From Alloalcanivorax dieselolei B5 (lineage in GTDB: Bacteria > Pseudomonadota > Gammaproteobacteria > Pseudomonadales > Alcanivoracaceae): a DNA stretch of 64,000 nt. Location of the stretch: the NCBI RefSeq assembly GCF_000300005.1, contig NC_018691.1, positions 3,286,001-3,350,000 of the forward strand. The letters are read 5' to 3'. Made by a program: the position numbers and the translations under genes. The notes below the pieces were generated by a model. The model was not told where the DNA came from and made no database searches. It saw only the letters and a list, made by a program, of their open reading frames with translations. This document shows, piece by piece, positions 1 to 64,000 of the stretch (positions within the stretch are counted from its first letter, which is position 1; each line of letters opens with the position of its first letter).

Positions 1-1
1 G

Positions 2-316
2 ATGGAAGCCCGGGTGGAAAAACTCAAGGCCAAAACCGATCATACCCGCGATGCCCTGGACGCCTTGATGGACGAAACCAAGGCGTCGCTGCTCGCCCAT
101 ACCGGCAAGGACCTGAAAACCCTCAAGCTGGACGCCGCCCGCGCGGAAACGGCACTGCGGGACAAGAGCGACGAGTTGAAACACCTGCGCGATACCGCCG
201 ACGAAGACACCCTGAAACGGCTGACCTCGGAACTGGGCACCCTGGAACACGACGCTCATCTGGCGCGGCGGGCCCTGAAACAGGCCCTGGAAGAACACGG
301 ACTGGCGGAAGAATGA
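2..316 (+). CDS. rnfC: RnfC, C-terminal end (partial)
   Basis: This is the tail of a gene that enters from the left edge. The visible 104 residues are charged, rich in Ala, Leu, Lys and Glu, and look like an extended helical or coiled-coil segment, as expected for the variable C-terminus of proteobacterial RnfC, the NADH- and Fe-S-binding subunit of the Rnf ion-translocating oxidoreductase. No catalytic motif of RnfC lies in the window, so the call rests on position: rnfD starts 31 bases downstream and rnfG and rnfE follow. The Met at position 2 is probably internal. Confidence 0.75.
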   Translation: MEARVEKLKAKTDHTRDALDALMDETKASLLAHTGKDLKTLKLDAARAETALRDKSDELKHLRDTADEDTLKRLTSELGTLEHDAHLARRALKQALEEHGLAEE

Positions 317-347
317 ATCCTATCGGAACACCAGGAGCGCAACGCAC

Positions 348-1373
348 ATGGCGCTGATCAACGCCTCCTCGCCCCACGCGCGCGGCCCGGTCGACACCGG
401 CATGGTGATGCGCCAGGTGATCTACGCCACCCTGCCCGGCCTGGCGATCCTGACGCTCTTGTTCGGCATCGGCACTTTGCTGAACGTGATCTGGGCGATA
501 CTGGTGGCGCTACTCTGTGAAGCGGCCATGCTGCGTGCACGCGGCCGCCCTGTCGCTTTGTACTTACGCGATGGCAGCGCCGTGGTCACCGCCGTGCTGC
601 TGGCTCTGGCATTGCCCCCCACCGCGCCCTGGTGGCTGACGTTTATCGGCGTGGCGTTCGCCATTATCGTCGCCAAGCAGCTGTACGGTGGCCTGGGTAT
701 GAATCCGTTCAACCCGGCCATGATCGGCTACGTGCTGTTGCTGATCTCCTTCCCGGTGGCGATGACCAACTGGGTCGGCGGCGCTCCCTATCGCACCCCC
801 GATGTTCTGGAAAGCGTGCTTCAGTTCCTCGGCCATGGCGCGCTTGACGGCCTTTCCGGAGCAACCCCTCTGGACACCTTTCGAACCTTCGCCGGCAACG
901 CCGATGCGCTGGACCGTATGATTGTTCTGCATGGTCGCTGGGCCGGGCTGGGCTGGGAATGGGTCAATCTGGCGTTTCTGCTCGGCGGGGTATATCTGCT
1001 GTTCCGGCGCGTGATCGGCTGGCACATTCCGCTGGCCTTTCTCGCCGGCCTCGCGGTGCCGGCGCTGATCGCCTGGCAGATCGACCCGCTGCGTTATGCC
1101 GATCCGCTGTTTCATCTGTTTTCCGGTGGCACCATGCTGGGCGCCTTTTTCATCGCCACCGATCCGGTCAGTGCCGCCACCAGCTCACGCGGGCGTCTGA
1201 TTTACGGCGCGCTGATCGGAATACTGATCTGGGTGATCCGCACCTTCGGCGGCTATCCGGACGCGGTGGCGTTCTCGGTGCTGCTGTTGAACCTGGCGGC
1301 GCCGTTCATTGACTACTACACCCGGCCACGCACCTATGGCCACGAACGCGCCAAGCGGGGAGCCGGCTCATGA
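348..1373 (+). CDS. rnfD: Rnf electron transport complex subunit D
   Basis: Integral membrane subunit of the Rnf complex, which couples ferredoxin/NADH electron transfer to ion movement across the inner membrane. The 341 residues contain about nine hydrophobic segments and the SGAT motif at residues 170-173, whose Thr is the site of covalent FMN attachment in RnfD/NqrB proteins. The sequence YGGLGMNPFNPAMIGYVLL (113-131) is typical of the family. It overlaps rnfG by four bases (ATGA at 1370), showing tight operon coupling. Confidence 0.95.
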   Translation: MALINASSPHARGPVDTGMVMRQVIYATLPGLAILTLLFGIGTLLNVIWAILVALLCEAAMLRARGRPVALYLRDGSAVVTAVLLALALPPTAPWWLTFIGVAFAIIVAKQLYGGLGMNPFNPAMIGYVLLLISFPVAMTNWVGGAPYRTPDVLESVLQFLGHGALDGLSGATPLDTFRTFAGNADALDRMIVLHGRWAGLGWEWVNLAFLLGGVYLLFRRVIGWHIPLAFLAGLAVPALIAWQIDPLRYADPLFHLFSGGTMLGAFFIATDPVSAATSSRGRLIYGALIGILIWVIRTFGGYPDAVAFSVLLLNLAAPFIDYYTRPRTYGHERAKRGAGS

Positions 1374-2017
1374 TTGGCCAGGCAATTACCCGCAACGCGG
1401 TGATTCTCGGTCTGTTCGCCATCGGCACCGCCGCCACTCTGGCACTGACCAACCAGGCCACCCGGCAGCGAGTGGAGTGCAACCGGCAAAGCGCCCTGGC
1501 GGACGCTCTGGCCCAGGTGATGCCGCCGGCCCGGCACGACAATCCGCTATTGGATGACAGCATTACCGTCACCGACCCTTTGTTGGGCCACGGCGAACAT
1601 CAGCTCTACCGCGCCCGTCTTGGCGGCGAGGCCAGCGGCGCGGTACTGGAAGCGGTGGCGCCGGACGGCTACGGTGGTGATATCCGTTTGATCGTCGGTG
1701 TCGACCATGACGGCACCATACTCGGCGTGCGAGTGGTGCCACCGCATAATGAAACACCGGGCCTGGGCGATAATATCGAGATTCGCAAATCCGACTGGAT
1801 TCTGGGATTCAATGGCGCGTCCCTGGAACAGCCATCCACTCCAGGTTGGGCAGTGAAGAAGGATGGCGGCCGGTTTGACAGTTTCACCGGTGCCACCATC
1901 ACCCCCCGGGCGGTGGTAAGCGCCGTACATGGCGCCCTGCGTTACTATCAGGCACACGGAGATGAGGTGTTCAAGACGCCCGCCCAAGCGCAGACAACGG
2001 AGAGCTGTGATGGCTGA
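1370..2017 (+). CDS. rnfG: Rnf electron transport complex subunit G
   Basis: Membrane-anchored periplasmic flavoprotein of the Rnf complex, 215 residues. One N-terminal transmembrane segment (about residues 8-27) is followed by an FMN-binding domain. The motif TGATIT at 173-178 matches the S/T-G-A-T-x-T signature in which the second Thr carries covalent FMN. The motif ETPGLGD (128-134) is also typical. Its start overlaps the rnfD stop and its end overlaps the rnfE start by eight bases. Confidence 0.95.
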
Positions 2018-2723
2018 CGTGGATTACGGCAAGATCACCCGCGATGGGTTGTGGAATAACAATCCGGCCACCGTGCAGATTCTCGGCCTGTGCCCGCTGT
2101 TGGCGGTAACCGGTTCGGTGGTCAATGCCCTTGGTCTGGGGCTGGCCACGCTGGTGGTACTGATGGGGTCCAACGCCGCCGTGTCGCTGATCCGTCACTA
2201 CGTCACCGACGCTATACGGCTGCCCGCTTTCGTCATGATCATTGCCGCCATGGTGACGGTGATCGAGATGCTGATGCAGGCGTTCACCTTCGAGCTGTAC
2301 CAGATTCTGGGGATTTTTATTCCCTTGATCGTGACCAATTGCACCGTGCTCGGACGCGCCGACGCTTTCGCCAGCAAGCACGCGCTGCTGCCGGCGGTGA
2401 CCGACGGTTTCATGATGGGCCTGGGTTTTCTGATCGTGCTGGTGATTCTCGGCGCGCTGCGCGAAGTGGTCGGCGCCGGCACCCTGTTCGCCAATATGCA
2501 ATTGCTGCTGGGCCCCTGGGCGGAACAGCTGCGCATCGAGATCATCCCCAACTACGGCGGTTTCCTGCTCGCGGTCCTGCCCCCCGGCGCCTTCCTGGGG
2601 CTGGGCCTGATCATCGCCGGCAAGAATGTTATCGACAAACGGATGAAAGCCGCCAAACAGCGCCGTGAAGCCCCTTCCTCCTCCGGCAGCCGCCGCGTCC
2701 GCACCACCGGTAAAGTCAGTTGA
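2010..2723 (+). CDS. rnfE: Rnf electron transport complex subunit E
   Basis: Integral membrane Rnf subunit of 237 residues with six hydrophobic segments and the family phrase [18 protein letters not shown] near the N-terminus. [14 protein letters not shown] includes the Cys that in the RnfA/RnfE pair contributes to an intramembrane Fe-S centre. The ATG at 2010 has a GGAGAG ribosome site eight bases upstream. A longer frame reading upstream inside rnfG is not needed. In Pseudomonas nth follows rnfE; here a glycine-zipper gene and gltS lie between rnfE and nth. Confidence 0.94.
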
Positions 2724-2897
2724 TCGGAACCGGCGGGTCACGCCGGTTTCACCTGTCTTTCGCCTGAAAAGCCGCTCTGATAGCCAAAAATTTGGTGTGT
2801 CGCCAGTCGCGATTTTACTACTGTTATACAACGGGCTGGCCAAAATCCACGATAATAAGTCCATACAACGGCAAACTTTAATAACAGGAGACCCCCC

Positions 2898-3428
2898 ATG
2901 AAGAGTGCAGCCCTTGTCGCTTTGACCGTCGTGGGTACCGTTGCCGTGGCCGGGATCGGATATGGCGCCTACCAGGCAATAGCCCCGAAACAGTCCGGCT
3001 ATGCCGAGGTGACGAAGGTGGACCCCATCGTCAAGAAATGGCAGGAACCCCGCGAGGTCTGTCAGGACGTGGCGGTACAACGTCAGGCTCCGGTGAAGGA
3101 TCAACATCGTATTACCGGTAGCGCCATTGGCGCCGTGGTCGGCGGCGTGATCGGCCATCAGTTCGGTGGCGGCAGCGGCAAGGACGCGGCCACCGCGGGT
3201 GGTGCCATTGTCGGCGGTATCGCCGGCAACCAGGCGCAAAAGAAAATGCAACAGAACAACACCACCACAACTACCGAGCGACGTTGTAACACGGTAATGG
3301 ACAACAAGAGCTCCGTGGAGGGTTACCAGGTCACTTACGTGTTCGATGGTAAGGAAGACACCATCAAAATGGACAACAAACCGGGTGACCGGCTGCGTGT
3401 TGAAGACGGCCACGTCATCACCCAGTAA
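2898..3428 (+). CDS. glycine-zipper 2TM envelope protein
   Basis: A 176-residue protein with an N-terminal hydrophobic segment (about 4-28) that is a signal peptide or membrane anchor. A glycine-zipper hairpin follows at about 75-116 (GSAIGAVVGGVIGHQFGGG, then GGAIVGGIAGNQA), as in the SlyB/17-kDa antigen class of envelope proteins. There is no lipobox Cys at the usual place; two Cys (55 and 133) could pair. A strong AGGAGA ribosome site lies upstream (2885-2890), and an intrinsic terminator follows 33 bases after the stop. The molecular role is unknown; envelope integrity is the usual inference for the family. Confidence 0.8.
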   Translation: MKSAALVALTVVGTVAVAGIGYGAYQAIAPKQSGYAEVTKVDPIVKKWQEPREVCQDVAVQRQAPVKDQHRITGSAIGAVVGGVIGHQFGGGSGKDAATAGGAIVGGIAGNQAQKKMQQNNTTTTTERRCNTVMDNKSSVEGYQVTYVFDGKEDTIKMDNKPGDRLRVEDGHVITQ

Positions 3429-3460
3429 AGACGTTAAAACCGAAAAGCGCTCACAACCAA

Positions 3461-3494
3461 AAAGGCCGCTGGAAAGGATTCCAGCGGCCTTTTT
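3461..3494 (+). terminator. intrinsic terminator after the glycine-zipper gene
   Basis: A perfect 14-bp stem (3461-3474 with 3479-3492, loop AGGA) ends in a T run. The A run at its left edge would let it work in the other direction too, which suits the converging gltS transcript. Confidence 0.9.
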
Positions 3495-3671
3495 GCAGTT
3501 GACAGTTGATAGTGGACAGTTGACAGCGAAAAAATAAAAACAGGAATATTGCAAACACCTGAGCGAACCCCATTCGCTAGCAAGCAAGCTTCCCACAGCG
3601 GCTAAAGATCAGGCTGTTTCGTCTTTTCTTTGTTTTTCGCTGTCAACTGTCCACTATCAACTGTCAACTGC
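3495..3671. repeat. 39-bp perfect inverted repeat element with REP-like centre
   Basis: Bases 3495-3533 are the exact reverse complement of 3633-3671 (core CAGTTGATAGTGGACAG). The 99-bp interior holds a degenerate REP half (ATTCGCTAGCAAGCAAGC) followed by CCCACAGCGGCTAAAGATC. A third copy of the arm lies at 57084-57116, again following CCCACAGCGGCTAAAGATC, so this is a dispersed composite repeat. Confidence 0.85.
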
Positions 3672-3674
3672 TTT

Positions 3675-4850
3675 TCACCCTCCAAGTACAGAAACAAACC
3701 CCTGAATGATGGTGGCGTTGACGATATCAACGATGAAGCCACCCACCACCGGAATAATGATGAAGGCCAACGGCGAGGGACCGTGATGCTGCGTCACCGC
3801 CTGGATATTGGCCACCGCGGTGGGCGTGGCACCCATGGCGAAGCCGCAATGGCCCGCGCACAGCACCGCGGAATCGTAATTACGCCCCATCACTCTGAAG
3901 GTGATAAAGACAATGAAGCTGACCGCCAACGCCACCTGGACCAGCAGCATGGCCAGCATCGGCAGCGCCAGATCCACCAATTGCAATAACTGCAGACTCA
4001 TCAGCGTGATGGCAAGAAACACGCTCAGCGAGGTATTGCCCACCATCTCGATGGTGGCGTCATTCACCGGCCACAGACGGCGCGCCAGGTTACCCAGCAG
4101 AATGCAGACAAACAGCACCCAGACGAAGGTCGGCAGACGCACCCAGTGCTGAGAGTAGTGTTCCGCCACGGAACCCACCACCACACCGATGGACAACAGC
4201 ATGAGAATACGCACCACGCTGGCGGCGGCAATCGGGCGGGGCTTTTCCGCGCCATCGTATTCGCCGTCCTCGCGACCGGCGGGGACCTGCAACCGATAGC
4301 GCCGGATCAGCATCATTGCCAACGGCCCGCCCAGTAGCGCCCCGAATACCAGACCAAAGGTAGCGGATGCCGCGGCCAGTTCGCTGGCGCCACCAATACC
4401 AAAGTCGTTGCTGAACACTTCGCCCCAGGCGATACCCGTGCCATGACCGCCGGTCATGGTGATCGAGCCTCCCAGCAGGCCGTAAAACGGTGACAGCCCC
4501 AGCAGTTTGGCCATCAGGACACCGGCCACGTCCTGCAGAAACACCAGGATGATCACCAGAATCGCGAACACCACCATCGGCCAGCCGCCCTGGCGCAGCA
4601 AACGAAAATCCGCGGCCAGCCCCACCGCGCCGAAGAAAAACAGCATGGCGGGGCCTTTCAGCGCATCGTCGAAGGTCAGCGATACACCCGCCAGCTGCAG
4701 ACCGGTGACCAGCAGCGTGGCGAGCAGCCCGCCCACCACCGGTTCCGGCATATTGAGGTCGGACAGGATACGGAATCGATGAACCAATAGCTGCCCCACG
4801 ACCAGTACGATGAGGGCCACCATCAGGGTTTCCATGGCGGAAAACTGCAT
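3675..4850 (-). CDS. gltS: sodium/glutamate symporter GltS
   Basis: Inner-membrane secondary carrier that imports glutamate with Na+. The 391 residues show ten or more hydrophobic segments and two GGxGT-type reentrant motifs typical of the ESS family (TMTGGHGTGIAWG and AGHCGFAMGATPTAVAN). The ATG at 4850 is preceded by GGGAGTGAGT, a good ribosome site; a frame extending to 4946 has a basic, non-family N-terminus and was trimmed. It converges on the glycine-zipper gene across the inverted repeat at 3495-3671. Confidence 0.93.
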   Translation of the reverse strand: MQFSAMETLMVALIVLVVGQLLVHRFRILSDLNMPEPVVGGLLATLLVTGLQLAGVSLTFDDALKGPAMLFFFGAVGLAADFRLLRQGGWPMVVFAILVIILVFLQDVAGVLMAKLLGLSPFYGLLGGSITMTGGHGTGIAWGEVFSNDFGIGGASELAAASATFGLVFGALLGGPLAMMLIRRYRLQVPAGREDGEYDGAEKPRPIAAASVVRILMLLSIGVVVGSVAEHYSQHWVRLPTFVWVLFVCILLGNLARRLWPVNDATIEMVGNTSLSVFLAITLMSLQLLQLVDLALPMLAMLLVQVALAVSFIVFITFRVMGRNYDSAVLCAGHCGFAMGATPTAVANIQAVTQHHGPSPLAFIIIPVVGGFIVDIVNATIIQGFVSVLGG

Positions 4851-4985
4851 ACTCACTCCCTTTTTCTTCGCCCTCTTACCGGGGGTCCGGGCAATCTGCT
4901 TTTGACGCGGGGATGTCCGGTTCGTTCCGACGTGGCGATAGCGCACTGATTCGCTATACTGCGGCGATCTGATTCAGGAGCAGGC

Positions 4986-5624
4986 ATGAATCGCGAGAAA
5001 CGCACGGAAATTTTCCGCCGTCTGCGGGCACAGCGTCCCCATCCCACCACGGAGCTGAACTACGACACCCCTTTCGAGTTACTGGTGGCGGTAGTGCTGT
5101 CCGCCCAGGCCACCGACGTCGGCGTCAACAAGGCCACCGATCGCTTGTTTCCGGTGGCCAATACGCCGGAAGCGATTCTGGCATTGGGCGTGGACGGTTT
5201 GAAGGAATATATCAAAACCATCGGGCTGTTTAATTCCAAGGCCAATAACGTCATCAAACTGTGCGAGCAGCTGCTCGCCTTTCATGGTGGCGAAGTGCCG
5301 CGTGATCGCGCCGCCCTGGAGGCGCTGCCCGGCGTCGGTCGCAAGACCGCCAACGTGGTGCTCAACACCGCTTTCGGTGAGCCCACCATCGCCGTGGACA
5401 CGCATATTTTCCGGGTGTCCAATCGCACCCGCATCGCGCCGGGGAAAAACGTCAACGAGGTGGAACAGCGCCTGCTCCGGGTGGTCCCGGAGGAGTTCAA
5501 ACGCGACTGTCACCACTGGCTGATTCTGCACGGGCGCTACACCTGCGTGGCTCGCAAGCCTAAGTGCGGTGAGTGCATTATCGCCGATCTTTGCGAGTTT
5601 CCGCGGAGTCAGCGGCCGACATAA
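4986..5624 (+). CDS. nth: endonuclease III
   Basis: Bifunctional DNA glycosylase/AP lyase that removes oxidised pyrimidines in base-excision repair. The 212 residues include the helix-hairpin-helix LPGVGRKTANVV with the catalytic Lys, the catalytic Asp in VDTHIFRVSNR, and a C-terminal [4Fe-4S] ligand set with C-x6-C-x2-C-x5-C spacing (CVARKPKCGECIIADLC). The ribosome site AGGAGCAGGC precedes the ATG. In many relatives nth directly follows rnfE, as it nearly does here. Confidence 0.97.
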   Translation: MNREKRTEIFRRLRAQRPHPTTELNYDTPFELLVAVVLSAQATDVGVNKATDRLFPVANTPEAILALGVDGLKEYIKTIGLFNSKANNVIKLCEQLLAFHGGEVPRDRAALEALPGVGRKTANVVLNTAFGEPTIAVDTHIFRVSNRTRIAPGKNVNEVEQRLLRVVPEEFKRDCHHWLILHGRYTCVARKPKCGECIIADLCEFPRSQRPT

Positions 5625-5634
5625 GCAAGAATAT

Positions 5635-5841
5635 CGCTTACACGCAACACGCCGGTACGCTAACACACCATTCGCCGCTAAAGCAGCTTCCCGCGGATCG
5701 AACTACGAAGCCTCTGTAGGAGCTTGCCCTGCAAGCGAAGTCTTGACCGCAGAACAATTCGCTTGCAGGGCAAGCTCCTACAGAGGCCTTGTCGCCGGCA
5801 GCAGGCTTGGGTTTAGCGTGCCGGCGTGTTGCATGTAAGCG
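5635..5841. repeat. 26-bp terminal-inverted-repeat element with a REPIN nested inside
   Basis: Arms 5635-5660 and 5816-5841 are inverted copies matching at 24 of 26 bases (core ACGCAACACGCCGG). Inside lies a 29-bp perfect inverted repeat. The same terminal repeat recurs at 36448-36473/36577-36602 and, more loosely, at 15904-16069 and 51564-51731. There is no open reading frame of note inside, so this is a non-autonomous repeat. Confidence 0.85.
5711..5786. repeat. REPIN-like doublet 1
   Basis: A 29-bp perfect inverted repeat (5711-5739 and 5758-5786; core TGTAGGAGCTTGCCCTGCAA) separated by 18 bases. The sequence and doublet arrangement resemble the REP/REPIN elements of Pseudomonas, which are mobilised by RAYT transposases. 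No RAYT gene is in this window. Confidence 0.85.
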
Positions 5842-5842
5842 A

Positions 5843-5866
5843 GCTGCCCCACGACTGTGGGACAGC
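5843..5866. repeat. GCTGCCCC...GTGGGACAGC hairpin at the element end
   Basis: An imperfect 24-base palindrome lies immediately outside the right terminal repeat. A near-identical hairpin follows the right terminal repeat at 36602. In both places it also lies just downstream of the stop of a minus-strand gene (the ComEA-like gene here, the HIT gene there), so it might serve as a 3' end, although no T run follows. Confidence 0.55.
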
Positions 5867-5872
5867 ATTACC

Positions 5873-6187
5873 TTACAACGTCAGCCGGTCGCGGATCGCC
5901 TGCAGGGTTTTCTCACCAATGCCCTTGATCGCCAGCAATTGCTCCACATCCTGAAACGGCCCTTCCTGTTCCCGCCAGGCAATGATCGCCTCGGCGGTTT
6001 TCGGACCGACGCCCTTGAGCAATTGCAGCTCCGCCGACGTGGCCTGATTCAGGTTGACGGTCTGTTCCACCACCGCCGAAGCCGTGGCGCTGTCCAGCGC
6101 CGGATCCTCCGCCGCCTGGGCGGTCTGGGTCCAGACCGCTGATCCCAGCAGCGCCGCCACCAAACACAATGCACGATAGAGTTTCAT
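5873..6187 (-). CDS. secreted ComEA-family helix-hairpin-helix protein
   Basis: A 104-residue protein with a signal peptide (cleavage near QAA at about residue 26) and two helix-hairpin-helix units: LNQATSAELQLLKGVGPKTA and VEQLLAIKGIGEKT. Such small periplasmic ComEA-like proteins bind double-stranded DNA and aid uptake in competent bacteria; here the competence role is only inferred. The ATG at 6187 has TAAGGAGAAGGGA upstream; a start 12 codons earlier would ruin the signal peptide. Confidence 0.85.
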   Translation of the reverse strand: MKLYRALCLVAALLGSAVWTQTAQAAEDPALDSATASAVVEQTVNLNQATSAELQLLKGVGPKTAEAIIAWREQEGPFQDVEQLLAIKGIGEKTLQAIRDRLTL

Positions 6188-6281
6188 TCCCTTCTCCTTA
6201 AGGTTTGTTGTTGGAGAAGACACTCTAAACGGGACGCACGGAGCAGGCTGTCCGCCATTTCAGACAGTTTGCGTCAGTGTT

Positions 6282-6977
6282 TCAGGACAGACTCTGTAAG
6301 ATTTCGTCCACCACCGCCGTCGGCTCCGCCGCCTGGGTGATTGGGCGGCCGATAACCATGTAGGACACGCCCTGCTCGCGAGCCTGGCGCGGGGTCATGA
6401 TGCGGCGCTGATCGTCGCTGGCGCTGCCCTCGGGACGAATGCCCGGCGTCACCAGCAGGAAGTTCTCGCCACGGGCGCGACGCAGCATCGGCGCTTCCAG
6501 AGCGGAACAGACCACGCCATCCAGACCGCTATCCTCGGTCAACCGCGCCAGTGCCATCACCTGCTCCTCGGCGGCACGGGCGATGCCCACTTCGCGCAGA
6601 TCGTCCCCGGTCTGGCTGGTCAATACCGTCACCGCGGTAAGCAAGGGCCGGCGGGCGGCGCCTTCCAGCGCTTCCCGGGCGGCGCTCATCATGCGCTTGC
6701 CACCACTGGCGTGCACATTGACCATCCACACCCCCAGTTCGGCGGCAGCGCGCACGGCGCCGGCCACGGTATTGGGGATGTCGTGATACTTGAGGTCCAG
6801 AAACACTTCAAAGCCCTGGTCCTGTAACGCTCTAACCACATCGGGACCGGCCCGGGTGAACAGCTCCTTGCCCACTTTTACCCGCACCCGGGCGGGATCC
6901 AGCCGCGCCGCCATGGCCAGGGCATCCTCGGCACGGGGGTAATCCAGAGCAACGATAATGGGACTGCTGGGGGTCAC
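6282..6977 (-). CDS. pyrF: orotidine 5'-phosphate decarboxylase
   Basis: Cytosolic enzyme for the last step of UMP synthesis. The 231 residues fold as a TIM barrel; the catalytic D-x-K-x-x-D-I is seen in [12 protein letters not shown], and the phosphate-binding GIRPEG and VIGRPIT loops are present. The chosen GTG at 6977 overlaps the lapB stop (GTGA) and has AAGGAGA nine bases upstream. Initiation at the earlier in-frame start (7079) would place 34 non-family residues inside lapB. The lapA-lapB-pyrF order is common in gammaproteobacteria. Confidence 0.95.
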
Positions 6978-8152
6978 GATTTGGCGTCTCCTTCGGATCG
7001 CGGTTTGATGGTGCCCCAGCGGCGGCAACTCGGGCAGCGCCATTGCAGCAGTGGCGTGGTAAAGCCGCAACGACGGCATTGATAGATGGTGCGGTCGCTC
7101 ATCAGCCTTTGCGTCAATTGCTTGAGCAACTCCAGCTGTTCACGGGCTTCGCTTTGATCAGCCACCTGCAGATTCATGTCGATCAGGCGATCCAGACCAC
7201 GAACGGAAGGGTTGGCCTGCATGTACTCGGCGATGAATTTGGCCGCTTCGCGATCGCCATAGCGCTCCTTGAGCTGACCGGACAGCACCAGCACCCGGGC
7301 CGTGCTGGGGTGCTCGGCGCTGTAGTCGGCAAGCATGCGGATGAAGTCCTCTGCCTGCTCCAGTTGCTCATAGCATTGACGCAGATCGTCCAGGTATTCA
7401 TCGAAGAAGTCGCGGTCCTGGTCCCAGATGCGGCGGAAGGCGGCGATGGCCGCTTCCCAGTTCTGTTCCCGCATTTCCAGGCGTCCCAGATCGACACTGG
7501 CGCGTACGCACTCCTTGTCGAAGCCCAGGGCGCGGCGCAATGTGCGACGGGCCGGCACCAGCTCGCTACGGGCCACCTGCCCTTCCGCCTCCTCGCAGCA
7601 ATACTGGGCCAGAATCGGCGCGATCTTGGCGTCGCCCTTGATCAGCCGCTCGCCCATGGCGATGGCATTGGGCCAGTCTCGCTCCTGCTCGTAGAGCTTC
7701 ATCAGTTGGCGCGTTACCTGCTCGCGCTGTTCGCAATCCTGGTCGAGCATTTCCAGCAGCACTTCCTCGGCGCGATCGAACAGCCCGCCGGCGAAATAAT
7801 CCTCGGCCAGCTCAAGCTGGATCTGCTCCTGGGTGGGCCGTGGCAAATCGCCGCTTTCCAGCAGATGGGAATGGATCAGGGTGGCACGGTCGAACTCGCC
7901 TCTTTTGCGAAACAGGCGCGCCATGCTGAGGTGGGTTTCCAGTGTCTGGGGGCTGACTTCCAGACTGCTGAGCAGGGCTTCCACCGCCTTGTCCGGCTCC
8001 TCGTTGAGGAGGAAATTGAGCCCGGCCACGTATTCCTGGGAGAGCGACGCCATGCGCCGCCGTTGCCGCCGCTTGCCTTCACGCCGGCCCAGGAAGAATC
8101 CCATGGCGATGGCGAAGAAGAACAGCGGTATCAGCCATAGGGGTTCACTCAT
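6974..8152 (-). CDS. lapB: lipopolysaccharide assembly protein LapB (YciM)
   Basis: Inner-membrane-anchored TPR protein that tunes LPS synthesis by directing FtsH to degrade LpxC. The 392 residues have one N-terminal transmembrane segment (about 5-20), a basic stretch, nine or so TPR-like helical repeats, and a C-terminal rubredoxin-type metal site (CRRCGF ... CPSCRRWG). Length and order match the E. coli protein (389 residues). It overlaps lapA by four bases (ATGA). Confidence 0.95.
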
Positions 8153-8388
8153 GAACGGCTTCCAAACAACCCACGCAGTCCTTTAAAGCCCAGCCCGATA
8201 AGCAGTCCCGCCAACAGGCCCACGGCAAGCAGACCCACGGCGAGCACGCCAAGGCTGACCTGCCAGCGCCATCCCTGGATCAACATATCCAGAGTCACCA
8301 TTTGAGTGTTGGCGGTAACAAAGAAGAATGCGGCCAGGAAAATGGCCAGCAGTACCAGAATCAACAGAGCACGGTAGAGAGTTCGCAT
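8149..8388 (-). CDS. lapA: lipopolysaccharide assembly protein LapA
   Basis: A small inner-membrane protein of 79 residues with two hydrophobic segments (about 6-27 and 42-66), matching the LapA/DUF1049 family. It is co-transcribed and cooperates with LapB in LPS assembly control. Its stop overlaps the lapB start, and ihfB ends 27 bases upstream of its start. Confidence 0.9.
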   Translation of the reverse strand: MRTLYRALLILVLLAIFLAAFFFVTANTQMVTLDMLIQGWRWQVSLGVLAVGLLAVGLLAGLLIGLGFKGLRGLFGSRS

Positions 8389-8415
8389 GTCGGTCAGGCC
8401 CCGGTGTCGTCGGTA

Positions 8416-8802
8416 TCAGCCCCGGATGGCCTTGGCGCTGTGGCTGGCATGGTGGCGCCGCTCGCTCCGGTGCTCGTTATGGTCGCCCCCGTCATCGTCC
8501 TGCATGGCACGATTGACCCGTTCACGCAGGTCCTTGCCGCATTTGAAGTGGGGAACGTATTTGCCTTGCAACTCCACGCTGGCGCCGGTCTTCGGATTAC
8601 GGCCCACGCGCGGTGCGCGGAAATGGAGGGAGAAGCTGCCGAAACCCCGAATCTCGATGCGTTCGCCTTCTACCATGGCGTCGGCCATGTAGTCGATCAG
8701 GGCTTTGATGGCGAGTTCCACGTCCTTGGTGGAGAGATCATTGCTGGTGTAAGTTCTGGCGATCCGAGCGATGAGTTTGGACTTGGTTAACGCAGATGCC
8801 AT
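8416..8802 (-). CDS. ihfB: integration host factor subunit beta
   Basis: DNA-bending nucleoid protein of the HU/IHF family that pairs with IhfA. The first 94 residues align with the whole of E. coli IHF-beta, including the beta-arm sequence [17 protein letters not shown] with the DNA-intercalating Pro. The last 34 residues are an extra, polar, His-rich tail ([20 protein letters not shown]) not found in E. coli. It follows rpsA in the conserved cmk-rpsA-ihfB order. Confidence 0.95.
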
Positions 8803-8834
8803 TACAACCTACTCCCCTGGGCTCCCTGCCCAGC

Positions 8835-8858
8835 GGGGCCGGCCTCGTGGCCGGCCCC
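8835..8858. terminator. GC-rich hairpin between rpsA and ihfB
   Basis: A perfect 10-bp stem (GGGGCCGGCC with its complement, loop TCGT) lies in the 68-base rpsA-ihfB gap. There is no T run, so it may be an RNA-processing or attenuating structure rather than a full terminator. Confidence 0.5.
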
Positions 8859-8870
8859 CGGGAGGAGCCA

Positions 8871-10550
8871 TTATGACTCGTTGCTGTTTTCCATTTGCTG
8901 CTTGATCAGGTCACCAATGGTCTTCGGAGCATTGGCATCCTGGCCTTGCAGGTTGTCCATGGCCTCGCGATCCTGAACCTGATCCTTGGCGCGCACGGAC
9001 ACATTGATGGAACGGTTCTTACGGTCGATGTTGGTGATTCGGCCTTCCACCTCGTCACCCACGTTGAGAACCTGGGAAGCGTCGTTAATGCGATCACGGC
9101 TGATCTCGCTGGCACGCAGGTAACCTTCCACGTTTTCAGCCAGCTCGACGGTGGCGCCTTTGGCGTCCACGGCCTTGACCGTACCCTTAACGATGCTGCC
9201 CTTCTCGTTTGCAGCAACATACTGAGCAAACGGATCGTCTGTCAACTGCTTGATTCCAAGGGAAATTCTTTCGCGCTCGGCATCGATGGACAGAACCACG
9301 GTTTCCAGCTCGTCACCCTTGTTGAAGTTGCGTACCGCGTCTTCGCCGGCTTCTTCCCAGGAAATGTCGGAAAGGTGCACCAGACCATCGATACCGCCTT
9401 CCAGGCCGATGAAGATGCCGAAGTCAGTGATGGACTTGATCTTGCCGGAGATGCGGTCGCCTTTCTGGTAGTTGGTGGCGAAGGCTTCCCACGGATTGGA
9501 CAGGCACTGTTTGATGCCCAGGGAGATACGACGGCGATCTTCGTCGATATCCAGGATCATCACTTCCACTTCGTCGCCGATCTCTACCACTTTGGACGGG
9601 TGGATGTTCTTGTTGGTCCAGTCCATTTCGGAAACGTGAACCAGGCCTTCCACACCTTCCTCGATCTCGGCGAAGCAGCCGTAATCGGTGAGGTTGGTAA
9701 CGCGCGCCTTGACGCGGGCACCTTCCGGGTACTTCTGCACGATGTCGTGCCACGGATCCTCGCCCAGCTGCTTGAGGCCCAGGGAGACACGCATTTTCTC
9801 GCGGTCGAACTTGAGTACCTTGACTTCGATTTCCTGACCCACTTCGACGATTTCGCTGGGATGCTTGATGCGCTTCCAGGCCATGTCGGTGATGTGCAGC
9901 AGGCCATCGATGCCGCCCAGATCCACGAACGCACCGTAGTCGGTCAGGTTCTTCACGATACCCTTGACCACCATGCCTTCCTGCAGAGATTCCAGCAGAG
10001 CTTCGCGCTCGGCGGAGTGTTCCGCTTCCATGACCGCGCGGCGGGAAACCACCACGTTGTTGCGCTTCGGATCCAGCTTGATGACTTTGAAGTCCAGATC
10101 CTTGCCTTCCAGGTGGGTGACATCGCGAACCGGGCGGATATCCACCAGGGAACCTGGCAGGAACGCGCGGATCGGACCGATATCCACGGTGAAGCCACCT
10201 TTGACCTTGCCGGAGATATGACCTTTGACGATCTCGTCTTTGTCGAAAGCCACTTCCAGTTCGCCCCAGACTTCGGCGCGCTTGGCTTTCTCACGGGACA
10301 GGCGGGTGAAGCCCATGCCATCGTCGATGGCGTCAACGGCAACTTCCACCTCATCGCCTTCGGCGATTTCCAGTTCACCGCTCTCGCTGATGAACTCGTC
10401 GCGGGAGATGATGCCTTCGGATTTCAGGCCGGCGTTGACCACCACCCAGTCGCTGTCGATGGCGACCACGGTGCCGCGGATGATGGAACCACGGGCAACG
10501 TCCAGGTCCTTGAGGCTTTCTTCAAAAAGTTCGGCAAAAGATTCAGTCAT
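8871..10550 (-). CDS. rpsA: 30S ribosomal protein S1
   Basis: RNA-binding ribosomal protein needed to load most mRNAs. The 559 residues hold six S1 OB-fold domains (repeating motif G-x-V-x3-T-D-x-G-x-F-V/I), against 557 residues in E. coli. The ATG at 10550 fits the family N-terminus [13 protein letters not shown]. No good Shine-Dalgarno lies upstream (GTGAGACGTTTTTTC), which mirrors E. coli rpsA, where a weak site allows autogenous control by S1. Confidence 0.97.
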
Positions 10551-10748
10551 GAAAAAACGTCTCACGATACACGCGCCAGCCAGCAGACGCGGGTTATTGA
10601 TAAAGCGACCACCACCCCAAGCTGGTTTACTGTAAGAGGCTGGCGTTCGTTATGCAGCAACGGCTCCAGCCGCACCGCTACGATCAGGGCGCGTCCGAAG
10701 CCGTTTCAAGAGCCGGTTCGGGCTCTGAAAACCAATTGTGCCTGATCG

Positions 10749-11420
10749 TCAGATCAGTGAGCGGGCCGCCGCCTCATCGAGGATACGCGCGACCACCTGA
10801 TCCACAGTCAGGTCCGTGGAGTCCAGTTCCAGGGCATCCTCCGCCGGTTTCAGCGGTGCCACGGAACGCTTCATATCCCGCTCATCACGAGTACGAATAT
10901 CCTCCACAAGGGCCGAGAGGGTAGCATCAAACCCCTTTTCTTTCAACTGATTATAGCGCCGCCGGGCACGTTCCTCGGCACTGGCGGTCAAATAGATCTT
11001 CAGCGGGGCATCACGAAACACCACCGTGCCCATGTCACGGCCGTCCGCCACCAAACCCGGCGCCTGGGCGAACGCCCGCTGACGCGCGAACAAGGCATCG
11101 CGAACCGGCTGCAATACCGCCACCTGGCTGGCCAGTTCACCCACGCTTTCCTGGCGGATCTCCTCGCTGACGTCGGTTTCCTCGAGCACCACGCGGGTGT
11201 CCCCGCCCCGCTCCACGAACCGTACCGGCAGGCTCTCCGCCAGGTCCACCAGCTCGAGTTTGTTATCCAGGGCCACCCCCTGGTGTTGCGCATGCAGCCC
11301 CAGCACCCGGTACAGGGCGCCGGAATCAAGCAGATGCCAGCCGAGCGCGGACGCCACCCGCCGCGCCACGGTGCCCTTGCCGGAGGAAACCGGTCCGTCA
11401 ATGGCGATAATCGGAATCAT
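10749..11420 (-). CDS. cmk: cytidylate kinase
   Basis: Phosphorylates CMP and dCMP with ATP. The 223 residues include the P-loop [10 protein letters not shown] near the N-terminus and the LID-region [12 protein letters not shown]. The ATG at 11420 overlaps the stop of the upstream tyrA/aroA gene (ATGA) and follows GGAGGTTCG. The 198-base gap to rpsA probably carries the rpsA leader and its own promoter. Confidence 0.95.
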
Positions 11421-13660
11421 CGAACCTCCAGGCCCAGCCCCAGCGACCGCATCAGGTCGGCGAACCCGGGGAAGCTGGTGGCCACAGTGGCGCAATGGCG
11501 AATGGTAATCGGTGCCGTGGCGCGCAACCCGGCAATGGCGAAGCTCATGGCGATCCGGTGGTCATCGTGGGATTCCACCTCGGCGCCGCCCAGGGCGCCG
11601 CCGGTGATGCGGATGCCATCCTCGAACACCTCCAGATCCACGCCCAGGGCGCTCAGGCCGTCGGCCATCACCTGGATGCGGTCGGACTCCTTCACCCGCA
11701 GTTCCTCGGCGCCGTGCAGCACGGTATCCCCTTCGGCACAGGCGGCGGCGACGAAGATCGCCGGAAATTCATCGATGGCCAGCGGCACCAGTTCGGCGGG
11801 AATCTCGATGCCCTTGAGCGGCGCGCTTCTGACCCGCAGATCCGCCACCGGCTCGCCGCCGCTGTCACGCTGATTCTCCAGGGTGATATCGGCGCCCATC
11901 AAACGCAGAATATCGATCACGCCGGTACGGGTCGGGTTGATGCCGACATGGGGCAGCAGCACGTCACTGTCCGCCGCAATGGAAGCGCCCACCAGCAGGA
12001 AAGCGGCGGAAGAAATGTCCGCTGGGACCTCCAGATGACAGGCGCGCAGAGCGCCACCACCGGTCACCGCGCGTAACGGCCCTTCACTGCGCACCGGATA
12101 ACCGAAACCCGTGAGCATGCGCTCGGTGTGATCGCGGGTCGGCGCCGGTTCCGTCACCGAAGTCTCGCCCTGGGCGTAAAGCCCCGCCAGCAACAGCGCG
12201 GACTTGACCTGAGCGGACGCCATCGGCAAATCGTAGTGGAAGCCCTTGAGCGTCTGCCCGCCACGGATCCGCACCGGCGGACGGCCGCCGTCACCGGTCT
12301 GAATGCTGGCGCCCATTTCCCGCAGCGGCTTGGCCACCCGTTCCATCGGCCGCTTGGACAGCGAAGCGTCACCGGTGAGGGTCACATCAAACGCCTGGCC
12401 CGCCAGCAGCCCGGTGAGCAGGCGCATGGAGGTGCCGGAGTTGCCCATGTAGAGCGGCTTGCCCGGTTCCTTCAGGCCGTCCAAGCCGACCCCATGCACG
12501 GTGACCTTGCCGTTATGAGGGCCTTCGATCACCACGCCCATGTCACGGAACGCCTGCAAAGTGGCCAGCGCGTCCTCCCCTTCAAGAAAGCCCTCCACTT
12601 CCGTGACCCCGTCGGCCAGAGCGCCGAGCATGATGGACCGGTGGGAAATGGATTTGTCGCCGGGCACCCGGGCGCGGCCCCGCAGGCTGCCACCGGGCTG
12701 AACCACGAAGGTGGGATCGTGCTGATCGCTCATGCTGCTCTCGTTATCCGAATGGCGCGCCCGCGTATAGGAGGTCCTCGCATTGAGCGCCAGAAAATGG
12801 GCCCGTGCCGTGTTGGCGCGGGTCATGATACCCATCAGGGCGTCGGAGTCACCGGCTTCGATGGCGTCGCGGAAACCGTCGATGCCATCCCGGAACAGGG
12901 CCAGGGCATCCAGCACCGCCTGCCGGTTCTCCTGAAAGATATCGTGCCACATCACCGGGTCGGAACTGGCGATGCGGGTGAAATCGCGGAATCCCCCGGC
13001 GGCGTAGCGGAAGATCTCCGTGGAGTCGCCCTGGCGTGCCAGGGTATCGACCAGGGAAAACGCCAGAAGATGGGGCAAGTGGCTGGTTTCCGCCAGCACC
13101 CGGTCATGATGTTCCGGCGTCATCTCCAGCACTTCGCTGCCCAGCGCGGTCCACAGTTCGCGCACCGCGCGGGTGGCCGCCGGATCGGTCTGCGCCAGTG
13201 GCGTGAGAATCACCCGGTGATCCTGATAGAGGCCGGCGTCGGCGGCGGCCACGCCACTGGTTTCCTTGCCGGCGATGGGATGTCCGGGCACGAAGCGGGG
13301 GAAATGATCCCCCAGCGTCCGGCGAGCAGCGGCAATAACACTACCCTTGACGCTGCCGCCATCGGTGACGATGGCGCGCTCCGAAAGCCCCGGCGCCAGC
13401 GCCGCCAGAGAGCGCTCCATCGCCGACACCGGCGTCGACAGCAATACCAGATCGGCGCCACGTACCGCCAACGCCAGGTCCTGGCTGCCTTCATCGATCA
13501 GCCCCATGGCCAGACCCTGTTCCAGGGTCCGGGCGGAACGGCTGCCGGCCACCAGCGTGCCCGCCAGGCCCCGCTCCCGTAAAGCGGCGGCGAAAGAGCC
13601 GCCGATCAGGCCCAGCCCGATGATCGCCACCCGTCGAAACAGCGGGGCGCCACGGCTCAT
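11417..13660 (-). CDS. tyrA-aroA: bifunctional prephenate dehydrogenase / 3-phosphoshikimate 1-carboxyvinyltransferase
   Basis: A fused protein of 747 residues. Residues 1 to about 300 are an NAD(P)-dependent prephenate dehydrogenase (GLGLIGGS at 15-22), making the tyrosine precursor. Residues 310-747 are a full-length EPSP synthase ([28 protein letters not shown]), the glyphosate target. The same fusion occurs in Pseudomonas. An internal ATG at 12733 (Met310), preceded by GAGAGCAGC, sits exactly at the domain boundary. The gene touches the hisC stop (TGATG) and overlaps cmk. Confidence 0.95.
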
Positions 13661-14772
13661 CAGCGCGCCCCCGCTTTCATGACCTTGGCCAGGGCGTTCA
13701 GAAAACGTTCGTTTTCCCGTGCCGTGCCCACCGTGACGCGCAGGTGGTTGGGCAGGCCATAGCCGCCCAGCGGGCGTACGATGACACCTTCACGCAGCAG
13801 CGCCTCGTACACCGGCAAAGCCTCACCGGCGCAATCCACGGTGATGAAGTTGGCCACCGAGGGAATATGCTCCAGCCCGAGCTGGTTCAGCCCTTCCACC
13901 AACTGGCCAAGACCAGCGGTGTTCTCGCAACGGGAGTTCTCCAGGTGGTCGACATCGTCCAGCGCCGCCTCGGCGGCGGCCAGGGCGGGAATATTGACGT
14001 TGAACGGCTGGCGCACCCGGTTGAGGATGTCGGCCACGTCCGGATGCGACACCGCATACCCCACCCGCAGCCCGGCGAGCCCGTGAATCTTGGAAAAGGT
14101 GCGGGTAACGATCAGGTTCGGATAGCGCGCCAGCCGGCGCAGGCCATCCGGGTAATGAGACTCTTCGACATACTCGAAATAAGCCTCGTCCAGTACCACC
14201 AATACATCTTCCGGCACCCGCTCGAGGAAACGGTCCAGCGCCACATCATTGAACCAGGTGCCGGTGGGATTATTCGGGTTGGCCAGGAACACGATGCGGG
14301 TGTTCTGGTTGATGGCGTCCGCCATGGCGGCCAGATCGTGGCCGTAGAGATGCGCCGGCACCATCACCGGTTTGGCCGAACAGGCCACCGTCACCAGCGG
14401 ATAGATGGCGAACGCGTATTCGGCGTAAACGGTCTCTTCACCGGGCTGCAGATAAGCCCGCGCCACCAGTTCGAGAATATCGTTGGAGCCGTTACCCAGA
14501 GTAACCTGGTTACTGTTGACGCCGAGCTTTTCCGCCAGCGCCGCCTTCAGGCTGAAGCCGGCGCCGTCGGGATAGAGGTGCACCTGCTCCAGCGCCCGCT
14601 TCGCCGCTTCCAACGCTTTATGGCTGGGCCCCAGAGGATTCTCGTTACTGGCCAGTTTGATGATGTCGCGAATACCCAGTTCCCGCTCCAGCTCCTCGAT
14701 CGGTTTACCGGGGGAATAGGGTTGCAGCCGCTGCACGCCGCCGTTGGCCAGTTTGATGTAATCGCAGGTCAT
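13660..14772 (-). CDS. hisC: histidinol-phosphate aminotransferase
   Basis: PLP-dependent aminotransferase of 370 residues. The PLP-binding Lys lies in TRTFSKIHGLAGLRVGY, and LASNENPLGPS and ANPNNPTG are the usual substrate and cofactor motifs. In Pseudomonas the enzyme at this locus (HisC2) sits in the aromatic block and probably also acts on imidazole-acetol phosphate or arogenate/prephenate-type substrates; specificity cannot be read here. A 39-base gap separates it from pheA. Confidence 0.93.
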   Translation of the reverse strand: MTCDYIKLANGGVQRLQPYSPGKPIEELERELGIRDIIKLASNENPLGPSHKALEAAKRALEQVHLYPDGAGFSLKAALAEKLGVNSNQVTLGNGSNDILELVARAYLQPGEETVYAEYAFAIYPLVTVACSAKPVMVPAHLYGHDLAAMADAINQNTRIVFLANPNNPTGTWFNDVALDRFLERVPEDVLVVLDEAYFEYVEESHYPDGLRRLARYPNLIVTRTFSKIHGLAGLRVGYAVSHPDVADILNRVRQPFNVNIPALAAAEAALDDVDHLENSRCENTAGLGQLVEGLNQLGLEHIPSVANFITVDCAGEALPVYEALLREGVIVRPLGGYGLPNHLRVTVGTARENERFLNALAKVMKAGAR

Positions 14773-14811
14773 GATGTTTCCTGTTTGTTCAGGCCGGACG
14801 TCCGACCTTTT

Positions 14812-15894
14812 CTACAATACCGCTTTGGGATAGGAGCCCAGAATACGGATGGTGTTGCCATCCCCTTCCAGCCTTTCCAGTACGTTCTTCAACAATGGAT
14901 CTTCCTTGTGCCCTTCGCAGTCGATGAAGAACACATAACTCCAGTTGGCGGTACGTGACGGGCGGCTTTCCAGGCGGGTCAGGTTGATACCCTGTTCGCG
15001 GAACGGCAGCAGCATGTCGGAAAGCAACCCCGGACGGTTCTTGCCGGTGACCAGCATGCTGGTTTTGTCGCGGCCGGACGGCGGCGTGTCCTGGCGTCCG
15101 ATCACCAGGAAGCGGGTGGTGTTATCCGGGCGGTCCTCGATATTGCTTTGCACCCGCTCCAGACCATAAAGCTCGGCCGCCATATCACCGGCGATGGCCA
15201 GGGCGTTCCACTCGTCGCGCAACCGCCGCGCGGCCTCGGCGTTGGAGCTCACCGGAATACGCTCCACCGTGGGCAGATGCGCGTCCAGCCACTGGCGGCA
15301 CTGGGCCAGGGTCTGCTGGTGGGAATAGACGCGGGTGACCTTGTCACGGCGGGTATGAGGTCCGGCCAGCAAATGGTGGTGGATGCGCAGCTCCACCTCA
15401 CCGCAGATTTTCAGGCTGGAGGACATGAAGGTGTCCAGGGTATGGCTGACCATGCCCTCGGTGGAGTTTTCCACCGGCACCACGCCGTAATGGGCGGCCC
15501 CGGCTTCCACTTCCCGGAACACTTCGTCGATGGCGCCGAGCGGCACGCTTTCCACCGCGTGGCCAAAGTGCTTGAGCGCCGCCTGCTGGGTGAAGGTGCC
15601 CTCCGGCCCCAGGAACGCCACCCGCATGGGTTGTTCCAGCGCCAGGCAAATACTCATCACCTCGCGGAACAGCCGGGCCATCGCCTCACCGTCGATGGGG
15701 CCCTGGTTGCGCTCCTTGATACGCTGCAGCACCTGGGCCTCGCGTTCGGGACGATAGAACACCGGGTTGCTGTCCTCGCGGCGCTTCACATCCGCCACCG
15801 CGTGGGCCAGTTCGGCCCGACGATTGAGCAACGTCTGGAGTTGCTGATCCAGAGCGTCGATTTGATCCCTCAGGCTGTCCAACGAATCGGTCAT
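14812..15894 (-). CDS. pheA: chorismate mutase / prephenate dehydratase
   Basis: Bifunctional entry to phenylalanine synthesis. Residues 1 to about 88 are an AroQ chorismate mutase, about 92-270 the prephenate dehydratase (FLGPEGTFTQQAA, VPVENSTEGMV, and the catalytic Thr-Arg-Phe in NTTRFLVIG), and about 280-360 an ACT domain with the ESRP Phe-binding motif. At 360 residues it matches the P-protein family. It lies between serC and hisC as in Pseudomonas. Confidence 0.96.
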   Translation of the reverse strand: MTDSLDSLRDQIDALDQQLQTLLNRRAELAHAVADVKRREDSNPVFYRPEREAQVLQRIKERNQGPIDGEAMARLFREVMSICLALEQPMRVAFLGPEGTFTQQAALKHFGHAVESVPLGAIDEVFREVEAGAAHYGVVPVENSTEGMVSHTLDTFMSSSLKICGEVELRIHHHLLAGPHTRRDKVTRVYSHQQTLAQCRQWLDAHLPTVERIPVSSNAEAARRLRDEWNALAIAGDMAAELYGLERVQSNIEDRPDNTTRFLVIGRQDTPPSGRDKTSMLVTGKNRPGLLSDMLLPFREQGINLTRLESRPSRTANWSYVFFIDCEGHKEDPLLKNVLERLEGDGNTIRILGSYPKAVL

Positions 15895-15903
15895 TGTCTG
15901 TCT

Positions 15904-16069
15904 CGCTTACACGCTGGCACGCATCACGCTGGCACGCTGCATGTGAGCGTACGGCTGGGACTGTGCCACTATTGTTTCCTATCGTCTCGCCGGGCACCAC
16001 CGCGCTCACCGCTTTTGCCAATGCCATCAAACATGGCGTGCAAGCGTGTTGCGTGCAAGCGTGTCAGCG
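15904..16069. repeat. terminal-inverted-repeat family, diverged copy
   Basis: The serC-pheA gap (15895-16085) has CGCTTACACGCTGGCACGC at 15904-15922, a partial direct repeat (ACGCTGGCACGC) at 15926-15937, and inverted copies GCGTGCAAGCGTGTTGCG and GCGTGCAAGCGTGTCAGCG at about 16036-16069. It belongs to the same family as 5635-5841 but is rearranged and has no nested REPIN. Confidence 0.65.
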
Positions 16070-16085
16070 TTTCGCGCACCGGCGC

Positions 16086-17165
16086 TTATCCGTGTCGCTT
16101 CTCGAAATCCGCCATGAACGCCACCAGGGCCTCCACCGCGGCCTCCGGCACCGCGTTATAGATGCTCGCACGCATGCCGCCCACGCTGCGGTGGCCTTTC
16201 AGATTATGCAGACCGGCGGCGCCCGCCTCGTCCAGGAAGTCCTTGTCCAGATCACTGTTGGCCAACACGAACGGCACGTTCATCCGGCTGCGATCGGCCT
16301 TCTCCACCGGGTTGCTGTAGAAACCGCTGGCATCGATGAAGTCGTACAGGCGCTTCGCCTTGCGCTCATTGATCGCGGCCATGGCGGTCAGACCGCCCTG
16401 GTCCTTGAGCCACTGGAACACCAGACCAGCCAGATACCAGGCAAAGGTCGGCGGCGTGTTGTACATGGAGTCGTTGTCGGCGTGGATCTGATAGTTCAGC
16501 ATCGCCGGCACACTGGCGCCCGCGCGTCCCAGCAAATCGCGGCGCACGATCACCAGAGTGATACCGGCCGGGCCGATATTCTTTTGCGCGCCGGCATAGA
16601 TCAGGCCGAACCGGTTCACGTCCAGGGGCCGGGACAGGATGGTGGAACTCATGTCCGCCACCAGCGGCTTGTCCACCTCGGGAATGAAGTCAAACTCCAG
16701 GCCGCCAATGGTTTCGTTCGGACAGTAATGCACGTAATCGGCATCGGCGGACAGCGTCCAGTCCGCTTGCGGCGGCACGTAGCTGAAGTTGCGATCCTCG
16801 CTGCTGGCCGCCACGTTGATGTCACCGTAACGGCGCGCTTCCTTGATCGCTTTGCTCGACCACTGACCGGTGTTGATGTAGTCCGCCTTGCCGTTGTCCC
16901 CCATCAGGTTCAGCGGCACCATGGCGAACTGGGTGCTGGCGCCACCGTGCAGGAACAACACGGCGTAGTCGTCGGAGATACCCAGCAAATCCCGCAGATC
17001 CTGTTCCGCACGCCGGGCCAGCTCCACCACCACCTGATCACGGTGGCTCATTTCCATCACCGACATGCCGGTGCCGCGAAAATCCAGCAACTCTTCCTGG
17101 GCTTGACGCAACACCGCTTCCGGCAACGCCGCCGGACCAGCGCAAAAGTTGAAAGCGCGGGACAT
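16086..17165 (-). CDS. serC: phosphoserine aminotransferase
   Basis: PLP enzyme of serine and pyridoxal phosphate synthesis, 359 residues. FNFCAGPAALPEAVL is the family N-terminus and the PLP Lys is in YAGAQKNIGPAG. It lies 76 bases downstream of gyrA, as in Pseudomonas. Confidence 0.97.
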   Translation of the reverse strand: MSRAFNFCAGPAALPEAVLRQAQEELLDFRGTGMSVMEMSHRDQVVVELARRAEQDLRDLLGISDDYAVLFLHGGASTQFAMVPLNLMGDNGKADYINTGQWSSKAIKEARRYGDINVAASSEDRNFSYVPPQADWTLSADADYVHYCPNETIGGLEFDFIPEVDKPLVADMSSTILSRPLDVNRFGLIYAGAQKNIGPAGITLVIVRRDLLGRAGASVPAMLNYQIHADNDSMYNTPPTFAWYLAGLVFQWLKDQGGLTAMAAINERKAKRLYDFIDASGFYSNPVEKADRSRMNVPFVLANSDLDKDFLDEAGAAGLHNLKGHRSVGGMRASIYNAVPEAAVEALVAFMADFEKRHG

Positions 17166-17241
17166 TCAGTTTCTCCGTATCGATAAAACGGCCCGGTCGA
17201 ACCGGGCCGGAATGGTCATGCCGGGAGCAGGTAACGGAACC

Positions 17242-19941
17242 TCAGTCTTCTCCGTTTCCGTCTTCTTCCGGGTTCTCTTCCAGGTCGTCGACGACCGCCT
17301 CCGCGCCTTCCAGCTCGGGGATGGTGGCCAGACCGGACAGCGCCTCACCGTCACCAAGACGGATCAGGCGCACGCCCTGGGTGTTACGGCTCAGATGGCT
17401 GACCTCATCGACCCGGGTACGCACCAGTGTGCCCTGGTTGGAGATCAGCATGATGTCCTCTTCGCCGAACACCTGGGCGGCGCCGACCAGAGAGCCGTTA
17501 CGCTCATTGACCACCATGCCGATCACGCCCTGGGTGCCGCGCCCCTTGGTCGGGAACTCGCTCATATCGGTACGCTTGCCGTAGCCGTGCTCGGACGCGG
17601 TCAGCAGTTGGCCACCTTCCTGCGGCACGATCAGCGCGATCACTTCCTCGCCATCGGCGACTTTCATGCCGCGCACACCCCGAGCGGTGCGGCCCATGAC
17701 ACGGACCTTGGATTCCTGGAAGCGCACCACTTTGCCGTTGCCGGCCACCAGCACCACATCCTCGGCGCCCTGGGTAATGGCCACATTCACCAGGTGCTCG
17801 CCTTCCTGCAGTTTGACCGCGATCAGACCATTGCTGCGCGGCCGGGCGAATTTGGCCAGTTCGGTCCGTTTGACCACGCCATTGGAAATGGCCATGAAGA
17901 TGAACGGACCGGGAGTGCTATCCTCTACTTCCACACCCTCGGCGTCTTCGATGACATCAGCGCCGTCCGTCTCGGCCTCGTCTTCGTCCTCGGTATTACC
18001 CTGCTGCCGCACCATTTCCGCGTCCAGGCGCAGGATGGCGGTGATTCGCTCTTCCTTCTGCAGTGCCGGGATCAAATTGATGATCGGCTTACCACGGGAG
18101 TTACGCCCGCCCTGCGGCAATTCGAACACCCGCAGCCAGTACACCTTGCCGATGCTGGTGAAACACAGCAGCGTATCGTGGGTGCCGGCCACCAGCAGTT
18201 GCTCGACGTAGTCCTCATCCTTCACCGTGGTCGCCGCCTTGCCGCGGCCGCCGCGACGCTGCGCGGCATAGGTGTCGATGGGCTGGACCTTGGCGTAACC
18301 GCCGTGGCTGAGTGTGACCACCACGGTTTCCTCGGCGATCAGATCTTCCATGCTCAGGTCGGAGCGGGAAGTCTGAATCTCGGAACGGCGCTCGTCGGCG
18401 TACTCGTCACGTATCGCTTGCAGCTCCTCGCGAATCACCTCGAGCAGGCGCTCCGGGTCGGCCAGAATCAGGCTCAACTCGCGGATCTGCTCCAGTAGCT
18501 CCTGGTAGTCGGTGACCAGCTTTTCCCGTTCCAGGCCGGTCAGTTTCTGCAGGCGCAGATCGAGGATCGCCTGGGCCTGTTCCGGAGACAGGTAGTAAAG
18601 CCCGTCACGCAGACCGAACTGCTCGTCCAGATTGTCCGGGCGGGCGATGTCCTCGCCGCCAGCGCGTTCCAGCATGGTCAGCACATCGCCGGGCGCCCAG
18701 CCCTTGGCCAGCAGCTTTTCCCTGGCCTCGGCGCCGCTCGGCGACGCCTTGATCAGTTCGATCACCGGATCGATATTGGCCAGAGCCACCGCCAGGCCTT
18801 CCAGCAAATGCGCCTTTTCCCGTGCTTTGCGCAATTCATAGACGGTGCGGCGGGTGACCACTTCACGGCGATGCCGCAGGAAAGCGTCCAGCAGCTGGCG
18901 CAGATTGAGCGTCTTCGGCTGGCCGTCTTCCAACGCCACTATGTTGATGCCGAACACCGACTCCATCTGCGTCTGCTGATAGAGATTGTTGAGCACCACG
19001 TCACCGTTCTCGCCACGACGCAGCTCAATGTAGATGCGCATGCCCTCTTTGTCGGACTCGTCGCGCAGCTCGGTGATGCCTTCGATTTTTTTGTCTTTGA
19101 CCAGCTCGGCGATCTTCTCGATCAGCCGCGCCTTGTTCACCTGGTACGGCAGCTCGGTGACGATGATCGCTTCCTTGCCGCTCTTGTCCGCCTCTTCCAC
19201 GGTGGCGCGGGCGCGCACGTAGATACGGCCCCGGCCGGTACGGTACGCCTGCACGATGCCGGCGCGGCCATTGATGATACCCGCGGTGGGGAAGTCCGGG
19301 CCCTGGATGTATCGCATCAGGTCGTCCGGGGTCAGGCTGTCATCGTCGATCAGTGCCAGACAGCCGTCGATCACCTCGCCCAGATTATGTGGCGGAATGT
19401 TGGTGGCCATGCCCACGGCGATACCGGAAGAGCCGTTGACCAGCAGGTTCGGCACCCGCGTGGGCATCACTTCCGGGATCCGCTCGGTGCCGTCGTAGTT
19501 GTCGACGAAATCCACCGTTTCCTTGTCCAGATCGGCCTGCAGCTCGTGGGCGATCTTGGCCATGCGCACCTCGGTGTAACGCATGGCCGCGGCGGAGTCG
19601 CCGTCGATGGAACCGAAGTTGCCCTGCCCGTCCACCAACATGTAGCGCAGCGAGAACGGCTGGGCCATACGCACGATGGTGTCGTATACGGCGGAGTCAC
19701 CATGGGGGTGATACTTACCGATGACGTCGCCCACCACCCGGGCGGACTTCAGGTACGGCCGGTTCCAATGGTTGTTGAGCTCGTGCATGGCGAACAGTAC
19801 ACGCCGGTGCACCGGTTTCAGGCCGTCGCGCACGTCGGGCAAAGCGCGCCCGACGATCACGCTCATGGCGTAATCCAGGTACGACTGTCTCAGTTCGTCC
19901 TCGATATTGACGGGTGTAACTTCTTTTGCGAGGTCCGTCAT
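17242..19941 (-). CDS. gyrA: DNA gyrase subunit A
   Basis: Breakage-reunion subunit of gyrase, 899 residues. Catalytic Tyr122 is in AAMRYTE; the quinolone-determining region carries Ser83 and Asp87, the susceptible-type residues. The GyrA box QRRGGRG is at 561-567, followed by the beta-pinwheel C-terminal domain. An acidic insertion at about 648-675 ([11 protein letters not shown]...) and an acidic C-terminal tail are longer than in E. coli (875 residues). Confidence 0.97.
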
Positions 19942-19995
19942 GGCGTTCCTTTTGTATCCTTGGTGGCGTGGGTGACGCTCCCGGAAAAGTCAACG

Positions 19996-20023
19996 ATGAT
20001 AGCACAGCTTGAGAAGCTCTGAA
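19996..20023 (-). promoter_or_regulatory. candidate sigma-70 promoter for gyrA
   Basis: On the minus strand, TATCAT (19996-20001) is a good -10 hexamer, with TTCAGA (20018-20023) 16 bases upstream as a weak -35. It lies 54 bases ahead of the gyrA ATG, in the divergent gyrA/mtaD region. Confidence 0.4.
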
Positions 20024-20176
20024 TAAGTATTCCGGCTGGTCCCAGGAGCCTGCTTGAGTGGGATCACACACCCGGGACAGGCTATACTCGCCGCCACAAT
20101 ACTGGCCACCACACAATAGCCACCACCATGGCCACCGCCGTCCGGCGGCGGCCCCGGCTGAAGCAAGGAGCCTTGA

Positions 20177-21505
20177 ATGAGCGACAATCAGGCCGACCTG
20201 ATCCTGCACGCCCGCTGGGTGGCGCCGGTGGCGCCGGACACCACGGTACTGGAACAGCACGCCGTGGTGGTGCGCGGCGATACCATCGTCGACCTGCTGC
20301 CCAGCGCGCTGGCGGACCAACAATGGCAGGCCACGGAGGTCCGCCGGCTGGATCGGCACCTGCTGATCCCGGGTCTGGTCAACGCCCACACCCACGCCGC
20401 CATGAACCTGTTTCGCGGCCTCGCCGACGATCTGCCGCTGATGACCTGGCTGGAAAAACACATCTGGCCGGCCGAAGGGCGCTGGGTCAGTGACCCGTTT
20501 GTTTACGAGGGCACCCGGCTGGCGGCGGCGGAGATGATCCGCGCCGGCACCACCTGCTTTGCCGACATGTATTTCTTTCCCGACGCGGTGGCCCGGGCCA
20601 CCCTGGAAAGCGGTCTGCGGGCGGCTATTTTCTGTCCGCTAATGGACTTCCCCACGCCGATGGGATCCGGGCCGGAGGACTATTTACGGCTGGCCACCGA
20701 CGCTGTCGATCAGTGGCGCCATGAGCCGCGGCTGTCCCTGGGGTTCGGCCCACACGCCCCCTACACGGTATCCGACGGCCCGCTGGAACAGGCTCTGACC
20801 CTGGCCGAGGAACTGGACCTGCAAATCATGATGCACGTGCACGAAACCGCCGGCGAAATCCAGCAGGCGGTGGAGCACAACGGTGACCGGCCGCTGGCGC
20901 GGCTGCGCCGGCTGGGCTTGCTGACACCGCGCCTGATGGCCGTGCATATGACCCAATTGCTGGACGAGGAAATCCAGTGGCTGGCCGAAACCGGCACCCA
21001 TGTGGTGCATTGCCCGGAGTCCAACCTGAAACTGGCCAGCGGCTTCTCGCCGCTGTACAAACTGCGCCAGGCCGGCGTCAATGTCGCCCTCGGCACCGAT
21101 GGCGCCGCCAGCAACAACGACCTGGACATGATCGGTGAGATGCGCAGCGCCGCCCTCCTGGCCAAGGGCGTCAGCCTGCGCGCGGACGCCCTGCCCGCCG
21201 CCGAGATTCTGGAAATGGCCACCCTGGGCGGCGCCCGCGCCCTGGGACAGGATAGCCGGATCGGCTCCCTGGAAGCGGGCAAACAAGCCGATCTGGTGGC
21301 GGTGGACCTGGCCCGCCTGGAAACCCAGCCGGTCTACGATCCGGTGGCCCAGTTGGTCTACGCCGCCAGCCGTGATCAGGTCACCGATGTCTGGGTCGCC
21401 GGCCGCGCCCTGTTGAAAGAGCGGAACCTGCTCACCCTCAATGAGGCCCAACTGGTGCACAATGCTCAACAATGGCAACGGAAAATCGCCGGAGAAAGCC
21501 AATGA
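20177..21505 (+). CDS. mtaD: TRZ/ATZ-family amidohydrolase, probable methylthioadenosine/SAH deaminase
   Basis: A metal-dependent amidohydrolase of 442 residues. The metal-binding motif [13 protein letters not shown], the HVHETAGE segment and [13 protein letters not shown] match the MtaD/TrzA branch that deaminates methylthioadenosine or S-adenosylhomocysteine. In Pseudomonas aeruginosa the homologue at the same position (beside ubiG and mupP) was reported as a methylthioadenosine deaminase; substrate here is inferred. Its stop overlaps ubiG (ATGA). Confidence 0.88.
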
Positions 21506-22215
21506 ACGAAGTAACCCACCGCAATGTGGACAACAGTGAAGTCGCCAAATTCAACGCCCTGGCGGAGCGCTGGTGGGATCCCAACTCCGAATTCCGGCCG
21601 TTGCACGACATCAATCCACTGCGCCTGAACTACATCGATGAGCGGGTGGATCTGCCCGGCAAAAGCGTGATCGACATCGGCTGCGGCGGCGGCCTGCTCT
21701 CCGAGGGCATGGCCCGGCGTGGCGCCACCGTCACCGGCATCGACATGGGGGAAGCACCGCTGGCCGTGGCGCGGCTGCACGCCGAACAGAGCGGCGTGGA
21801 AGTGGAGTATCTGCAAACCCCGGCGGAAGACATCGCCGCTGAACGGGCCGGCCAGTACGACGTGGTCACCTGTCTGGAAATGCTGGAACACGTCCCGGAT
21901 CCGTCTTCCGTGATCCGCGCCTGCGCCGCGCTGGTCAAGCCCGGTGGTCAGGTGTTCTTCAGCACCATCAACCGCAACCCGAAATCGTTTCTGTTCGCCA
22001 TCGTCGGCGCCGAGTACGTGCTGCGCCTGCTGCCTCGTGGCACGCACGAATACGCCAAGCTGATCCGCCCGTCTGAACTGGCGGGCTGGTCCCGCGACGC
22101 CGGCCTGGATGTGCGCGACACCACCGGCATGACCTACAACCCGGTCACCCAGGTGTACAAACTGAACCGGGACGTGTCAGTCAACTATCTGATGCACGCG
22201 GTGACAGCGGTCTGA
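21502..22215 (+). CDS. ubiG: ubiquinone biosynthesis O-methyltransferase
   Basis: SAM-dependent enzyme that carries out both O-methylations in ubiquinone synthesis. The 237 residues have the SAM-binding motif [14 protein letters not shown] and the UbiG N-terminus [19 protein letters not shown]. The ATG at 21502 overlaps the mtaD stop and has GGAGAAAG upstream. Confidence 0.97.
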
Positions 22216-22244
22216 CACCCGGCGTCAAACACGAGCGAGGCTCC

Positions 22245-22925
22245 ATGAAATCTCTGCAGGCCGTTTACTTCGACCTGGACGGCACCCTGATCGACACCGC
22301 GCCGGACTTTTACAGTGTGCTCAATCACCTGTTGGCACAGCACGGTCGTCCGGCGGTGAGTTATGCGGCGGTGCGCGCCAATGTGTCCAACGGCGCCCGG
22401 GCACTGACCGAACTCGGCTTTGGCCTGGGCCCCGAAGACGCTGCCTTCGACGATTACCTGAACCAGTTGCTCGATGCCTACGCCGGCCATCTGGCGGTGG
22501 GCACCCGGCTGTTCGAGGGCATGGCCGACACGCTGAACTGGCTCGACCAGCAGGGCCTGCCCTGGGGCATCGTCACCAACAAACCGGAACGCTTCACCTT
22601 GCCGGTGCTCGAGGGTCTGGGTCTGGCAACACGGGTTGGCGCGGTGATCTGCCCGGATCACGTGCGGCAGCGCAAACCGGACCCGGAGGGTTTGCTGATG
22701 GCGGCCGGGCGCGATGGTGTTAACCCCGCCGCCTGCCTTTACGTCGGTGATCATCTGCGCGACATTCAGGCTGGCAAAAACGCCGGCATGGCCACCGCGG
22801 TGGCCGCGTTCGGTTACATCGACGCCGATGACGACCCCCGCGGCTGGCAGGCGGACCATCTGCTGGAACAGGGCGACGACCTGTTACCTTTACTGAAAAC
22901 CCTGACAAGCGAGAGTCTGGCATGA
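22245..22925 (+). CDS. mupP: HAD phosphatase, MupP/Gph type
   Basis: A 226-residue HAD-superfamily phosphatase with the nucleophile motif FDLDGTLIDT, TNKP motif II and GDHLRDIQAGKNAG motif IV. In Pseudomonas the gene between ubiG and yciK encodes MupP, which dephosphorylates N-acetylmuramate 6-phosphate in cell-wall recycling; older annotations call it phosphoglycolate phosphatase. Synteny favours MupP, but sequence alone does not separate the two. It overlaps the next gene by four bases. Confidence 0.8.
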   Translation: MKSLQAVYFDLDGTLIDTAPDFYSVLNHLLAQHGRPAVSYAAVRANVSNGARALTELGFGLGPEDAAFDDYLNQLLDAYAGHLAVGTRLFEGMADTLNWLDQQGLPWGIVTNKPERFTLPVLEGLGLATRVGAVICPDHVRQRKPDPEGLLMAAGRDGVNPAACLYVGDHLRDIQAGKNAGMATAVAAFGYIDADDDPRGWQADHLLEQGDDLLPLLKTLTSESLA

Positions 22926-23698
22926 ACGATCTGCAGTCCCTGAATCGCCAAGCGGTGACGTATCAATGTCCGGATAACGCCTTCAAGGATCGCATCATCC
23001 TGGTGACCGGCGCCGGCGACGGCATTGGCCGGGCCGTATCCCTGGGGCTGGCCCGGCACGGCGCCACCGTGATTCTGCTCGGCCGCACCCAGTCCAAACT
23101 GGAAGCGGTGTACGATGAAATCAAAGCCGCCGGCGGCCCGGAGCCGGCGCTGGCGCCGGTCAACATGACGGTGGCGCGCCCCAGTGATTATCTGGAGTTG
23201 GCCAGCCTGTTCGAGAAAGAGTTCGGGCGCCTGGACGGCGTGCTCCACAACGCCTCGCTGCTTGGCGACATCACCCCAATGAACGGCTACAGCGCCGACA
23301 CCTGGGACTCGGTCATGCAGGTAAACGTCAACGCCGCCTTCTATCTGACCCAGGCCCTGTTGCCGTTACTGCGCAACAGCGATGACGCCCGCATCCTGTT
23401 CACTTCGTCCAGTGTCGGCCGGCGCGGGCGCGCCTATTGGGGGGCCTATTCGGTGTCCAAGGCGGCCACCGAGAATCTGGCCCAGGTGCTCGCGGAGGAA
23501 CTGGAAAATACCTCGAAGATCCGCGTCAACACGGTCAACCCCGGCGCCACCCGCACCGCCATGCGCGCCAACGCCTACCCCGGCGAAGACCCGATGACGC
23601 TGAAAACACCGGAAGAGCTGTTACCGGTCTATCTTTATCTGCTGGGCCCGGACAGCAGCAACGTGAATGGCATTTCCCTGGACGCGCAGCCGAAATAA
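22922..23698 (+). CDS. yciK: YciK-type short-chain dehydrogenase
   Basis: A 258-residue Rossmann-fold oxidoreductase. TGAGDGIGRAV is the cofactor loop, the catalytic Ser/Tyr/Lys are in SSSVGRRG and YSVSKAA, and NPGATRTAMRA follows. Its substrate is unknown. It is translationally coupled to mupP (ATGA) and closes the mtaD-ubiG-mupP-yciK operon. Confidence 0.88.
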   Translation: MNDLQSLNRQAVTYQCPDNAFKDRIILVTGAGDGIGRAVSLGLARHGATVILLGRTQSKLEAVYDEIKAAGGPEPALAPVNMTVARPSDYLELASLFEKEFGRLDGVLHNASLLGDITPMNGYSADTWDSVMQVNVNAAFYLTQALLPLLRNSDDARILFTSSSVGRRGRAYWGAYSVSKAATENLAQVLAEELENTSKIRVNTVNPGATRTAMRANAYPGEDPMTLKTPEELLPVYLYLLGPDSSNVNGISLDAQPK

Positions 23699-23704
23699 CG
23701 TATC

Positions 23705-23720
23705 GCGGCCCACGGGCCGC
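23705..23720 (+). terminator. hairpin after yciK
   Basis: GCGGCC, CACG and GGCCGC form a compact perfect hairpin seven bases after the yciK stop. Only C-rich sequence follows, so termination is uncertain. The rest of the 181-base gap is AT-richer and probably holds the promoter of the next gene. Confidence 0.45.
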
Positions 23721-23879
23721 CCCCCTCCCCATATGCAACATCCCCTTGGCTATAGCGACAAAGCCAAACGTCGTCATGGTGCCCGGCAACGGAAGCAACT
23801 GTGCTATTACTTTTTGCACGGGCCCGAGAAAGCGGCCCTCGTGTCATAGCGCCCACGCCAACAACAAAAAGGGACCTTT

Positions 23880-25061
23880 ATGAAAGCCTTATTGCTAAGG
23901 GCCGCCACGCTCCTCGTCCTGCTCGCTGGTGTCGTTACCGTCAGCGCCGAAGACCTGCGCCTGTCGCCGGAACAAAAAGCGAAGATGGAAAAGCTGCTGC
24001 CCGGGGTCACCATCAGTGATTCACTGGTATCGGAACTGGCCAGCGTCTTTTATTCACGGGACATGCCGGTGCGGGTACGGCTCAAGGCGATCAGCAAGTT
24101 GGTGGGCATCGATCAGATGCCGCCGGGCACCGCGCTCAAGCGTAAAATCTGTATCTGGGACATCGCCGGCCGCAATGGACCGATCTTTCACGCCGCCATG
24201 GAACAGCGGGCTCTGGCGCTGGAATACGGCATCAACCTGGAAATGATCCCGTTCACCAACGAGTCGATCATGGTGGATGAATTGAAAGCCGGCCGCTGCG
24301 ACGCGGCGCTGATGACCGGCTTTCGTGCCCGTAATTTCAATGTCTACACCGGCACCATCGATTCCATCGGCGGGGTGCCGGACAATGACCACATGCGCAC
24401 CCTGCTGGAAGTGCTCGCCCATCCCAGCCAGGCGGACAAGATGGTGCATGGCGACTACGTGATCATGGGCGTGTACCCCGGCGGCGGCGCCCATATCTTC
24501 GTCAACGACAAACAGATCAGTTCCCTGGCCAAGGCCGCCGGCAAGAAAGTGGTGGTGCTGGACTACGACAAAACCCAGGCGGAGATGGTCGCCGGTATCG
24601 GCGCCACGCCGGTGCCCTCGGATATCGTCAGCGCCCCGAACAAGTTCAACAACGGCGTGGTGGATATTCTGGCGGCACCACTGATCGCCTATGAGCTTCT
24701 GGAGCTGTACAAAGGGATGACGCCGGATGGCGGCATCGTCGACTTTCCGCTGGCGCAGATCAGCATGCAGCTGGTGGGCCGGCTGGACAAATTCCCCAAC
24801 GAGATCGCCCAACTGGTACGCGAAGCGTCCTTCGAAGCCTACGACCGCATCCGCGCAAGGGTGAAAATAGAGGAAGATCGGGTGCCGGATCGCTGGTGGA
24901 TCCATATTCCGGACAAGGAGCGCCGCGTTTACGAAAGCATGATGCAGGACGCCCGCAATGTGTTGCGCAAACAAGGCTACTACGACGGTCGCATGCTCGA
25001 CATGCAGAAGCGGATCCGCTGCAAATACACGCCGTCACGCGGTGAGTGCTCCAATTCCTAG
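23880..25061 (+). CDS. TRAP-like periplasmic binding protein, paralogue 1 (N-terminally extended)
   Basis: A secreted protein of 393 residues (signal peptide, cleavage near residue 23). It shares with three paralogues in this window the motifs CIWDIAGRNGPIF, G-x-CDAALMTG, GTIDSIGGVP, KFNNGVVD, LYKGMTPDGGI and a C-terminal CK-x4-SR-x-EC signature. Cysteines 91, 140, 381 and 390 are conserved in all four and could form two disulfides. Residues 24-88 are an extra charged, helix-like region missing from the others. I recall this family from databases only as an uncharacterised putative solute-binding group. No classical DctP signature was recognised. Confidence 0.7.
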   Translation: MKALLLRAATLLVLLAGVVTVSAEDLRLSPEQKAKMEKLLPGVTISDSLVSELASVFYSRDMPVRVRLKAISKLVGIDQMPPGTALKRKICIWDIAGRNGPIFHAAMEQRALALEYGINLEMIPFTNESIMVDELKAGRCDAALMTGFRARNFNVYTGTIDSIGGVPDNDHMRTLLEVLAHPSQADKMVHGDYVIMGVYPGGGAHIFVNDKQISSLAKAAGKKVVVLDYDKTQAEMVAGIGATPVPSDIVSAPNKFNNGVVDILAAPLIAYELLELYKGMTPDGGIVDFPLAQISMQLVGRLDKFPNEIAQLVREASFEAYDRIRARVKIEEDRVPDRWWIHIPDKERRVYESMMQDARNVLRKQGYYDGRMLDMQKRIRCKYTPSRGECSNS

Positions 25062-25085
25062 ACTCTGGGCGGAGAGACACGGACC

Positions 25086-26132
25086 ATGATCCATGGCTGG
25101 AAATATACCACTGCGTTATTGCTGGCGCTGTTGGGCCCCGCCGTCCCGGCGATGGCCGAACCCGCGCCCGGCGCCGTCACCAAGGCGTTCCAGGAACGCC
25201 GTCATCTGACCGTCTGCATCTGGGACCTGGTCGGCCGCAACGGGCCGATTTTCTCCGTGGCCCAGGATCAGAAGGCCCGTTTCCTGGAGTACGGCCTGGA
25301 CATCGATCTCGAGCCCTATACCAATGAACGGGTCATGGTTGAGGCGCTCAAGGCGCGGCAGTGTGACGCGGCTCTGATGACCGGCATGCGCGCGCGGCTG
25401 TTCAACAAGTACACCGGCACCATTGATTCCATCGGCGGCGTGCCCAGTGAAGAGCATATGCGCATCCTGCTGGAAGTGCTGGCCAACCCGGAATCGGCTT
25501 CACGCATGGTGGAAGGCGATTACGTGATCCTTGGCATCGCCCCCGCCGGCGCCGCCTATATTTTCGTCAACGACAAACGCATCAATACCCTGGCCAAGGC
25601 CGCCGGCAAAAAAGTGGCGGTACTGGATTACGACCCGACGCAGGCGGAGATGGTGGCCCAGGTGGGGGCATCGCCGGTGCCATCGGATCTGGTCAGCGCG
25701 CCCAACAAATTCAACAACGGCGTGGTGGACGTGCTGGCGGCACCGCTGGCCGCCTATCAGATCATGGAGCTGTACAAGGGCATGACGCCGGACGGCGGCA
25801 TCATCGATTACCCGCTGGCGCAGATCAGCCTGCAGTTGGTGGGCCACAAGGATCGCTTCCCGGCGGATATGGCACAGATCTCCCGGGAGCTGTTCTTCGA
25901 GGGGTACCAGAAGATGATGGATCGCGTGCATCTGGAATCCCGCCAGGTGCAGGATCATTGGTGGGTGCCGATTCCGGACCGGGACAAACAGGACTATGAG
26001 GTGATGATGCGCGATGCCCGCCTGCAGTTGCGCGAGCAGGGCTACTACGACGGCGACATGCTCAACCTGCAACAACGGATCCGTTGCAAGCTGGACGCAC
26101 GCCGCGCCGAGTGTGCCAATCCGGTGGAGTGA
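25086..26132 (+). CDS. TRAP-like periplasmic binding protein, paralogue 2
   Basis: A secreted 348-residue protein (cleavage near AMA, residue 24), most like paralogue 1 and following it after 24 bases, so the pair is a tandem duplication in one transcript. Conserved Cys are 44, 93, 334 and 343. The shared blocks TNERVMVEALKA, GTIDSIGGVPSEEHMR, IFVNDKRINTLAKAAGKKV and YPLAQISLQLVG run the length of the protein, while the N-terminal extension of paralogue 1 is missing. A role as substrate-capturing subunit is inferred from the permeases downstream. Confidence 0.7.
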   Translation: MIHGWKYTTALLLALLGPAVPAMAEPAPGAVTKAFQERRHLTVCIWDLVGRNGPIFSVAQDQKARFLEYGLDIDLEPYTNERVMVEALKARQCDAALMTGMRARLFNKYTGTIDSIGGVPSEEHMRILLEVLANPESASRMVEGDYVILGIAPAGAAYIFVNDKRINTLAKAAGKKVAVLDYDPTQAEMVAQVGASPVPSDLVSAPNKFNNGVVDVLAAPLAAYQIMELYKGMTPDGGIIDYPLAQISLQLVGHKDRFPADMAQISRELFFEGYQKMMDRVHLESRQVQDHWWVPIPDRDKQDYEVMMRDARLQLREQGYYDGDMLNLQQRIRCKLDARRAECANPVE

Positions 26133-26146
26133 ACCGGTCGCTCCGC

Positions 26147-27505
26147 CTACGCATCTTCCGTGGGAATCTGTTCCAGAGCGCCAAACATATCCACGCGCTG
26201 ATCGTTGAACAGATCGAGCTCCGGCGCCAGCGCCTGCACATAGCGGTCGAAATAGAGAAACTGCTTGAGCAGCAGAGCGAACTCCCGCGGGAACCGGATA
26301 CCGTGATCCTCGCCGATGCGCACCAGATCCATCAGCAAGCGATTGACCTCGCGATCATTACGGTCGGCCTGCACCAGCGATGACGGATCCACCCGGGTGA
26401 GGCGGTCCTGTAAAGCGGTGATATCCCGCGCCAGCGCGTCCACGTCCACTGCTTCCCGGGTCATGCCCACCATCACCATGGACCGGGCCATGGTCTGGAC
26501 GTCACCATTGCCAATCGCCTCAAGGAAACCGGACATGCCCTCCCAGGCTTCACGGCGAATGCGCCCAACCATGCCAAAGTCGATGAAGCCGACACGGCCG
26601 TCTTCCAGCACCATCAGGTTACCGGCGTGCAAGTCGGCGTGGAAGAAATCGCACAGCATGAGACTGGAGAACCAGGTATTCAGCGCGGTGATCAGCACTC
26701 CTGCGGGGTCGTCGGTATACTCACGCAGAGCGCCGAGGTCGGTAATCGGCATGCCGTGCAGCCGTTCCATGGTCAATACCCTGGTGGTGGTGTGGGAACG
26801 GATCGGCCGCGGCGCCACCACCGCGCGGTTACCGGTCTGCGCCAGGAAGTCGTTGAATTGCTCCAGGTTGCGGGCCTCCTGCAGGAAATCGCACTCCTCC
26901 ATCATCCCCGCCTGCAGTTCCTCGATCACGCCGGACAGCGCCGAACGGCTCAACCCCGGCGCCAGTGATTCGATCACCCGGGCGGAGAAATAGAGAAAAT
27001 TGAAATCGGTGAGCAACACATTGCGCACGCCGGGGCGCTGCACCTTGATCACCACCTCGGCACCGTTGTGCAGGCGCGCGGCGTGCACCTGGGCAATGGA
27101 GGCACTGGCCAGCGGCTGTGGATCCACCCATTCGAACTGCTGCTCAAGGCTGCCGCCCAGCTCCTCCTCCACCACCCCGCGGATATAGTGGAAGGACAGC
27201 GGCGGAGTCCGATCCAGGCATTTCTGAAATGCCTCCACGTACTCTTCCGGAAACAGTGACGGCGAGCTGGCGATGAACTGCCCCAGCTTGATGTACGTCG
27301 CGCCCAGGGATTCAAAAGTGGCGCGCAGCCGTTCCGGCAGGGCGTCACGATCACCCAGCGCCCAGCCCAGCCCCTGGCGGCCCACCACACCAAGGGTCTC
27401 GATGATACGCAGGGCGCCTCTGGCTGTATTCCTTGCCAGCGCCAGGCCGGAGCGCTCACGCAACAGATCGGCGCGAGCGCCGGTAACCGAAGAAGGCTGT
27501 GTCAT
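26147..27505 (-). CDS. ABC1/UbiB-family atypical kinase
   Basis: A 452-residue protein of the AarF/UbiB/ABC1 family. It shows the KxGQ-type helix motif ([18 protein letters not shown]), the Ala-rich loop [11 protein letters not shown], the Lys in [10 protein letters not shown], the catalytic [12 protein letters not shown] and the metal-binding FIDFGMVGR. Family members support ubiquinone or lipid metabolism. It lacks the long C-terminal membrane helices of UbiB proper, so it is probably a paralogue rather than ubiB. A GTG directly before the ATG is an alternative start. It opposes the surrounding binding-protein genes and converges on paralogue 2. Confidence 0.82.
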
Positions 27506-27609
27506 CACGTCTGTGTCCCTGTTTAAAAAATGAATCGCCCTGGGCCGGTAAACTACCGGAAAAGGGTAACCATAAAAACCGCGACGATTTTTACCTCGAG
27601 GTTAATTAT

Positions 27610-27621
27610 GACCAGTCGGTC
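27610..27621. promoter_or_regulatory. GACC-N4-GGTC palindrome, possible TetR-type operator
   Basis: GACCAGTCGGTC has the inverted GACC/GGTC half-sites with a four-base centre that many TetR-family repressors recognise. No tetR gene is adjacent, so the regulator would be encoded elsewhere. Confidence 0.35.
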
Positions 27622-27825
27622 TTTCTGTCCCCTTTTTTTCTTCTGGTTCACGAGTGTCCACTCAAAGATCCCGAAGTTAAAAGGTAACCGTCTGATTTTA
27701 TTACCAAGATCCCGGGAGGCCCAGCGTTTAGGTAAACTTCATTGGCTGTTCCGACAGGAGAGCGCCGACGTACGGTCATTTCCCCTGGTCCCGTGCAAAT
27801 CCATGATCCCCTTGCTGGCGTCCAT

Positions 27826-27841
27826 ATGTAATGGCTTACAT
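27826..27841. promoter_or_regulatory. ATGTAA-N4-TTACAT palindrome
   Basis: A perfect six-base inverted repeat with a TGGC centre, 92 bases before the TatT-like start codon. It looks like a dimeric repressor or activator site; the regulator is unknown. Confidence 0.35.
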
Positions 27842-27932
27842 GCATTTTTGTAATTGGCGCTTGTGTCAACGGGCGTGCGTTGTGTACCGTCAAATTTTCC
27901 ACGTCGAGAACAATAAAAAGGAGCTAAAAGGA

Positions 27933-28958
27933 ATGCGTTCTCTAATAACCAAAGTGCTACGACCCGCGCGTGTACTGATCGTCGGCGGCGCCCTGCTGGC
28001 GCTGCAGGGCTGTGGCATGATCTATAAAACCACCGGGGATATTCTGGTCAGCTTCGGCCAGGCGGAATTACTGCCTTATATGCTGGCCTACGACGATGTC
28101 CGCATGGGCTGCATCATGGGTGAAGCCCAGACTCCTCTCCTGATGTCCTTCGAAACCGTGGGTTCCCATCCCGGCCGCCTGGGTGTGATGACCTTCGTCA
28201 CCTCGGCGGTGTGCGCCGAACAGCTTGCGCTGGAATCCGAGCTGCGCTACCTGCGTGCCATGAAGGAAGGCCGGGTCGCCGAAGCCCAGGATGCCCGCAT
28301 CGAGCAAAAACGCTGGTCCGCCCTGGCCGCCGAGCGACTGCTCACCGCCTACCAGCGCCTGGAAGTGGAATACGGCAAGGTGGGAGAAGGCGAGTGCCCC
28401 AAACTGAATCGCAAACTGGATCAACTGGTCTGGCTGGTGGGTAACATTGCCGGCGCCCAGGCACTGGTGGCCGACGGTGCCGCCGACGGCGTGGTCGGTG
28501 TGCCGCGGGATATCGTTGGCAAAGTCGCCCGCAACGCCTCCTGCCTGAGCAACGAGAACTGGTGGGGCGCGCCGGAAGGCCTGCGTGCCACGATCTGGAA
28601 CCTGCTGCCACAGTTGGCTCCGGAAGGCGCTCAACCCTGGCCGAAGCTGGAACAATCCGCCGAAATGGGCTTCGAAAAAGGTGTGCGTCTGGGCAGCGCT
28701 TTCCTGGCGCTGAGCGCTTACAGCAAGGGCGACAACGATCGTCTGCGCACAGCGATTCGCGATTTCGCCGCCAACGACGAAAATCTGGACCCGGACTACG
28801 CCATGATCGACGCCATCGCCGGTGTCCTGATACAGGGCTTGTCCGATCGCATGTGGACCGAGGCCACGGGCAAGCGGACTCCGGTGAACGGCCTGGGCAC
28901 CTTCTGGGATGACCAGCCCTCTTCCGGCTCCAAAGTTGACATCGACGATCTGCTGTAA
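27933..28958 (+). CDS. TatT-like TRAP-associated lipoprotein
   Basis: A 341-residue predicted lipoprotein. A basic N-terminus and hydrophobic stretch end in LLALQGC, with Cys27 as the lipidation site. The rest is alpha-helical and repeat-like (SELRYLRAMKEGRVAEAQ..., NWWGAPEGLRATIWNLLPQ..., ALSAYSKGDNDRLRTAIRDF), which resembles the TPR-built T component (TatT) described for Treponema TRAP transporters. The match is by pattern, not alignment. It directly precedes binding protein 3 and the permeases, the same T-P-QM order as the Treponema locus. The ATG at 27933 has AAGGAG nine bases upstream. Confidence 0.6.
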   Translation: MRSLITKVLRPARVLIVGGALLALQGCGMIYKTTGDILVSFGQAELLPYMLAYDDVRMGCIMGEAQTPLLMSFETVGSHPGRLGVMTFVTSAVCAEQLALESELRYLRAMKEGRVAEAQDARIEQKRWSALAAERLLTAYQRLEVEYGKVGEGECPKLNRKLDQLVWLVGNIAGAQALVADGAADGVVGVPRDIVGKVARNASCLSNENWWGAPEGLRATIWNLLPQLAPEGAQPWPKLEQSAEMGFEKGVRLGSAFLALSAYSKGDNDRLRTAIRDFAANDENLDPDYAMIDAIAGVLIQGLSDRMWTEATGKRTPVNGLGTFWDDQPSSGSKVDIDDLL

Positions 28959-28965
28959 CGGGACC

Positions 28966-28998
28966 GGAGGGCCTTTCCCCGCTGGAAGGCCCGCCTCC
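28966..28998 (+). terminator. hairpin between the TatT-like gene and paralogue 3
   Basis: GGAGGGCCTTTCC and GGAAGGCCCGCCTCC form a bulged GC-rich stem with no T run. In a polycistronic mRNA it could protect the upstream message or reduce read-through rather than terminate. Confidence 0.5.
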
Positions 28999-29030
28999 CG
29001 ATAATCAAAAAAACCAGGAGAGACGATCTC

Positions 29031-30044
29031 ATGCGCTACAAGAAAGCGTTAACCGCCGTGATGGCGACCGTACTGGGCCTGGCCGCCGCCGGCGCCAATG
29101 CCGCCGAGAAACGGACCTTGTGTGTCTTTGACATCATCGGTGCCAGTGGCGACGTCTACAACGTGATGAAGGACTACCGTACCGCCGCCGCCGGTTGGGG
29201 AGCCGACATCGACCTCAAGCCCTACACCGACGAGAAGATCACCGCCGAGGCCCTCAAGGCCGGGCAGTGCGACGGCGCGGTGCTGACCGGTCTGCGGGTA
29301 CGCCAGTTCAACCACTACTCCGGCAGCATGGAAGCGATCGGCGCGATTCCGGATTACGAGCATCTGCGCACCGTGATCCAGGTGCTGTCCAGCGACACCC
29401 CGTCCATCAACGAAAAAATGGCCTCCGGCCCCTACACCATTGGCGGCCTGATGCCCATGGGCGCGGCTTATCTGTTCGTCAAGGACAAGGCCATTAACAA
29501 CGTCAACGCCCTGTCCGGCAAGTCCATCTCGGTGATGGAATACGACCCGGCCCAGGCGCAGATGGCCGCCAAGGTGGGCATGTCCCCGGTGCTGTCGGAC
29601 ATCACCAACTTCGCCGGCCGTTTCAACAACAACTCCGTGGATATCTGCTTCGCTCCGGTGGTGGCCTATTCCGCGCTCGAACTGTACAAGGGGCTGCAGC
29701 CCGACGGTGGCATCATTCGCTATACGCTCGGCCAGCTCACCAATCAGATCGTGCTGCGCAAGGACCGCTTCTCCGAGGATTTCGTCAAGCAGTCCCGCAA
29801 GTTTATGTTCGGCCAGTTTGACCGCGCCATGACCATCATCAACAACGCGGAAAACGAGGTGGACAAGAAGTGGTGGATCGAGCTGCCCGAGGAAGACAAG
29901 CGTGGCTATGACGAGATGCTGCGTGAGGCTCGTATCGAGATGACCCAGGACGGTATTTACAGCAAGGACCTGACCAGCCTTCTACTGAAGGTACGTTGCA
30001 AGTACGACCCTTCCCGCGCGGAATGCGCCAACCCTCAAGAGTAA
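29031..30044 (+). CDS. TRAP-like periplasmic binding protein, paralogue 3
   Basis: A secreted 337-residue protein (cleavage after ANA, residue 24), the most diverged of the four paralogues and the one next to the permeases, so probably their main partner. Conserved Cys are 31, 80, 323 and 332; an additional Cys lies in SVDICFAPV. GTIDSIGG is changed to GSMEAIGAIP and NNGVVD to NNNSVD, which suggests a different ligand. ALKAGQCDGAVLTG, LYKGLQPDGGI, KKWWIELPEEDKRGYDEM and the C-terminal RCKYDPSRAECAN are kept. Confidence 0.7.
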   Translation: MRYKKALTAVMATVLGLAAAGANAAEKRTLCVFDIIGASGDVYNVMKDYRTAAAGWGADIDLKPYTDEKITAEALKAGQCDGAVLTGLRVRQFNHYSGSMEAIGAIPDYEHLRTVIQVLSSDTPSINEKMASGPYTIGGLMPMGAAYLFVKDKAINNVNALSGKSISVMEYDPAQAQMAAKVGMSPVLSDITNFAGRFNNNSVDICFAPVVAYSALELYKGLQPDGGIIRYTLGQLTNQIVLRKDRFSEDFVKQSRKFMFGQFDRAMTIINNAENEVDKKWWIELPEEDKRGYDEMLREARIEMTQDGIYSKDLTSLLLKVRCKYDPSRAECANPQE

Positions 30045-30056
30045 CATCTGAAACCG

Positions 30057-30077
30057 CGGGGCCGGCATCCGGCCCCG
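30057..30077 (+). terminator. GC-rich hairpin between paralogue 3 and permease 1
   Basis: A perfect 9-bp stem (CGGGGCCGG, loop CAT) 12 bases after the stop of paralogue 3. With no T run it is a candidate partial terminator that would leave more binding protein than permease, a common arrangement in transporter operons. Confidence 0.6.
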
Positions 30078-30208
30078 TTCTCCATTCCCTCCACCACTTC
30101 CGGCGCTTCGGCCATACCGGCGCGAAGGGGTGAAGTATATGCTCGCTCGAAAAGGTCGTTTTCATACGCGGCGATCTCATTGCTGGCATAACAAAAACCG
30201 GGTGAAAA

Positions 30209-32554
30209 ATGGATAAACCAACCTTTACCGTGGCGAACCGTTCCATCAAGGAATGGGTATCCTCCCTGCCGACCCTGATCATCCTGCTGCTGACGATTTT
30301 TCTTTCTTCCGGTGAAATTATTCATTCCCAATTATTGAAGATAGGTGAAAATACCTGGGAGAGTTATTTCCTGCTGCGTGGCGCTGGCATGGTGCAGCAG
30401 CCGACCTGCAATCCGGACCCGAACATCGATCAGCTCACCCGGGAAACGGTACGCAAGCGCCAGCAGGAAAGCGCTGATGATCCACTGGCGGACGTGCTCG
30501 GCACCTCGGAGGTCAACGAGGACGCGATCCGCCAGTCTCTGGAACGCTCCAGGGAAAACTGCCGGACTCGCTGGGAGCGTTTCCAGACCATAGAGGAAAG
30601 GGTTACACCCGGTGTCATCGCCTTCCGCACCGTCGAGGGCGGCGTGGCGAAAATCGTCTCCACTCTCGGCGACTACAAACGTCTTCTGTTGTGTCTTCTG
30701 GTCTTGATCTGCGCCGCCACCGCCACTCTCGGCCGGCACCATATCGCCCTGCGGCCGCAACGGACGGTAAAGGATTATCTTGTTTCCACCACCGCACAGT
30801 TGATCGCCAATGCGCTGCTGCTTTCCTCCGCTTTCGTTTATCGCATGGAGGAAGTCGCCGCCATGGAGTCTGGCGTGCGCGTCGGCCATTTCTATTTGCA
30901 CCAGTTCTGGATCGCCGGCTTCGCCATTCTCACCGCCGCCTCCCTGTACCAGTTGATGCGCCGCCCCCGGGATCTGGAATCCGGTGGCTCCTGGGGCAAG
31001 GCCCTGCTTACCATTCCGCTTTACACTTTCATGGCTCTGACCGCGTCGGCGCAGTTCCTCGGCCAGGGTTATTACCATGGCATCGCCGTGTATCTGGGCA
31101 TGATGATGGAGATGTCCACGCTGTTCCTGAACCTGGCGCTGTACATCTGGATCGGCATGATGCTGAAGCAGACCAAACTGGCCCATCTGGTGTTCGATGT
31201 ACTGCGGCCATGGAAAATGTCACCGGAACTGATGGCCTTCGTGGTGCTGGCCGTGGCGGCCATCCCCACCGCTTACACCGGTGCTTCCGGTATCTTCGTG
31301 ATCGCCGCCGGTGCCACCATCTACAACGAGTTGATCCGCGCCGGCGCGCGCAAACAACTGGCCCTGGCCGCCACCGCCATGTCCGGTTCCATGGGTGTGG
31401 TGCTGCGCCCCTGTCTGCTGGTGGTGATCATCGCCGCGCTGAACAAGAGCGTGACCACCGCCGAGCTGTTCAACTCCGGCATCAAGATTTTCATTCTCAG
31501 CCTGGTGCTGTTCTTCATTTACAGTCAGTTCGCGCGCACCTCGCCGGCCCGTATCGCCCCGTTCTCGGAGGCCCTGCCGCACAGTCTGAAGCGGCTGATA
31601 CCACTGCTGCCCTACGGCATCGTGGTCGGTACCGTGCTGGTTTTCTTCAGCGACGTCCTCAACCGCCACCTGGATGAGTTCTCCGCCCCGATCATCCTGC
31701 CGGTGATGCTGCTGGCCGTGCTGTTCTACGAAAAACTCAGCCGTCATTTCCTGCACCTGTTCGCGCTGGCACTGATCCCCATGCTGGCGCTGTCCTTCAT
31801 GGACACCTGGCATGGCTATCAGGCCCTGCAAAGCGGAGAGATCCCCACTGGCTGGACCATCGTGACGCTGCAGAATCATCTTTGGGGACTGTTCTGGCGC
31901 AACGTGATTCTTGGCGGCTTTATCGTCGTGCACTACCTGGTGGCGCCGCGCATGAAAGGCAATGGCGATACCGACCCTCACTACGCGCCCGAGGAAGGCG
32001 TCTCGGAAAAACTGGAAGGCTCTCTGCGCTTCTCCACCAACGAGACCACCACTCACATCGGCGCGCTGTTGATGCTGATGGCTCTGTCGGTGAGCACCGG
32101 TGGCATCATCGAACGCTCTGGTCTGATGGAAATGCTGCCCGAGGCGTTCTCCTCGATCTGGATCGCGATGACCATTCTGGTGGTGACCATGGTGGTCATC
32201 GGCATGATCATGGACCCCTATGGCGCGGTGATTCTGGTGAACGCCACCATCGCCCAGGTGGCGTTCAACAACGGGATCGATCCGTTGCACTTCTGGATGA
32301 TCACACTGGTGGCGTTCGAATTGGGTTACCTGACCCCGCCGGTGGCTCTCAACCACCTGCTGACCCGGCAGGTGGTGGGTGACGACGAGGTGGAAAGCGC
32401 CAAACTTCACAGCGGCACCTTCTTCCGCCGCTACGAGAAGTTCCTGCTGCCCATCGCGGTCATGCTGACGGCACTGTTGGCGGTTAGCTATCTGCCGCTG
32501 ATGTCCGAGGGGCTGCATCAGTGGTTGTTCCATAAGATACAAGTGACCATGTAA
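30209..32554 (+). CDS. fused TRAP-type permease 1 (Q-like and M-like domains)
   Basis: A polytopic inner-membrane protein of 781 residues. A first transmembrane helix (about 20-38) leads to a periplasmic loop of about 115 residues with Cys67 and Cys118, then three further helices before residue 250, which may play the DctQ part. From about 270 on it is DctM-like: YTGASGIFVIAAGAT (356-370) and ARKQLALAATAMSGSMGVVLRPC, then the C-terminal signature DPYGAVILVNATIAQVAFNN, GIDPLHFW and YLTPPVALNHLL (669-718). It probably imports an organic anion driven by an ion gradient; the substrate is unknown. The ribosome site is weak (GGTGAAAA). Confidence 0.8.
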   Translation: MDKPTFTVANRSIKEWVSSLPTLIILLLTIFLSSGEIIHSQLLKIGENTWESYFLLRGAGMVQQPTCNPDPNIDQLTRETVRKRQQESADDPLADVLGTSEVNEDAIRQSLERSRENCRTRWERFQTIEERVTPGVIAFRTVEGGVAKIVSTLGDYKRLLLCLLVLICAATATLGRHHIALRPQRTVKDYLVSTTAQLIANALLLSSAFVYRMEEVAAMESGVRVGHFYLHQFWIAGFAILTAASLYQLMRRPRDLESGGSWGKALLTIPLYTFMALTASAQFLGQGYYHGIAVYLGMMMEMSTLFLNLALYIWIGMMLKQTKLAHLVFDVLRPWKMSPELMAFVVLAVAAIPTAYTGASGIFVIAAGATIYNELIRAGARKQLALAATAMSGSMGVVLRPCLLVVIIAALNKSVTTAELFNSGIKIFILSLVLFFIYSQFARTSPARIAPFSEALPHSLKRLIPLLPYGIVVGTVLVFFSDVLNRHLDEFSAPIILPVMLLAVLFYEKLSRHFLHLFALALIPMLALSFMDTWHGYQALQSGEIPTGWTIVTLQNHLWGLFWRNVILGGFIVVHYLVAPRMKGNGDTDPHYAPEEGVSEKLEGSLRFSTNETTTHIGALLMLMALSVSTGGIIERSGLMEMLPEAFSSIWIAMTILVVTMVVIGMIMDPYGAVILVNATIAQVAFNNGIDPLHFWMITLVAFELGYLTPPVALNHLLTRQVVGDDEVESAKLHSGTFFRRYEKFLLPIAVMLTALLAVSYLPLMSEGLHQWLFHKIQVTM

Positions 32555-32587
32555 CCACCTGGTGTCAATAAACACCAAAATCACAGC

Positions 32588-32611
32588 AAGGGGCTCTCAC
32601 GGGCCCTTTTT
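32588..32611 (+). terminator. weak intrinsic terminator after permease 1
   Basis: AAGGGGC and GCCCTTT form a seven-pair stem (one G-T pair) ending in a T run, 34 bases after the stop. It may partly separate the two permease genes. Confidence 0.6.
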
Positions 32612-32690
32612 GTGTTCAACACCAAAGAGACAAAAAAGGCAACGCAACACCAATAACAACAACCTGTAGCCAAAAAAAGGAGAAGGGGCG

Positions 32691-35063
32691 ATGGAAGAAA
32701 GAGCCATGGGGGAAACCGCGAAGAGGGGCAGCGGGCGCTGGCTTCGGCGGTCGCCGGCCGAGTGGTTTGCTTCATTACCCACCCTGCTGGTATTGCTGCT
32801 GGCACTGTTTCTCTCATCCGGAGAGATCATCCATTCACAGTTGCTCAAGATCGGGGAAAACACCTGGGAAAGTTATTTTCTGCTGCGTGGCGCCGGTCTC
32901 ATGGAGGAACCGACCTGCAATCCCGATCCGGATATCAGCCAGCTGACCCGGGAAACCCTGCAACGGCGGCAGGCGGAAGCCGCCAACGATCCACTTGCCG
33001 GCGTGCTGGGCACGCCCAGCGTCAACGAAGACGCCATCCGTCAGTCACTGCAGCGGTCACGGGAGAATTGCCGGGGAAAATGGGACCGCCACCAAATCAT
33101 TCAGGAAAGGGTCACCCCTTCGGTGGTGATGTTTCGCAACGTGGAAGGCGGCGTAGCCTGGGTGGTGTCCTCACTGGGCGATTACAAGCGCTTATTACTT
33201 TGCCTGCTGTTGATGATCTGCGCCACCCGCACCACGCTGGGCCGGCACCATATCGCCCTGCGTCCGCAGCGTACGGTAAAGGACCATATTGTCTCCACCA
33301 GCGCGCAACTGGCCGCCAATGCCCTGCTGCTGCTGTCGGCCACCGTCTATCGCGTCGAGGAAGCGGCGGCAATGGAATCCGGCGTCCGGGTCGGCCACTT
33401 CTACTTGCATCAATTCTGGATCGCCGGCTTCGCCGTGCTGACCGCGGCGTCGCTGTATCAGTTGATCCGCTTTCCCAAGGGACTGGAATCCGGCGGCTCC
33501 TGGGGTAAGGCCCTGTTGACTATTCCGCTTTATACCTTCATGTGTCTGTCCGCGTCCTCCCAGTTCATCAGCCAGGGCTACTATCACGGCATCGCCGTGT
33601 ATCTGGGCATCATGATGGAAATGTCCACCATGTTTCTCAATCTGGCGCTGTACATCTGGATCGGCATGATGCTCAGACAAACCCGGCTGACCCATCTGGT
33701 GTTCGACGTGCTGCGGCCCTGGCGCATGTCACCGGAACTGATGGCCTTCGTGGTACTGGCGGTGACCGCCGTGCCCACCGCCTACACTGGCGCCTCCGGT
33801 ATCTTCGTGATCGCCGCCGGGGCCACCGTCTACAATGAGATGATCCGGGCCGGCGCCCGCAAACAGCTGGCCCTGGCCACCACCGCCATGTCCGGTTCCA
33901 TGGGCGTGGTGTTACGCCCCTGCCTGCTGGTGGTGATCATCGCCGCGCTCAACAAGAACGTCACCACCACCGAACTGTTCAGCTCCGGCCTCAAGGTATT
34001 CATGCTCAGCTTGCTGCTGTTCTTCATCTACAGTCAGTTCGCGCGCACCTCGCCGGCCCGCATCGCCCCGTTCTCCGAAGCCGTGCCGGCCAGCCTCAAA
34101 CGTCTGGTGCCACTGTTGCCTTACGCCATTGTCGTTGGCGCCGTGCTGGTACTGTTCAGCGACGTGCTGGACCGTCAACTGGATGAGTTCTCCGCCCCCA
34201 TCATCCTGCCCGTGATGTTGCTGGCCGTGCTGTTCTACGAAAAACTCAGCCATCACCTGCTGCATCTGTTCGCCCTGTTCCTGGTGCCCATGATCGCACT
34301 GTCCTTCAACGATCTCTGGCAGGGCTACCAGGCCCTTCAAAGCGGCGAGTTACCCACCGGCTGGACCCACATTACGCTGCAAAATCACCTGTGGGGCCTG
34401 TTTTCACGCAACCTGTTCCTGGCTGGTTTTTTGCTGGTGCACTATCTGATCGCACCTCGCATGGCGAAAAGCGAGGCGGTGGATCCGCACTACGCCCCCG
34501 AGAAAGGGGTCTCCGAAAAGCTGGAAGGGTCCCTGCGTTTCGCCACCAATGACACTACCACCCACATCGGCGCCATGCTGATGCTGATGGCCCTGTCGGT
34601 GGGCACCGGCGGGCTGATCGAACGCTCGGGGCTGGTGGAAATGCTACCGGAATCGTTCTCCTCGATCTGGATCGCCACCAGTATTCTGGTGGTGACCATG
34701 GTGATTCTCGGCATGATCATGGAGCCCTTCGGCGCCGTGGTGCTGGTCAACGCCACCGTCGCCCAGGTCGCCTTCAACAACGGCATCGATCCGCTGCATT
34801 TCTGGATGATCACCCTGGTGGCGTTCGAGTTGGGCTATCTGACTCCGCCGGTGGCGGTGAACCATCTGCTCACTCGTCAGGTGGTGGGCGACGATGAAGT
34901 GGAGAGCGCCAAACTTCAGCACGGCTCCTTCTTCCGCCGCTACGAGAAGTATCTGCTGCCGATCGCGGTGATGTTCACCGCCCTGCTGCTGGTGAGCTAT
35001 CTGCCGTTACTGTCGGAAGGCCTGCATCAGTGGCTGTTCCAGAAAATCCAGATCGCCATGTGA
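32691..35063 (+). CDS. fused TRAP-type permease 2 (Q-like and M-like domains)
   Basis: A 790-residue paralogue of permease 1, similar over its whole length, with the same layout: helix 1 (about 29-47), a Cys-bearing periplasmic loop (Cys76, Cys127), three more helices, then the DctM-like core and the YLTPPVAVNHLL signature. The stretch after helix 1 (SSGEIIHSQLLKIGENTWES) is identical in both. It differs mainly in a longer N-terminus and scattered membrane residues. AAGGAGAAGGGG gives a strong ribosome site, unlike permease 1. The pair arose by tandem duplication. Confidence 0.8.
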   Translation: MEERAMGETAKRGSGRWLRRSPAEWFASLPTLLVLLLALFLSSGEIIHSQLLKIGENTWESYFLLRGAGLMEEPTCNPDPDISQLTRETLQRRQAEAANDPLAGVLGTPSVNEDAIRQSLQRSRENCRGKWDRHQIIQERVTPSVVMFRNVEGGVAWVVSSLGDYKRLLLCLLLMICATRTTLGRHHIALRPQRTVKDHIVSTSAQLAANALLLLSATVYRVEEAAAMESGVRVGHFYLHQFWIAGFAVLTAASLYQLIRFPKGLESGGSWGKALLTIPLYTFMCLSASSQFISQGYYHGIAVYLGIMMEMSTMFLNLALYIWIGMMLRQTRLTHLVFDVLRPWRMSPELMAFVVLAVTAVPTAYTGASGIFVIAAGATVYNEMIRAGARKQLALATTAMSGSMGVVLRPCLLVVIIAALNKNVTTTELFSSGLKVFMLSLLLFFIYSQFARTSPARIAPFSEAVPASLKRLVPLLPYAIVVGAVLVLFSDVLDRQLDEFSAPIILPVMLLAVLFYEKLSHHLLHLFALFLVPMIALSFNDLWQGYQALQSGELPTGWTHITLQNHLWGLFSRNLFLAGFLLVHYLIAPRMAKSEAVDPHYAPEKGVSEKLEGSLRFATNDTTTHIGAMLMLMALSVGTGGLIERSGLVEMLPESFSSIWIATSILVVTMVILGMIMEPFGAVVLVNATVAQVAFNNGIDPLHFWMITLVAFELGYLTPPVAVNHLLTRQVVGDDEVESAKLQHGSFFRRYEKYLLPIAVMFTALLLVSYLPLLSEGLHQWLFQKIQIAM

Positions 35064-35073
35064 CCACTCGCTT

Positions 35074-35108
35074 CCGCTATCGGCCTTGCTTCATCGCGCC
35101 GATAGCGG
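35074..35108 (+). terminator. hairpin after permease 2
   Basis: A perfect 11-bp stem (CCGCTATCGGC with its complement at 35098-35108, 13-base loop), followed by a second small palindrome ATCAGG-CCC-CCTGAT at about 35112-35126. There is no clear T run; probable 3' end of the permease mRNA. Confidence 0.55.
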
Positions 35109-35148
35109 ATAATCAGGCCCCCTGATACGAAAAAAGCAGGTCCGGCTT

Positions 35149-35307
35149 ATGAATGACAAGACCCGCGAAGAACAGTACCGGCGCCGTCCCACGGAGCCGT
35201 TGCCGAAAAGCGTTCGTCCCGCCTTATTCTTGTTGCTCTTTCTGGTCGCCGTAACCCTGTGCATCGCCGGTGCCGCCGCCCTGGTGGACCGTCTCATCTA
35301 TGGGTGA
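35149..35307 (+). CDS. small single-pass membrane protein
   Basis: A 52-residue frame with a charged N-terminus (MNDKTREEQYRRRPTEPL) and one hydrophobic helix (about residues 24-46, ALFLLLFLVAVTLCIAGAAA). AGCAGG precedes the ATG, and its stop lies five bases before the PilZ start, so the two look co-translated. The function is not recognised; co-expression with a c-di-GMP-binding protein is the only clue. Confidence 0.6.
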   Translation: MNDKTREEQYRRRPTEPLPKSVRPALFLLLFLVAVTLCIAGAAALVDRLIYG

Positions 35308-35312
35308 AGCCG

Positions 35313-35657
35313 ATGAAGCACGTAAAGGAACAACGTCGTCATTCGCGCCACCGCGCTCCGAACGGCCTGAACATGCGTCTGCGCCAGGATCCACCGACGG
35401 AGGACGACGATCTCACGTTGACATGCCGGGATATATCCCGCGCCGGTCTGGGCGTGGAACTGCCCTATTCGATCCGTCCCGACACCGACGTGGAGTTGTG
35501 GCTGCAGTTACCCAACCAGGGTGAAGCCTTGCATTTGTTCGGTACTATTGCCTGGTGTGCCGAGGGCACGCAGCGCTGGTCCGCGGGCATCGCCCTTGAT
35601 CTGGAGCGAACCGACGGCGCCCTCTGGGCGGCCCGGTTCGACGATCCCGATGTCTGA
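35313..35657 (+). CDS. PilZ domain protein
   Basis: A 114-residue single-domain PilZ protein. The N-terminal Arg-rich motif (EQRRHSRHRAP) and the D-x-S-x-x-G motif in CRDISRAGLGVEL are the c-di-GMP-binding residues of the family. It probably acts as a c-di-GMP effector; the output is unknown. Its stop overlaps the methyltransferase start by eight bases. Confidence 0.85.
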   Translation: MKHVKEQRRHSRHRAPNGLNMRLRQDPPTEDDDLTLTCRDISRAGLGVELPYSIRPDTDVELWLQLPNQGEALHLFGTIAWCAEGTQRWSAGIALDLERTDGALWAARFDDPDV

Positions 35658-36393
35658 CCGTCCCTCGTTGTTTCAACGGGGCGGGCAGTACCATCTGCAC
35701 CGGCCGGACTACCCGGAAAACCTGTTCCGCTGGCTCGGTGATCAGTGTTTCGAGCACCAGCGGGCGCTGGACCTGGGCTGCGGCACCGGCCAGGCGTGCC
35801 GCTCCCTGGAAGGTCATTTCCAGCACGTCATCGGCGCCGACCTCAGCCTCGCTCAACTGCGAGGCGCCCCGGCCGGCGCCAGCCGCTATCTGGCCGCCCG
35901 CGCCGACGCCCTGCCCTTCGCCGATGGCAGCTTCGACCTGATCACCGTGGCCCAGGCGCTGCACTGGTTTCCATTGCCCATGTTCTTCAAGGAAGCCGAA
36001 CGGGTGCTGCGCGAAGACGCGCTGCTGGCCATCATCAGCTATGGCTTGTGCCAGGTGGAGGGGCTGCCGGATTTGATCGACGACTTTCACGACCGGGTCC
36101 TGGCGCCCTGGTGGCCGGCGGCGCGCTGGAGCGTGGTCAGCGGCTATCGTAACGTGACGCTGCCGTGGCCGGAACACAAGGCGCCGGATAGCCTGGGTAT
36201 CGAACGCCATTGGCACTGGCGTGATCTGGCCGCCTATCTGGACACCTGGTCGGCGTTGGCGAAAGCGCGCCGCTTCGGCAAGGATCCACTGCGGGATTTC
36301 CTGCCGCGATTGGAGCAGGCGTGGGGAGAAAAAACACGCAAGGTACGCTGGCCGCTAAGAGTCCGCGCCTGTCGCCGGCCCAGGGAGTATTGA
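35650..36393 (+). CDS. class I SAM-dependent methyltransferase
   Basis: A 247-residue protein with the SAM-binding motif ALDLGCGTGQACRSL and downstream ARADALPFADGSFDLITVAQALHWF, typical of the Methyltransf_11 group. The start at 35650 overlaps the PilZ stop; an open frame reading back through PilZ is an out-of-frame shadow. The substrate cannot be told. Confidence 0.85.
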   Translation: MSDRPSLFQRGGQYHLHRPDYPENLFRWLGDQCFEHQRALDLGCGTGQACRSLEGHFQHVIGADLSLAQLRGAPAGASRYLAARADALPFADGSFDLITVAQALHWFPLPMFFKEAERVLREDALLAIISYGLCQVEGLPDLIDDFHDRVLAPWWPAARWSVVSGYRNVTLPWPEHKAPDSLGIERHWHWRDLAAYLDTWSALAKARRFGKDPLRDFLPRLEQAWGEKTRKVRWPLRVRACRRPREY

Positions 36394-36447
36394 GCCAAAT
36401 AAGAATCCCGGTCCGTGGGCCCACGGGTGTCGCATAATTCGCAGGCA

Positions 36448-36602
36448 CGCTTACACGCAACACGCTGGCACGCCAAATCCCAAGCCTGCCGCAGCGTCAG
36501 AGACATGGCGCCAGAGGTCGCTACAACGGGTTATAGAGGTTTTTGCAGGAGCGGCTGAGTCGCGATTGGCGTGTTAGCGTGCCAGCGTGTTGCGTGTAAG
36601 CG
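36448..36602. repeat. terminal-inverted-repeat element, perfect 26-bp arms
   Basis: Arms 36448-36473 and 36577-36602 are perfect inverted copies (core ACGCAACACGCTGGCACG). The interior holds a REP-like half (GCAGGAGCGGCTGAGTCGCG). A GCTGCCCC...GTGGGACAGC hairpin follows at 36604-36627, as at 5843. This fills most of the 267-base gap between the methyltransferase and HIT genes. Confidence 0.85.
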
Positions 36603-36660
36603 GGCTGCCCCAAAACTGTGGGACAGCAATGATCCACGAACCGTGATGTCCTGACCGCGT

Positions 36661-37131
36661 TCAGTACTTGGAGCTTTCAGTACCAGGGAAATGCTCGGCC
36701 AGCAGACCGGCGAGGCGATCCAGACGATGGCGCCGTTTCGACAGCCCGAACACATTCATCATGCGGGTCCCCCAGGTCAGCGCGGTGGCCAGGGTATCGC
36801 CGCCACGGCGGGGGATCACATGAAGATGGACATGGGGCACGTGCTGGTTGGCTTCGCGGCCATCGTTGACCACCACGTTGTGAGCTTTGACGTCCAGCCC
36901 CGCCCGCTTCTGAGCACGGATAGTGCGTCGCGCCAGCTCAAAAAGATGGGCGGCCAGCTCCGGCTCCAGTTCTTCCAGCAGCGCATGGTGCGCCACCGGG
37001 ATCACCAGGCAATGGGCTTCGCGGACCGGAAACAGGTCCAGCAACACCACGGCCCGCTCATCCCGGTACACCACGCTGGCGGGGGCATCCCCGTTCAGGA
37101 TCCGGCAGAAAACGCAGTCAGTCGTCGTCAT
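36661..37131 (-). CDS. HIT-family nucleotide-binding protein
   Basis: A 156-residue histidine-triad protein: CVFCRILNGDAPASVVY at the N-terminus and the triad HVPHVHLHVIPRR. Such proteins hydrolyse nucleoside phosphoramidates or dinucleotides. The ATG at 37131 gives the usual family N-terminus MTTTDCVFC; its frame overlaps the end of the upstream membrane-protein gene. Confidence 0.88.
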   Translation of the reverse strand: MTTTDCVFCRILNGDAPASVVYRDERAVVLLDLFPVREAHCLVIPVAHHALLEELEPELAAHLFELARRTIRAQKRAGLDVKAHNVVVNDGREANQHVPHVHLHVIPRRGGDTLATALTWGTRMMNVFGLSKRRHRLDRLAGLLAEHFPGTESSKY

Positions 37132-37480
37132 AATCCTCATCGGCCCCGGCCACCGCTTTGCGGCGCTGGCGCCAGGACTCCAGCAAGGCAACGATAAACG
37201 CCACCAGCAGTACCGCCACCAACGGCGCCACCGCCCGCCAGGGGCCGCTGTCGTTGCCGGCGAACAGGCCGTCGAACAGACTAACCACCCAGGCCGGAGC
37301 CCATTCTTCCTGATTGGCCGCCACCGGCCACGGTGTCAGCAGTATGGCGGTCGCCAGACCCCGCAGCAGGGTTTTCAACCAGGACATCAGGGGGCTGGTC
37401 AGATACCACAGTACCACCAGCACTCCCAGACTTCCCAAAACGTATGCCAGCCATCCCATCATATAGGCGTTCGTTGTCAC
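37118..37480 (-). CDS. conserved membrane protein of unknown function
   Basis: A 120-residue protein with three hydrophobic stretches (about 6-28, 38-52 and 82-102) and a basic then acidic C-terminus (RQRRK ... DEDYDDD). The GTG at 37480 has GGGAG six bases upstream and is preferred over an in-frame start 24 bases earlier. It overlaps the HIT gene by 14 bases. Not recognised as a named family. Confidence 0.65.
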   Translation of the reverse strand: MTTNAYMMGWLAYVLGSLGVLVVLWYLTSPLMSWLKTLLRGLATAILLTPWPVAANQEEWAPAWVVSLFDGLFAGNDSGPWRAVAPLVAVLLVAFIVALLESWRQRRKAVAGADEDYDDD

Positions 37481-37584
37481 AATTACTCCCTGGAGCCCAT
37501 TCACGCTCTCAAGCCTACACAGGCCCTTAGTACTCGAGCCATTCTATACGTCCCGGGCTCGCCTCTCTATCGAGTCCGTCCGGA

Positions 37585-38043
37585 TCAGTTTTCCACCCAA
37601 TGGATGACATGGTCTTCCCAATCCCGCTCTGGAACCCGGTTTTCCGGAACCACGCGGCCGGCAACGCTGATCCCGGCGTCACGTACCGAGCCCGGATCCC
37701 CGGATAGCAACGGATGCCACTCAGGCAGCGGTTTGTCTTCGGCTCGCAGTCGATAAGCACAACTGACCGGCAGCCAGTCGGACCGGGCCATCTCTTCGGT
37801 TACCTGAAGACACCCCGGCACTTTGCGCCGCCGCTGCGCGTAGACCTGGCAACGGCAACGGCGGGTATCGAGATAGCGGCAACTGAGGTCCGTGAACACC
37901 ACCTCGCCGCTGTCCTCGTCCTCCAGCTTGACCAGACAGCAGCGCCCGCAACCGTCGCACAGTGCCTCCCATTCCCGCGCATTGAGTTGTCCCAGAGGCA
38001 GCGTCCAGAACCGTTCGCGCAGAGGCGGATCCGTCAGCGTCAC
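37585..38043 (-). CDS. ycgN: YcgN-family cysteine-cluster protein
   Basis: A 152-residue member of the UPF0260 family, with the Cys-rich pattern [23 protein letters not shown] and GCL, likely metal- or Fe-S-binding. The biochemical role is unknown. It starts with GTG overlapping the ycgL stop (GTGA) and forms a rnd-ycgL-ycgN operon as in Pseudomonas. Confidence 0.9.
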
Positions 38044-38348
38044 GACGGCTTCCCGCGCGGGTTGTCGGGGTGGCCGGCGGCCAGAAACAGATCCTCGTCC
38101 GGCGGCGGCGGCATCTGCAGATAAAACCCTTTATCACGCACCTCATCCATGACCTTGCTCACATCCGCCCGTGCCAGCGGCCGCTTGGGATCCAGGATCA
38201 TATCGCTGACGTGCAGCAGCTTGCCGCATTGCTCAAGCAACACCTTTGGCACCGCTTCCAGCCCCCTGGCGCGAGCCACGAACAGATACATCTCAGACCG
38301 ACGGCTGCTCCGGTAGATAGAACAGAACAACTTGCCTTGCAATGTCAT
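38040..38348 (-). CDS. ycgL: YcgL domain protein
   Basis: A 102-residue protein with the YcgL hallmark [14 protein letters not shown] near the N-terminus and [12 protein letters not shown] near the end. Function is unknown, and conservation beside rnd is the main context. It overlaps rnd and ycgN by four bases each. Confidence 0.9.
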
Positions 38349-39409
38349 AGCATCTCCAACAACGGCTCGGCTACCGGCTCCCGGCGCCAGCCGCGCAACG
38401 GCTCGGGCAAGGACTCCGGATCACGCACCAGCGCCTCCAGCCAGCGGCGCCGCACCAGCACCTCCGGCTGCAATCCCAGATCATTGGCCAGAGCGGTCAC
38501 CCGGTCGCGCAATTGTTTGACCTGATCCCGCTGCGGCCGGGCCAGCGGTTCCGGCAGCGGCTCCGGCGGCGTTTCCCGGCGGCCTTGCTCAAGACAGGCG
38601 ATGATCCGCTCCCCGTCACGCTGAATCAGCTTGGGGTGCAATCCCAACGATTGCAGCGCGCTCCGGTCCAGGCGACGGCGCTGGCTCAACTCCAGCATCA
38701 CCGGGTCCTTGAGCACGAAACTGCGCGGCAGATCACGCTGCCGGGCCATCTCTTCGCGCCAGCGCGCCAGCGCCGCCAAGGCGGCCAGTTCCTCGCCCTG
38801 CAGGGCCCCGGCGCCTTTGACCGCATGCCACGGCTCACCGCCCTGCCCGCGCCGCCGTACGTCCGCCACCAGGCGATCGCACTCTTCCCGCCACCAGGCT
38901 TCCCGGCCCAGGGCGCGGAGACGTTCGCGCAAACGGCCGGTCACTTCGGGCAGGTACTTCACGTCTTCCTCGGCGTAGCTCAGTTGTTCGGCGCTGAGCG
39001 GCCGCCTGAGCCAATCGGTACGGGTGGCGCCCTTGGGCAGCGCGACCCCCAGTTGCTGTTCCACCAGCCGCTGGTAACTCATTTGCATATCCTCGCCGAC
39101 CAGGGCGGCGGCGATCTGGGTATCCTCGATGTGCTTCGGGCATTCGCCGGTGAAGTACTGCAAGGCTTCCAGATCCTCGGAACAGGAGTGCATCACCAGA
39201 CACCGGTCCGCCAGCACCGCGCCCAGCACCGGCGCGCTCACCCCGGTGGTATCGATGAGACGGATGGCATCGCCATCGTGCGCCTGCACCAGAGCCAGCC
39301 GTGGCCAGTAAGTCCGATCCCGCATGAACTCGGTATCCAGGTACAGCGGGCCCGCCGGCGGCGCCCAGTCCTGGATCTGCTCGTCTTTGTCACACCATAT
39401 ATAGCTCAT
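38345..39409 (-). CDS. rnd: ribonuclease D
   Basis: A 3'-5' exoribonuclease for tRNA and stable RNA maturation, 354 residues. The DEDD exonuclease core has [19 protein letters not shown] at the N-terminus and the [12 protein letters not shown] motif. Two HRDC domains follow (from about residue 200). Confidence 0.95.
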
Positions 39410-39547
39410 GCCGCTCCCGGCTCGTTCGAATGGGGCGCATTATACGGGCAAGGCCCCGCCGGCTCCATGCGAAGGCGCCCGGAGGTGTGCCCGCAATCCG
39501 CTTTCTGCTAACCTTGGCGCGCCTTGAAAACCGCACAGGAATCAACC

Positions 39548-40294
39548 ATGAGCACGAAACTGGTACTGGTCCGCCACGGACAGAGCGTCTGGAACAAGGA
39601 AAACCGTTTCACCGGCTGGAAGGACGTGGATCTCACCGAGCAAGGCCGGGCGGAAGCGAAAACCGCCGGCGACCTGCTGCAGGAAGCGGGCTTCGAGTTC
39701 GATATCGCCTACACTTCCGTGCTCAAGCGCGCCATCCGCACCCTGTGGACGATCCTCGACACCATGGATCAGATGTGGATCCCGGTGGTGCGTGACTACC
39801 GCCTCAACGAGCGTCACTACGGCGCCCTGCAAGGCCTGAACAAGGCGGAAACCGCCGCCAAATACGGTGACGAGCAGGTACTGGTGTGGCGCCGCAGCTA
39901 CGACACCCCGCCGCCGCCGCTGGAGCGTGACGACGAGCGTTACGCGGGCCGTTTCCGCGTTTATCGTGGTCTCAGCGACGCCGAGATTCCGCTGTCCGAG
40001 AGCCTCAAGGACACCGTGGCCCGTTTCGTCCCCTACTTCCAGAGCGTGATCGAACCGGATATCCGCGCCGGCAAGCAGGTGCTGATCTGCGCCCACGGCA
40101 ACAGCCTGCGCGCCCTGGTCAAACACCTGGGCAATATTTCCGATGAGGAAATCGTCAAACTCAATATCCCCACCGGTATTCCCATGGTGTATGAGCTCGA
40201 CGACGACCTGAAGCCGATCAAAAACTACTACCTGGGCGACGCCGAAGCCGCCGCCGCGGCCGCCGAAGCGGTGGCCAATCAGGGCAAAGCCTGA
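39548..40294 (+). CDS. gpmA: 2,3-bisphosphoglycerate-dependent phosphoglycerate mutase
   Basis: A glycolytic enzyme of 248 residues. The phospho-His motif [18 protein letters not shown] and second-His motif [10 protein letters not shown] are intact. The ATG at 39548 has AGGA upstream. It has a slightly unusual Ala-rich C-terminus ([14 protein letters not shown]). Confidence 0.97.
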
Positions 40295-40301
40295 CGGCCT
40301 C

Positions 40302-40327
40302 CCCCCGGTGGCGCCCGCCACCGGGGG
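40302..40327. terminator. bidirectional hairpin between gpmA and the lipase foldase
   Basis: A perfect 12-bp stem (CCCCCGGTGGCG with its complement, two-base loop) fills the 35-base gap between the two converging genes. Confidence 0.65.
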
Positions 40328-40329
40328 AT

Positions 40330-41331
40330 TCAGGAATCCGGCTCCGGGTTCCGGTCCAGGACTTCCACCCGGCGCCGCTCTCCCGCCTCGAACAAACGCT
40401 CCCGCAACCGTTCTATTTCCGCCTGCCGATCGCTCGGCGCCAGACCGCTTTCCAGAATGGCGCGACGCTGCTCGCGGTAATCCTGGTAACGGGACTGCCA
40501 GAGCGCCCGGCGCTGGTCCAGTTCCGCCAGCCGGTCCGCCGCCTCCCGGCCCAGCCGTTGCTCACGCAATTGGTCGATCCGCCGCTGCGGTGCGCCCTGT
40601 TCCCGCAACGCCCGCACTTCCTCATGCACCTCCATCGGCTCCCGCGAGGCGCGCACCTGCTCACGCAAATCCGGCGGCAGGGTAGCTTCCAACGCATCCA
40701 GACGCTCACTCCTGGTGGCTTCGTCCAGTTCGTTGTCCTCAAGGATGCGGCGCCGCTGCAGGGCGAAATCCGCGTAACGGTCCTCGAAGCCAAAAAACGC
40801 CTCGGCGGTGGTGGCGTCGAAAAACCGGCCTCTCAATGCCTGTCGCTGTTCAAGACTGTGGCGTAACGCGGCCGGATCCCGCCCCGGCGGTGTCAGCTCC
40901 GCCAGCGCCTCGCGATAGCCCAGATACTGTTGCAGCAGTGCCCAGGCCCGGGCCGCCGCCGACGGCGACAGCCGGGCCTCGAAATCCGCCGCCAGGCGCG
41001 CCTTGAGTGTCTCCAGATCCTCTTCGCCCAAGGCCGACAACACATAATCGAAGCGACGACGCAGCGCTTCGTTGACGATCAGGTCGCCGTTCTCGTCCTC
41101 GGCCAGAGCCCCGTCCGGCCGGGTGCCGCGCCAGGACGGCGGCGGCGAATCGGCCAGTTCCCGGCCGCGCCCGGCGTAATCGTGCAATGCCGATGCCGCC
41201 GATGCTTGTGGCGGGGTCTGGCGCGACCCCGCCACGGGCGTGGGGCCATCGCCTCCTGGCCACCCCCAGATGCCCAGGCCCGCCAGCGCCAGCAGCACGA
41301 TGAGGATTGTGTATATACGTCCTTTGGTCAC
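40330..41331 (-). CDS. lifO: lipase-specific foldase (lipase chaperone)
   Basis: A 333-residue inner-membrane-anchored periplasmic chaperone needed to fold secreted class I lipases. There is a single N-terminal transmembrane segment, a Pro/Ala-rich linker, then a long helical domain. The signature R-x-x-F-D-Y-x-L-S-A is present as RRRFDYVLSALGE. The GTG at 41331 with GAGGG upstream is preferred over a GTG 12 codons earlier. It is divergent from the lipase, not downstream of it as in Pseudomonas. Confidence 0.88.
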   Translation of the reverse strand: MTKGRIYTILIVLLALAGLGIWGWPGGDGPTPVAGSRQTPPQASAASALHDYAGRGRELADSPPPSWRGTRPDGALAEDENGDLIVNEALRRRFDYVLSALGEEDLETLKARLAADFEARLSPSAAARAWALLQQYLGYREALAELTPPGRDPAALRHSLEQRQALRGRFFDATTAEAFFGFEDRYADFALQRRRILEDNELDEATRSERLDALEATLPPDLREQVRASREPMEVHEEVRALREQGAPQRRIDQLREQRLGREAADRLAELDQRRALWQSRYQDYREQRRAILESGLAPSDRQAEIERLRERLFEAGERRRVEVLDRNPEPDS

Positions 41332-41621
41332 GTTCAGCCCTCGACGGCAACCGTTCCCGACCCGCACACCGTCACTCTGACGGCAAGTGCCGCTCGTCGG
41401 ATTACGACATTTTTATTAGTGAACACCTGTTTCGCTCTGGTTAGGATCATAGCAGGCTGTTGGCAAACAGTCCGGAACCCGCCGGGTTCCTTTCATGACC
41501 GTAAAGGGTGGCCGATGGAATCGGTCATTGGCAAGAAAGAGCGCAGCGCGGTTGATGTTCTGGTTCATCCGCGACGGGCTCGACAAACGATACCGAAAAC
41601 AACAGACAAACAGGGAAGCTT

Positions 41622-42599
41622 ATGAAAACGTCAATCAAGACTCTTTTGAGAGCAAATCCGCTGAAGGCTGACGTCACTACAGTGGCGCTGAAGGCTCTGC
41701 TCGGCATCCTGCTGTTCTCGTGGCTGACCGCCGCCCATGCCGACGACTACACCGAAACCCGTTATCCCATCGTGCTGGTGCACGGCCTGTTCGGCTTCGA
41801 TACCGCCGCTGGCGTGGACTATTGGTATCGCATCCCCGAGGAACTGCGACGAAGCGGCGCCGAAGTCTACGTGACCCAGGTCGCCGCCGCCCAGGACACC
41901 GAGGTGCGCGGCGAGCAGCTGGCACGACAGGTGGAGGATATTCTTGCCATCAGCGGCGCCGACAAGGTCAACCTGATCGGTCACAGTCACGGCAGCCCCA
42001 CCATCCGCTACGTGGCCTCGGTCTACCCGGACATGGTCGCCTCCGCCACCGGTGTTGGCGGCGTCAACTGGGGCGCCCGGCTGGCGGACGTGCTGCAGGG
42101 CGTGGTGGACGACGTGCCTTTCAGCGGTGATCTGATCGGCTTTCTCGGTAATGCCCTGGCCGGGCTGATCGATCTGTTCTCCGGTGGCGGCAATGAACAG
42201 GACATCCTGGCGGCCTTGAAGGCGCTCACCACCGAAGAGACCATCGCCTTCAACCAGCAATACCCGGAAGGCATGCCCAGTGAGTATTGCGGCGAGGGTC
42301 CCAGGGAAGGCAGCAATGGTGTCTCTTATTTCTCCTGGAGTGGCGCCAAGCCGCTGACCAATTTCCTCGACCCTTCCGACGTCCTGCTCGGCGCCACCGC
42401 CATCGTTTTCCTCGGCGAGAAAAACGATGGGCTGGTGAGCAGTTGCTCCAGCCACCTGGGCATGGTGATCCGCGACGACTATCGCATGAACCATCTGGAT
42501 GAGGTGAATCAGGTGCTCGGGCTGCATGACCTGTTCAGTACCGATCCGGTCACCCTTTATCGCCAGCACGCCAACCGGCTCGGGAACTATCAGTTCTGA
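41622..42599 (+). CDS. lipA: secreted triacylglycerol lipase
   Basis: A 325-residue class I (subfamily I.1/I.2) lipase. A long signal peptide ends near AHA (residue 40). The catalytic triad reads Ser122 in GHSHG, Asp269 in KNDGLV and His291 in NHLDEVN; the oxyanion loop is VLVHGLFGF. Cys223 and Cys275 would form the usual disulfide. The family needs the Lif foldase, encoded divergently, and is normally secreted by the type II system. Confidence 0.92.
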   Translation: MKTSIKTLLRANPLKADVTTVALKALLGILLFSWLTAAHADDYTETRYPIVLVHGLFGFDTAAGVDYWYRIPEELRRSGAEVYVTQVAAAQDTEVRGEQLARQVEDILAISGADKVNLIGHSHGSPTIRYVASVYPDMVASATGVGGVNWGARLADVLQGVVDDVPFSGDLIGFLGNALAGLIDLFSGGGNEQDILAALKALTTEETIAFNQQYPEGMPSEYCGEGPREGSNGVSYFSWSGAKPLTNFLDPSDVLLGATAIVFLGEKNDGLVSSCSSHLGMVIRDDYRMNHLDEVNQVLGLHDLFSTDPVTLYRQHANRLGNYQF

Positions 42600-42646
42600 G
42601 TCGGCAGTTCTGAGTCGGCGGTTCTAAGTCGGCAGTTCCGAGTCGG
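42591..42646. repeat. four tandem 14-bp repeats over the lipase stop codon
   Basis: Unit CAGTTCTGAGTCGG, with copies at 42591, 42605, 42619 and 42633 (the last two with one or two changes). The TGA stop lies in the first copy, so expansion did not lengthen the protein. Confidence 0.9.
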
Positions 42647-42648
42647 AA

Positions 42649-42683
42649 CGGCCACGCCGGAGGCAATCGCGCCGGCGTGGCCG
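42649..42683 (+). terminator. terminator of the lipase gene
   Basis: A perfect 12-bp stem (CGGCCACGCCGG with its complement, 11-base loop), followed by TCTTCCC. The T run is short. Confidence 0.7.
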
Positions 42684-42858
42684 TCTTCCCAAGGACGCCC
42701 TCAATAACACGGTCTACGCACCTGCCGAAACGTCCGTCATTTTGAAGACCGGGGCGCCGTCATCGGCTGTCGCTCCGGTATTGAGCGGTGATGCCCGCCA
42801 CCGCCATGATCTATCTCTTAGGGATGATCCAACTTTACTCAAAAGCAGGACAATAACC

Positions 42859-43854
42859 ATGATAACAAGTCTTCGCGTAGCATTGGCGCTGTGCGCCATG
42901 CTGACCGTCCCCCTGGCCCAGGCCGCCGATCTGATTGAGAGGCGTATCTGCGTGTTCGATCTGGCCGGTAACGTCGGTCCGGTGATGACCGCCATGAAGG
43001 ACTGGCAGACCGCCGCGCTGCAATGGGGGTTGAAAGCCAAACTGGTGGCTTATACCAATGAAGCCATCGCCGCCGAGGATCTCAAGGCCGGGGTCTGCGA
43101 CGCGTCCCTGATCACCGGCCTGCGTGGCCGCCAGTTCAATCAATACAGCGGCACCATCGATTCCATTGGCAGCCTGCCGACCATGGATCATATGAAAGTG
43201 CTGCTGCAGGTTCTGTCCGATCCGCGCAGCGCCAAACCCATGACCAGCGGCGATTATGAAGTGCTCGGCGTGGCACCGGCGGGCGCCGCCTACATCTTCG
43301 TCAACGATCGGGAAATCAATTCGCTGGCCAAGGCCGCGGGCAAGAAAGTCGCGGTGCTGGAGTTCGATGAAACCCAGGCCATCATGGTGGCTCAGGTGGG
43401 CGCCACACCGGTGTCCTCCGATATCACCAATTTCTCCACCAAATTCAATAACGGCGTGGTCGACGTGATCGCCGCCCCGCTGATCGCCTATGAAATACTG
43501 GAACTGTACAAGGGCCTGAGCCCGGACGGCGGCATCATCGATTATCCGTTGATGCAGCTTTCGATTCAGTTGATCGGCACCAAGGCCCGTTTCCCGGAAG
43601 AGATCGCGCAAAAATCCCGCGAGTACTTCTACAACACTCTGGATCGGGTGATCGAGCAACTGGATCGTGAGGCCGAGGCGGTCAACAAGAAGTGGTGGGT
43701 ACAGATTCCCGACGCCGACAAGCAGGAATACGAAGTCATGATGCAGGAAGCCCGCGTTCAGCTACAGCAGCAGGGTTTCTACAATGCCGACATGCTCAAC
43801 CTGCAAAAACGGATTCGCTGCAAGCTGGAGCCGTCACGGGCGGAGTGCACCTGA
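42859..43854 (+). CDS. TRAP-like periplasmic binding protein, paralogue 4 (orphan)
   Basis: A secreted 331-residue protein (cleavage after AQA, residue 22) with the same four Cys (31, 80, 321, 330) and blocks as the three paralogues at 23.9-30.0 kb: CVFDLAGNVGPVM, GTIDSIGSLP, IFVNDREINSLAKAAGKKV, KFNNGVVDVIAAPL and KKWWVQIPDADKQEYEVMM. No permease is adjacent; it follows the lipase gene, separated from it by the lipase terminator. It may share the permeases encoded 8-12 kb away. The ATG at 42859 has AGGA eight bases upstream; an in-frame start at 42742 would spoil the signal peptide. Confidence 0.7.
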   Translation: MITSLRVALALCAMLTVPLAQAADLIERRICVFDLAGNVGPVMTAMKDWQTAALQWGLKAKLVAYTNEAIAAEDLKAGVCDASLITGLRGRQFNQYSGTIDSIGSLPTMDHMKVLLQVLSDPRSAKPMTSGDYEVLGVAPAGAAYIFVNDREINSLAKAAGKKVAVLEFDETQAIMVAQVGATPVSSDITNFSTKFNNGVVDVIAAPLIAYEILELYKGLSPDGGIIDYPLMQLSIQLIGTKARFPEEIAQKSREYFYNTLDRVIEQLDREAEAVNKKWWVQIPDADKQEYEVMMQEARVQLQQQGFYNADMLNLQKRIRCKLEPSRAECT

Positions 43855-43880
43855 GCGCCGGAGGCTGGCCGGCGTTACCC

Positions 43881-45023
43881 CTACAGCCCCAGTCGCTTGG
43901 CGATAATCTCGTTCATGATCTCGTAGGTACCGCCGCCGATGGAGAGGATGCGGTTGTCGCGAAACAGCCGTTCCACCACGGTGCCGCGCATGAAACCGCT
44001 GCCACCGAAGATCTGCACCGCATCCCAGGTTACCCGGTCCGCGCACTGGGTGGCCTGGTTCTTGGCCATGGACACATCCAGCACGCAATCCTCGCCGGCG
44101 GCGATGCGCGCCGCCACCCGGTAGGTGAATTCGGTGCTCGCTTTCACCGCCGTGGCCATTTCCGCCAGCTTGTGGCGGGTCACCTGGAAACCGGCCAGCG
44201 GTCGCCCGAACGCCTGACGTTCACGGGCATAGGCCAGCGCTTCCTCGAACGCCACCTGGGCGGTCATATTGGCGGTGACGGCCAGAATCAGGCGCTCCAT
44301 CTGAAAGTTGCTCATGATGCAGTAAAAACCGCCGTTCTCCGGGCCAATCAGATTCTCCACCGGCACCCGGCAATCCTCGAAGAACAGCTCGGCGGTGTCC
44401 GACGCCCACCAGCCCATTTTCTTCAACTGTCTGCCCACCGTGAAACCCGGCGTGCCTTTCTCTACCAGCAACAGACTGATACCACCGAATCCCGCGTCTC
44501 CGGTACGCACCGCCACCGTGTAATAGTCCGCGCGCACGCCGCTGGTAATGAAGGTTTTCGAGCCGTTCACCCGATAATGATCACCGTCCTTGACCGCCCG
44601 GGTGCGCAGATTCGCCACATCGGAACCGCCGCCGGGCTCGGTGATCGCCAGCGCGGAGATTTTCTCCCCCGCCAGCACCGCCGGCACCACCCGTTCCTGC
44701 AGCGCTTCACTGCCCCACTTCCACACCGGCGGCAAACCGATGTCCAGGGAGCCCAGGCTGGCGCCGACGCCTCCGGAGGTGCAGCGCACCATCTCCTCGC
44801 AGGCGGCCACCTTCATGAACACGTCCTCGCCAGTGCCACCCCAACGCTCCGGCGCGCCAATCCCCAATAGCCCCGCCTGAGCGGCCTTGACGTACAGCTC
44901 ACGGGGGAAAGTCCCCGCCTCCTCCCACTCATCCACGTGCGGGCGGATCTCCCGCTCGACGAAGGCCTTGACGGTTTCCCGAACCATCCGGTGAGTGTCA
45001 TTGAAATAATCGAGTGCGGACAC
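43881..45023 (-). CDS. acyl-CoA dehydrogenase, LCAD/isovaleryl type
   Basis: An FAD-dependent beta-oxidation enzyme of 380 residues. FAD and substrate motifs include ITEPGGGSDVANLRT and GSKTFITSG. The usual C-terminal catalytic position reads GGGT instead of YEGT, while Glu243 in FQMERLILA sits where long-chain and isovaleryl-CoA dehydrogenases carry their catalytic Glu. The GTG at 45023 follows a perfect AGGAGG; an open frame reading further upstream runs into repeat DNA. Confidence 0.92.
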   Translation of the reverse strand: MSALDYFNDTHRMVRETVKAFVEREIRPHVDEWEEAGTFPRELYVKAAQAGLLGIGAPERWGGTGEDVFMKVAACEEMVRCTSGGVGASLGSLDIGLPPVWKWGSEALQERVVPAVLAGEKISALAITEPGGGSDVANLRTRAVKDGDHYRVNGSKTFITSGVRADYYTVAVRTGDAGFGGISLLLVEKGTPGFTVGRQLKKMGWWASDTAELFFEDCRVPVENLIGPENGGFYCIMSNFQMERLILAVTANMTAQVAFEEALAYARERQAFGRPLAGFQVTRHKLAEMATAVKASTEFTYRVAARIAAGEDCVLDVSMAKNQATQCADRVTWDAVQIFGGSGFMRGTVVERLFRDNRILSIGGGTYEIMNEIIAKRLGL

Positions 45024-45222
45024 GGAACCTCCTGTGATTTCGCCCTGGCGCCAGCCATACCTAGCGCTTGCTTGGTTCACAAGGTAGCAAAACCCGCCTG
45101 ACCGGACAAAGACCGGAACGCGCAATCTGGAGGTCGAATTCGTCAACGGCGGCTCGCTAACGCGCCATTCGCGGCTAAAGCGGAGCGCCGCCCGGCCGCT
45201 TCCCACGGACCGGACGACAAGG

Positions 45223-45298
45223 CCGCTGTAGGAGCTTGCCTGCAAACGAATTCGGCTTCCGGTGAACAGATTCGCTTGCAGGCAAGCTCCTACAGCGG
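45223..45298. repeat. REPIN-like doublet 2
   Basis: Inverted arms 45223-45250 and 45271-45298 match at 27 of 28 bases (core CTGTAGGAGCTTGCCTGCAA). Sequence on its left (CATTCGCGGCTAAAGC) also matches the flank of doublet 1. Confidence 0.85.
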
Positions 45299-45371
45299 CT
45301 TCGTTGCAGAGCTCGTGGAGAGTCGGCGGGCAGCGTTCCAGGACCGTGTTTGGCGCCGTTTACTGCTCCAG

Positions 45372-46526
45372 TCACCAAAGCGCCTCATAGAGCCGCACGA
45401 TCTCCTCGGCTTCCGGCACCCGAGGATTATTTCCTGGCGAACCGGAGGCCAGGGCCTGCTCCGCCATGGTGTGACGCACCTCGAAGAAGCGGTCGCGGTC
45501 GATGCCGAAGCCCGCCGGTGTCGGCACCTGTAATTCGTCATTGATCGCCACCAGAGTATCCAGCAGTTTGGCGTTGGCGCGGGCATCGTCATCATCCAGC
45601 CCGGCGAATCCCAATGCGCGGGCGCAATCCGCGTAACGGGCCGAGGCCGCCGGCAACGAATATTCCGTCACCGCCGGCAGCAACATGGCGTTGGACAAGC
45701 CGTGGGGCACATGGAAGAAAGCGCCAATGGGACGGCTCATGCCGTGCACCAGCGCCACCGAGCTGTTGCAGAAAGCCACCCCGGCCAGAGTGGCGCCGAG
45801 CATCATCGCTTCCCGCGCCGCCCGGTCCTCGCCATCGTGATAGGCACGGCGCAGATGAGGGCCAATCAACCGCAACGCCGCCAGGGCCTGGCTGTCACTG
45901 TAACCGTTGGCCTTGCGGCTGACGTAGGCTTCGATGGCGTGGGTCATGGCGTCAATGCCGGTGTCCGCAGTGGTACGCGGGGGCACCGACACGGTCAGTT
46001 CGTAGTCCACCAATGCCGCCACCGGCATGAAGGCGGCGCCGACGCAGAGCAGTTTTTCATCGGTGCGTTCATCGGTGATGATGGTGAAACGGGTGGCTTC
46101 CGAACCGGTGCCGGCGGTGGTGGGAATGGCGATCACCGGCAAGCCGGCTTCATCCACCTGACGCGGAAAGCGGTAATCATTGATTATGCCGCCATGCCTG
46201 CCCAGTACGGCGATGGCTTTGGCGCTGTCGATGGGGCTGCCGCCACCCAGGGCCACCACGGCGTCATAATCACCGTCGCGCACCATCGCCAACCCGCCTT
46301 CCAGGGAAGCGGCGGTGGGCTCCGGCAAAGTATCGGCGAACACATCACCACCCATGCCCGCCTCCGCCAGCAGCCCCCGCAGGCGCTCCAGATAACCCAG
46401 TTGCGCCATCATCCGATCGGTAACGATCAGCGGATTACGGCAACCGAGCCCTTGCAGTACCGCCGGCAGGCGCGCCATGGCGCCGGCGCCCACTTCCAAC
46501 ACGCGGGGCAGGATAATCGAAGCCAT
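45372..46526 (-). CDS. iron-containing alcohol dehydrogenase
   Basis: A 384-residue NAD(P)-dependent group III alcohol dehydrogenase. GGGSPIDSAKAIA binds the cofactor, and the metal ligands fall in DAMTHAIEAY and HGMSRPIGAFFHVPHG. It may oxidise fatty alcohols or other alcohols feeding the neighbouring acyl-CoA dehydrogenase; substrate is not determined. Confidence 0.92.
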   Translation of the reverse strand: MASIILPRVLEVGAGAMARLPAVLQGLGCRNPLIVTDRMMAQLGYLERLRGLLAEAGMGGDVFADTLPEPTAASLEGGLAMVRDGDYDAVVALGGGSPIDSAKAIAVLGRHGGIINDYRFPRQVDEAGLPVIAIPTTAGTGSEATRFTIITDERTDEKLLCVGAAFMPVAALVDYELTVSVPPRTTADTGIDAMTHAIEAYVSRKANGYSDSQALAALRLIGPHLRRAYHDGEDRAAREAMMLGATLAGVAFCNSSVALVHGMSRPIGAFFHVPHGLSNAMLLPAVTEYSLPAASARYADCARALGFAGLDDDDARANAKLLDTLVAINDELQVPTPAGFGIDRDRFFEVRHTMAEQALASGSPGNNPRVPEAEEIVRLYEALW

Positions 46527-46662
46527 GCTGTTCTCCTTATTCTGTATTTTTCCGAGCCAGGGAGACTGTTACATGGTGCGGGAGGGGGCGCAATAAAAGA
46601 CACGTCGGACGCCAAAAGATAAAACCCCCGGGCTCCCCCCTCACAAGCATAAAAAGGTTCAT

Positions 46663-47076
46663 CGCGGATTAGCGGGAAGAGTTTCCCTTCAATCTGGCGT
46701 TTTTCCTTTCTAGAGGGGGAGTGTTGCCAGTCAGGGCCTTCCAGGACACGCTACAAGTACATCCCTGTAAGCTCGGGTTTGGCCATCCCTGGCCAAACAC
46801 GGTCCTGGAAGGCCCTGACCGGCAACACTCCTCAAGTTCTGAAATGTCCGGCTTCGAATTTGACGACGGTAAAAAAGAAAGAAGAACCCTTCGGTTGGCT
46901 GTGACTGAGGGTCTTGCGGGTCCCCCGGGTGTCCATGACTGTGTGAGGCAGGACGCCGAACGCAAGCCTACAGGGACGTATTTACGGCGGGTCATGGACA
47001 CCCGGGGGACCCGCAAGACCCCGCTACGAAGCACCAAGGCTTCCATCACAAAAATTCAATTGTCCGCTAATCCGCG
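46663..47076. repeat. composite element: two long palindromes within a 14-bp inverted repeat
   Basis: The 540-base gap between the alcohol dehydrogenase and recR contains no gene. Palindrome 1 pairs 46718-46747 with 46802-46831 (29 of 30) and encloses GTTTGGCCA-TCCC-TGGCCAAAC. Palindrome 2 pairs 46910-46939 with 46991-47020 (30 of 30). Their centres share a core like TACATCCCTGTA in opposite orientation. TCGCGGATTAGCGG at 46663 is repeated inverted at 47063-47076, where it forms the recR 3' end. Confidence 0.8.
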
Positions 47077-47684
47077 AACGGACGGCGGGCACGCAAGGCC
47101 TGGGCCAGGGTGGCGCCGTCAACGAACTCCAGATCGCCGCCCATGGGCACCCCCTGAGCGATACGAGTGACACTGACGCCGGCTTCCCGGGCCAGATCGA
47201 GGATATAGTGAGCGGTCGCTTCACCTTCCACGGTGGTGCCGGTGGCCAGAATCAGCTCGCGGATTTCACCGTCGCGCAGGCGCTGCTCCAGCACATCCAG
47301 GCCCAGTTCCCGGGGCCCGACGCCGTCCAGTGGTGACAGCTCGCCCATCAGCACGAAGTAATGACCGCGAAATTCGCCGGACTGCTCCACTGCCAACACA
47401 TTGGCCGGCGAGGACACAATACAGATCAGCGACGGATCCCGGCGCGGATCCTGACAAATGGCGCACAGATTCTGCTCGGCATTGGTCCGCTCAGCATAGT
47501 TGCGGCAACGTTCGCAGTGACTGACGCCGTCCATCGCCGCCTGCAATGCGCCGGCCAGTTCACGCCCCTGCTCGCGGCCACGTTCCAGCAACGCGTAGGT
47601 CATGCGCTGGGCGGACCGGGGGCCCACACCGGGCAGACAGGTAAAGGCTTCGATCAGGGATTCCACCAGGGGCGGATGCTTCAT
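47067..47684 (-). CDS. recR: recombination protein RecR
   Basis: A RecFOR-pathway protein of 205 residues that helps load RecA on gapped DNA. LPGVGPRSAQRM is the helix-hairpin-helix, CERCRNYAERTNAEQNLCAIC the four-Cys zinc motif, followed by a Toprim domain. The stop codon lies within the 14-bp inverted repeat. It follows ybaB after 12 bases. Confidence 0.96.
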   Translation of the reverse strand: MKHPPLVESLIEAFTCLPGVGPRSAQRMTYALLERGREQGRELAGALQAAMDGVSHCERCRNYAERTNAEQNLCAICQDPRRDPSLICIVSSPANVLAVEQSGEFRGHYFVLMGELSPLDGVGPRELGLDVLEQRLRDGEIRELILATGTTVEGEATAHYILDLAREAGVSVTRIAQGVPMGGDLEFVDGATLAQALRARRPFAD

Positions 47685-47696
47685 GACATCAATCCG

Positions 47697-48017
47697 TTAC
47701 AGGCCCGGGAACGGGAAGCCACCAAGGCCGCCACCGGCCATGTTCTTCATGGCGTCCTGCTGGTTGCGCTCGACCCGGCGCACCGCATCGTTGACGGCGG
47801 CGGCCAACAGATCCTCGAGGAATTCCTTGTCCTCGCTCATCAGGCTGCTGTCGAGCTCCACTTTCTTGACGTCATGGCGGCCATTCATCACCACCTTGAC
47901 CAGACCCGCGCCGGCTTCGCCGGTGACTTCAGCATTGGCGGCGTCTTCCTGCATTTTTTTCATCTTCTCCTGCATGGCCTGAGCCTGCTTGAGAAGGTCG
48001 TTCATGTCGAAGTCCAT
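47697..48017 (-). CDS. ybaB: nucleoid-associated protein YbaB/EbfC
   Basis: A small DNA-binding protein of 106 residues with the N-terminal helix [20 protein letters not shown] and a Gly/Pro-rich tail. It sits in the classic dnaX-ybaB-recR operon. Confidence 0.96.
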
Positions 48018-48051
48018 CTTCTTGGTACCTGTTACGGGGCCCCGGCGGCGG

Positions 48052-49950
48052 CTAGTCGCGGGGGCGGATACTGTCTTCGTCGAGGCGGCCGCCGAAACGG
48101 CTCATCAGCGTTTGCACGGTGTCGTCGGCGAGCAGTGATGCCCGCGCTTCTTCCAGCCGCTCCTGACGGCGCTGCTGGTCCAGCAGCTCCGGCGTGCCGG
48201 CCACCGCTTCATGGTAACGCACCTGGACCCGGATACGGCGATGGAAGTAATCACTGAGCGCGCCGCCCAGTTCCTCCAGGCGCTCATTGTTGACCAGCAC
48301 CTGGTGGCCACTGCTCAGTTCCAGCGTCCACTGATGCTCGTCACGCTCCGCCAGCACCGCGTTGCGGGCCAGGTGGCGCACGGCGCCATCCAGCGGCAGC
48401 CGCATCAACAGCGCCGCCCACCAGGAACCGATTTCGCTGTTGTCCCGGGGCTCGCCCAACGGTTCGGGATCCGGCTGCTGGCGTGCGGGACGCTCGGCGG
48501 CCGCCGGCTTGGGTTCCGGTTCAGGCCTGGGTTCGGGTTCAGGCGCCGCTGGCGCGGTCTCCAAAGCCTGCGACAGGGCTGCCGCTCCGGCCTCCGACCG
48601 CGGTGCCGGCTCCCGCGGGCGCTCTGATTCATTCCGAGGCTGGTCGCGGGCTTCAGGCCGCGGGGCCGGAGCAGGCTCGGGCTCCGGTTTTGCCGCCATC
48701 GCCTGTTGAGCCGGCGGCGCGCTTACCGTGGCGCCCTCTTGCGGCCCGGGTTGCTGGTTGGCACTGGCGGTGCCGCCGTCCAGCATGGCCTTCATAGCGC
48801 CGGGGCCCGACGCCGCGGGGGCGTCGTTACGGGCGGGCCGAGGCTTTTTTGCCGGGGCGCTGCCCTCCCCCGCGGCGAGCACGCCCTTGGGTGAGAACAG
48901 CACCATGCGCAGCAGCGTCATTTCCAGCGCGGCGCGGCTGTCCGGGGCATCCTGCACATCACGACGGCCGCGCAGGGCCACATCGTAATAGAGTTGCACC
49001 TGCTCGGCGGTGAACTCCCCGGCCAGCGCTTGCATGTCGGCGTCCTCGCCTTCGCCCAGCGCCTGGATCACCGCCAGTTCGTGCAGCGCCGATACCAGTT
49101 CGTCCAATAATGCCAATTCATCCGGGGCGTGTTCGGACACCGACGCCAGCGCGTTCAGCACCGCCGCCGGCGTATCCTCGGCCAGCGCCCGCAACAAGGT
49201 CCGCACATGAGCCCGGTCGACGGTACCCAGCATGCCGGACACGGCGCCGGTGGTCAGTTGCTCGCCGCCGAAAGCGATGGCCTGGTCAGTGAGGCTGAGA
49301 GCGTCACGCATGGAACCGCGCGCGGCCTTACCCAGCGCCAGCAGCGCCGGCTCCTCGAAGCGGATCATTTCCCGCTCGAGCAGATCCTTGAGGTGGCGGG
49401 CGATCTGTTCCGCCGGTAACGCCTTGAGGCTGAACTGCAGGCAGCGCGACAGGACGGTCACCGGCAGTTTCTGCGGATCGGTGGTGGCAAGCAGGAATTT
49501 CACATGGGGCGGCGGCTCCTCCAACGTCTTCAGCAGCGCGTTGAACGAGTGCGCGGAGAGCATGTGCACTTCGTCGATCAGATAGACCTTGTAGCGGCCA
49601 CGGCTGGGCGCGTACTGCACGTTTTCCAGCAGCTCACGGGTGTCCTCCACCTTGGTGCGGCTGGCGGCATCCACCTCGATCAGATCGACAAAACGGCCCT
49701 CGCCGATTTCCTGACAGGTGGGACAAACACCGCAGGGGCGGCTGCTGACGCCTTCCTCGCAATTGAGGCAGCGGGACAGGATGCGGGCGATGGTGGTCTT
49801 GCCAACACCACGGGTACCGGTGAACAAGTAGGCGTGGTGCAGGCGATCCTGATCGAGCGCGTGCATCAACGCCCGGGAAACGTGTTCCTGGCCCACCAGT
49901 TCATCGAAGGTGCGCGGGCGATACTTGCGGGCAAGAACCTGGTAACTCAT
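48052..49950 (-). CDS. dnaX: DNA polymerase III subunits tau and gamma
   Basis: Clamp-loader ATPase of 632 residues (tau). Walker A is [12 protein letters not shown], the zinc-binding Cys are in [19 protein letters not shown], Walker B in DEVHMLS and the SRC motif in LSRCLQ. A Pro/Ala-rich linker precedes the tau-specific C-terminal domain. The ATG at 49950 ([12 protein letters not shown]) follows GGAGTACC; an open frame continues to 50115 but enters the SRP RNA gene. An internal frameshift site is listed separately. Confidence 0.96.
48827..48850 (-). other. dnaX: programmed -1 frameshift site in dnaX
   Basis: On the minus strand, codons 367-369 read GCA AAA AAG, the exact A AAA AAG slippery heptamer used in E. 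coli dnaX. After a -1 slip the frame reads Ala-Ser-Ala-Arg-Pro-stop, ending at 48827 and giving a 374-residue gamma-like product. A strong stem (CGACGCC with GGCGTCG, loop CCCGC) lies downstream, inside a possible GGCCCG/CGGGCC outer stem. Confidence 0.8.
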
Positions 49951-50085
49951 GGTACTCCAGCCAAAAGGATGCGGGCTTCGCAAAAGCGATAAGCTTTGCG
50001 AATGCCGTATGCTAGCGAATCTGGCCGGGTTGCAACAGCGTGGGAAGAGAATGCCGTGATGGCGGGTGAGAAAAGGGGAGATGGA

Positions 50086-50195
50086 GGCCTTCCCGCCAGC
50101 CGCACCTCGGCACACAAGTCCACCGCGTCCGTTGCTCCCTTCCGGGCCTGGCGGGTTGCGCGATTTATCGTTGCGAGGGGACCGGCAGGTCGGCC
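50086..50195 (-). ncRNA. ffs: signal recognition particle RNA (4.5S)
   Basis: On the minus strand the SRP core is clear: CCAGGCCCGGAAGGGAGCAA contains the conserved GGAAG tetraloop region and internal loop, and the 3' side has the family-like TGTGCCGAGGTGCGGCTGGC. The ends are set by pairing GGCC at both termini, giving about 110 nt (114 in E. coli). It lies just upstream of dnaX on the same strand, a familiar arrangement. Exact ends may differ by several bases. Confidence 0.85.
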
Positions 50196-50253
50196 ATAAC
50201 GCGCCCGTGAAGGCGAGCGCGCATTGTGGCCAAACGTTTATGCCATTGCAAGT

Positions 50254-50772
50254 TCAATTGAACGGACTGAAACCGTCCTCGTGACCGACTTCCCTGGCCT
50301 CACGGTGACGCTGCTCCATCATCCGCTCCACGCGGCGCGCCTGGACCTCGGTATCGGCATCCACCATCACCAGATAGTTGCCGTCCTCCACGTCTTTCCA
50401 GTAGGGCTGCAGGTGATGGTTGCGGCTGGAGATGCCGTAGATGCCGCCCAGCCAAGCGCCAAAGCACATGCAGAAAAGGGTGCTGAAGACCACCACGCTC
50501 AGCGCCAGCTGCTGGCCCCAGGGTTCCATCGCCACCAGCGCCGAGCCGATGATGAAACCGCCGAGCGCGCCGAACAGCGCGCCGAGAAAACCGGCATGCA
50601 TGATCTCGGTATCTTCCCAGATGGTGGTGGCGTGCAGTTGGGCCCGGATCACCGGGCCGGAATCCTTGCCCAGAACATGCATGCGGCCTTCGTCGATCCC
50701 GGTCACGTCCAGATCCCGGGAGATATTCTGGACACTGTCGAGAGTGCCGGTAACGTAGTACAAGCGTTTCAT
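50254..50772 (-). CDS. membrane protein of unknown function
   Basis: A 172-residue protein. The N-terminal 60 residues look like a small cytosolic alpha/beta domain (MKRLYYVTGTLDSVQNISRDL). Two Gly-rich transmembrane helices follow at about 60-83 and 88-112 (GALFGALGGFIIGSALVA and FSTLFCMCFGAWLGGIYGI), then a second soluble segment (YLVMVDADTEVQARRVERMM). This resembles proteins that bend or sense membranes, but I do not recognise a named family. Confidence 0.65.
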   Translation of the reverse strand: MKRLYYVTGTLDSVQNISRDLDVTGIDEGRMHVLGKDSGPVIRAQLHATTIWEDTEIMHAGFLGALFGALGGFIIGSALVAMEPWGQQLALSVVVFSTLFCMCFGAWLGGIYGISSRNHHLQPYWKDVEDGNYLVMVDADTEVQARRVERMMEQRHREAREVGHEDGFSPFN

Positions 50773-50972
50773 GGGTCCGCCTCCTTGTCCGCAGCCGGAA
50801 TCACGCGCTCTCCCGTCAGGGGGCGCGCATTCCGGGCTTGTGTCTTCGATTCTGCGCCGCCGCCGACAACGGTGTCAGGGCGCTGAATAGACAAGTTGGC
50901 TATATAGAGGGGAGCCTGATAACGGAAGGGAATGTCAGGGGCAGGTGTTACCGGCCCCTGAGTATATTGGTA

Positions 50973-51389
50973 TCAATCCTTGTTGATCGGGACCTGACGG
51001 GCTTTCTCGGATTCCGGCACCACCCGTTTCAGATGCACCACCAGCAAGCCATCATTCAGCGCGGCGTTGTCCACCTGCACGTGATCGGCCAATCGGAAGG
51101 TGCGCTCGAAGGCACGGCGGGCAATACCGCGATGCAGCCAGGTGCGGCCCTGTTGCTCCTCGGCGCCGGGTTTACCGGTGATGCGCAGAACATTCTCCTG
51201 CACCGTTACGGTAAGCTCGGCCTCACGGAAGCCGGCCACCGCCATCACCACCTGATAGCGGCCATCAGCGTCGCGGATAATGTCGTACGGGGGATAACCG
51301 CCGGACTGATCGGAACGCAGGCCGTCCAGCCACTCGTCAAAGCGGTCAAAACCCACACTGTGTCGAAAAAGAGGTGCCAAAGTATTCAT
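50973..51389 (-). CDS. small heat-shock protein (Hsp20/IbpA)
   Basis: A holdase chaperone of 138 residues. The alpha-crystallin domain runs from about 38 to 125 (PPYDIIRDADGRYQVVMAVAGF; LHRGIARRAFERTFRLADHV) and ends in an I-x-I/V-like tail (RQVPINKD). The N-terminus MNTLAPLFRHSVGFDRFDE is IbpA-like. The ATG at 51389 has GGAGACGACGTG upstream. A heat-shock promoter lies about 130 bases upstream. Confidence 0.93.
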   Translation of the reverse strand: MNTLAPLFRHSVGFDRFDEWLDGLRSDQSGGYPPYDIIRDADGRYQVVMAVAGFREAELTVTVQENVLRITGKPGAEEQQGRTWLHRGIARRAFERTFRLADHVQVDNAALNDGLLVVHLKRVVPESEKARQVPINKD

Positions 51390-51516
51390 CACGTCGTCTC
51401 CAGATTCATACCACCCGTTCCCCGCAGGCAAAGGGGTGGACAATTTACCGGACATCCCGTTCATCGGGACGCCTGTTTGGGACGTGACACTTCAGCCGGC
51501 TGTGGTCACGGGGAGA

Positions 51517-51545
51517 TAAATGGGGGGTGGTGAAGCGATTTCAAG
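51517..51545 (-). promoter_or_regulatory. sigma-32 heat-shock promoter of the Hsp20 gene
   Basis: On the minus strand, CTTGAAA (51539-51545), 13 bases, then CCCCATTTA (51517-51525) matches the E. coli sigma-32 consensus almost perfectly. Transcription would start near 51508, leaving a leader of roughly 120 bases before the ATG. Confidence 0.85.
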
Positions 51546-51563
51546 GGGGGGATACACCGTTTC

Positions 51564-51731
51564 CGCTGGCACGCAACACGCTTGCACGCCAGGCTTGCCA
51601 GCCCGAAGTCAGACGGAGAGGCCTGAGTGCTTGGGAAGTCACAACAGAAGCCGGTTCGTGAACTCACTACGCAGGGTCCTCGATGCCGCCCTGCTTAGCG
51701 TGCAAGCGTGCTGGCGTGTTGCGTGCCAGCG
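51564..51731. repeat. terminal-inverted-repeat family, fourth copy
   Basis: CGCTGGCACGCAACACGC at 51564-51581 is matched inverted at 51714-51731, with neighbouring GCTTGCACGC-type units on both sides. It lies just upstream of the Hsp20 promoter and ends ten bases from the oxygenase stop. The gap has no gene. Confidence 0.7.
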
Positions 51732-51740
51732 GATCCCTTT

Positions 51741-52337
51741 TCAACGTGGCGGATCGAGCCGTTCGGCGGTGGTGTTGTTGCAGCGGAACCAGCCGGCGAT
51801 GCTGATCCGCCGGGCCTGGGCCTGGAGCACCTCATGAGGAATGTGCTCGCTCAGGAAGCACACCAGCGTGCCGCCCATAGGTTCCACCTCCGTATCCACC
51901 ACCCGGCTGTGCGGTTCCGGCCACAGACGCAGGCGGCCTCCCAGGTCACTGTTCCAATTCTGATTCAGGTACAGCACCACCGATAACACGCGGCCGGAAT
52001 TACCGCGAAAGGCATCCAGGTGGCGCCGGTAAAAGGCCCCGGGATCGTAGATGGCGAAGTGCGCTTCCAGATCGAACAGCCCGAGAAACAGCTCCCGGTT
52101 CACCGCCAGCCGCAGCTGTTCCAGCTCTTCCTGCAAGCGGCATTGCGCCAGGGTCGAGCCGTTCAGCCAACAGGTGCGGTCACGGCGCACGCGCTGGTCG
52201 TGCTGGTGATCCTCGCGGCGGCCGATACCGGCTTCCTGAAATTCGCCACGGGCATCACGCAACAACGCCTCGCGGCGCAGGGCCCGGATCAGGGGTGTGG
52301 GGAAATAGCCCGGCATGACCGCGTAATGCCGGGTCAC
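51741..52337 (-). CDS. 2-oxoglutarate/Fe(II)-dependent oxygenase
   Basis: A non-haem iron oxygenase of at least 198 residues. The metal ligands are His and Asp in YRRHLDAF and the distal His in SEHIPHEV; the 2-oxoglutarate Arg is in RRISIAGWF. It probably belongs to the prolyl 4-hydroxylase-like family; substrate unknown. The GTG at 52337 has no ribosome site, and family-like sequence (FDAQAGERRAQLIDSLV) continues in frame for 31 codons to a TGA at 52430 with no ATG, GTG or TTG. The true start may be the CTG at 52406, which has AGGA upstream. Confidence 0.82.
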   Translation of the reverse strand: MTRHYAVMPGYFPTPLIRALRREALLRDARGEFQEAGIGRREDHQHDQRVRRDRTCWLNGSTLAQCRLQEELEQLRLAVNRELFLGLFDLEAHFAIYDPGAFYRRHLDAFRGNSGRVLSVVLYLNQNWNSDLGGRLRLWPEPHSRVVDTEVEPMGGTLVCFLSEHIPHEVLQAQARRISIAGWFRCNNTTAERLDPPR

Positions 52338-52425
52338 CAGGCTGTCGATAAGCTGCGCCCGCCGCTCACCGGCCTGCGCATCGAAAGGGCTGATTGTGGG
52401 TTCCAGCGAAGGATCCTCGGTGAAT

Positions 52426-52473
52426 CCTCAAGCGTCTCGGGACGCTCATCCTCAAGCGTCCGGAAACGCTCAG
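52426..52473. repeat. 24-bp tandem duplication, each copy a small hairpin
   Basis: CCTCAAGCGTC...GACGCTCAT at 52426-52449 is followed directly by a diverged copy at 52450-52473. Each can fold on AGCGT/ACGCT. It spans the YbjN stop codon and the region before the oxygenase. Confidence 0.7.
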
Positions 52474-52940
52474 TGCAGCGCGCCCGGTTCCGCGGGCGCA
52501 CCCTCTTCGTCAGGCCAGAACAGCCAGCCCGCCTGCTGGCATTCTTCCAGCAGTTGTACCGTGCCGTCCACGGTGGCCTGCACGAAATAGATGAACTGAT
52601 CGAAGGTGACGCCCTGACGGCCAAGCAGCAGGTCGCAGGCCACCAGCCTTGGCATGGAGTCGTCATTGACGTCCAGGAACAGCTTCAGGGACGGATACTG
52701 CATGTTCAGAGCGGAAAGCTCCGCCTGCACCGCGAACAGGGCGCCGGGGCGAATCTCCAGTTCGCTGGTCAGTAGCAAACCGTCTTCCTCGACGAACAAG
52801 CGCGCGTCCACCACCCCTTCCCGGGACTGCAACTCACTCAGGTGCAACCCATGGCACTGATCACAAATATAGTGCTGGATATTCGCCTGCTGCAGCCAAC
52901 GCGTAACCTGTTCCGCGTCGGGTGTGACCACCGTTATCAT
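52470..52940 (-). CDS. YbjN-domain protein
   Basis: A 156-residue protein resembling the YbjN family, a type III secretion chaperone-like fold of unknown role in general bacteria. The ATG at 52940 has GGAGAGACGG upstream. It shows an acidic domain with LLLTSELEIRPGALFAVQAE and a C-terminal YFVQATVDGTVQLLEECQQ helix. A CDQC pair (about 27-30) is present. Confidence 0.7.
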   Translation of the reverse strand: MITVVTPDAEQVTRWLQQANIQHYICDQCHGLHLSELQSREGVVDARLFVEEDGLLLTSELEIRPGALFAVQAELSALNMQYPSLKLFLDVNDDSMPRLVACDLLLGRQGVTFDQFIYFVQATVDGTVQLLEECQQAGWLFWPDEEGAPAEPGALH

Positions 52941-53137
52941 CCGTCTCTCCGATTTGTCAGGAGGCGCATCATCCGGCATTCGCCGGGCAAAAGAAAGAGC
53001 CGATCGGTCCGCCGTTTGCCGATCCGGCCCTGGTGTGCCGACGCCGCGGTCGTGCCCGCGCCGGCCGGGAACCGCTAATATGCCAGGGCCTGTTCACCCT
53101 AATTCTGTCCTTGTTCCTTGAAGACCGGAAGCAAACG

Positions 53138-53815
53138 ATGACAACAAAGACCTACGTGGCTTTTCCCTCCAGCGAAACCCTCCACCGGACCACCGACGGC
53201 TTTATTCGCCGCATGAACGAGGGCGCGCGGAAAGCGGAGCCTGAAACCGTGGAAACAATCATGAAGACCTTCGTCGAGGAGGCGTTGGGGACTTTTTTCC
53301 TCAAACCGGCGGCGATGGCCGGTCTTGGCAGCGGGCAGACCCGCCTGATCCGCATGGCCTGCGACACCATAGCCAAAGCTACCGGCCTGGTGGTGGGCCG
53401 CAGTGCCAGAAAGATGGATCTGGAGCAAAATCAGGCCGCCGCCCGCTACATGGATGACATCCGTTTCCAATCGGAGGACGGCGGCACCTGGTACGTCGCT
53501 TTCCCCATCGACGAGGCGTTGGCGGAAAAGGGCCGCCAGGCACGGCGGCTGGCGGATGAAGGCAGAGAGGCCGAGGCCCGCGCCGCTTTGGTCGCCTATT
53601 TGCGTGAAATGACCGAGGTCGCTCTGGACTGGTACTTCGAAAAACCGGTGGCCCTGCTTCATTTTGGCCCCATTTTGCGTAAAGTAGCCGCCGTTGGCAT
53701 CGATACCACTCGCCGCGCCAGCTTTGGCGTTATCGGCAAGGTCATCCCCAAATTGGAGCGCCAGCAGTTGCTCCATTCCGTGCACTATTATTGTGGCATG
53801 CAGATGACGTTCTGA
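53138..53815 (+). CDS. tandem-domain protein of unknown function
   Basis: A 225-residue soluble-looking protein with two similar halves. TYVAFPSSETL (5-15) pairs with WYVAFPIDEAL; LGTFFLKPAAMAGLGSG pairs with LDWYFEKPVALLHFGP; and IAKATGLVVGRSARKM pairs with RRASFGVIGKVIPKL. No catalytic motif or signal peptide is evident. The ATG at 53138 has GGAAG upstream; longer versions add unrelated residues. I do not recognise the family. Confidence 0.6.
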   Translation: MTTKTYVAFPSSETLHRTTDGFIRRMNEGARKAEPETVETIMKTFVEEALGTFFLKPAAMAGLGSGQTRLIRMACDTIAKATGLVVGRSARKMDLEQNQAAARYMDDIRFQSEDGGTWYVAFPIDEALAEKGRQARRLADEGREAEARAALVAYLREMTEVALDWYFEKPVALLHFGPILRKVAAVGIDTTRRASFGVIGKVIPKLERQQLLHSVHYYCGMQMTF

Positions 53816-53998
53816 TTTTGTGCTTTGCTTCCTTGTTTATTTCTCCTTTTTGTGCACATGTCGTCACTGAATGTATCCGTTGTACTCATCAATAAAACGC
53901 TTTCATAACAAAGTATTACCTGGGTATCAGGCTGGGATATAACCTCACTAAGTTTTTACAAAACTGCTTATACAACGGATTGCGCAGGCACAATTTCG

Positions 53999-54021
53999 CT
54001 CTCTACTATCGCAGTAGAGAG
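53999..54021. promoter_or_regulatory. probable PadR operator
   Basis: CTCTCTACT and AGTAGAGAG form a perfect 9-bp inverted repeat around ATCGC, 28 bases before the padR-like start. PadR repressors usually bind such palindromes in their own promoters. The 180 bases before it are AT-rich and probably hold the promoter. Confidence 0.7.
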
Positions 54022-54049
54022 ACCGATAAACAAAAACGAGGAGCCAGCC

Positions 54050-54592
54050 GTGTCATTGCGCCATGCCATTCTTGTCCTGTTACAAGACGAAGAAGCCAGC
54101 GGCTACGACCTCGCGCGGGAGTTCGCCAACAGCATCGGCCTGGTGTGGAACGCCACCCACCAGCAGATCTATCTGGAACTGGGAAAATTGAACGAACAGA
54201 ACATGGTGCATTACCGCCATGTGCCCCAGGACGGAAAGCCAGACAAGAAGCTATACCGCATTACCGATGAGGGGCGACAGGAACTGGTGCGATGGTTGCG
54301 CCGCCCGGCCGCGCCGGCCCGGGTCCGGGACGCCTTCATGGTGAAAGTCGCCGGGGGCGCCCTGGCCGACCCGGAAACCCTGCTTGGCGAGCTGGATCAG
54401 CTGGTCCAGCAACGCAAGGAGCGACTCGCCAACTTCGAAGCCGAAGCCAGAAAGCTGGAGCGACAAAGTGAAGGCAACAGCCGCTTTCAACATCTGACCC
54501 TGCGCCGGGGCATTCTCGACCAGGAGGCCTGGCTGGCCTGGGCCGAAGAAGTTCGGGAAGTCCTGGAGGACACACTGAACCATCAACACTGA
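54050..54592 (+). CDS. PadR-family transcriptional regulator
   Basis: A 180-residue repressor: N-terminal winged helix (LRHAILVLLQDEEASGYDLA ... NATHQQIYLELGKLNEQNMV ... LYRITDEGRQEL) and a C-terminal helical dimerisation domain of the Vir-like type. It starts at GTG with GAGGAG upstream. Its operator-like palindrome suggests autoregulation of the operon with the DUF1853, DUF2804 and DUF4282 genes. The inducing signal is unknown. Confidence 0.9.
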   Translation: MSLRHAILVLLQDEEASGYDLAREFANSIGLVWNATHQQIYLELGKLNEQNMVHYRHVPQDGKPDKKLYRITDEGRQELVRWLRRPAAPARVRDAFMVKVAGGALADPETLLGELDQLVQQRKERLANFEAEARKLERQSEGNSRFQHLTLRRGILDQEAWLAWAEEVREVLEDTLNHQH

Positions 54593-54770
54593 TCCCTCCA
54601 TCCCGTTCGAGGGGCCACCGGCGATCCGCCTGTTTCAATGGCTGATCGAAGCCCCGCCTCTCTTCGCCACACCAGCGGGCGCCGACCAGGATGCCGGTGT
54701 TCTGCTGGAGCAATGCCTGACCGAGGACCCTGACTGGCCGCATCGGGCCGCGGCGGCGGGCGCCCCTCCC

Positions 54771-55418
54771 GTGCAAGGTCGTCTCGGCCATTGGTTCGAA
54801 GCCCTGGTGGCTGCCCTGCTCGCCCATAGTCAGCGCCTTGAACTGCTGGCGCGCAACGTCCCTCTGCGCCGACAGGGACGCACTCTGGGAGAGCTGGACA
54901 TGGTGCTGTTCGACCATGGCAGCGGTCGGTGCCTGCACTGGGAGCTGGCGCTGAAATTCTTTCTCGGCCACGACGGCCAATGGCCGGGCCCCAATCCACG
55001 CGACACCCTGCAAAGCAAAGCCGAACACCTGTTTCAGCACCAGCTACCCCGCAGCCTGGACGTGAGCGCGGCGGAACCTCCGATCGCCCCCATCGACCAT
55101 CGGCAGGCGCTGACTCGCGGGCGCTTGTTCTACCCGGCGCCACCCTGTCCGTCACCGGCACAGGCCGCTCATGGGCATCAAAGTGGCTTCTGGTGCCGGG
55201 CCGGGCACTGGAACTCCCCGGCCCGCCCGATACCCCGGGCCTTTTGGGCCATTCCCGAACTGTTGTCGGACAATTTTACCTCGCCAGTTGCCCCCGCCGA
55301 GCTGCAAGACTATGTTCAGCGCAAACAATCCGTGGTGATGATTCGCACCGACAACAACGCACCGGGCTTTCTGGTGCCGGACTCTTGGCCTTTTAATGAA
55401 CTTCGATCCCCTGCCTGA
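54771..55418 (+). CDS. DUF1853 family protein
   Basis: The GTG at 54771 gives 215 residues with the DUF1853 pattern RLGHWFEALVAALL, then GELDMVLFD (a nuclease-like acidic motif) and WELALKFFLG. Family-like sequence (FQWLIEAPPLF) continues in frame upstream, back to a TGA at 54576, with no ATG, GTG or TTG, so the real start may be non-standard and coupled to the padR stop. The role is unknown; the fold resembles restriction-endonuclease-like proteins. It overlaps the next gene by 23 bases. Confidence 0.72.
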   Translation: MQGRLGHWFEALVAALLAHSQRLELLARNVPLRRQGRTLGELDMVLFDHGSGRCLHWELALKFFLGHDGQWPGPNPRDTLQSKAEHLFQHQLPRSLDVSAAEPPIAPIDHRQALTRGRLFYPAPPCPSPAQAAHGHQSGFWCRAGHWNSPARPIPRAFWAIPELLSDNFTSPVAPAELQDYVQRKQSVVMIRTDNNAPGFLVPDSWPFNELRSPA

Positions 55419-56433
55419 ACCGCTGGTCGGGCCGCGGGGACAGGTCCGGCTCGGCCTGTTCCCCGATTCCGTCACCACCATCAACGGCCGTGCCTGCGAT
55501 TACCGAACGCCGATGGGGTCGCCCGCCTCGCGCCGGGCTCGTCATTTCCATTACAAGCAGTTCCAGTATCTCGGCGTGATCAGCGACGATCTGCTGATCG
55601 GCTGTGCCCTGGCGGACACCGCTTATCTGGGGGTGGCTTTTCTCTATATTTACCAACCCGCCACCGGCACCCTGGAAGAACACACCTGGCGGGCGCCGCT
55701 GGGGCGCGGTCTGTGTATGTCGGACTCGCCGGTGAACGGCGAAAGCCGCTTCCGCCGTGGCGGCACCGACATCGTCCTGGCTTACCGTGCCGACGGCGGC
55801 ACCCGGGAGAAATCCCTGACCGTGCGCGGCGCCGGGCTGGAACTGGATGTGGCGCTGGAAGAGCCGGAAGGCTACCAGCCCATGTCCCTGTGCACCCGCA
55901 CCGGTGTCAACGGCTGGGTCTACGCCAACAAAGTGGCCGGTGTCGGTCTGCGCGGCCGACTGCGCTGGCGCGGTCGCGAATGGTCACTGGCGGATCTGGC
56001 TAATGTCGGTGGCCACCACGATTTTTCCGCCGGTTACATGCGGCGGGAAACCTTCTGGAACTGGGCCTGTTTTTCCGCCTGCATCGACGGTCACCGGGTG
56101 GGCCTGAACGTGTCCTGCGGCGTCAACGAAACCAGCGTCAATGAAAACTGCCTGTGGTTGGACGGTCGCCTGATCAAGCTCGATGGCGTCAGCTTCGACT
56201 ATCAGCGGGACAACCTCATGGCCCCGTGGCGGATGCGCAGCCGCTGCGGCCGCCTGCAACTGCGCTTCGAGCCACACGGCGAACACCGCGAGCGCCTCAA
56301 TCTGGGATTGTTCGCCAGCAACTTCCATCAACTGTTCGGGGTGTTCCACGGCGAGCTCAGGCTACCCGATGGCACCACCCTGCCCCTGTCCGGTCAGCCC
56401 GGCTTTGTCGAGGAGCAATACGCCAAATGGTAG
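55396..56433 (+). CDS. DUF2804 family protein
   Basis: A 345-residue protein matching the DUF2804 pattern: YKQFQYLGVISDDLLIGCAL, WVYANKVAGVGLRG and NVGGHHDFSAGYMRRETFWNW segments, and the C-terminal FHGEL...FVEEQYAKW. The fold is thought to be lipocalin-like. Its function is unknown. It starts inside the DUF1853 gene and its stop overlaps the next start. Confidence 0.85.
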   Translation: MNFDPLPEPLVGPRGQVRLGLFPDSVTTINGRACDYRTPMGSPASRRARHFHYKQFQYLGVISDDLLIGCALADTAYLGVAFLYIYQPATGTLEEHTWRAPLGRGLCMSDSPVNGESRFRRGGTDIVLAYRADGGTREKSLTVRGAGLELDVALEEPEGYQPMSLCTRTGVNGWVYANKVAGVGLRGRLRWRGREWSLADLANVGGHHDFSAGYMRRETFWNWACFSACIDGHRVGLNVSCGVNETSVNENCLWLDGRLIKLDGVSFDYQRDNLMAPWRMRSRCGRLQLRFEPHGEHRERLNLGLFASNFHQLFGVFHGELRLPDGTTLPLSGQPGFVEEQYAKW

Positions 56434-56969
56434 ATCCGCACAACGATGACACCGCGCCCGACGCCGACGATACCCGGCCCCCGCCGGCCCACGATCCGTT
56501 CAATGAAAAACTGCGCCGTGGCCTGTTCTGGATGGTGCAGTACTGGAAGGAGCTGGTGAGCTTTCGCTTCGACCGCTACATGATCATCCAGGTGATTCCC
56601 GGCGTGTACGGCGTGGCGCTTGCCGCCATCGCTCTGGGGCTGCTGTATCTCACCGTGGAAGCGTTCATGACCTCCACCTGGCGCGGCCTGTTCTTCCTGT
56701 TCATCGGCGCGCCACTGGGCTTCCTATTCATGGCCTCGGCACTGCGCGCCCTGCTCGAGTTCTATATGGTGGTGTTCAAGATCTCCGAACACGTGGACCA
56801 ATTGGTGGGACTGCGCGACACCGTGGACCGGCTCTCCGGTATCGGCGATACCGTGGATGAAATGGTGGCGGTGACCCGCCGCATTCCGTTCTGGCGGGTG
56901 TTGTCCGGACGGGGCCGGCCAGGCAAGGACAAGGACAGCGAAGACAACAACGGCGGCGACAACCGCTGA
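56427..56969 (+). CDS. DUF4282 membrane protein
   Basis: A 180-residue protein with a Pro/Asp-rich N-terminus, the DUF4282 helix pair (about 52-76 and 84-108, including FDRYMIIQVIPGVYGVALAA), a short amphipathic segment (ISEHVDQLVGLRDTVDRL) and a charged tail. It starts seven bases before the DUF2804 stop. No function is known. Confidence 0.82.
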   Translation: MVDPHNDDTAPDADDTRPPPAHDPFNEKLRRGLFWMVQYWKELVSFRFDRYMIIQVIPGVYGVALAAIALGLLYLTVEAFMTSTWRGLFFLFIGAPLGFLFMASALRALLEFYMVVFKISEHVDQLVGLRDTVDRLSGIGDTVDEMVAVTRRIPFWRVLSGRGRPGKDKDSEDNNGGDNR

Positions 56970-56978
56970 GGCAGTTTT

Positions 56979-57116
56979 CTGTGGGAGCTTGCCTGCAAGC
57001 GAATGGGGCACGCCCAGGCGTTTAGCGATATTTGCTTGCAGGCAAGCTCCCACAGCGGCTAAAGATCTAGTTATTGTCTTTTCTCGCTGTCAACCGTCCA
57101 CTATCAACTGTCAACT
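56979..57116. repeat. REPIN-like doublet 3 fused to a 39-bp-repeat half
   Basis: Arms 56979-57003 and 57031-57055 match at 24 of 25 bases (CTGTGGGAGCTTGCCTGCAA). The right arm runs on through CGGCTAAAGATC into TCGCTGTCAACCGTCC... at 57084-57116, which repeats the arm of the 3495-3671 element in the same order. It ends right at the stop codon of the next gene. Confidence 0.8.
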
Positions 57117-59282
57117 CTAGCGAGGCTTCGTCGCCTCCAGCGCTGTCAGCAGAAGACGCTGATACAGCCGCTCGCGCAGGCCGTCCGGGTCGGCCAGTCC
57201 CATCCGCGCCAGTTCCTCGCCGTAGCGTTCCGCGTGGTAATCCTGGAACAGCGCCTTGCGGCCCAGCTTGAGGTATTCCTTCTGGCTGACCTTGGCCTTG
57301 AGCCAGGTCAGCGCTTCCAGAACGCGCTGTTCAGTATTGGTGAAATCACTGCCCAGCGGGAACGACGGCAGCGCTCCGGCACCGGCCCGGGCCGCCAGAC
57401 GCTGCAGCGCTTCCGGGGTATTATGGCGATGCGGTTCCGGGATCTGGTAATCCCGCCGCAACTTGCCCGCTTCCTGGGCCTGTTTCAGCAGCTGCGCCTG
57501 AAAGCGGCTGTCGGTGATATTGAGCGTCGCCATCACCACTTCCTCGTCACTGCGCCCGCGTAGATCGGCGACCCCGTATTCGGTCACCACAATATCGCGC
57601 AGATGCCGGGGAATGGTGTTGTGCGGGTAGGAGAACACCACATTGGATTGCGCCTCACCGCCACGTTCACGCCAGGCCCGTACCATCAGAATGGAACGGG
57701 CACCGGCCAGTTCATGGGCCTGGGCGACGAAGTTGTATTGACCGCCGACACCGCTGAGTACGCGGCCATCGTCCAATTGGTCCGCCACCGCCGCGCCCAG
57801 CAGGGTGATGGAAAAAGCGCTATTGATGAAACGGGCATCGCGCCGCTGCAAACGGCAGATCGCCTCCTCACCGAACAGGTCGTTGATGTAGTTCACCCGC
57901 GTCATGTTGATGGCCGCGCGGGTGTCGTCGTCCAGTTCACGCAAACGCTGGTAGAACGCCCGCGGCCCCAGGAAGAAACCGCCGTGCATGACGGTGCCGC
58001 CAAGCAGTCCGCGTCCCAGTACCGCCTTGAGCGCCTCGCGGGTGGCGCCGTCCTCGAGATCATTGGGGACCACCACGCCGTTGGGCAGCGACAGGTTATC
58101 GCCGCCGTCGCGCAACGTCAGTGCTTCCTGGACGATACCGTAGTGGCGCAGCCGGCTCAGATCGTCGGCGCCGAGGCGCGCCGGCAGATCCCCGCTGTCA
58201 CGCATATCATCCAGCAACGCCAGGGTCGGCGTCAGCGCCGCGTCCGCCAGCACCCGCCGTTGCAGCGCCGGCCAGTCATACACCGCACGGCGGATAATGC
58301 CGTCATCGATCAGGGTCAGCAGCCCATGGGTCATCATTTCGCTGCAGCCGTAAAGCCCCTGCTGAAACGGCCCCACCCCGCCCTCACGTTCGATCAGTTG
58401 CCGCTGGCTGTCGGACATCGGCAGTTGCCCCAGCAGAGCGCGATATTCATCGTTGTGGTGTTGACGGCGCAGGGTGTGATGCACCAGGGCATCGCCAAGG
58501 GCGCCGATACCAATCTGCAGGGTGCCACCATCGCGAACCAGGGTGCTGGCGTGCAAACCGATGAAATGGTCCTGGTGGCTGACCGGCATGTTCGGGGTGG
58601 AAAACAAACGGGTCTGCGCCTGCTCGTCATCCAGCAGAATATCCATCTCCGGCAACCAGCGGCCCAGGGACGCATCGTTCTCCATGAACGGCAAATCATG
58701 GTGCACCTGTCCCACCGCGACGATGGTTTCGCCGGCGTCGCGGCGCGCCTTGAGCATGGGCAGCAACTCCAGAGTCACCTCCGGGTTGCAGGAAAAGCTG
58801 TATTGGCGCCGCCCATCACGCTCCCGTGTGGCCAGCAGTTGCGCCACCACATTGACGCCCCGGGCATTGATGTCACGGGCGGCGTGGGTGTAGTTGACGC
58901 TGATGTAATGCCGTTGGGCATCCGTGCTGTTCAGCAAGCTGCCGGGCTGGAAAAAGAACTCGAACACACGGATGTTCTCCGGCAAGGCGTCCTTGCGCAC
59001 CGCGTGCAAATAATCCAGTTCCTCGTAATCAGCAAACACACGGTCGGCGAACGGTTCGAGAAAACGCCGCTCCAAATCACTGCCGGCACCGGGCCGCCCC
59101 AGGGACAGAGCAGTATAAATTTCCAGGGACAGGGACCGGTCGGCCTTCACCCGCTGGTACAAGGCATTCACGAAGCGATTGGGTTTACCCAGACCCAGCG
59201 GCAGTCCCAGGCGCACCTCGCCGCCGGTGAGTTCAAGAACCCGGTCCACCGCCTGTTCGGCGTTGTCCATGTGTTGCGGCAT
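57117..59282 (-). CDS. acetyl-CoA hydrolase/transferase family protein
   Basis: A CoA-transferase-fold enzyme of 721 residues. The C-terminal domain carries the GVGGQYNFVAQAHEL signature and FSYPHNTIPRHLRDIVVTEYGVADLRG. It resembles the large acetyl-CoA hydrolase/transferase proteins of pseudomonads, which move CoA between carboxylic acids or hydrolyse acetyl-CoA. The ATG at 59282 has GGAG six bases upstream and is preferred to ATGs at 59297 and 59294. Confidence 0.85.
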   Translation of the reverse strand: MPQHMDNAEQAVDRVLELTGGEVRLGLPLGLGKPNRFVNALYQRVKADRSLSLEIYTALSLGRPGAGSDLERRFLEPFADRVFADYEELDYLHAVRKDALPENIRVFEFFFQPGSLLNSTDAQRHYISVNYTHAARDINARGVNVVAQLLATRERDGRRQYSFSCNPEVTLELLPMLKARRDAGETIVAVGQVHHDLPFMENDASLGRWLPEMDILLDDEQAQTRLFSTPNMPVSHQDHFIGLHASTLVRDGGTLQIGIGALGDALVHHTLRRQHHNDEYRALLGQLPMSDSQRQLIEREGGVGPFQQGLYGCSEMMTHGLLTLIDDGIIRRAVYDWPALQRRVLADAALTPTLALLDDMRDSGDLPARLGADDLSRLRHYGIVQEALTLRDGGDNLSLPNGVVVPNDLEDGATREALKAVLGRGLLGGTVMHGGFFLGPRAFYQRLRELDDDTRAAINMTRVNYINDLFGEEAICRLQRRDARFINSAFSITLLGAAVADQLDDGRVLSGVGGQYNFVAQAHELAGARSILMVRAWRERGGEAQSNVVFSYPHNTIPRHLRDIVVTEYGVADLRGRSDEEVVMATLNITDSRFQAQLLKQAQEAGKLRRDYQIPEPHRHNTPEALQRLAARAGAGALPSFPLGSDFTNTEQRVLEALTWLKAKVSQKEYLKLGRKALFQDYHAERYGEELARMGLADPDGLRERLYQRLLLTALEATKPR

Positions 59283-59404
59283 GGCTGACTCCATCATTCC
59301 AGATCAGCCGACAGCATATCGCGACCGTCCGGCCGCTCCTACACGTTAGACATTGTTTTGCGGAGAGGGAGCGTTTCACGCAGCGGCTTTGGCCCCTATC
59401 CTCA

Positions 59405-59483
59405 CTGTAGGAGCCAGCCCTGCTGGCGAAGGGCTTTGTCTCCCGCCGCCGTAGTGATTCGCCAGCAGGGCTGGCTCCTACAG
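59405..59483. repeat. REPIN-like doublet 4 (CCAGCCCTGCTGG variant)
   Basis: A 26-bp perfect inverted repeat (59405-59430 and 59458-59483; core TAGGAGCCAGCCCTGCTGG). The outer TGTAGGAGC and inner GCGAA ends are as in the other doublets, while the stem core differs. The 262-base gap holds no gene. Confidence 0.85.
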
Positions 59484-59544
59484 GTACTTCGTAGCTGCCT
59501 TGGAATTGACGTCCGACCACTCAGGCAAACGAAAATTCAGGTGC

Positions 59545-60069
59545 CTAATACATCGGCTCGGAGATAATTTTCACATCGCTGGCTTTCATGCTGTAGCCGG
59601 CCTGGCCGTACTCGGTTTCTTCCGGTGTCACCTTGAGCGTGCCGGTGACCTGCAAGGCGCCCATGATGGCATCCAGCGGCACGCCCTTGCCGCTGGCGCG
59701 GACCAGGATGATCTGATTGCGCGGCGGCGGCGGCGCATGAATACAGGCGCCGAAATACGGCACCAGCAGAAATTCGCGCACATGGTCGGCGTCGCCCTCC
59801 AGCGGCACGCCGAAGCCGGTCAGCCGGATGTCCTTGTCGTCCAGACTTTGCTGCAACGGCGCGCTGTTCCACAGCGCCTGGATGTCGTCCATGATCGACA
59901 TCGCCTCGGGGTCTTCGTCCTCGGTGCGGTTGATACGCTCGGCCAGTTCGTTGACTTCCTTTTCCGGGTTCCAGTCTTCCGGTATCAGATGGTCCCATTC
60001 CAGTGTCACCGGCGCCGCCCGCGCCATCAGCGTCAGCATCGCCAACACCACCACCAAAGCGAATCTCAT
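59545..60069 (-). CDS. secreted DUF3299 protein
   Basis: A 174-residue periplasmic protein (signal peptide, cleavage after ARA, residue 18). The body matches DUF3299: VRLTGF-like IRLTGFGVPLEG, EFLLVPYFGACIHAPPPPRNQII, and a terminal TGTLKV stretch. It is usually found with MacB/LolE-like ABC permeases and DUF2796 proteins, as here. A conserved Cys-His pair (GACIHAP) might bind metal. Confidence 0.85.
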   Translation of the reverse strand: MRFALVVVLAMLTLMARAAPVTLEWDHLIPEDWNPEKEVNELAERINRTEDEDPEAMSIMDDIQALWNSAPLQQSLDDKDIRLTGFGVPLEGDADHVREFLLVPYFGACIHAPPPPRNQIILVRASGKGVPLDAIMGALQVTGTLKVTPEETEYGQAGYSMKASDVKIISEPMY

Positions 60070-60084
60070 ACTCTCTCGACCTCT

Positions 60085-61341
60085 CTAATAGCGTGGCGTG
60101 AGCCCGTCACTGAGGGTGTGACGATAGGCCCGCCAGGCCGGAATCAATCCCACCAGGGTGCCGCTGACCAGCACCACCAGCAACCACAACGCCTCCAGCG
60201 GCGCCGGCCGCCACAGACTCAGCGCCATGCCCAGGCGCTCACTCAGTACCGGCATCGCCAACGCGGCCACGCCCTGCAACAGCAGCACGCCCGCCACCAC
60301 GCCGACCAGGGACAGCAAAGCGCTCTCCCCCACCATCAATAGTCCGATCTGCCAGGGCCGCGCGCCCAGAGCTCGGAGAATCGCCATTTCCCGGCGCCGC
60401 TCGTTGAGGGCAGTGAGCAAGGCGCTGAGCATCACCAGCAGGGCGACGCCGAGCACCGCCACCGAGATTACCCTCAGCGCCTGCTCCACCATTCCCAGCA
60501 TGCGCCACATCTGGCCCAGGGCGACGCCGGGAATCACCGCCTGCAGCGGCTCCGGCGCCCGCGTATTGATCCAGCGTTGCATCTGGAACACCGCGACCCG
60601 GGAATTCAGCCCCACCAGCAACGACGTCACCGAATCCGGCTGCAGATCGCGGGAGCGGGCCTGATCCGGGCTGGTGTGGCGGCCCGGCAGCGGTGTCCCC
60701 GCCACCCAATCCAGGTGGATCGCGCTCATCGCCGCCAGGGAAATATGCACCGACAGGTCCACCGGCGTACCAGTGGCGGCGAGCACACCACGGACCTTGA
60801 ACGGCATGGTGTCATGACGCCGCACCGACACCGTGCCGGTGCCGTGCCCCAGCACCACCTCGTCGCCCACCTTCAGTCCCAGCCGCGCCGCCACCCCGGC
60901 GCCCAGCACCGCGTCGAACACATCATCGAACGGCTCTCCAGCGCTGAAACGCAGCGTCTCGTCCCGGCCATAACGGTAGTAACGGAAGTAATCGGTGGTG
61001 GTCCCCACCACCGGAAAACCACGCAGATTGTCACCAAGGGAAATGGGCACCACCCAGGCCACTTCCGGCCGCTCGGTGATCGCCTCGACGCTTTCCCAGT
61101 CCATATTCGCCACCGGCTCGCCCAGGCGGAATACGCTATAGAGCAACAGATTCAGAGCCCCGCTGGGTTTGCCGACAATCAGATCCACCCCGGAAACGGT
61201 GCTGGTGAACCGGTCACGGGTTTCCTGGCGGACCCGCTCCACTCCCGCCAGCAAAGCGGTGCTCAAAGCGATGGCCAGCACCACCAGAACCAGGGTGGCG
61301 CGGCGGTGCCAGAGGCTGCGCAGGGTCAATCGCCAGAGCAT
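60085..61341 (-). CDS. FtsX-like ABC transporter permease
   Basis: A 418-residue type VII (MacB/LolCE-like) permease: one N-terminal helix (about 15-35), a large periplasmic domain, then three C-terminal helices (about 290-410) with the phrase NERRREMAILRALGARPWQI. It is encoded 16 bases overlapping the ATPase gene. With the DUF2796 and DUF3299 genes it resembles the zinc-regulated ZrgABCDE set of Vibrio cholerae. Confidence 0.9.
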   Translation of the reverse strand: MLWRLTLRSLWHRRATLVLVVLAIALSTALLAGVERVRQETRDRFTSTVSGVDLIVGKPSGALNLLLYSVFRLGEPVANMDWESVEAITERPEVAWVVPISLGDNLRGFPVVGTTTDYFRYYRYGRDETLRFSAGEPFDDVFDAVLGAGVAARLGLKVGDEVVLGHGTGTVSVRRHDTMPFKVRGVLAATGTPVDLSVHISLAAMSAIHLDWVAGTPLPGRHTSPDQARSRDLQPDSVTSLLVGLNSRVAVFQMQRWINTRAPEPLQAVIPGVALGQMWRMLGMVEQALRVISVAVLGVALLVMLSALLTALNERRREMAILRALGARPWQIGLLMVGESALLSLVGVVAGVLLLQGVAALAMPVLSERLGMALSLWRPAPLEALWLLVVLVSGTLVGLIPAWRAYRHTLSDGLTPRY

Positions 61342-62009
61342 GGCGTCGCTCCGTTGAGGGTGGGCAAATCAAGATGCCGGTCGAAATGCGCCGCCAGCCG
61401 TTGATCGTGACTGACGAACAACACCGCGCTGTTCTGGCGCTCGCTCTCACGCAACAACAGCGTCATGAAGTGGTCACGGCGGCGGTCATCCAGCGCCGAG
61501 GTGGGCTCGTCGGCGATCAGCAGCGCCGGCTCGGCGATCATCGCTCGCACCGCCGCTACCCGTTGCTGCTGGCCCACCGACAGCTCGATAGCTTTCTGAA
61601 CCAGCAGCGCTTCGGAGAGCTCCAGGCGCTCCGCCAGGGCCAGAGCGCGTTCCTTGCCGGATGCGCGGCCGATGCCGGAGAGCGAAGCGGCCAACAGCAC
61701 GTTGTCCAGGCCGCTCAGGTACGGCACCAGATTGAACTGCTGGAAGATGATGCCCAGGTGACGCGCGCGCCAGCGATCGCGGCCGGCGGCGGACAGGCTC
61801 GCCAGATCCTGTCCGGCCACCGTTATGTAGCCCTCTTGCGGCAACACCAGACCGGCGATCAGGGCCAGTAACGAGGATTTGCCGGAACCGCTGGGACCAC
61901 CCAGAAACACCCTCTCCCCGGCGGCCACGCAAAGCGATTCCAGCATCAGTACCGGACTATCACGCCAGCCGAAACGCAGGTCCTGGCAGCGCAACACTTC
62001 GGTGCTCAT
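61326..62009 (-). CDS. ABC transporter ATPase (MacB/LolD-like)
   Basis: A 227-residue ATPase. Walker A is GGPSGSGKSSLL, the signature LSVGQQQRVAAVRAM and Walker B ALLIADEPTSALD, followed by a His switch in FVSHDQRL. It partners with the permease encoded next. Its start codon is the last of three ATGs in 14-bp tandem repeats. Confidence 0.92.
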   Translation of the reverse strand: MSTEVLRCQDLRFGWRDSPVLMLESLCVAAGERVFLGGPSGSGKSSLLALIAGLVLPQEGYITVAGQDLASLSAAGRDRWRARHLGIIFQQFNLVPYLSGLDNVLLAASLSGIGRASGKERALALAERLELSEALLVQKAIELSVGQQQRVAAVRAMIAEPALLIADEPTSALDDRRRDHFMTLLLRESERQNSAVLFVSHDQRLAAHFDRHLDLPTLNGATPCSGD

Positions 62010-62048
62010 TGCACTTCCCTCATTGCACTACCCTCATCGCACGTCCCA
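62007..62048 (-). repeat. three 14-bp tandem repeats carrying ribosome site and start codon
   Basis: On the minus strand the units read TGGGACGTGCGATG, AGGGTAGTGCAATG and AGGGAAGTGCAATG. Each has a purine-rich patch and an ATG; the last ATG starts the ATPase. Fourteen bases is not a multiple of three, so the upstream ATGs are out of frame with it. Confidence 0.85.
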
Positions 62049-62594
62049 CTATCGCAAGTCCATGGACAACCGGGTGTGGGGCGCCTTCAGGCTGTCAGCA
62101 CGGGCGCCCTGATCGGTGACCAGTTGCACTTTGAGCGTGACGCCGTTAAGGAATTCCAGCAACGGCACATCGATCCACGCCAGTTTGTCCGGGTGATCGC
62201 AGTGCCAGCGATAGCGCGCTTCGAAGTCGGCATGGCCGCCGTGGTCGTGATCATGACTTTCTTCTCCATGATCATGCTCTTCGGCTTCGGAATCGGAGAG
62301 GCCACTGTGCACGCTCTCGCGAGCTACCGTGCAGGCGGCGGCGGGCGCCGGTTCCAGCACATTGGTGCCCTTGCCCAGCCGGGCCAGGGCGTCTTCCACC
62401 AGCGCCTTCTGCTCGTCGTCCCTTGGGGCATGTTCGAAACCCACCACGTCCGCGGCCGGCAGCGACAGTTCCACCAGCAGCGTGCCGCCGGCCATAGCCA
62501 GGTCCAGGTTGCCTTGTCCGTGCACATGAGGGCCCGCCGCCTGGGCCAACCCCGCCGAAGTGCTCAACGCCATCGCTATCGCCAACCGTCGCAT
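62049..62594 (-). CDS. His-rich DUF2796 (ZrgA-like) protein
   Basis: A secreted 181-residue protein (signal peptide to about residue 19, AQA). The mature part opens with GPHVHGQGNLDLA and has a His/Asp/Glu-rich loop (EEHDHGEESHDHDHGGHADF is 20 residues) and YRWHCDHPDKLAWIDV. These features fit a periplasmic zinc-binding protein, as for ZrgA of Vibrio cholerae. The ATG at 62594 has GAGGAGC upstream. Confidence 0.87.
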   Translation of the reverse strand: MRRLAIAMALSTSAGLAQAAGPHVHGQGNLDLAMAGGTLLVELSLPAADVVGFEHAPRDDEQKALVEDALARLGKGTNVLEPAPAAACTVARESVHSGLSDSEAEEHDHGEESHDHDHGGHADFEARYRWHCDHPDKLAWIDVPLLEFLNGVTLKVQLVTDQGARADSLKAPHTRLSMDLR

Positions 62595-62622
62595 GGTGGT
62601 GCTCCTCTTCAAATGCGGAATA

Positions 62623-63627
62623 TCAGTGCCGTATGCGGTCCAGAGCCGTGCGGAACGCCGCCAGACACTGGCCGGGAAAGGCCGGGTCGTCGCCATCGGT
62701 AATCAGCACCAGCCGGCTGTCGTCATCATCACCCGGCCACGACGGCAGCGGCGACATCTCCAGCGGCTGGCCACCCACACCTTGGACCAGCAAAGGTCCG
62801 TCCAGTTTATCGACAGCCACCAGCGCCTTGAGCCGCACCAAATGCGGTCCACACTGCTCCAGCAGGTCCGCCCACAAGGACTGCAGCGCGAAATAGTCCA
62901 CCGCGCCGCGCCAGCGCAGATCTGCGGCGTGGAACCGGTGCCGGCTTGCCAGCGATGCCGCAGCCAGCGGCGGGACGGCGGGGTCGGCCACCGCGCTCAA
63001 TTGCCCGGTGACCCGGCAACGGCGTGGAAAGCCGCGATTCAGCAACGTCGGTTCTACCCGCCCCTGCTCGCTCCACCGCCGTTCGGCGCCGGGGTTCAGC
63101 TCCGCCAGGGCGGCTTCCAGCGGCCCGCGTTGTTCCGCTTCCACCTGATCCGCCTTGGTTAACAAAAGCACATCGGCGGCACGCACCTGCTCAATCACCT
63201 CGGGATGCCGGCTCAACCCCGCCATGCCGGATCGCGCGTCCACCGTGGTGATCACCGATCGCAGCTGGAAATGGCGCCGCAGCCACGGGTCCTGTTCCAA
63301 CACCGAGGTGACGCCGAAGGGATCGGCGGCGCCGGTGGTTTCCACCAGTACCGTGGAAAAGCGCGGCACGTCCCCGGCGGCACGGGCCATGAACAGATTA
63401 CGCAAGGTGGTGCGCAACGAGCCCTGCACCGTGCAGCAAACGCAGCCGCCGGCCAGCAGACTCACCGGCACCGATGTCTCACCCACCAGCGCCTGGTCGA
63501 TGCCCACCTGCCCCAGTTCATTGATGATCACCGCCAGATCATCGCGTCTGGACAGCCAGTGATTCAGCACCGTGGTTTTGCCGCTGCCAAGAAATCCGGT
63601 CAGCACCACCACCGGCAAAAGGGTCAC
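62623..63627 (-). CDS. CobW-family zinc-related GTPase
   Basis: A G3E-family GTPase of 334 residues. The P-loop is TGFLGSGKTT, the metal-binding C-x-C-C motif GCVCCTVQG and the G4 motif LTKAD. A CobW C-terminal domain follows. Members of this group deliver zinc to enzymes under zinc limitation. It is coupled to pyrC by a four-base overlap. Confidence 0.9.
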   Translation of the reverse strand: MTLLPVVVLTGFLGSGKTTVLNHWLSRRDDLAVIINELGQVGIDQALVGETSVPVSLLAGGCVCCTVQGSLRTTLRNLFMARAAGDVPRFSTVLVETTGAADPFGVTSVLEQDPWLRRHFQLRSVITTVDARSGMAGLSRHPEVIEQVRAADVLLLTKADQVEAEQRGPLEAALAELNPGAERRWSEQGRVEPTLLNRGFPRRCRVTGQLSAVADPAVPPLAAASLASRHRFHAADLRWRGAVDYFALQSLWADLLEQCGPHLVRLKALVAVDKLDGPLLVQGVGGQPLEMSPLPSWPGDDDDSRLVLITDGDDPAFPGQCLAAFRTALDRIRH

Positions 63628-64000
63628 GGCGCCACCGACCAGGGCAGCGTTTCACCGGCCAGGAACGGCACCAGTTCCTCTCCCGCGGCCCGCACTTGTT
63701 GCGGCACCGCCCAGGGATCCCTCCGCAACGTGACGGTGTCCGGATTGCGCGGCAGACGATAAAAATCCGCGCCGAAATGGCTGGCGAAACCTTCCAGCTT
63801 GTCCAGCGCGCCGTGGCGCTCCAGGAAAGTGGCGTACAACGGCAAGGCCGCCCGCGCCGAATAACAGCCGGCGCAACCGCAGGCGGCTTCTTTCTTGTCA
63901 CGGGCATGCGGCGCGGAATCGGTACCGAGAAAGAAGCGCGGATGCCCTTCCAGCACCGCTTGTTGAATACGTTCCTGATGGGTCCGGCGCTTGAGCACCG
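63624..64000 (-). CDS. pyrC: dihydroorotase, C-terminal part (partial)
   Basis: The gene runs off the right edge. The visible 125 residues align with the end of E. coli-type PyrC: FFLGTDSAPHARDKKEAACG has the catalytic Asp, followed by CAGCYSARAALPLYA and FYRLPRNPDTVTLRRDPW. It makes dihydroorotate for pyrimidine synthesis. Its place at the head of a CobW/DUF2796 operon suggests a zinc-limitation isoform, which cannot be confirmed without the N-terminus and promoter. Confidence 0.88.
   Translation of the reverse strand, partial: VLKRRTHQERIQQAVLEGHPRFFLGTDSAPHARDKKEAACGCAGCYSARAALPLYATFLERHGALDKLEGFASHFGADFYRLPRNPDTVTLRRDPWAVPQQVRAAGEELVPFLAGETLPWSVAP

Follow-up and report, generated by a model that had tools for sequence, protein, structure and literature searches.

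A candidate TRAP-type uptake system of AdeT-family binding proteins, a helical lipoprotein and DctM-type permeases in Alloalcanivorax dieselolei B5

Genes for four paralogous secreted proteins, a lipoprotein and two large permeases occur in one region of the A. dieselolei B5 genome, which raises the question of whether they encode a single transport system and, if so, of what kind. The stretch of DNA analysed (64,000 nucleotides; NC_018691.1, positions 3,286,001 to 3,350,000), hereafter the window, had received an initial annotation made from the sequence alone. Open reading frames and Pfam searches agree with that annotation on the four secreted paralogues, the lipoprotein and the 781- and 790-residue DctM permeases, which map as follows.

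23880..25061, + strand: AdeT1_2-family secreted solute-binding protein, first of a tandem pair, 393 aa (PF19582, E 5.5e-78)
25086..26132, + strand: AdeT1_2-family secreted solute-binding protein, second of the tandem pair, 348 aa (PF19582, E 2.2e-86)
26147-27508, - strand: unrelated ABC1-type kinase, between the tandem AdeT pair and the lipoprotein cassette
27933..28958, + strand: predicted all-helical lipoprotein, candidate T component, 341 aa (lipobox LQGC; without Pfam family)
29031..30044, + strand: AdeT1_2-family solute-binding protein, putative P component of the cassette, 337 aa (PF19582, E 9.8e-93)
30209..32554, + strand: permease 1, an N-terminal region with a 116-residue loop followed by a DctM-type part, 781 aa (PF06808, E 1.3e-14)
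32691..35063, + strand: permease 2, 790 aa (PF06808, E 1.6e-15)
42859..43854, + strand: AdeT1_2-family solute-binding protein, fourth paralogue, 331 aa (PF19582, E 6.1e-92)

The lipoprotein gene is the first of the cassette; its start was placed at the ATG that yields the LQGC lipobox, within a longer reading frame beginning at 27831. The cassette order is kept in 40 of 77 related loci. The initial annotation needs one correction, in that the minus-strand kinase gene splits the tandem pair off. A lipase gene adjoins the 42859 AdeT gene. Promoter- and terminator-like sites in the interval 27400-35400 do not exceed those of shuffled sequences (1 versus 2.9 and 7 versus 7.1, respectively), and no limits of the cassette transcript are therefore claimed.

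All four secreted proteins match PF19582 (AdeT1_2) well over the cut-off (E 5.5e-78 to 9.8e-93), and all four carry signal peptides, as judged by eye. The other three paralogues are 46, 44 and 39% identical to the 29031 protein; the 23880 protein, assigned to the TANDEM class on the tree, has an N-terminus about 60 residues longer. Sub-threshold Pfam matches to DctP (PF03480) were obtained with the 25086 (E 9.7e-4) and 42859 (E 1.7e-4) proteins, the former also matching TRAP_S1 (E 1.9e-11; 43.8 bits, cut-off 50). No RND membrane fusion protein (MFP) family occurs among the Pfam matches of the window.

The AF2 model of the 29031 protein (pLDDT 91.8), compared with the PDB using Foldseek, gave 791 matches at E <= 0.001, of which the best 50 are all TRAP-type binding proteins; they were assigned by title, except for the SiaP/TarP entries, which we take to be TRAP binding proteins. 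The top match is 4nn3 (E 3.3e-16, probability 1.00). Profile-profile comparison with 22 TRAP P proteins, one of them classical and 21 encoded in TatT loci, gave a probability of 97.9 and an E value of 4.4e-13. Searches of the PDB gave no match up to E 1 with a single AdeT sequence and matches at E values of at least 0.14 with the AdeT profile, a kinase ranking first and TRAP binding proteins being among the hits. Judged by the model, AdeT is a protein of the TRAP DctP fold and, judged by profile, it is homologous to TRAP P proteins; the fold comparison proposed in the initial annotation did not refute its TRAP reading. The same annotation spoke of unfamiliar parts, which holds in part: AdeT is named in Pfam and, according to the available portion of PMC11467057, the family was described in 2024 as nearest DctP, with a DctP-like fold.

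None of 148 AdeT proteins has an arginine at the site of the substrate arginine, which is occupied by Ala (126), Ser (16), Val (4), Pro (1) or Gly (1). The same site holds Trp in all 21 TatP proteins of the TatT loci, and Arg in the one classical DctP of the genome. Because TatP-type proteins likewise have no arginine, its absence separates AdeT from classical TRAP only.

The two permeases are 81% identical over the alignment. Both exceed the PF06808 (DctM) cut-off of 23.8 bits (54.3 and 57.3), and both fall under the TIGR00786 cut-off of 268 (64.4 and 69.6). In profile comparisons, the C-terminal part aligns with 22 M proteins over 352 columns, covering both halves (probability 99.5, E 1.2e-22). 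The PDB search retrieved the isethionate DctMQ structure 9pym, with E 1.7e-5 for the permease alone and 2.9e-7 for its profile, as well as 7qha. By sequence comparison, the permease is homologous to TRAP M proteins. The N-terminal region features a loop of 113-118 residues, in which all 22 aligned permeases share two invariant Cys; the alignment derives from 23 sequences, a 219-residue fragment having been dropped and one copy swapped for that of the window. In permease 1, the loop sits between the first two hydrophobic stretches. Hydropathy reveals four stretches (peaks at 38, 177, 210 and 250), followed by a fifth (284), possibly part of M; this count is compatible with Q in topology alone. 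DctQ gave one weak match (E 0.89) in three N-terminal regions and a profile probability of 0.7%, or 0.8% when the loop was removed. Of the fused Q-M permease proposed initially, the M part stands and the Q part is not recognizable.

The lipoprotein model (pLDDT 88.8) contains 11 helices of at least 4 residues. The lipobox Cys is kept in all 21 aligned rows that reach it, the remaining 6 of 27 beginning later. The protein has no Pfam match. PF16811 (TatT) matched none of 27 family members at E <= 10, a search in which HMMER filters discard most weak matches; the hhalign profile probability against canonical TatT is 0.1%, and the profile found nothing in the PDB up to E 10. The identification as TatT by sequence was rejected on the first two results, and the label T-like, given earlier, is not upheld. 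What is left is one weak fold match: 8g53, whose title names a bacterial TPAT family transporter and which is presumably BstC, ranks third in Foldseek (probability 1.00, E 0.14; TM 0.56 by target and 0.33 by query). No other TPAT protein appears among the 50 matches listed; around it are unrelated helical folds, and complement C3d folds rank equally high. Alignments were thinned to 27 lipoproteins, 40 of 148 AdeTs and 29 of 30 fetched TatT loci.

A class-wide sample proved too thin (AdeT in 3/140 genomes), and an order-level sample was therefore used. Of the 195 genomes in this sample, 37 carry AdeT; exactly these 37 also carry the lipoprotein, and 36 of them the permease. The permease-less genome has a lipoprotein-linked AdeT at a contig end. 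At the thresholds used, neither lipoprotein nor permease was found in the 158 AdeT-negative genomes. These searches scored candidates preselected by a permissive scan, no more than 9-10 per genome in two of them and 5 in the third. Members of the families come from 23 of the 97 genera represented, and the same cassette resides on a Marinobacter plasmid. Canonical TatT does not follow the AdeT pattern, as only 11 of 33 TatT-positive genomes are AdeT-positive.

AdeT lies no more than 1.5 kb away, on the same strand, from 56 of the 58 lipoprotein genes, and the permease from 48; the neighbourhood survey, proposed as a possible refutation, gave none. The order AdeT-lipoprotein-permease is found in 5/58; elsewhere, lipoprotein-AdeT-permease also occurs. 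In 77 loci fetched by AdeT similarity, the lipoprotein precedes AdeT in 51 and is missing in 25, and the order lipoprotein, AdeT, permease is seen in 40, 18 of which have two permease hits. Given this recurrence (51 and 40 of 77), the layout is not due to chance. In the neighbour counts (58 lipoprotein, 140 AdeT and 75 permease rows), C-terminal-half rows of already counted permeases were omitted and five fragment rows were kept.

The separate branch of TRAP transport suggested initially agrees with the DctP fold, the P and M profiles (E 4.4e-13 and 1.2e-22) and the near-perfect co-occurrence, and we consider it probable that AdeT, lipoprotein and permease form one TRAP-type uptake system on a branch of its own. 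Soluble AdeT, the P component, would bind a solute in the periplasm and deliver it to an elevator permease with a DctM-like C-terminal part, which we infer to be ion-driven. The all-helical lipoprotein would be a dedicated partner of AdeT. In Treponema, TatT is proposed to hand a lipid-like solute to TatP; by analogy, the lipoprotein would most likely pass a hydrophobic, lipid-like solute to AdeT, and the substrate is probably greasy. Extra AdeT paralogues would widen the solute range, several of them sharing one permease as the swappable binding proteins of the initial annotation.

The closest known systems are TPAT/TRAP-T transporters (TatT, TatP, TatQM) of Treponema pallidum and proteobacteria, which feature the same neighbourhood of lipoprotein, DctP-fold protein and DctM-type permease, and in which the binding protein, like AdeT, has no substrate arginine. 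TPAT transporters have been reported from hydrocarbon degraders, as here (PMC5812351, in the text available). In contrast, the lipoprotein described here is not PF16811 and has no profile similarity to TatT, the arginine site is mostly Ala in AdeT but Trp in TatP of the order (21/21), the Q region is unrecognizable and there are several binding proteins. Elsewhere in the B5 genome there is a canonical TatT-P-Q-M locus, and the AdeT system is therefore a second, divergent kind. Classical TRAP systems (DctPQM, SiaPQM) share the P fold and the M part with it; they differ in having the substrate arginine and DctQ, whereas the system here has no convincing DctQ, an extra lipoprotein and the 113-118-residue permease loop with its invariant Cys pair. 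In the Methylococcus sterol carriers BstB and BstC, a helical T-type protein is likewise paired with a binding protein; however, BstB belongs to the phosphonate-binding family rather than to the DctP fold (PMC10942540, accessible part). The partner there is BstA. The lipoprotein fold match to 8g53 stands at E 0.14.

The number of binding proteins is a matter of its own. AdeT rows usually outnumber those of the permease (140 versus 75 in 37 genomes); 77 of the 140 AdeT genes lie away from both lipoprotein and permease, and 20 of the 75 permease rows are without an adjacent AdeT or lipoprotein gene. Linked AdeTs cluster on the AdeT tree, where linkage changes 3 times against an average of 43 over 200 shuffles (148 reading frames, 143 after merging identical C-terminal ends). 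Unlinked genes have varied neighbours, listed from the reading frames passing a simple overlap filter. Hints of a lipid substrate come from a lipase gene no further than 1.5 kb from AdeT in 8 of 148 cases (7 loci) and from a START-domain gene near it in 2 tested loci; neighbours of these two kinds, like acyl-CoA dehydrogenase genes, are confined to a minority of loci. The separate clustering and the varied surroundings would fit a situation in which only the 29031 AdeT serves the permease, while the 23880, 25086 and 42859 proteins have separate functions, for example in sensing or in buffering lipids in the periplasm. Against this, the four invariant Cys (31, 80, 323 and 332 in the 29031 protein) and the missing arginine are common to linked and unlinked members (148/148). 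In an Acinetobacter-like family (39 of 119 genomes searched), the permease is present in 31/31 AdeT-positive and 0/8 AdeT-negative genomes, yet AdeT was not found in six permease regions of approximately 20 kb, which suggests that unlinked AdeTs serve the permease there. AdeT regions of this family contain triplets in 3 of 7 cases, and in the one locus tested, lipoprotein and permease are separated by a rhomboid gene. A division of labour restricted to 29031 is doubtful, but deserves to be taken seriously.

An alternative in which the TRAP importer takes up a small organic acid, with the lipoprotein as an accessory and not a lipid carrier, would agree with the nearest PDB folds, as sialic acid, isethionate and aromatic acid binding proteins are among the best 50 of 791 matches, and with the fact that the lipoprotein is no TatT homologue by sequence. 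The carboxylate-binding arginine, however, is missing in 148/148 AdeTs, and the lipoprotein is present in 37/37 AdeT genomes; we regard such an importer as unlikely.

Publications and annotations on Acinetobacter assign the AdeT proteins to an RND drug-efflux pump, as its membrane-fusion parts. The name RND membrane fusion protein has been given to AdeT1; E. coli producing it reportedly showed more ethidium efflux, and a propionylated form of the protein reportedly raised the MIC of erythromycin fourfold (PMC7687900). In A. baumannii CP040042.1, two of the three AdeT genes carry the annotation 'RND transporter', and Acinetobacter surveys, in the portions available, count AdeT1 and AdeT2 as known or putative efflux-pump genes. 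However, wild-type AdeT1 conferred no resistance and the earlier plasmid was frame-shifted (PMC7687900), the AdeT fold and profiles match TRAP binding proteins, the family is placed nearest DctP (PMC11467057, available portion), and its constant partners are the DctM-type permease and the lipoprotein. Four A. baumannii AdeT records also hold the permease and the lipoprotein, at 40.9% and 41.9% identity, respectively. A. baumannii AdeT1 and AdeT2 belong to the same PF19582 family as the AdeT proteins of the window; the Acinetobacter-like genes differ in lying apart from the permease and in being partly annotated as RND transporter. A role in RND efflux is highly improbable, and the efflux label of AdeT is probably wrong: by family, Acinetobacter AdeT1 and AdeT2 would be importer binding proteins, not RND pump parts. 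Finally, chance neighbourhood or inheritance of one chromosome segment, for which the position of the 23880/25086 and 42859 genes among unrelated genes might speak, is refuted by the co-occurrence (lipoprotein or permease in 0/158 AdeT-negative genomes; 23/97 genera, a plasmid and varying gene order) and carries virtually no weight.

Several observations count against the TRAP-type uptake system as the best explanation, namely a lipoprotein with no sequence relation to TatT, a TPAT fold match at E 0.14 and the lack of a convincing DctQ match, along with the unlinked AdeT (77/140) and permease (20/75) rows, the six Acinetobacter-like permease regions in which AdeT was not found, the ethidium and erythromycin reports on AdeT1, the small share of loci with lipid-related neighbours and the lack of a significant PDB match to AdeT in sequence searches.

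A broader reading of the uptake system combines an unrelated helical lipoprotein in the T role, a new Cys-paired periplasmic N-terminal scaffold in the Q role, an arginine-less AdeT family for hydrophobic solutes and Acinetobacter AdeT1/AdeT2 as binding proteins of this importer; taken jointly, these elements are proposed tentatively, as a combination falling a little short of an even chance. No published tie of AdeT to the permease and the lipoprotein was found in the literature. The link supplies the AdeT family with named partners that are open to deletion or co-purification, and offers a second, sequence-unrelated lipoprotein family in which lipid hand-over from a helical lipoprotein to a TRAP binding protein can be tested. 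If AdeT does feed an importer, efflux-gene counts in Acinetobacter surveys mislabel it.

The four secreted proteins of the window all belong to the AdeT1_2 family (PF19582), and one of them lies in a cassette with a lipoprotein and two large permeases:

23880-25061, + strand, secreted AdeT1_2 protein (PF19582), first of a tandem pair
25086-26132, + strand, secreted AdeT1_2 protein (PF19582), second of the tandem pair
26147-27508, - strand, ABC1-type (ABC1/UbiB-like) kinase gene
27933-28958, + strand, lipoprotein with a lipobox, without Pfam match
29031-30044, + strand, third secreted AdeT1_2 protein (PF19582)
30209-32554, + strand, large permease 1, C-terminal PF06808
32691-35063, + strand, large permease 2, C-terminal PF06808
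40330-41367, - strand, lipase chaperone
41622-42599, lipase, divergent from its chaperone gene
42859-43854, + strand, fourth secreted paralogue, AdeT1_2 (PF19582), beside the lipase

The cassette AdeT (29031) is 39 to 46% identical to the other three and 98-99% identical to its closest named relatives (A. balearicus, A. xenomutans and Alcanivorax sp. 24). In the 4.93-Mb source genome there are six full-length AdeT genes plus one short match. Loci L069, L071, L073 and L075 likewise have lipase and lipase chaperone genes close to AdeT. ABC1/UbiB-like kinase genes, counted by presence and not by position, occur in 30 of 53 lipoprotein-bearing loci, including the window.

The initial annotation recognised no DctP signature in these proteins because the DctP and TRAP_S1 models (Pfam, NCBIfam) score under their cut-offs on the window AdeTs. 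The predicted fold, obtained by the structure-based search that annotation had called for, settles the question in favour of a TRAP-type binding protein. The AF2 model, built from 40 aligned AdeT proteins (pLDDT 91.8, pTM 0.87), has 791 matches in the PDB at E <= 0.001, led by 4nn3 (E 3.3e-16). The best 50 of the 791 either carry titles of TRAP-type binding proteins or are SiaP/TarP, which we take to be TRAP proteins. Profile-profile comparison with 22 TRAP P (binding) proteins, 21 from TatT loci and one classical, gave a probability of 97.9 (E 4.4e-13). The fold is not new, since a passage of PMC11467057 already groups PF19582 with periplasmic binding proteins, nearest DctP.

The substrate-arginine site was placed by alignment with 4nn3 and the SiaP R147A entry 2xwk. 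None of 148 AdeTs has Arg at this site, which is occupied by Ala (126), Ser (16), Val (4), Pro (1) or Gly (1); four Cys are invariant in all 148. In contrast, the one classical DctP compared has Arg, and the P proteins of the TatT loci of this order have Trp (21/21). According to a section of the review PMC5812351, TatP homologues mostly lack the substrate arginine and have alanine instead.

The lipoprotein, initially described as T-like, does occupy the T position of the cassette, but similarity to TatT was not recovered. Its profile scores 0.1% against 29 canonical TatT proteins. The model, all-helical with a pLDDT of 88.8, yielded no Foldseek match at E <= 0.001; the TPAT-family (TRAP with TatT) structure 8g53 ranks third, surrounded by complement C3d folds (prob 1.00, E 0.14, TM on target 0.56). 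A Pfam search with 27 lipoprotein members found no family with an E-value < 0.08, and the lipobox Cys is present in all 21 rows reaching it. BstB/BstC are described in part of PMC10942540.

The source genome also has a canonical TatT-TatP-TatQ-TatM locus (L131, G000:C1:3697500-3705500), some 0.38 Mb away from the cassette of the window. P, Q (small permease) and M (large permease) were found in all 21 TatT loci read from this taxonomic order. Deka 2012 and Brautigam 2012 are taken here as presented in the review PMC5812351. A rhomboid gene lies beside TatT in L131 (5627-6484), and L200, from an Acinetobacter-like genome, has another (9146-9709) next to its lipoprotein.

The fused Q-M permeases of the initial annotation hold up in their M part, while no convincing DctQ match was found for Q. 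The C-terminal part is DctM (PF06808), under the stricter TIGR00786 cut-off; its alignment with M proteins spans 352 columns (prob 99.5, E 1.2e-22). The best outside matches of the permease profile in the source genome are two pieces of canonical TatM (9.5e-14 and 6.1e-8), with a DctM from a classical locus next (1.3e-5). Hydropathy of the N-terminal region shows four stretches, peaking at 38, 177, 210 and 250, ahead of a fifth (284), which may belong to M already. A loop of 113-118 residues separates the first two stretches and contains two Cys that are invariant in 22/22 permeases. DctQ matched one of three N-terminal regions tested (E 0.89) and scored 0.7% in the profile test; topology alone suggests a Q equivalent. 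Fused Q-M proteins are treated in part of PMC10942642. Ahead of the final DctM part, at residues about 521-600, additional hydrophobic segments occur in the window permeases, in a stretch that some relatives lack.

Among 195 genomes of the order (thresholds: AdeT E <= 1e-10, lipoprotein 1e-5, permease 1e-30), AdeT occurs in 37, the lipoprotein in the same 37 and the permease in 36. In the exception, genome G292, the lipoprotein-linked AdeT is cut by a contig end. Neither lipoprotein nor permease was found in the other 158 genomes at these thresholds. In contrast, canonical TatT is present in 33 of 145 genomes, only 11 of them AdeT-positive. Across the 37 genomes, 56 of 58 lipoprotein genes have a same-strand AdeT no more than 1.5 kb away, and 48 have a permease downstream. 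The neighbourhood survey proposed initially does not refute the association; AdeT is directly upstream in 50 of 75 permease rows (lipoprotein only in 5, neither near in 20). Of 77 loci fetched by AdeT similarity, 51 show lipoprotein-AdeT and 40 lipoprotein-AdeT-permease order. The three-gene cassette is also borne by plasmid pHP-187 of Marinobacter adhaerens.

Many AdeTs stand apart: 63 of 140 matches in the 37 genomes lie beside a lipoprotein or permease, and 77 do not. A tree of 143 proteins requires only 3 changes of the linked state, where 200 shuffles average 43; linked AdeTs therefore cluster together. Unlinked AdeTs look like older paralogues, not recent copies. In L008 (about 9945-14659), one of them, accompanied by a short reversed match to a further AdeT, immediately precedes genes resembling pqqB-C-D-E by eye, two of which were tested and have fitting domains. 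In L009 (8631-10855), another follows an MpaB/rubber-oxygenase family gene.

In a Moraxellaceae-like family (f2), AdeT occurs in 54 of 119 genomes; among 39 examined, the permease is present in 31/31 AdeT-positive and 0/8 AdeT-negative genomes. Six permease regions, each about 20 kb long, yielded no AdeT; in them the lipoprotein precedes the permease by 0.8-0.9 kb. An ORF intervenes in both of the regions that were read closely, and the one tested is a rhomboid. AdeT genes lie elsewhere, as triplets in 3 of 7 regions read, one of them behind gyrB. Since the gyrB-AdeT region of one genome (G433) shows 88-89% DNA identity to four A. baumannii records, the large genus in this family appears to be Acinetobacter. 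Three records filed as A. baumannii plasmids (NZ_CP104448.1, NZ_CP077849.1 and NZ_CP064203.1; 3.7-4.1 Mb) resemble whole chromosomes.

In A. baumannii CP040042.1, the three AdeT genes of the array are annotated as RND transporter, RND transporter and hypothetical protein, the permease as TRAP transporter large permease subunit and the lipoprotein as hypothetical. The second array gene (335 residues) has Lys at 280, absent from the other two. Lys280 is named for AdeT1 in PMC7687900, which is suggestive, though no proof, that this gene is AdeT1. There, AdeT1 is treated as an RND membrane fusion protein; in E. coli, the wild-type protein gave no resistance. The ethidium efflux and, for the propionylated form, the fourfold higher erythromycin MIC reported in that paper count against an importer. 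Searches of a collection of open-licence PMC papers turned up none in which AdeT is connected with a lipoprotein or a TRAP permease.

As an importer, the system would most likely operate on a hydrophobic solute, first received by the lipoprotein, then taken over by AdeT and imported by the permease. Such a solute is favoured by the missing substrate arginine, the parallel with TPAT and the lipase, START and acyl-CoA dehydrogenase-like neighbours. A lipase lies within 1.5 kb of 8/148 AdeT genes (7 loci), and 2 tested loci have a gene with a START domain close to AdeT. In 4 of the 21 loci inspected, AdeT has an acyl-CoA dehydrogenase-like gene, named by eye, as its neighbour; a similar enzyme, tested, is near the L200 lipoprotein. 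These neighbours are minorities, so the substrate class is one that we infer. The system is ordinary in kind, as a TRAP transporter, and unusual in make-up. The finding is useful because the AdeT family, probably mislabelled, gains partners.
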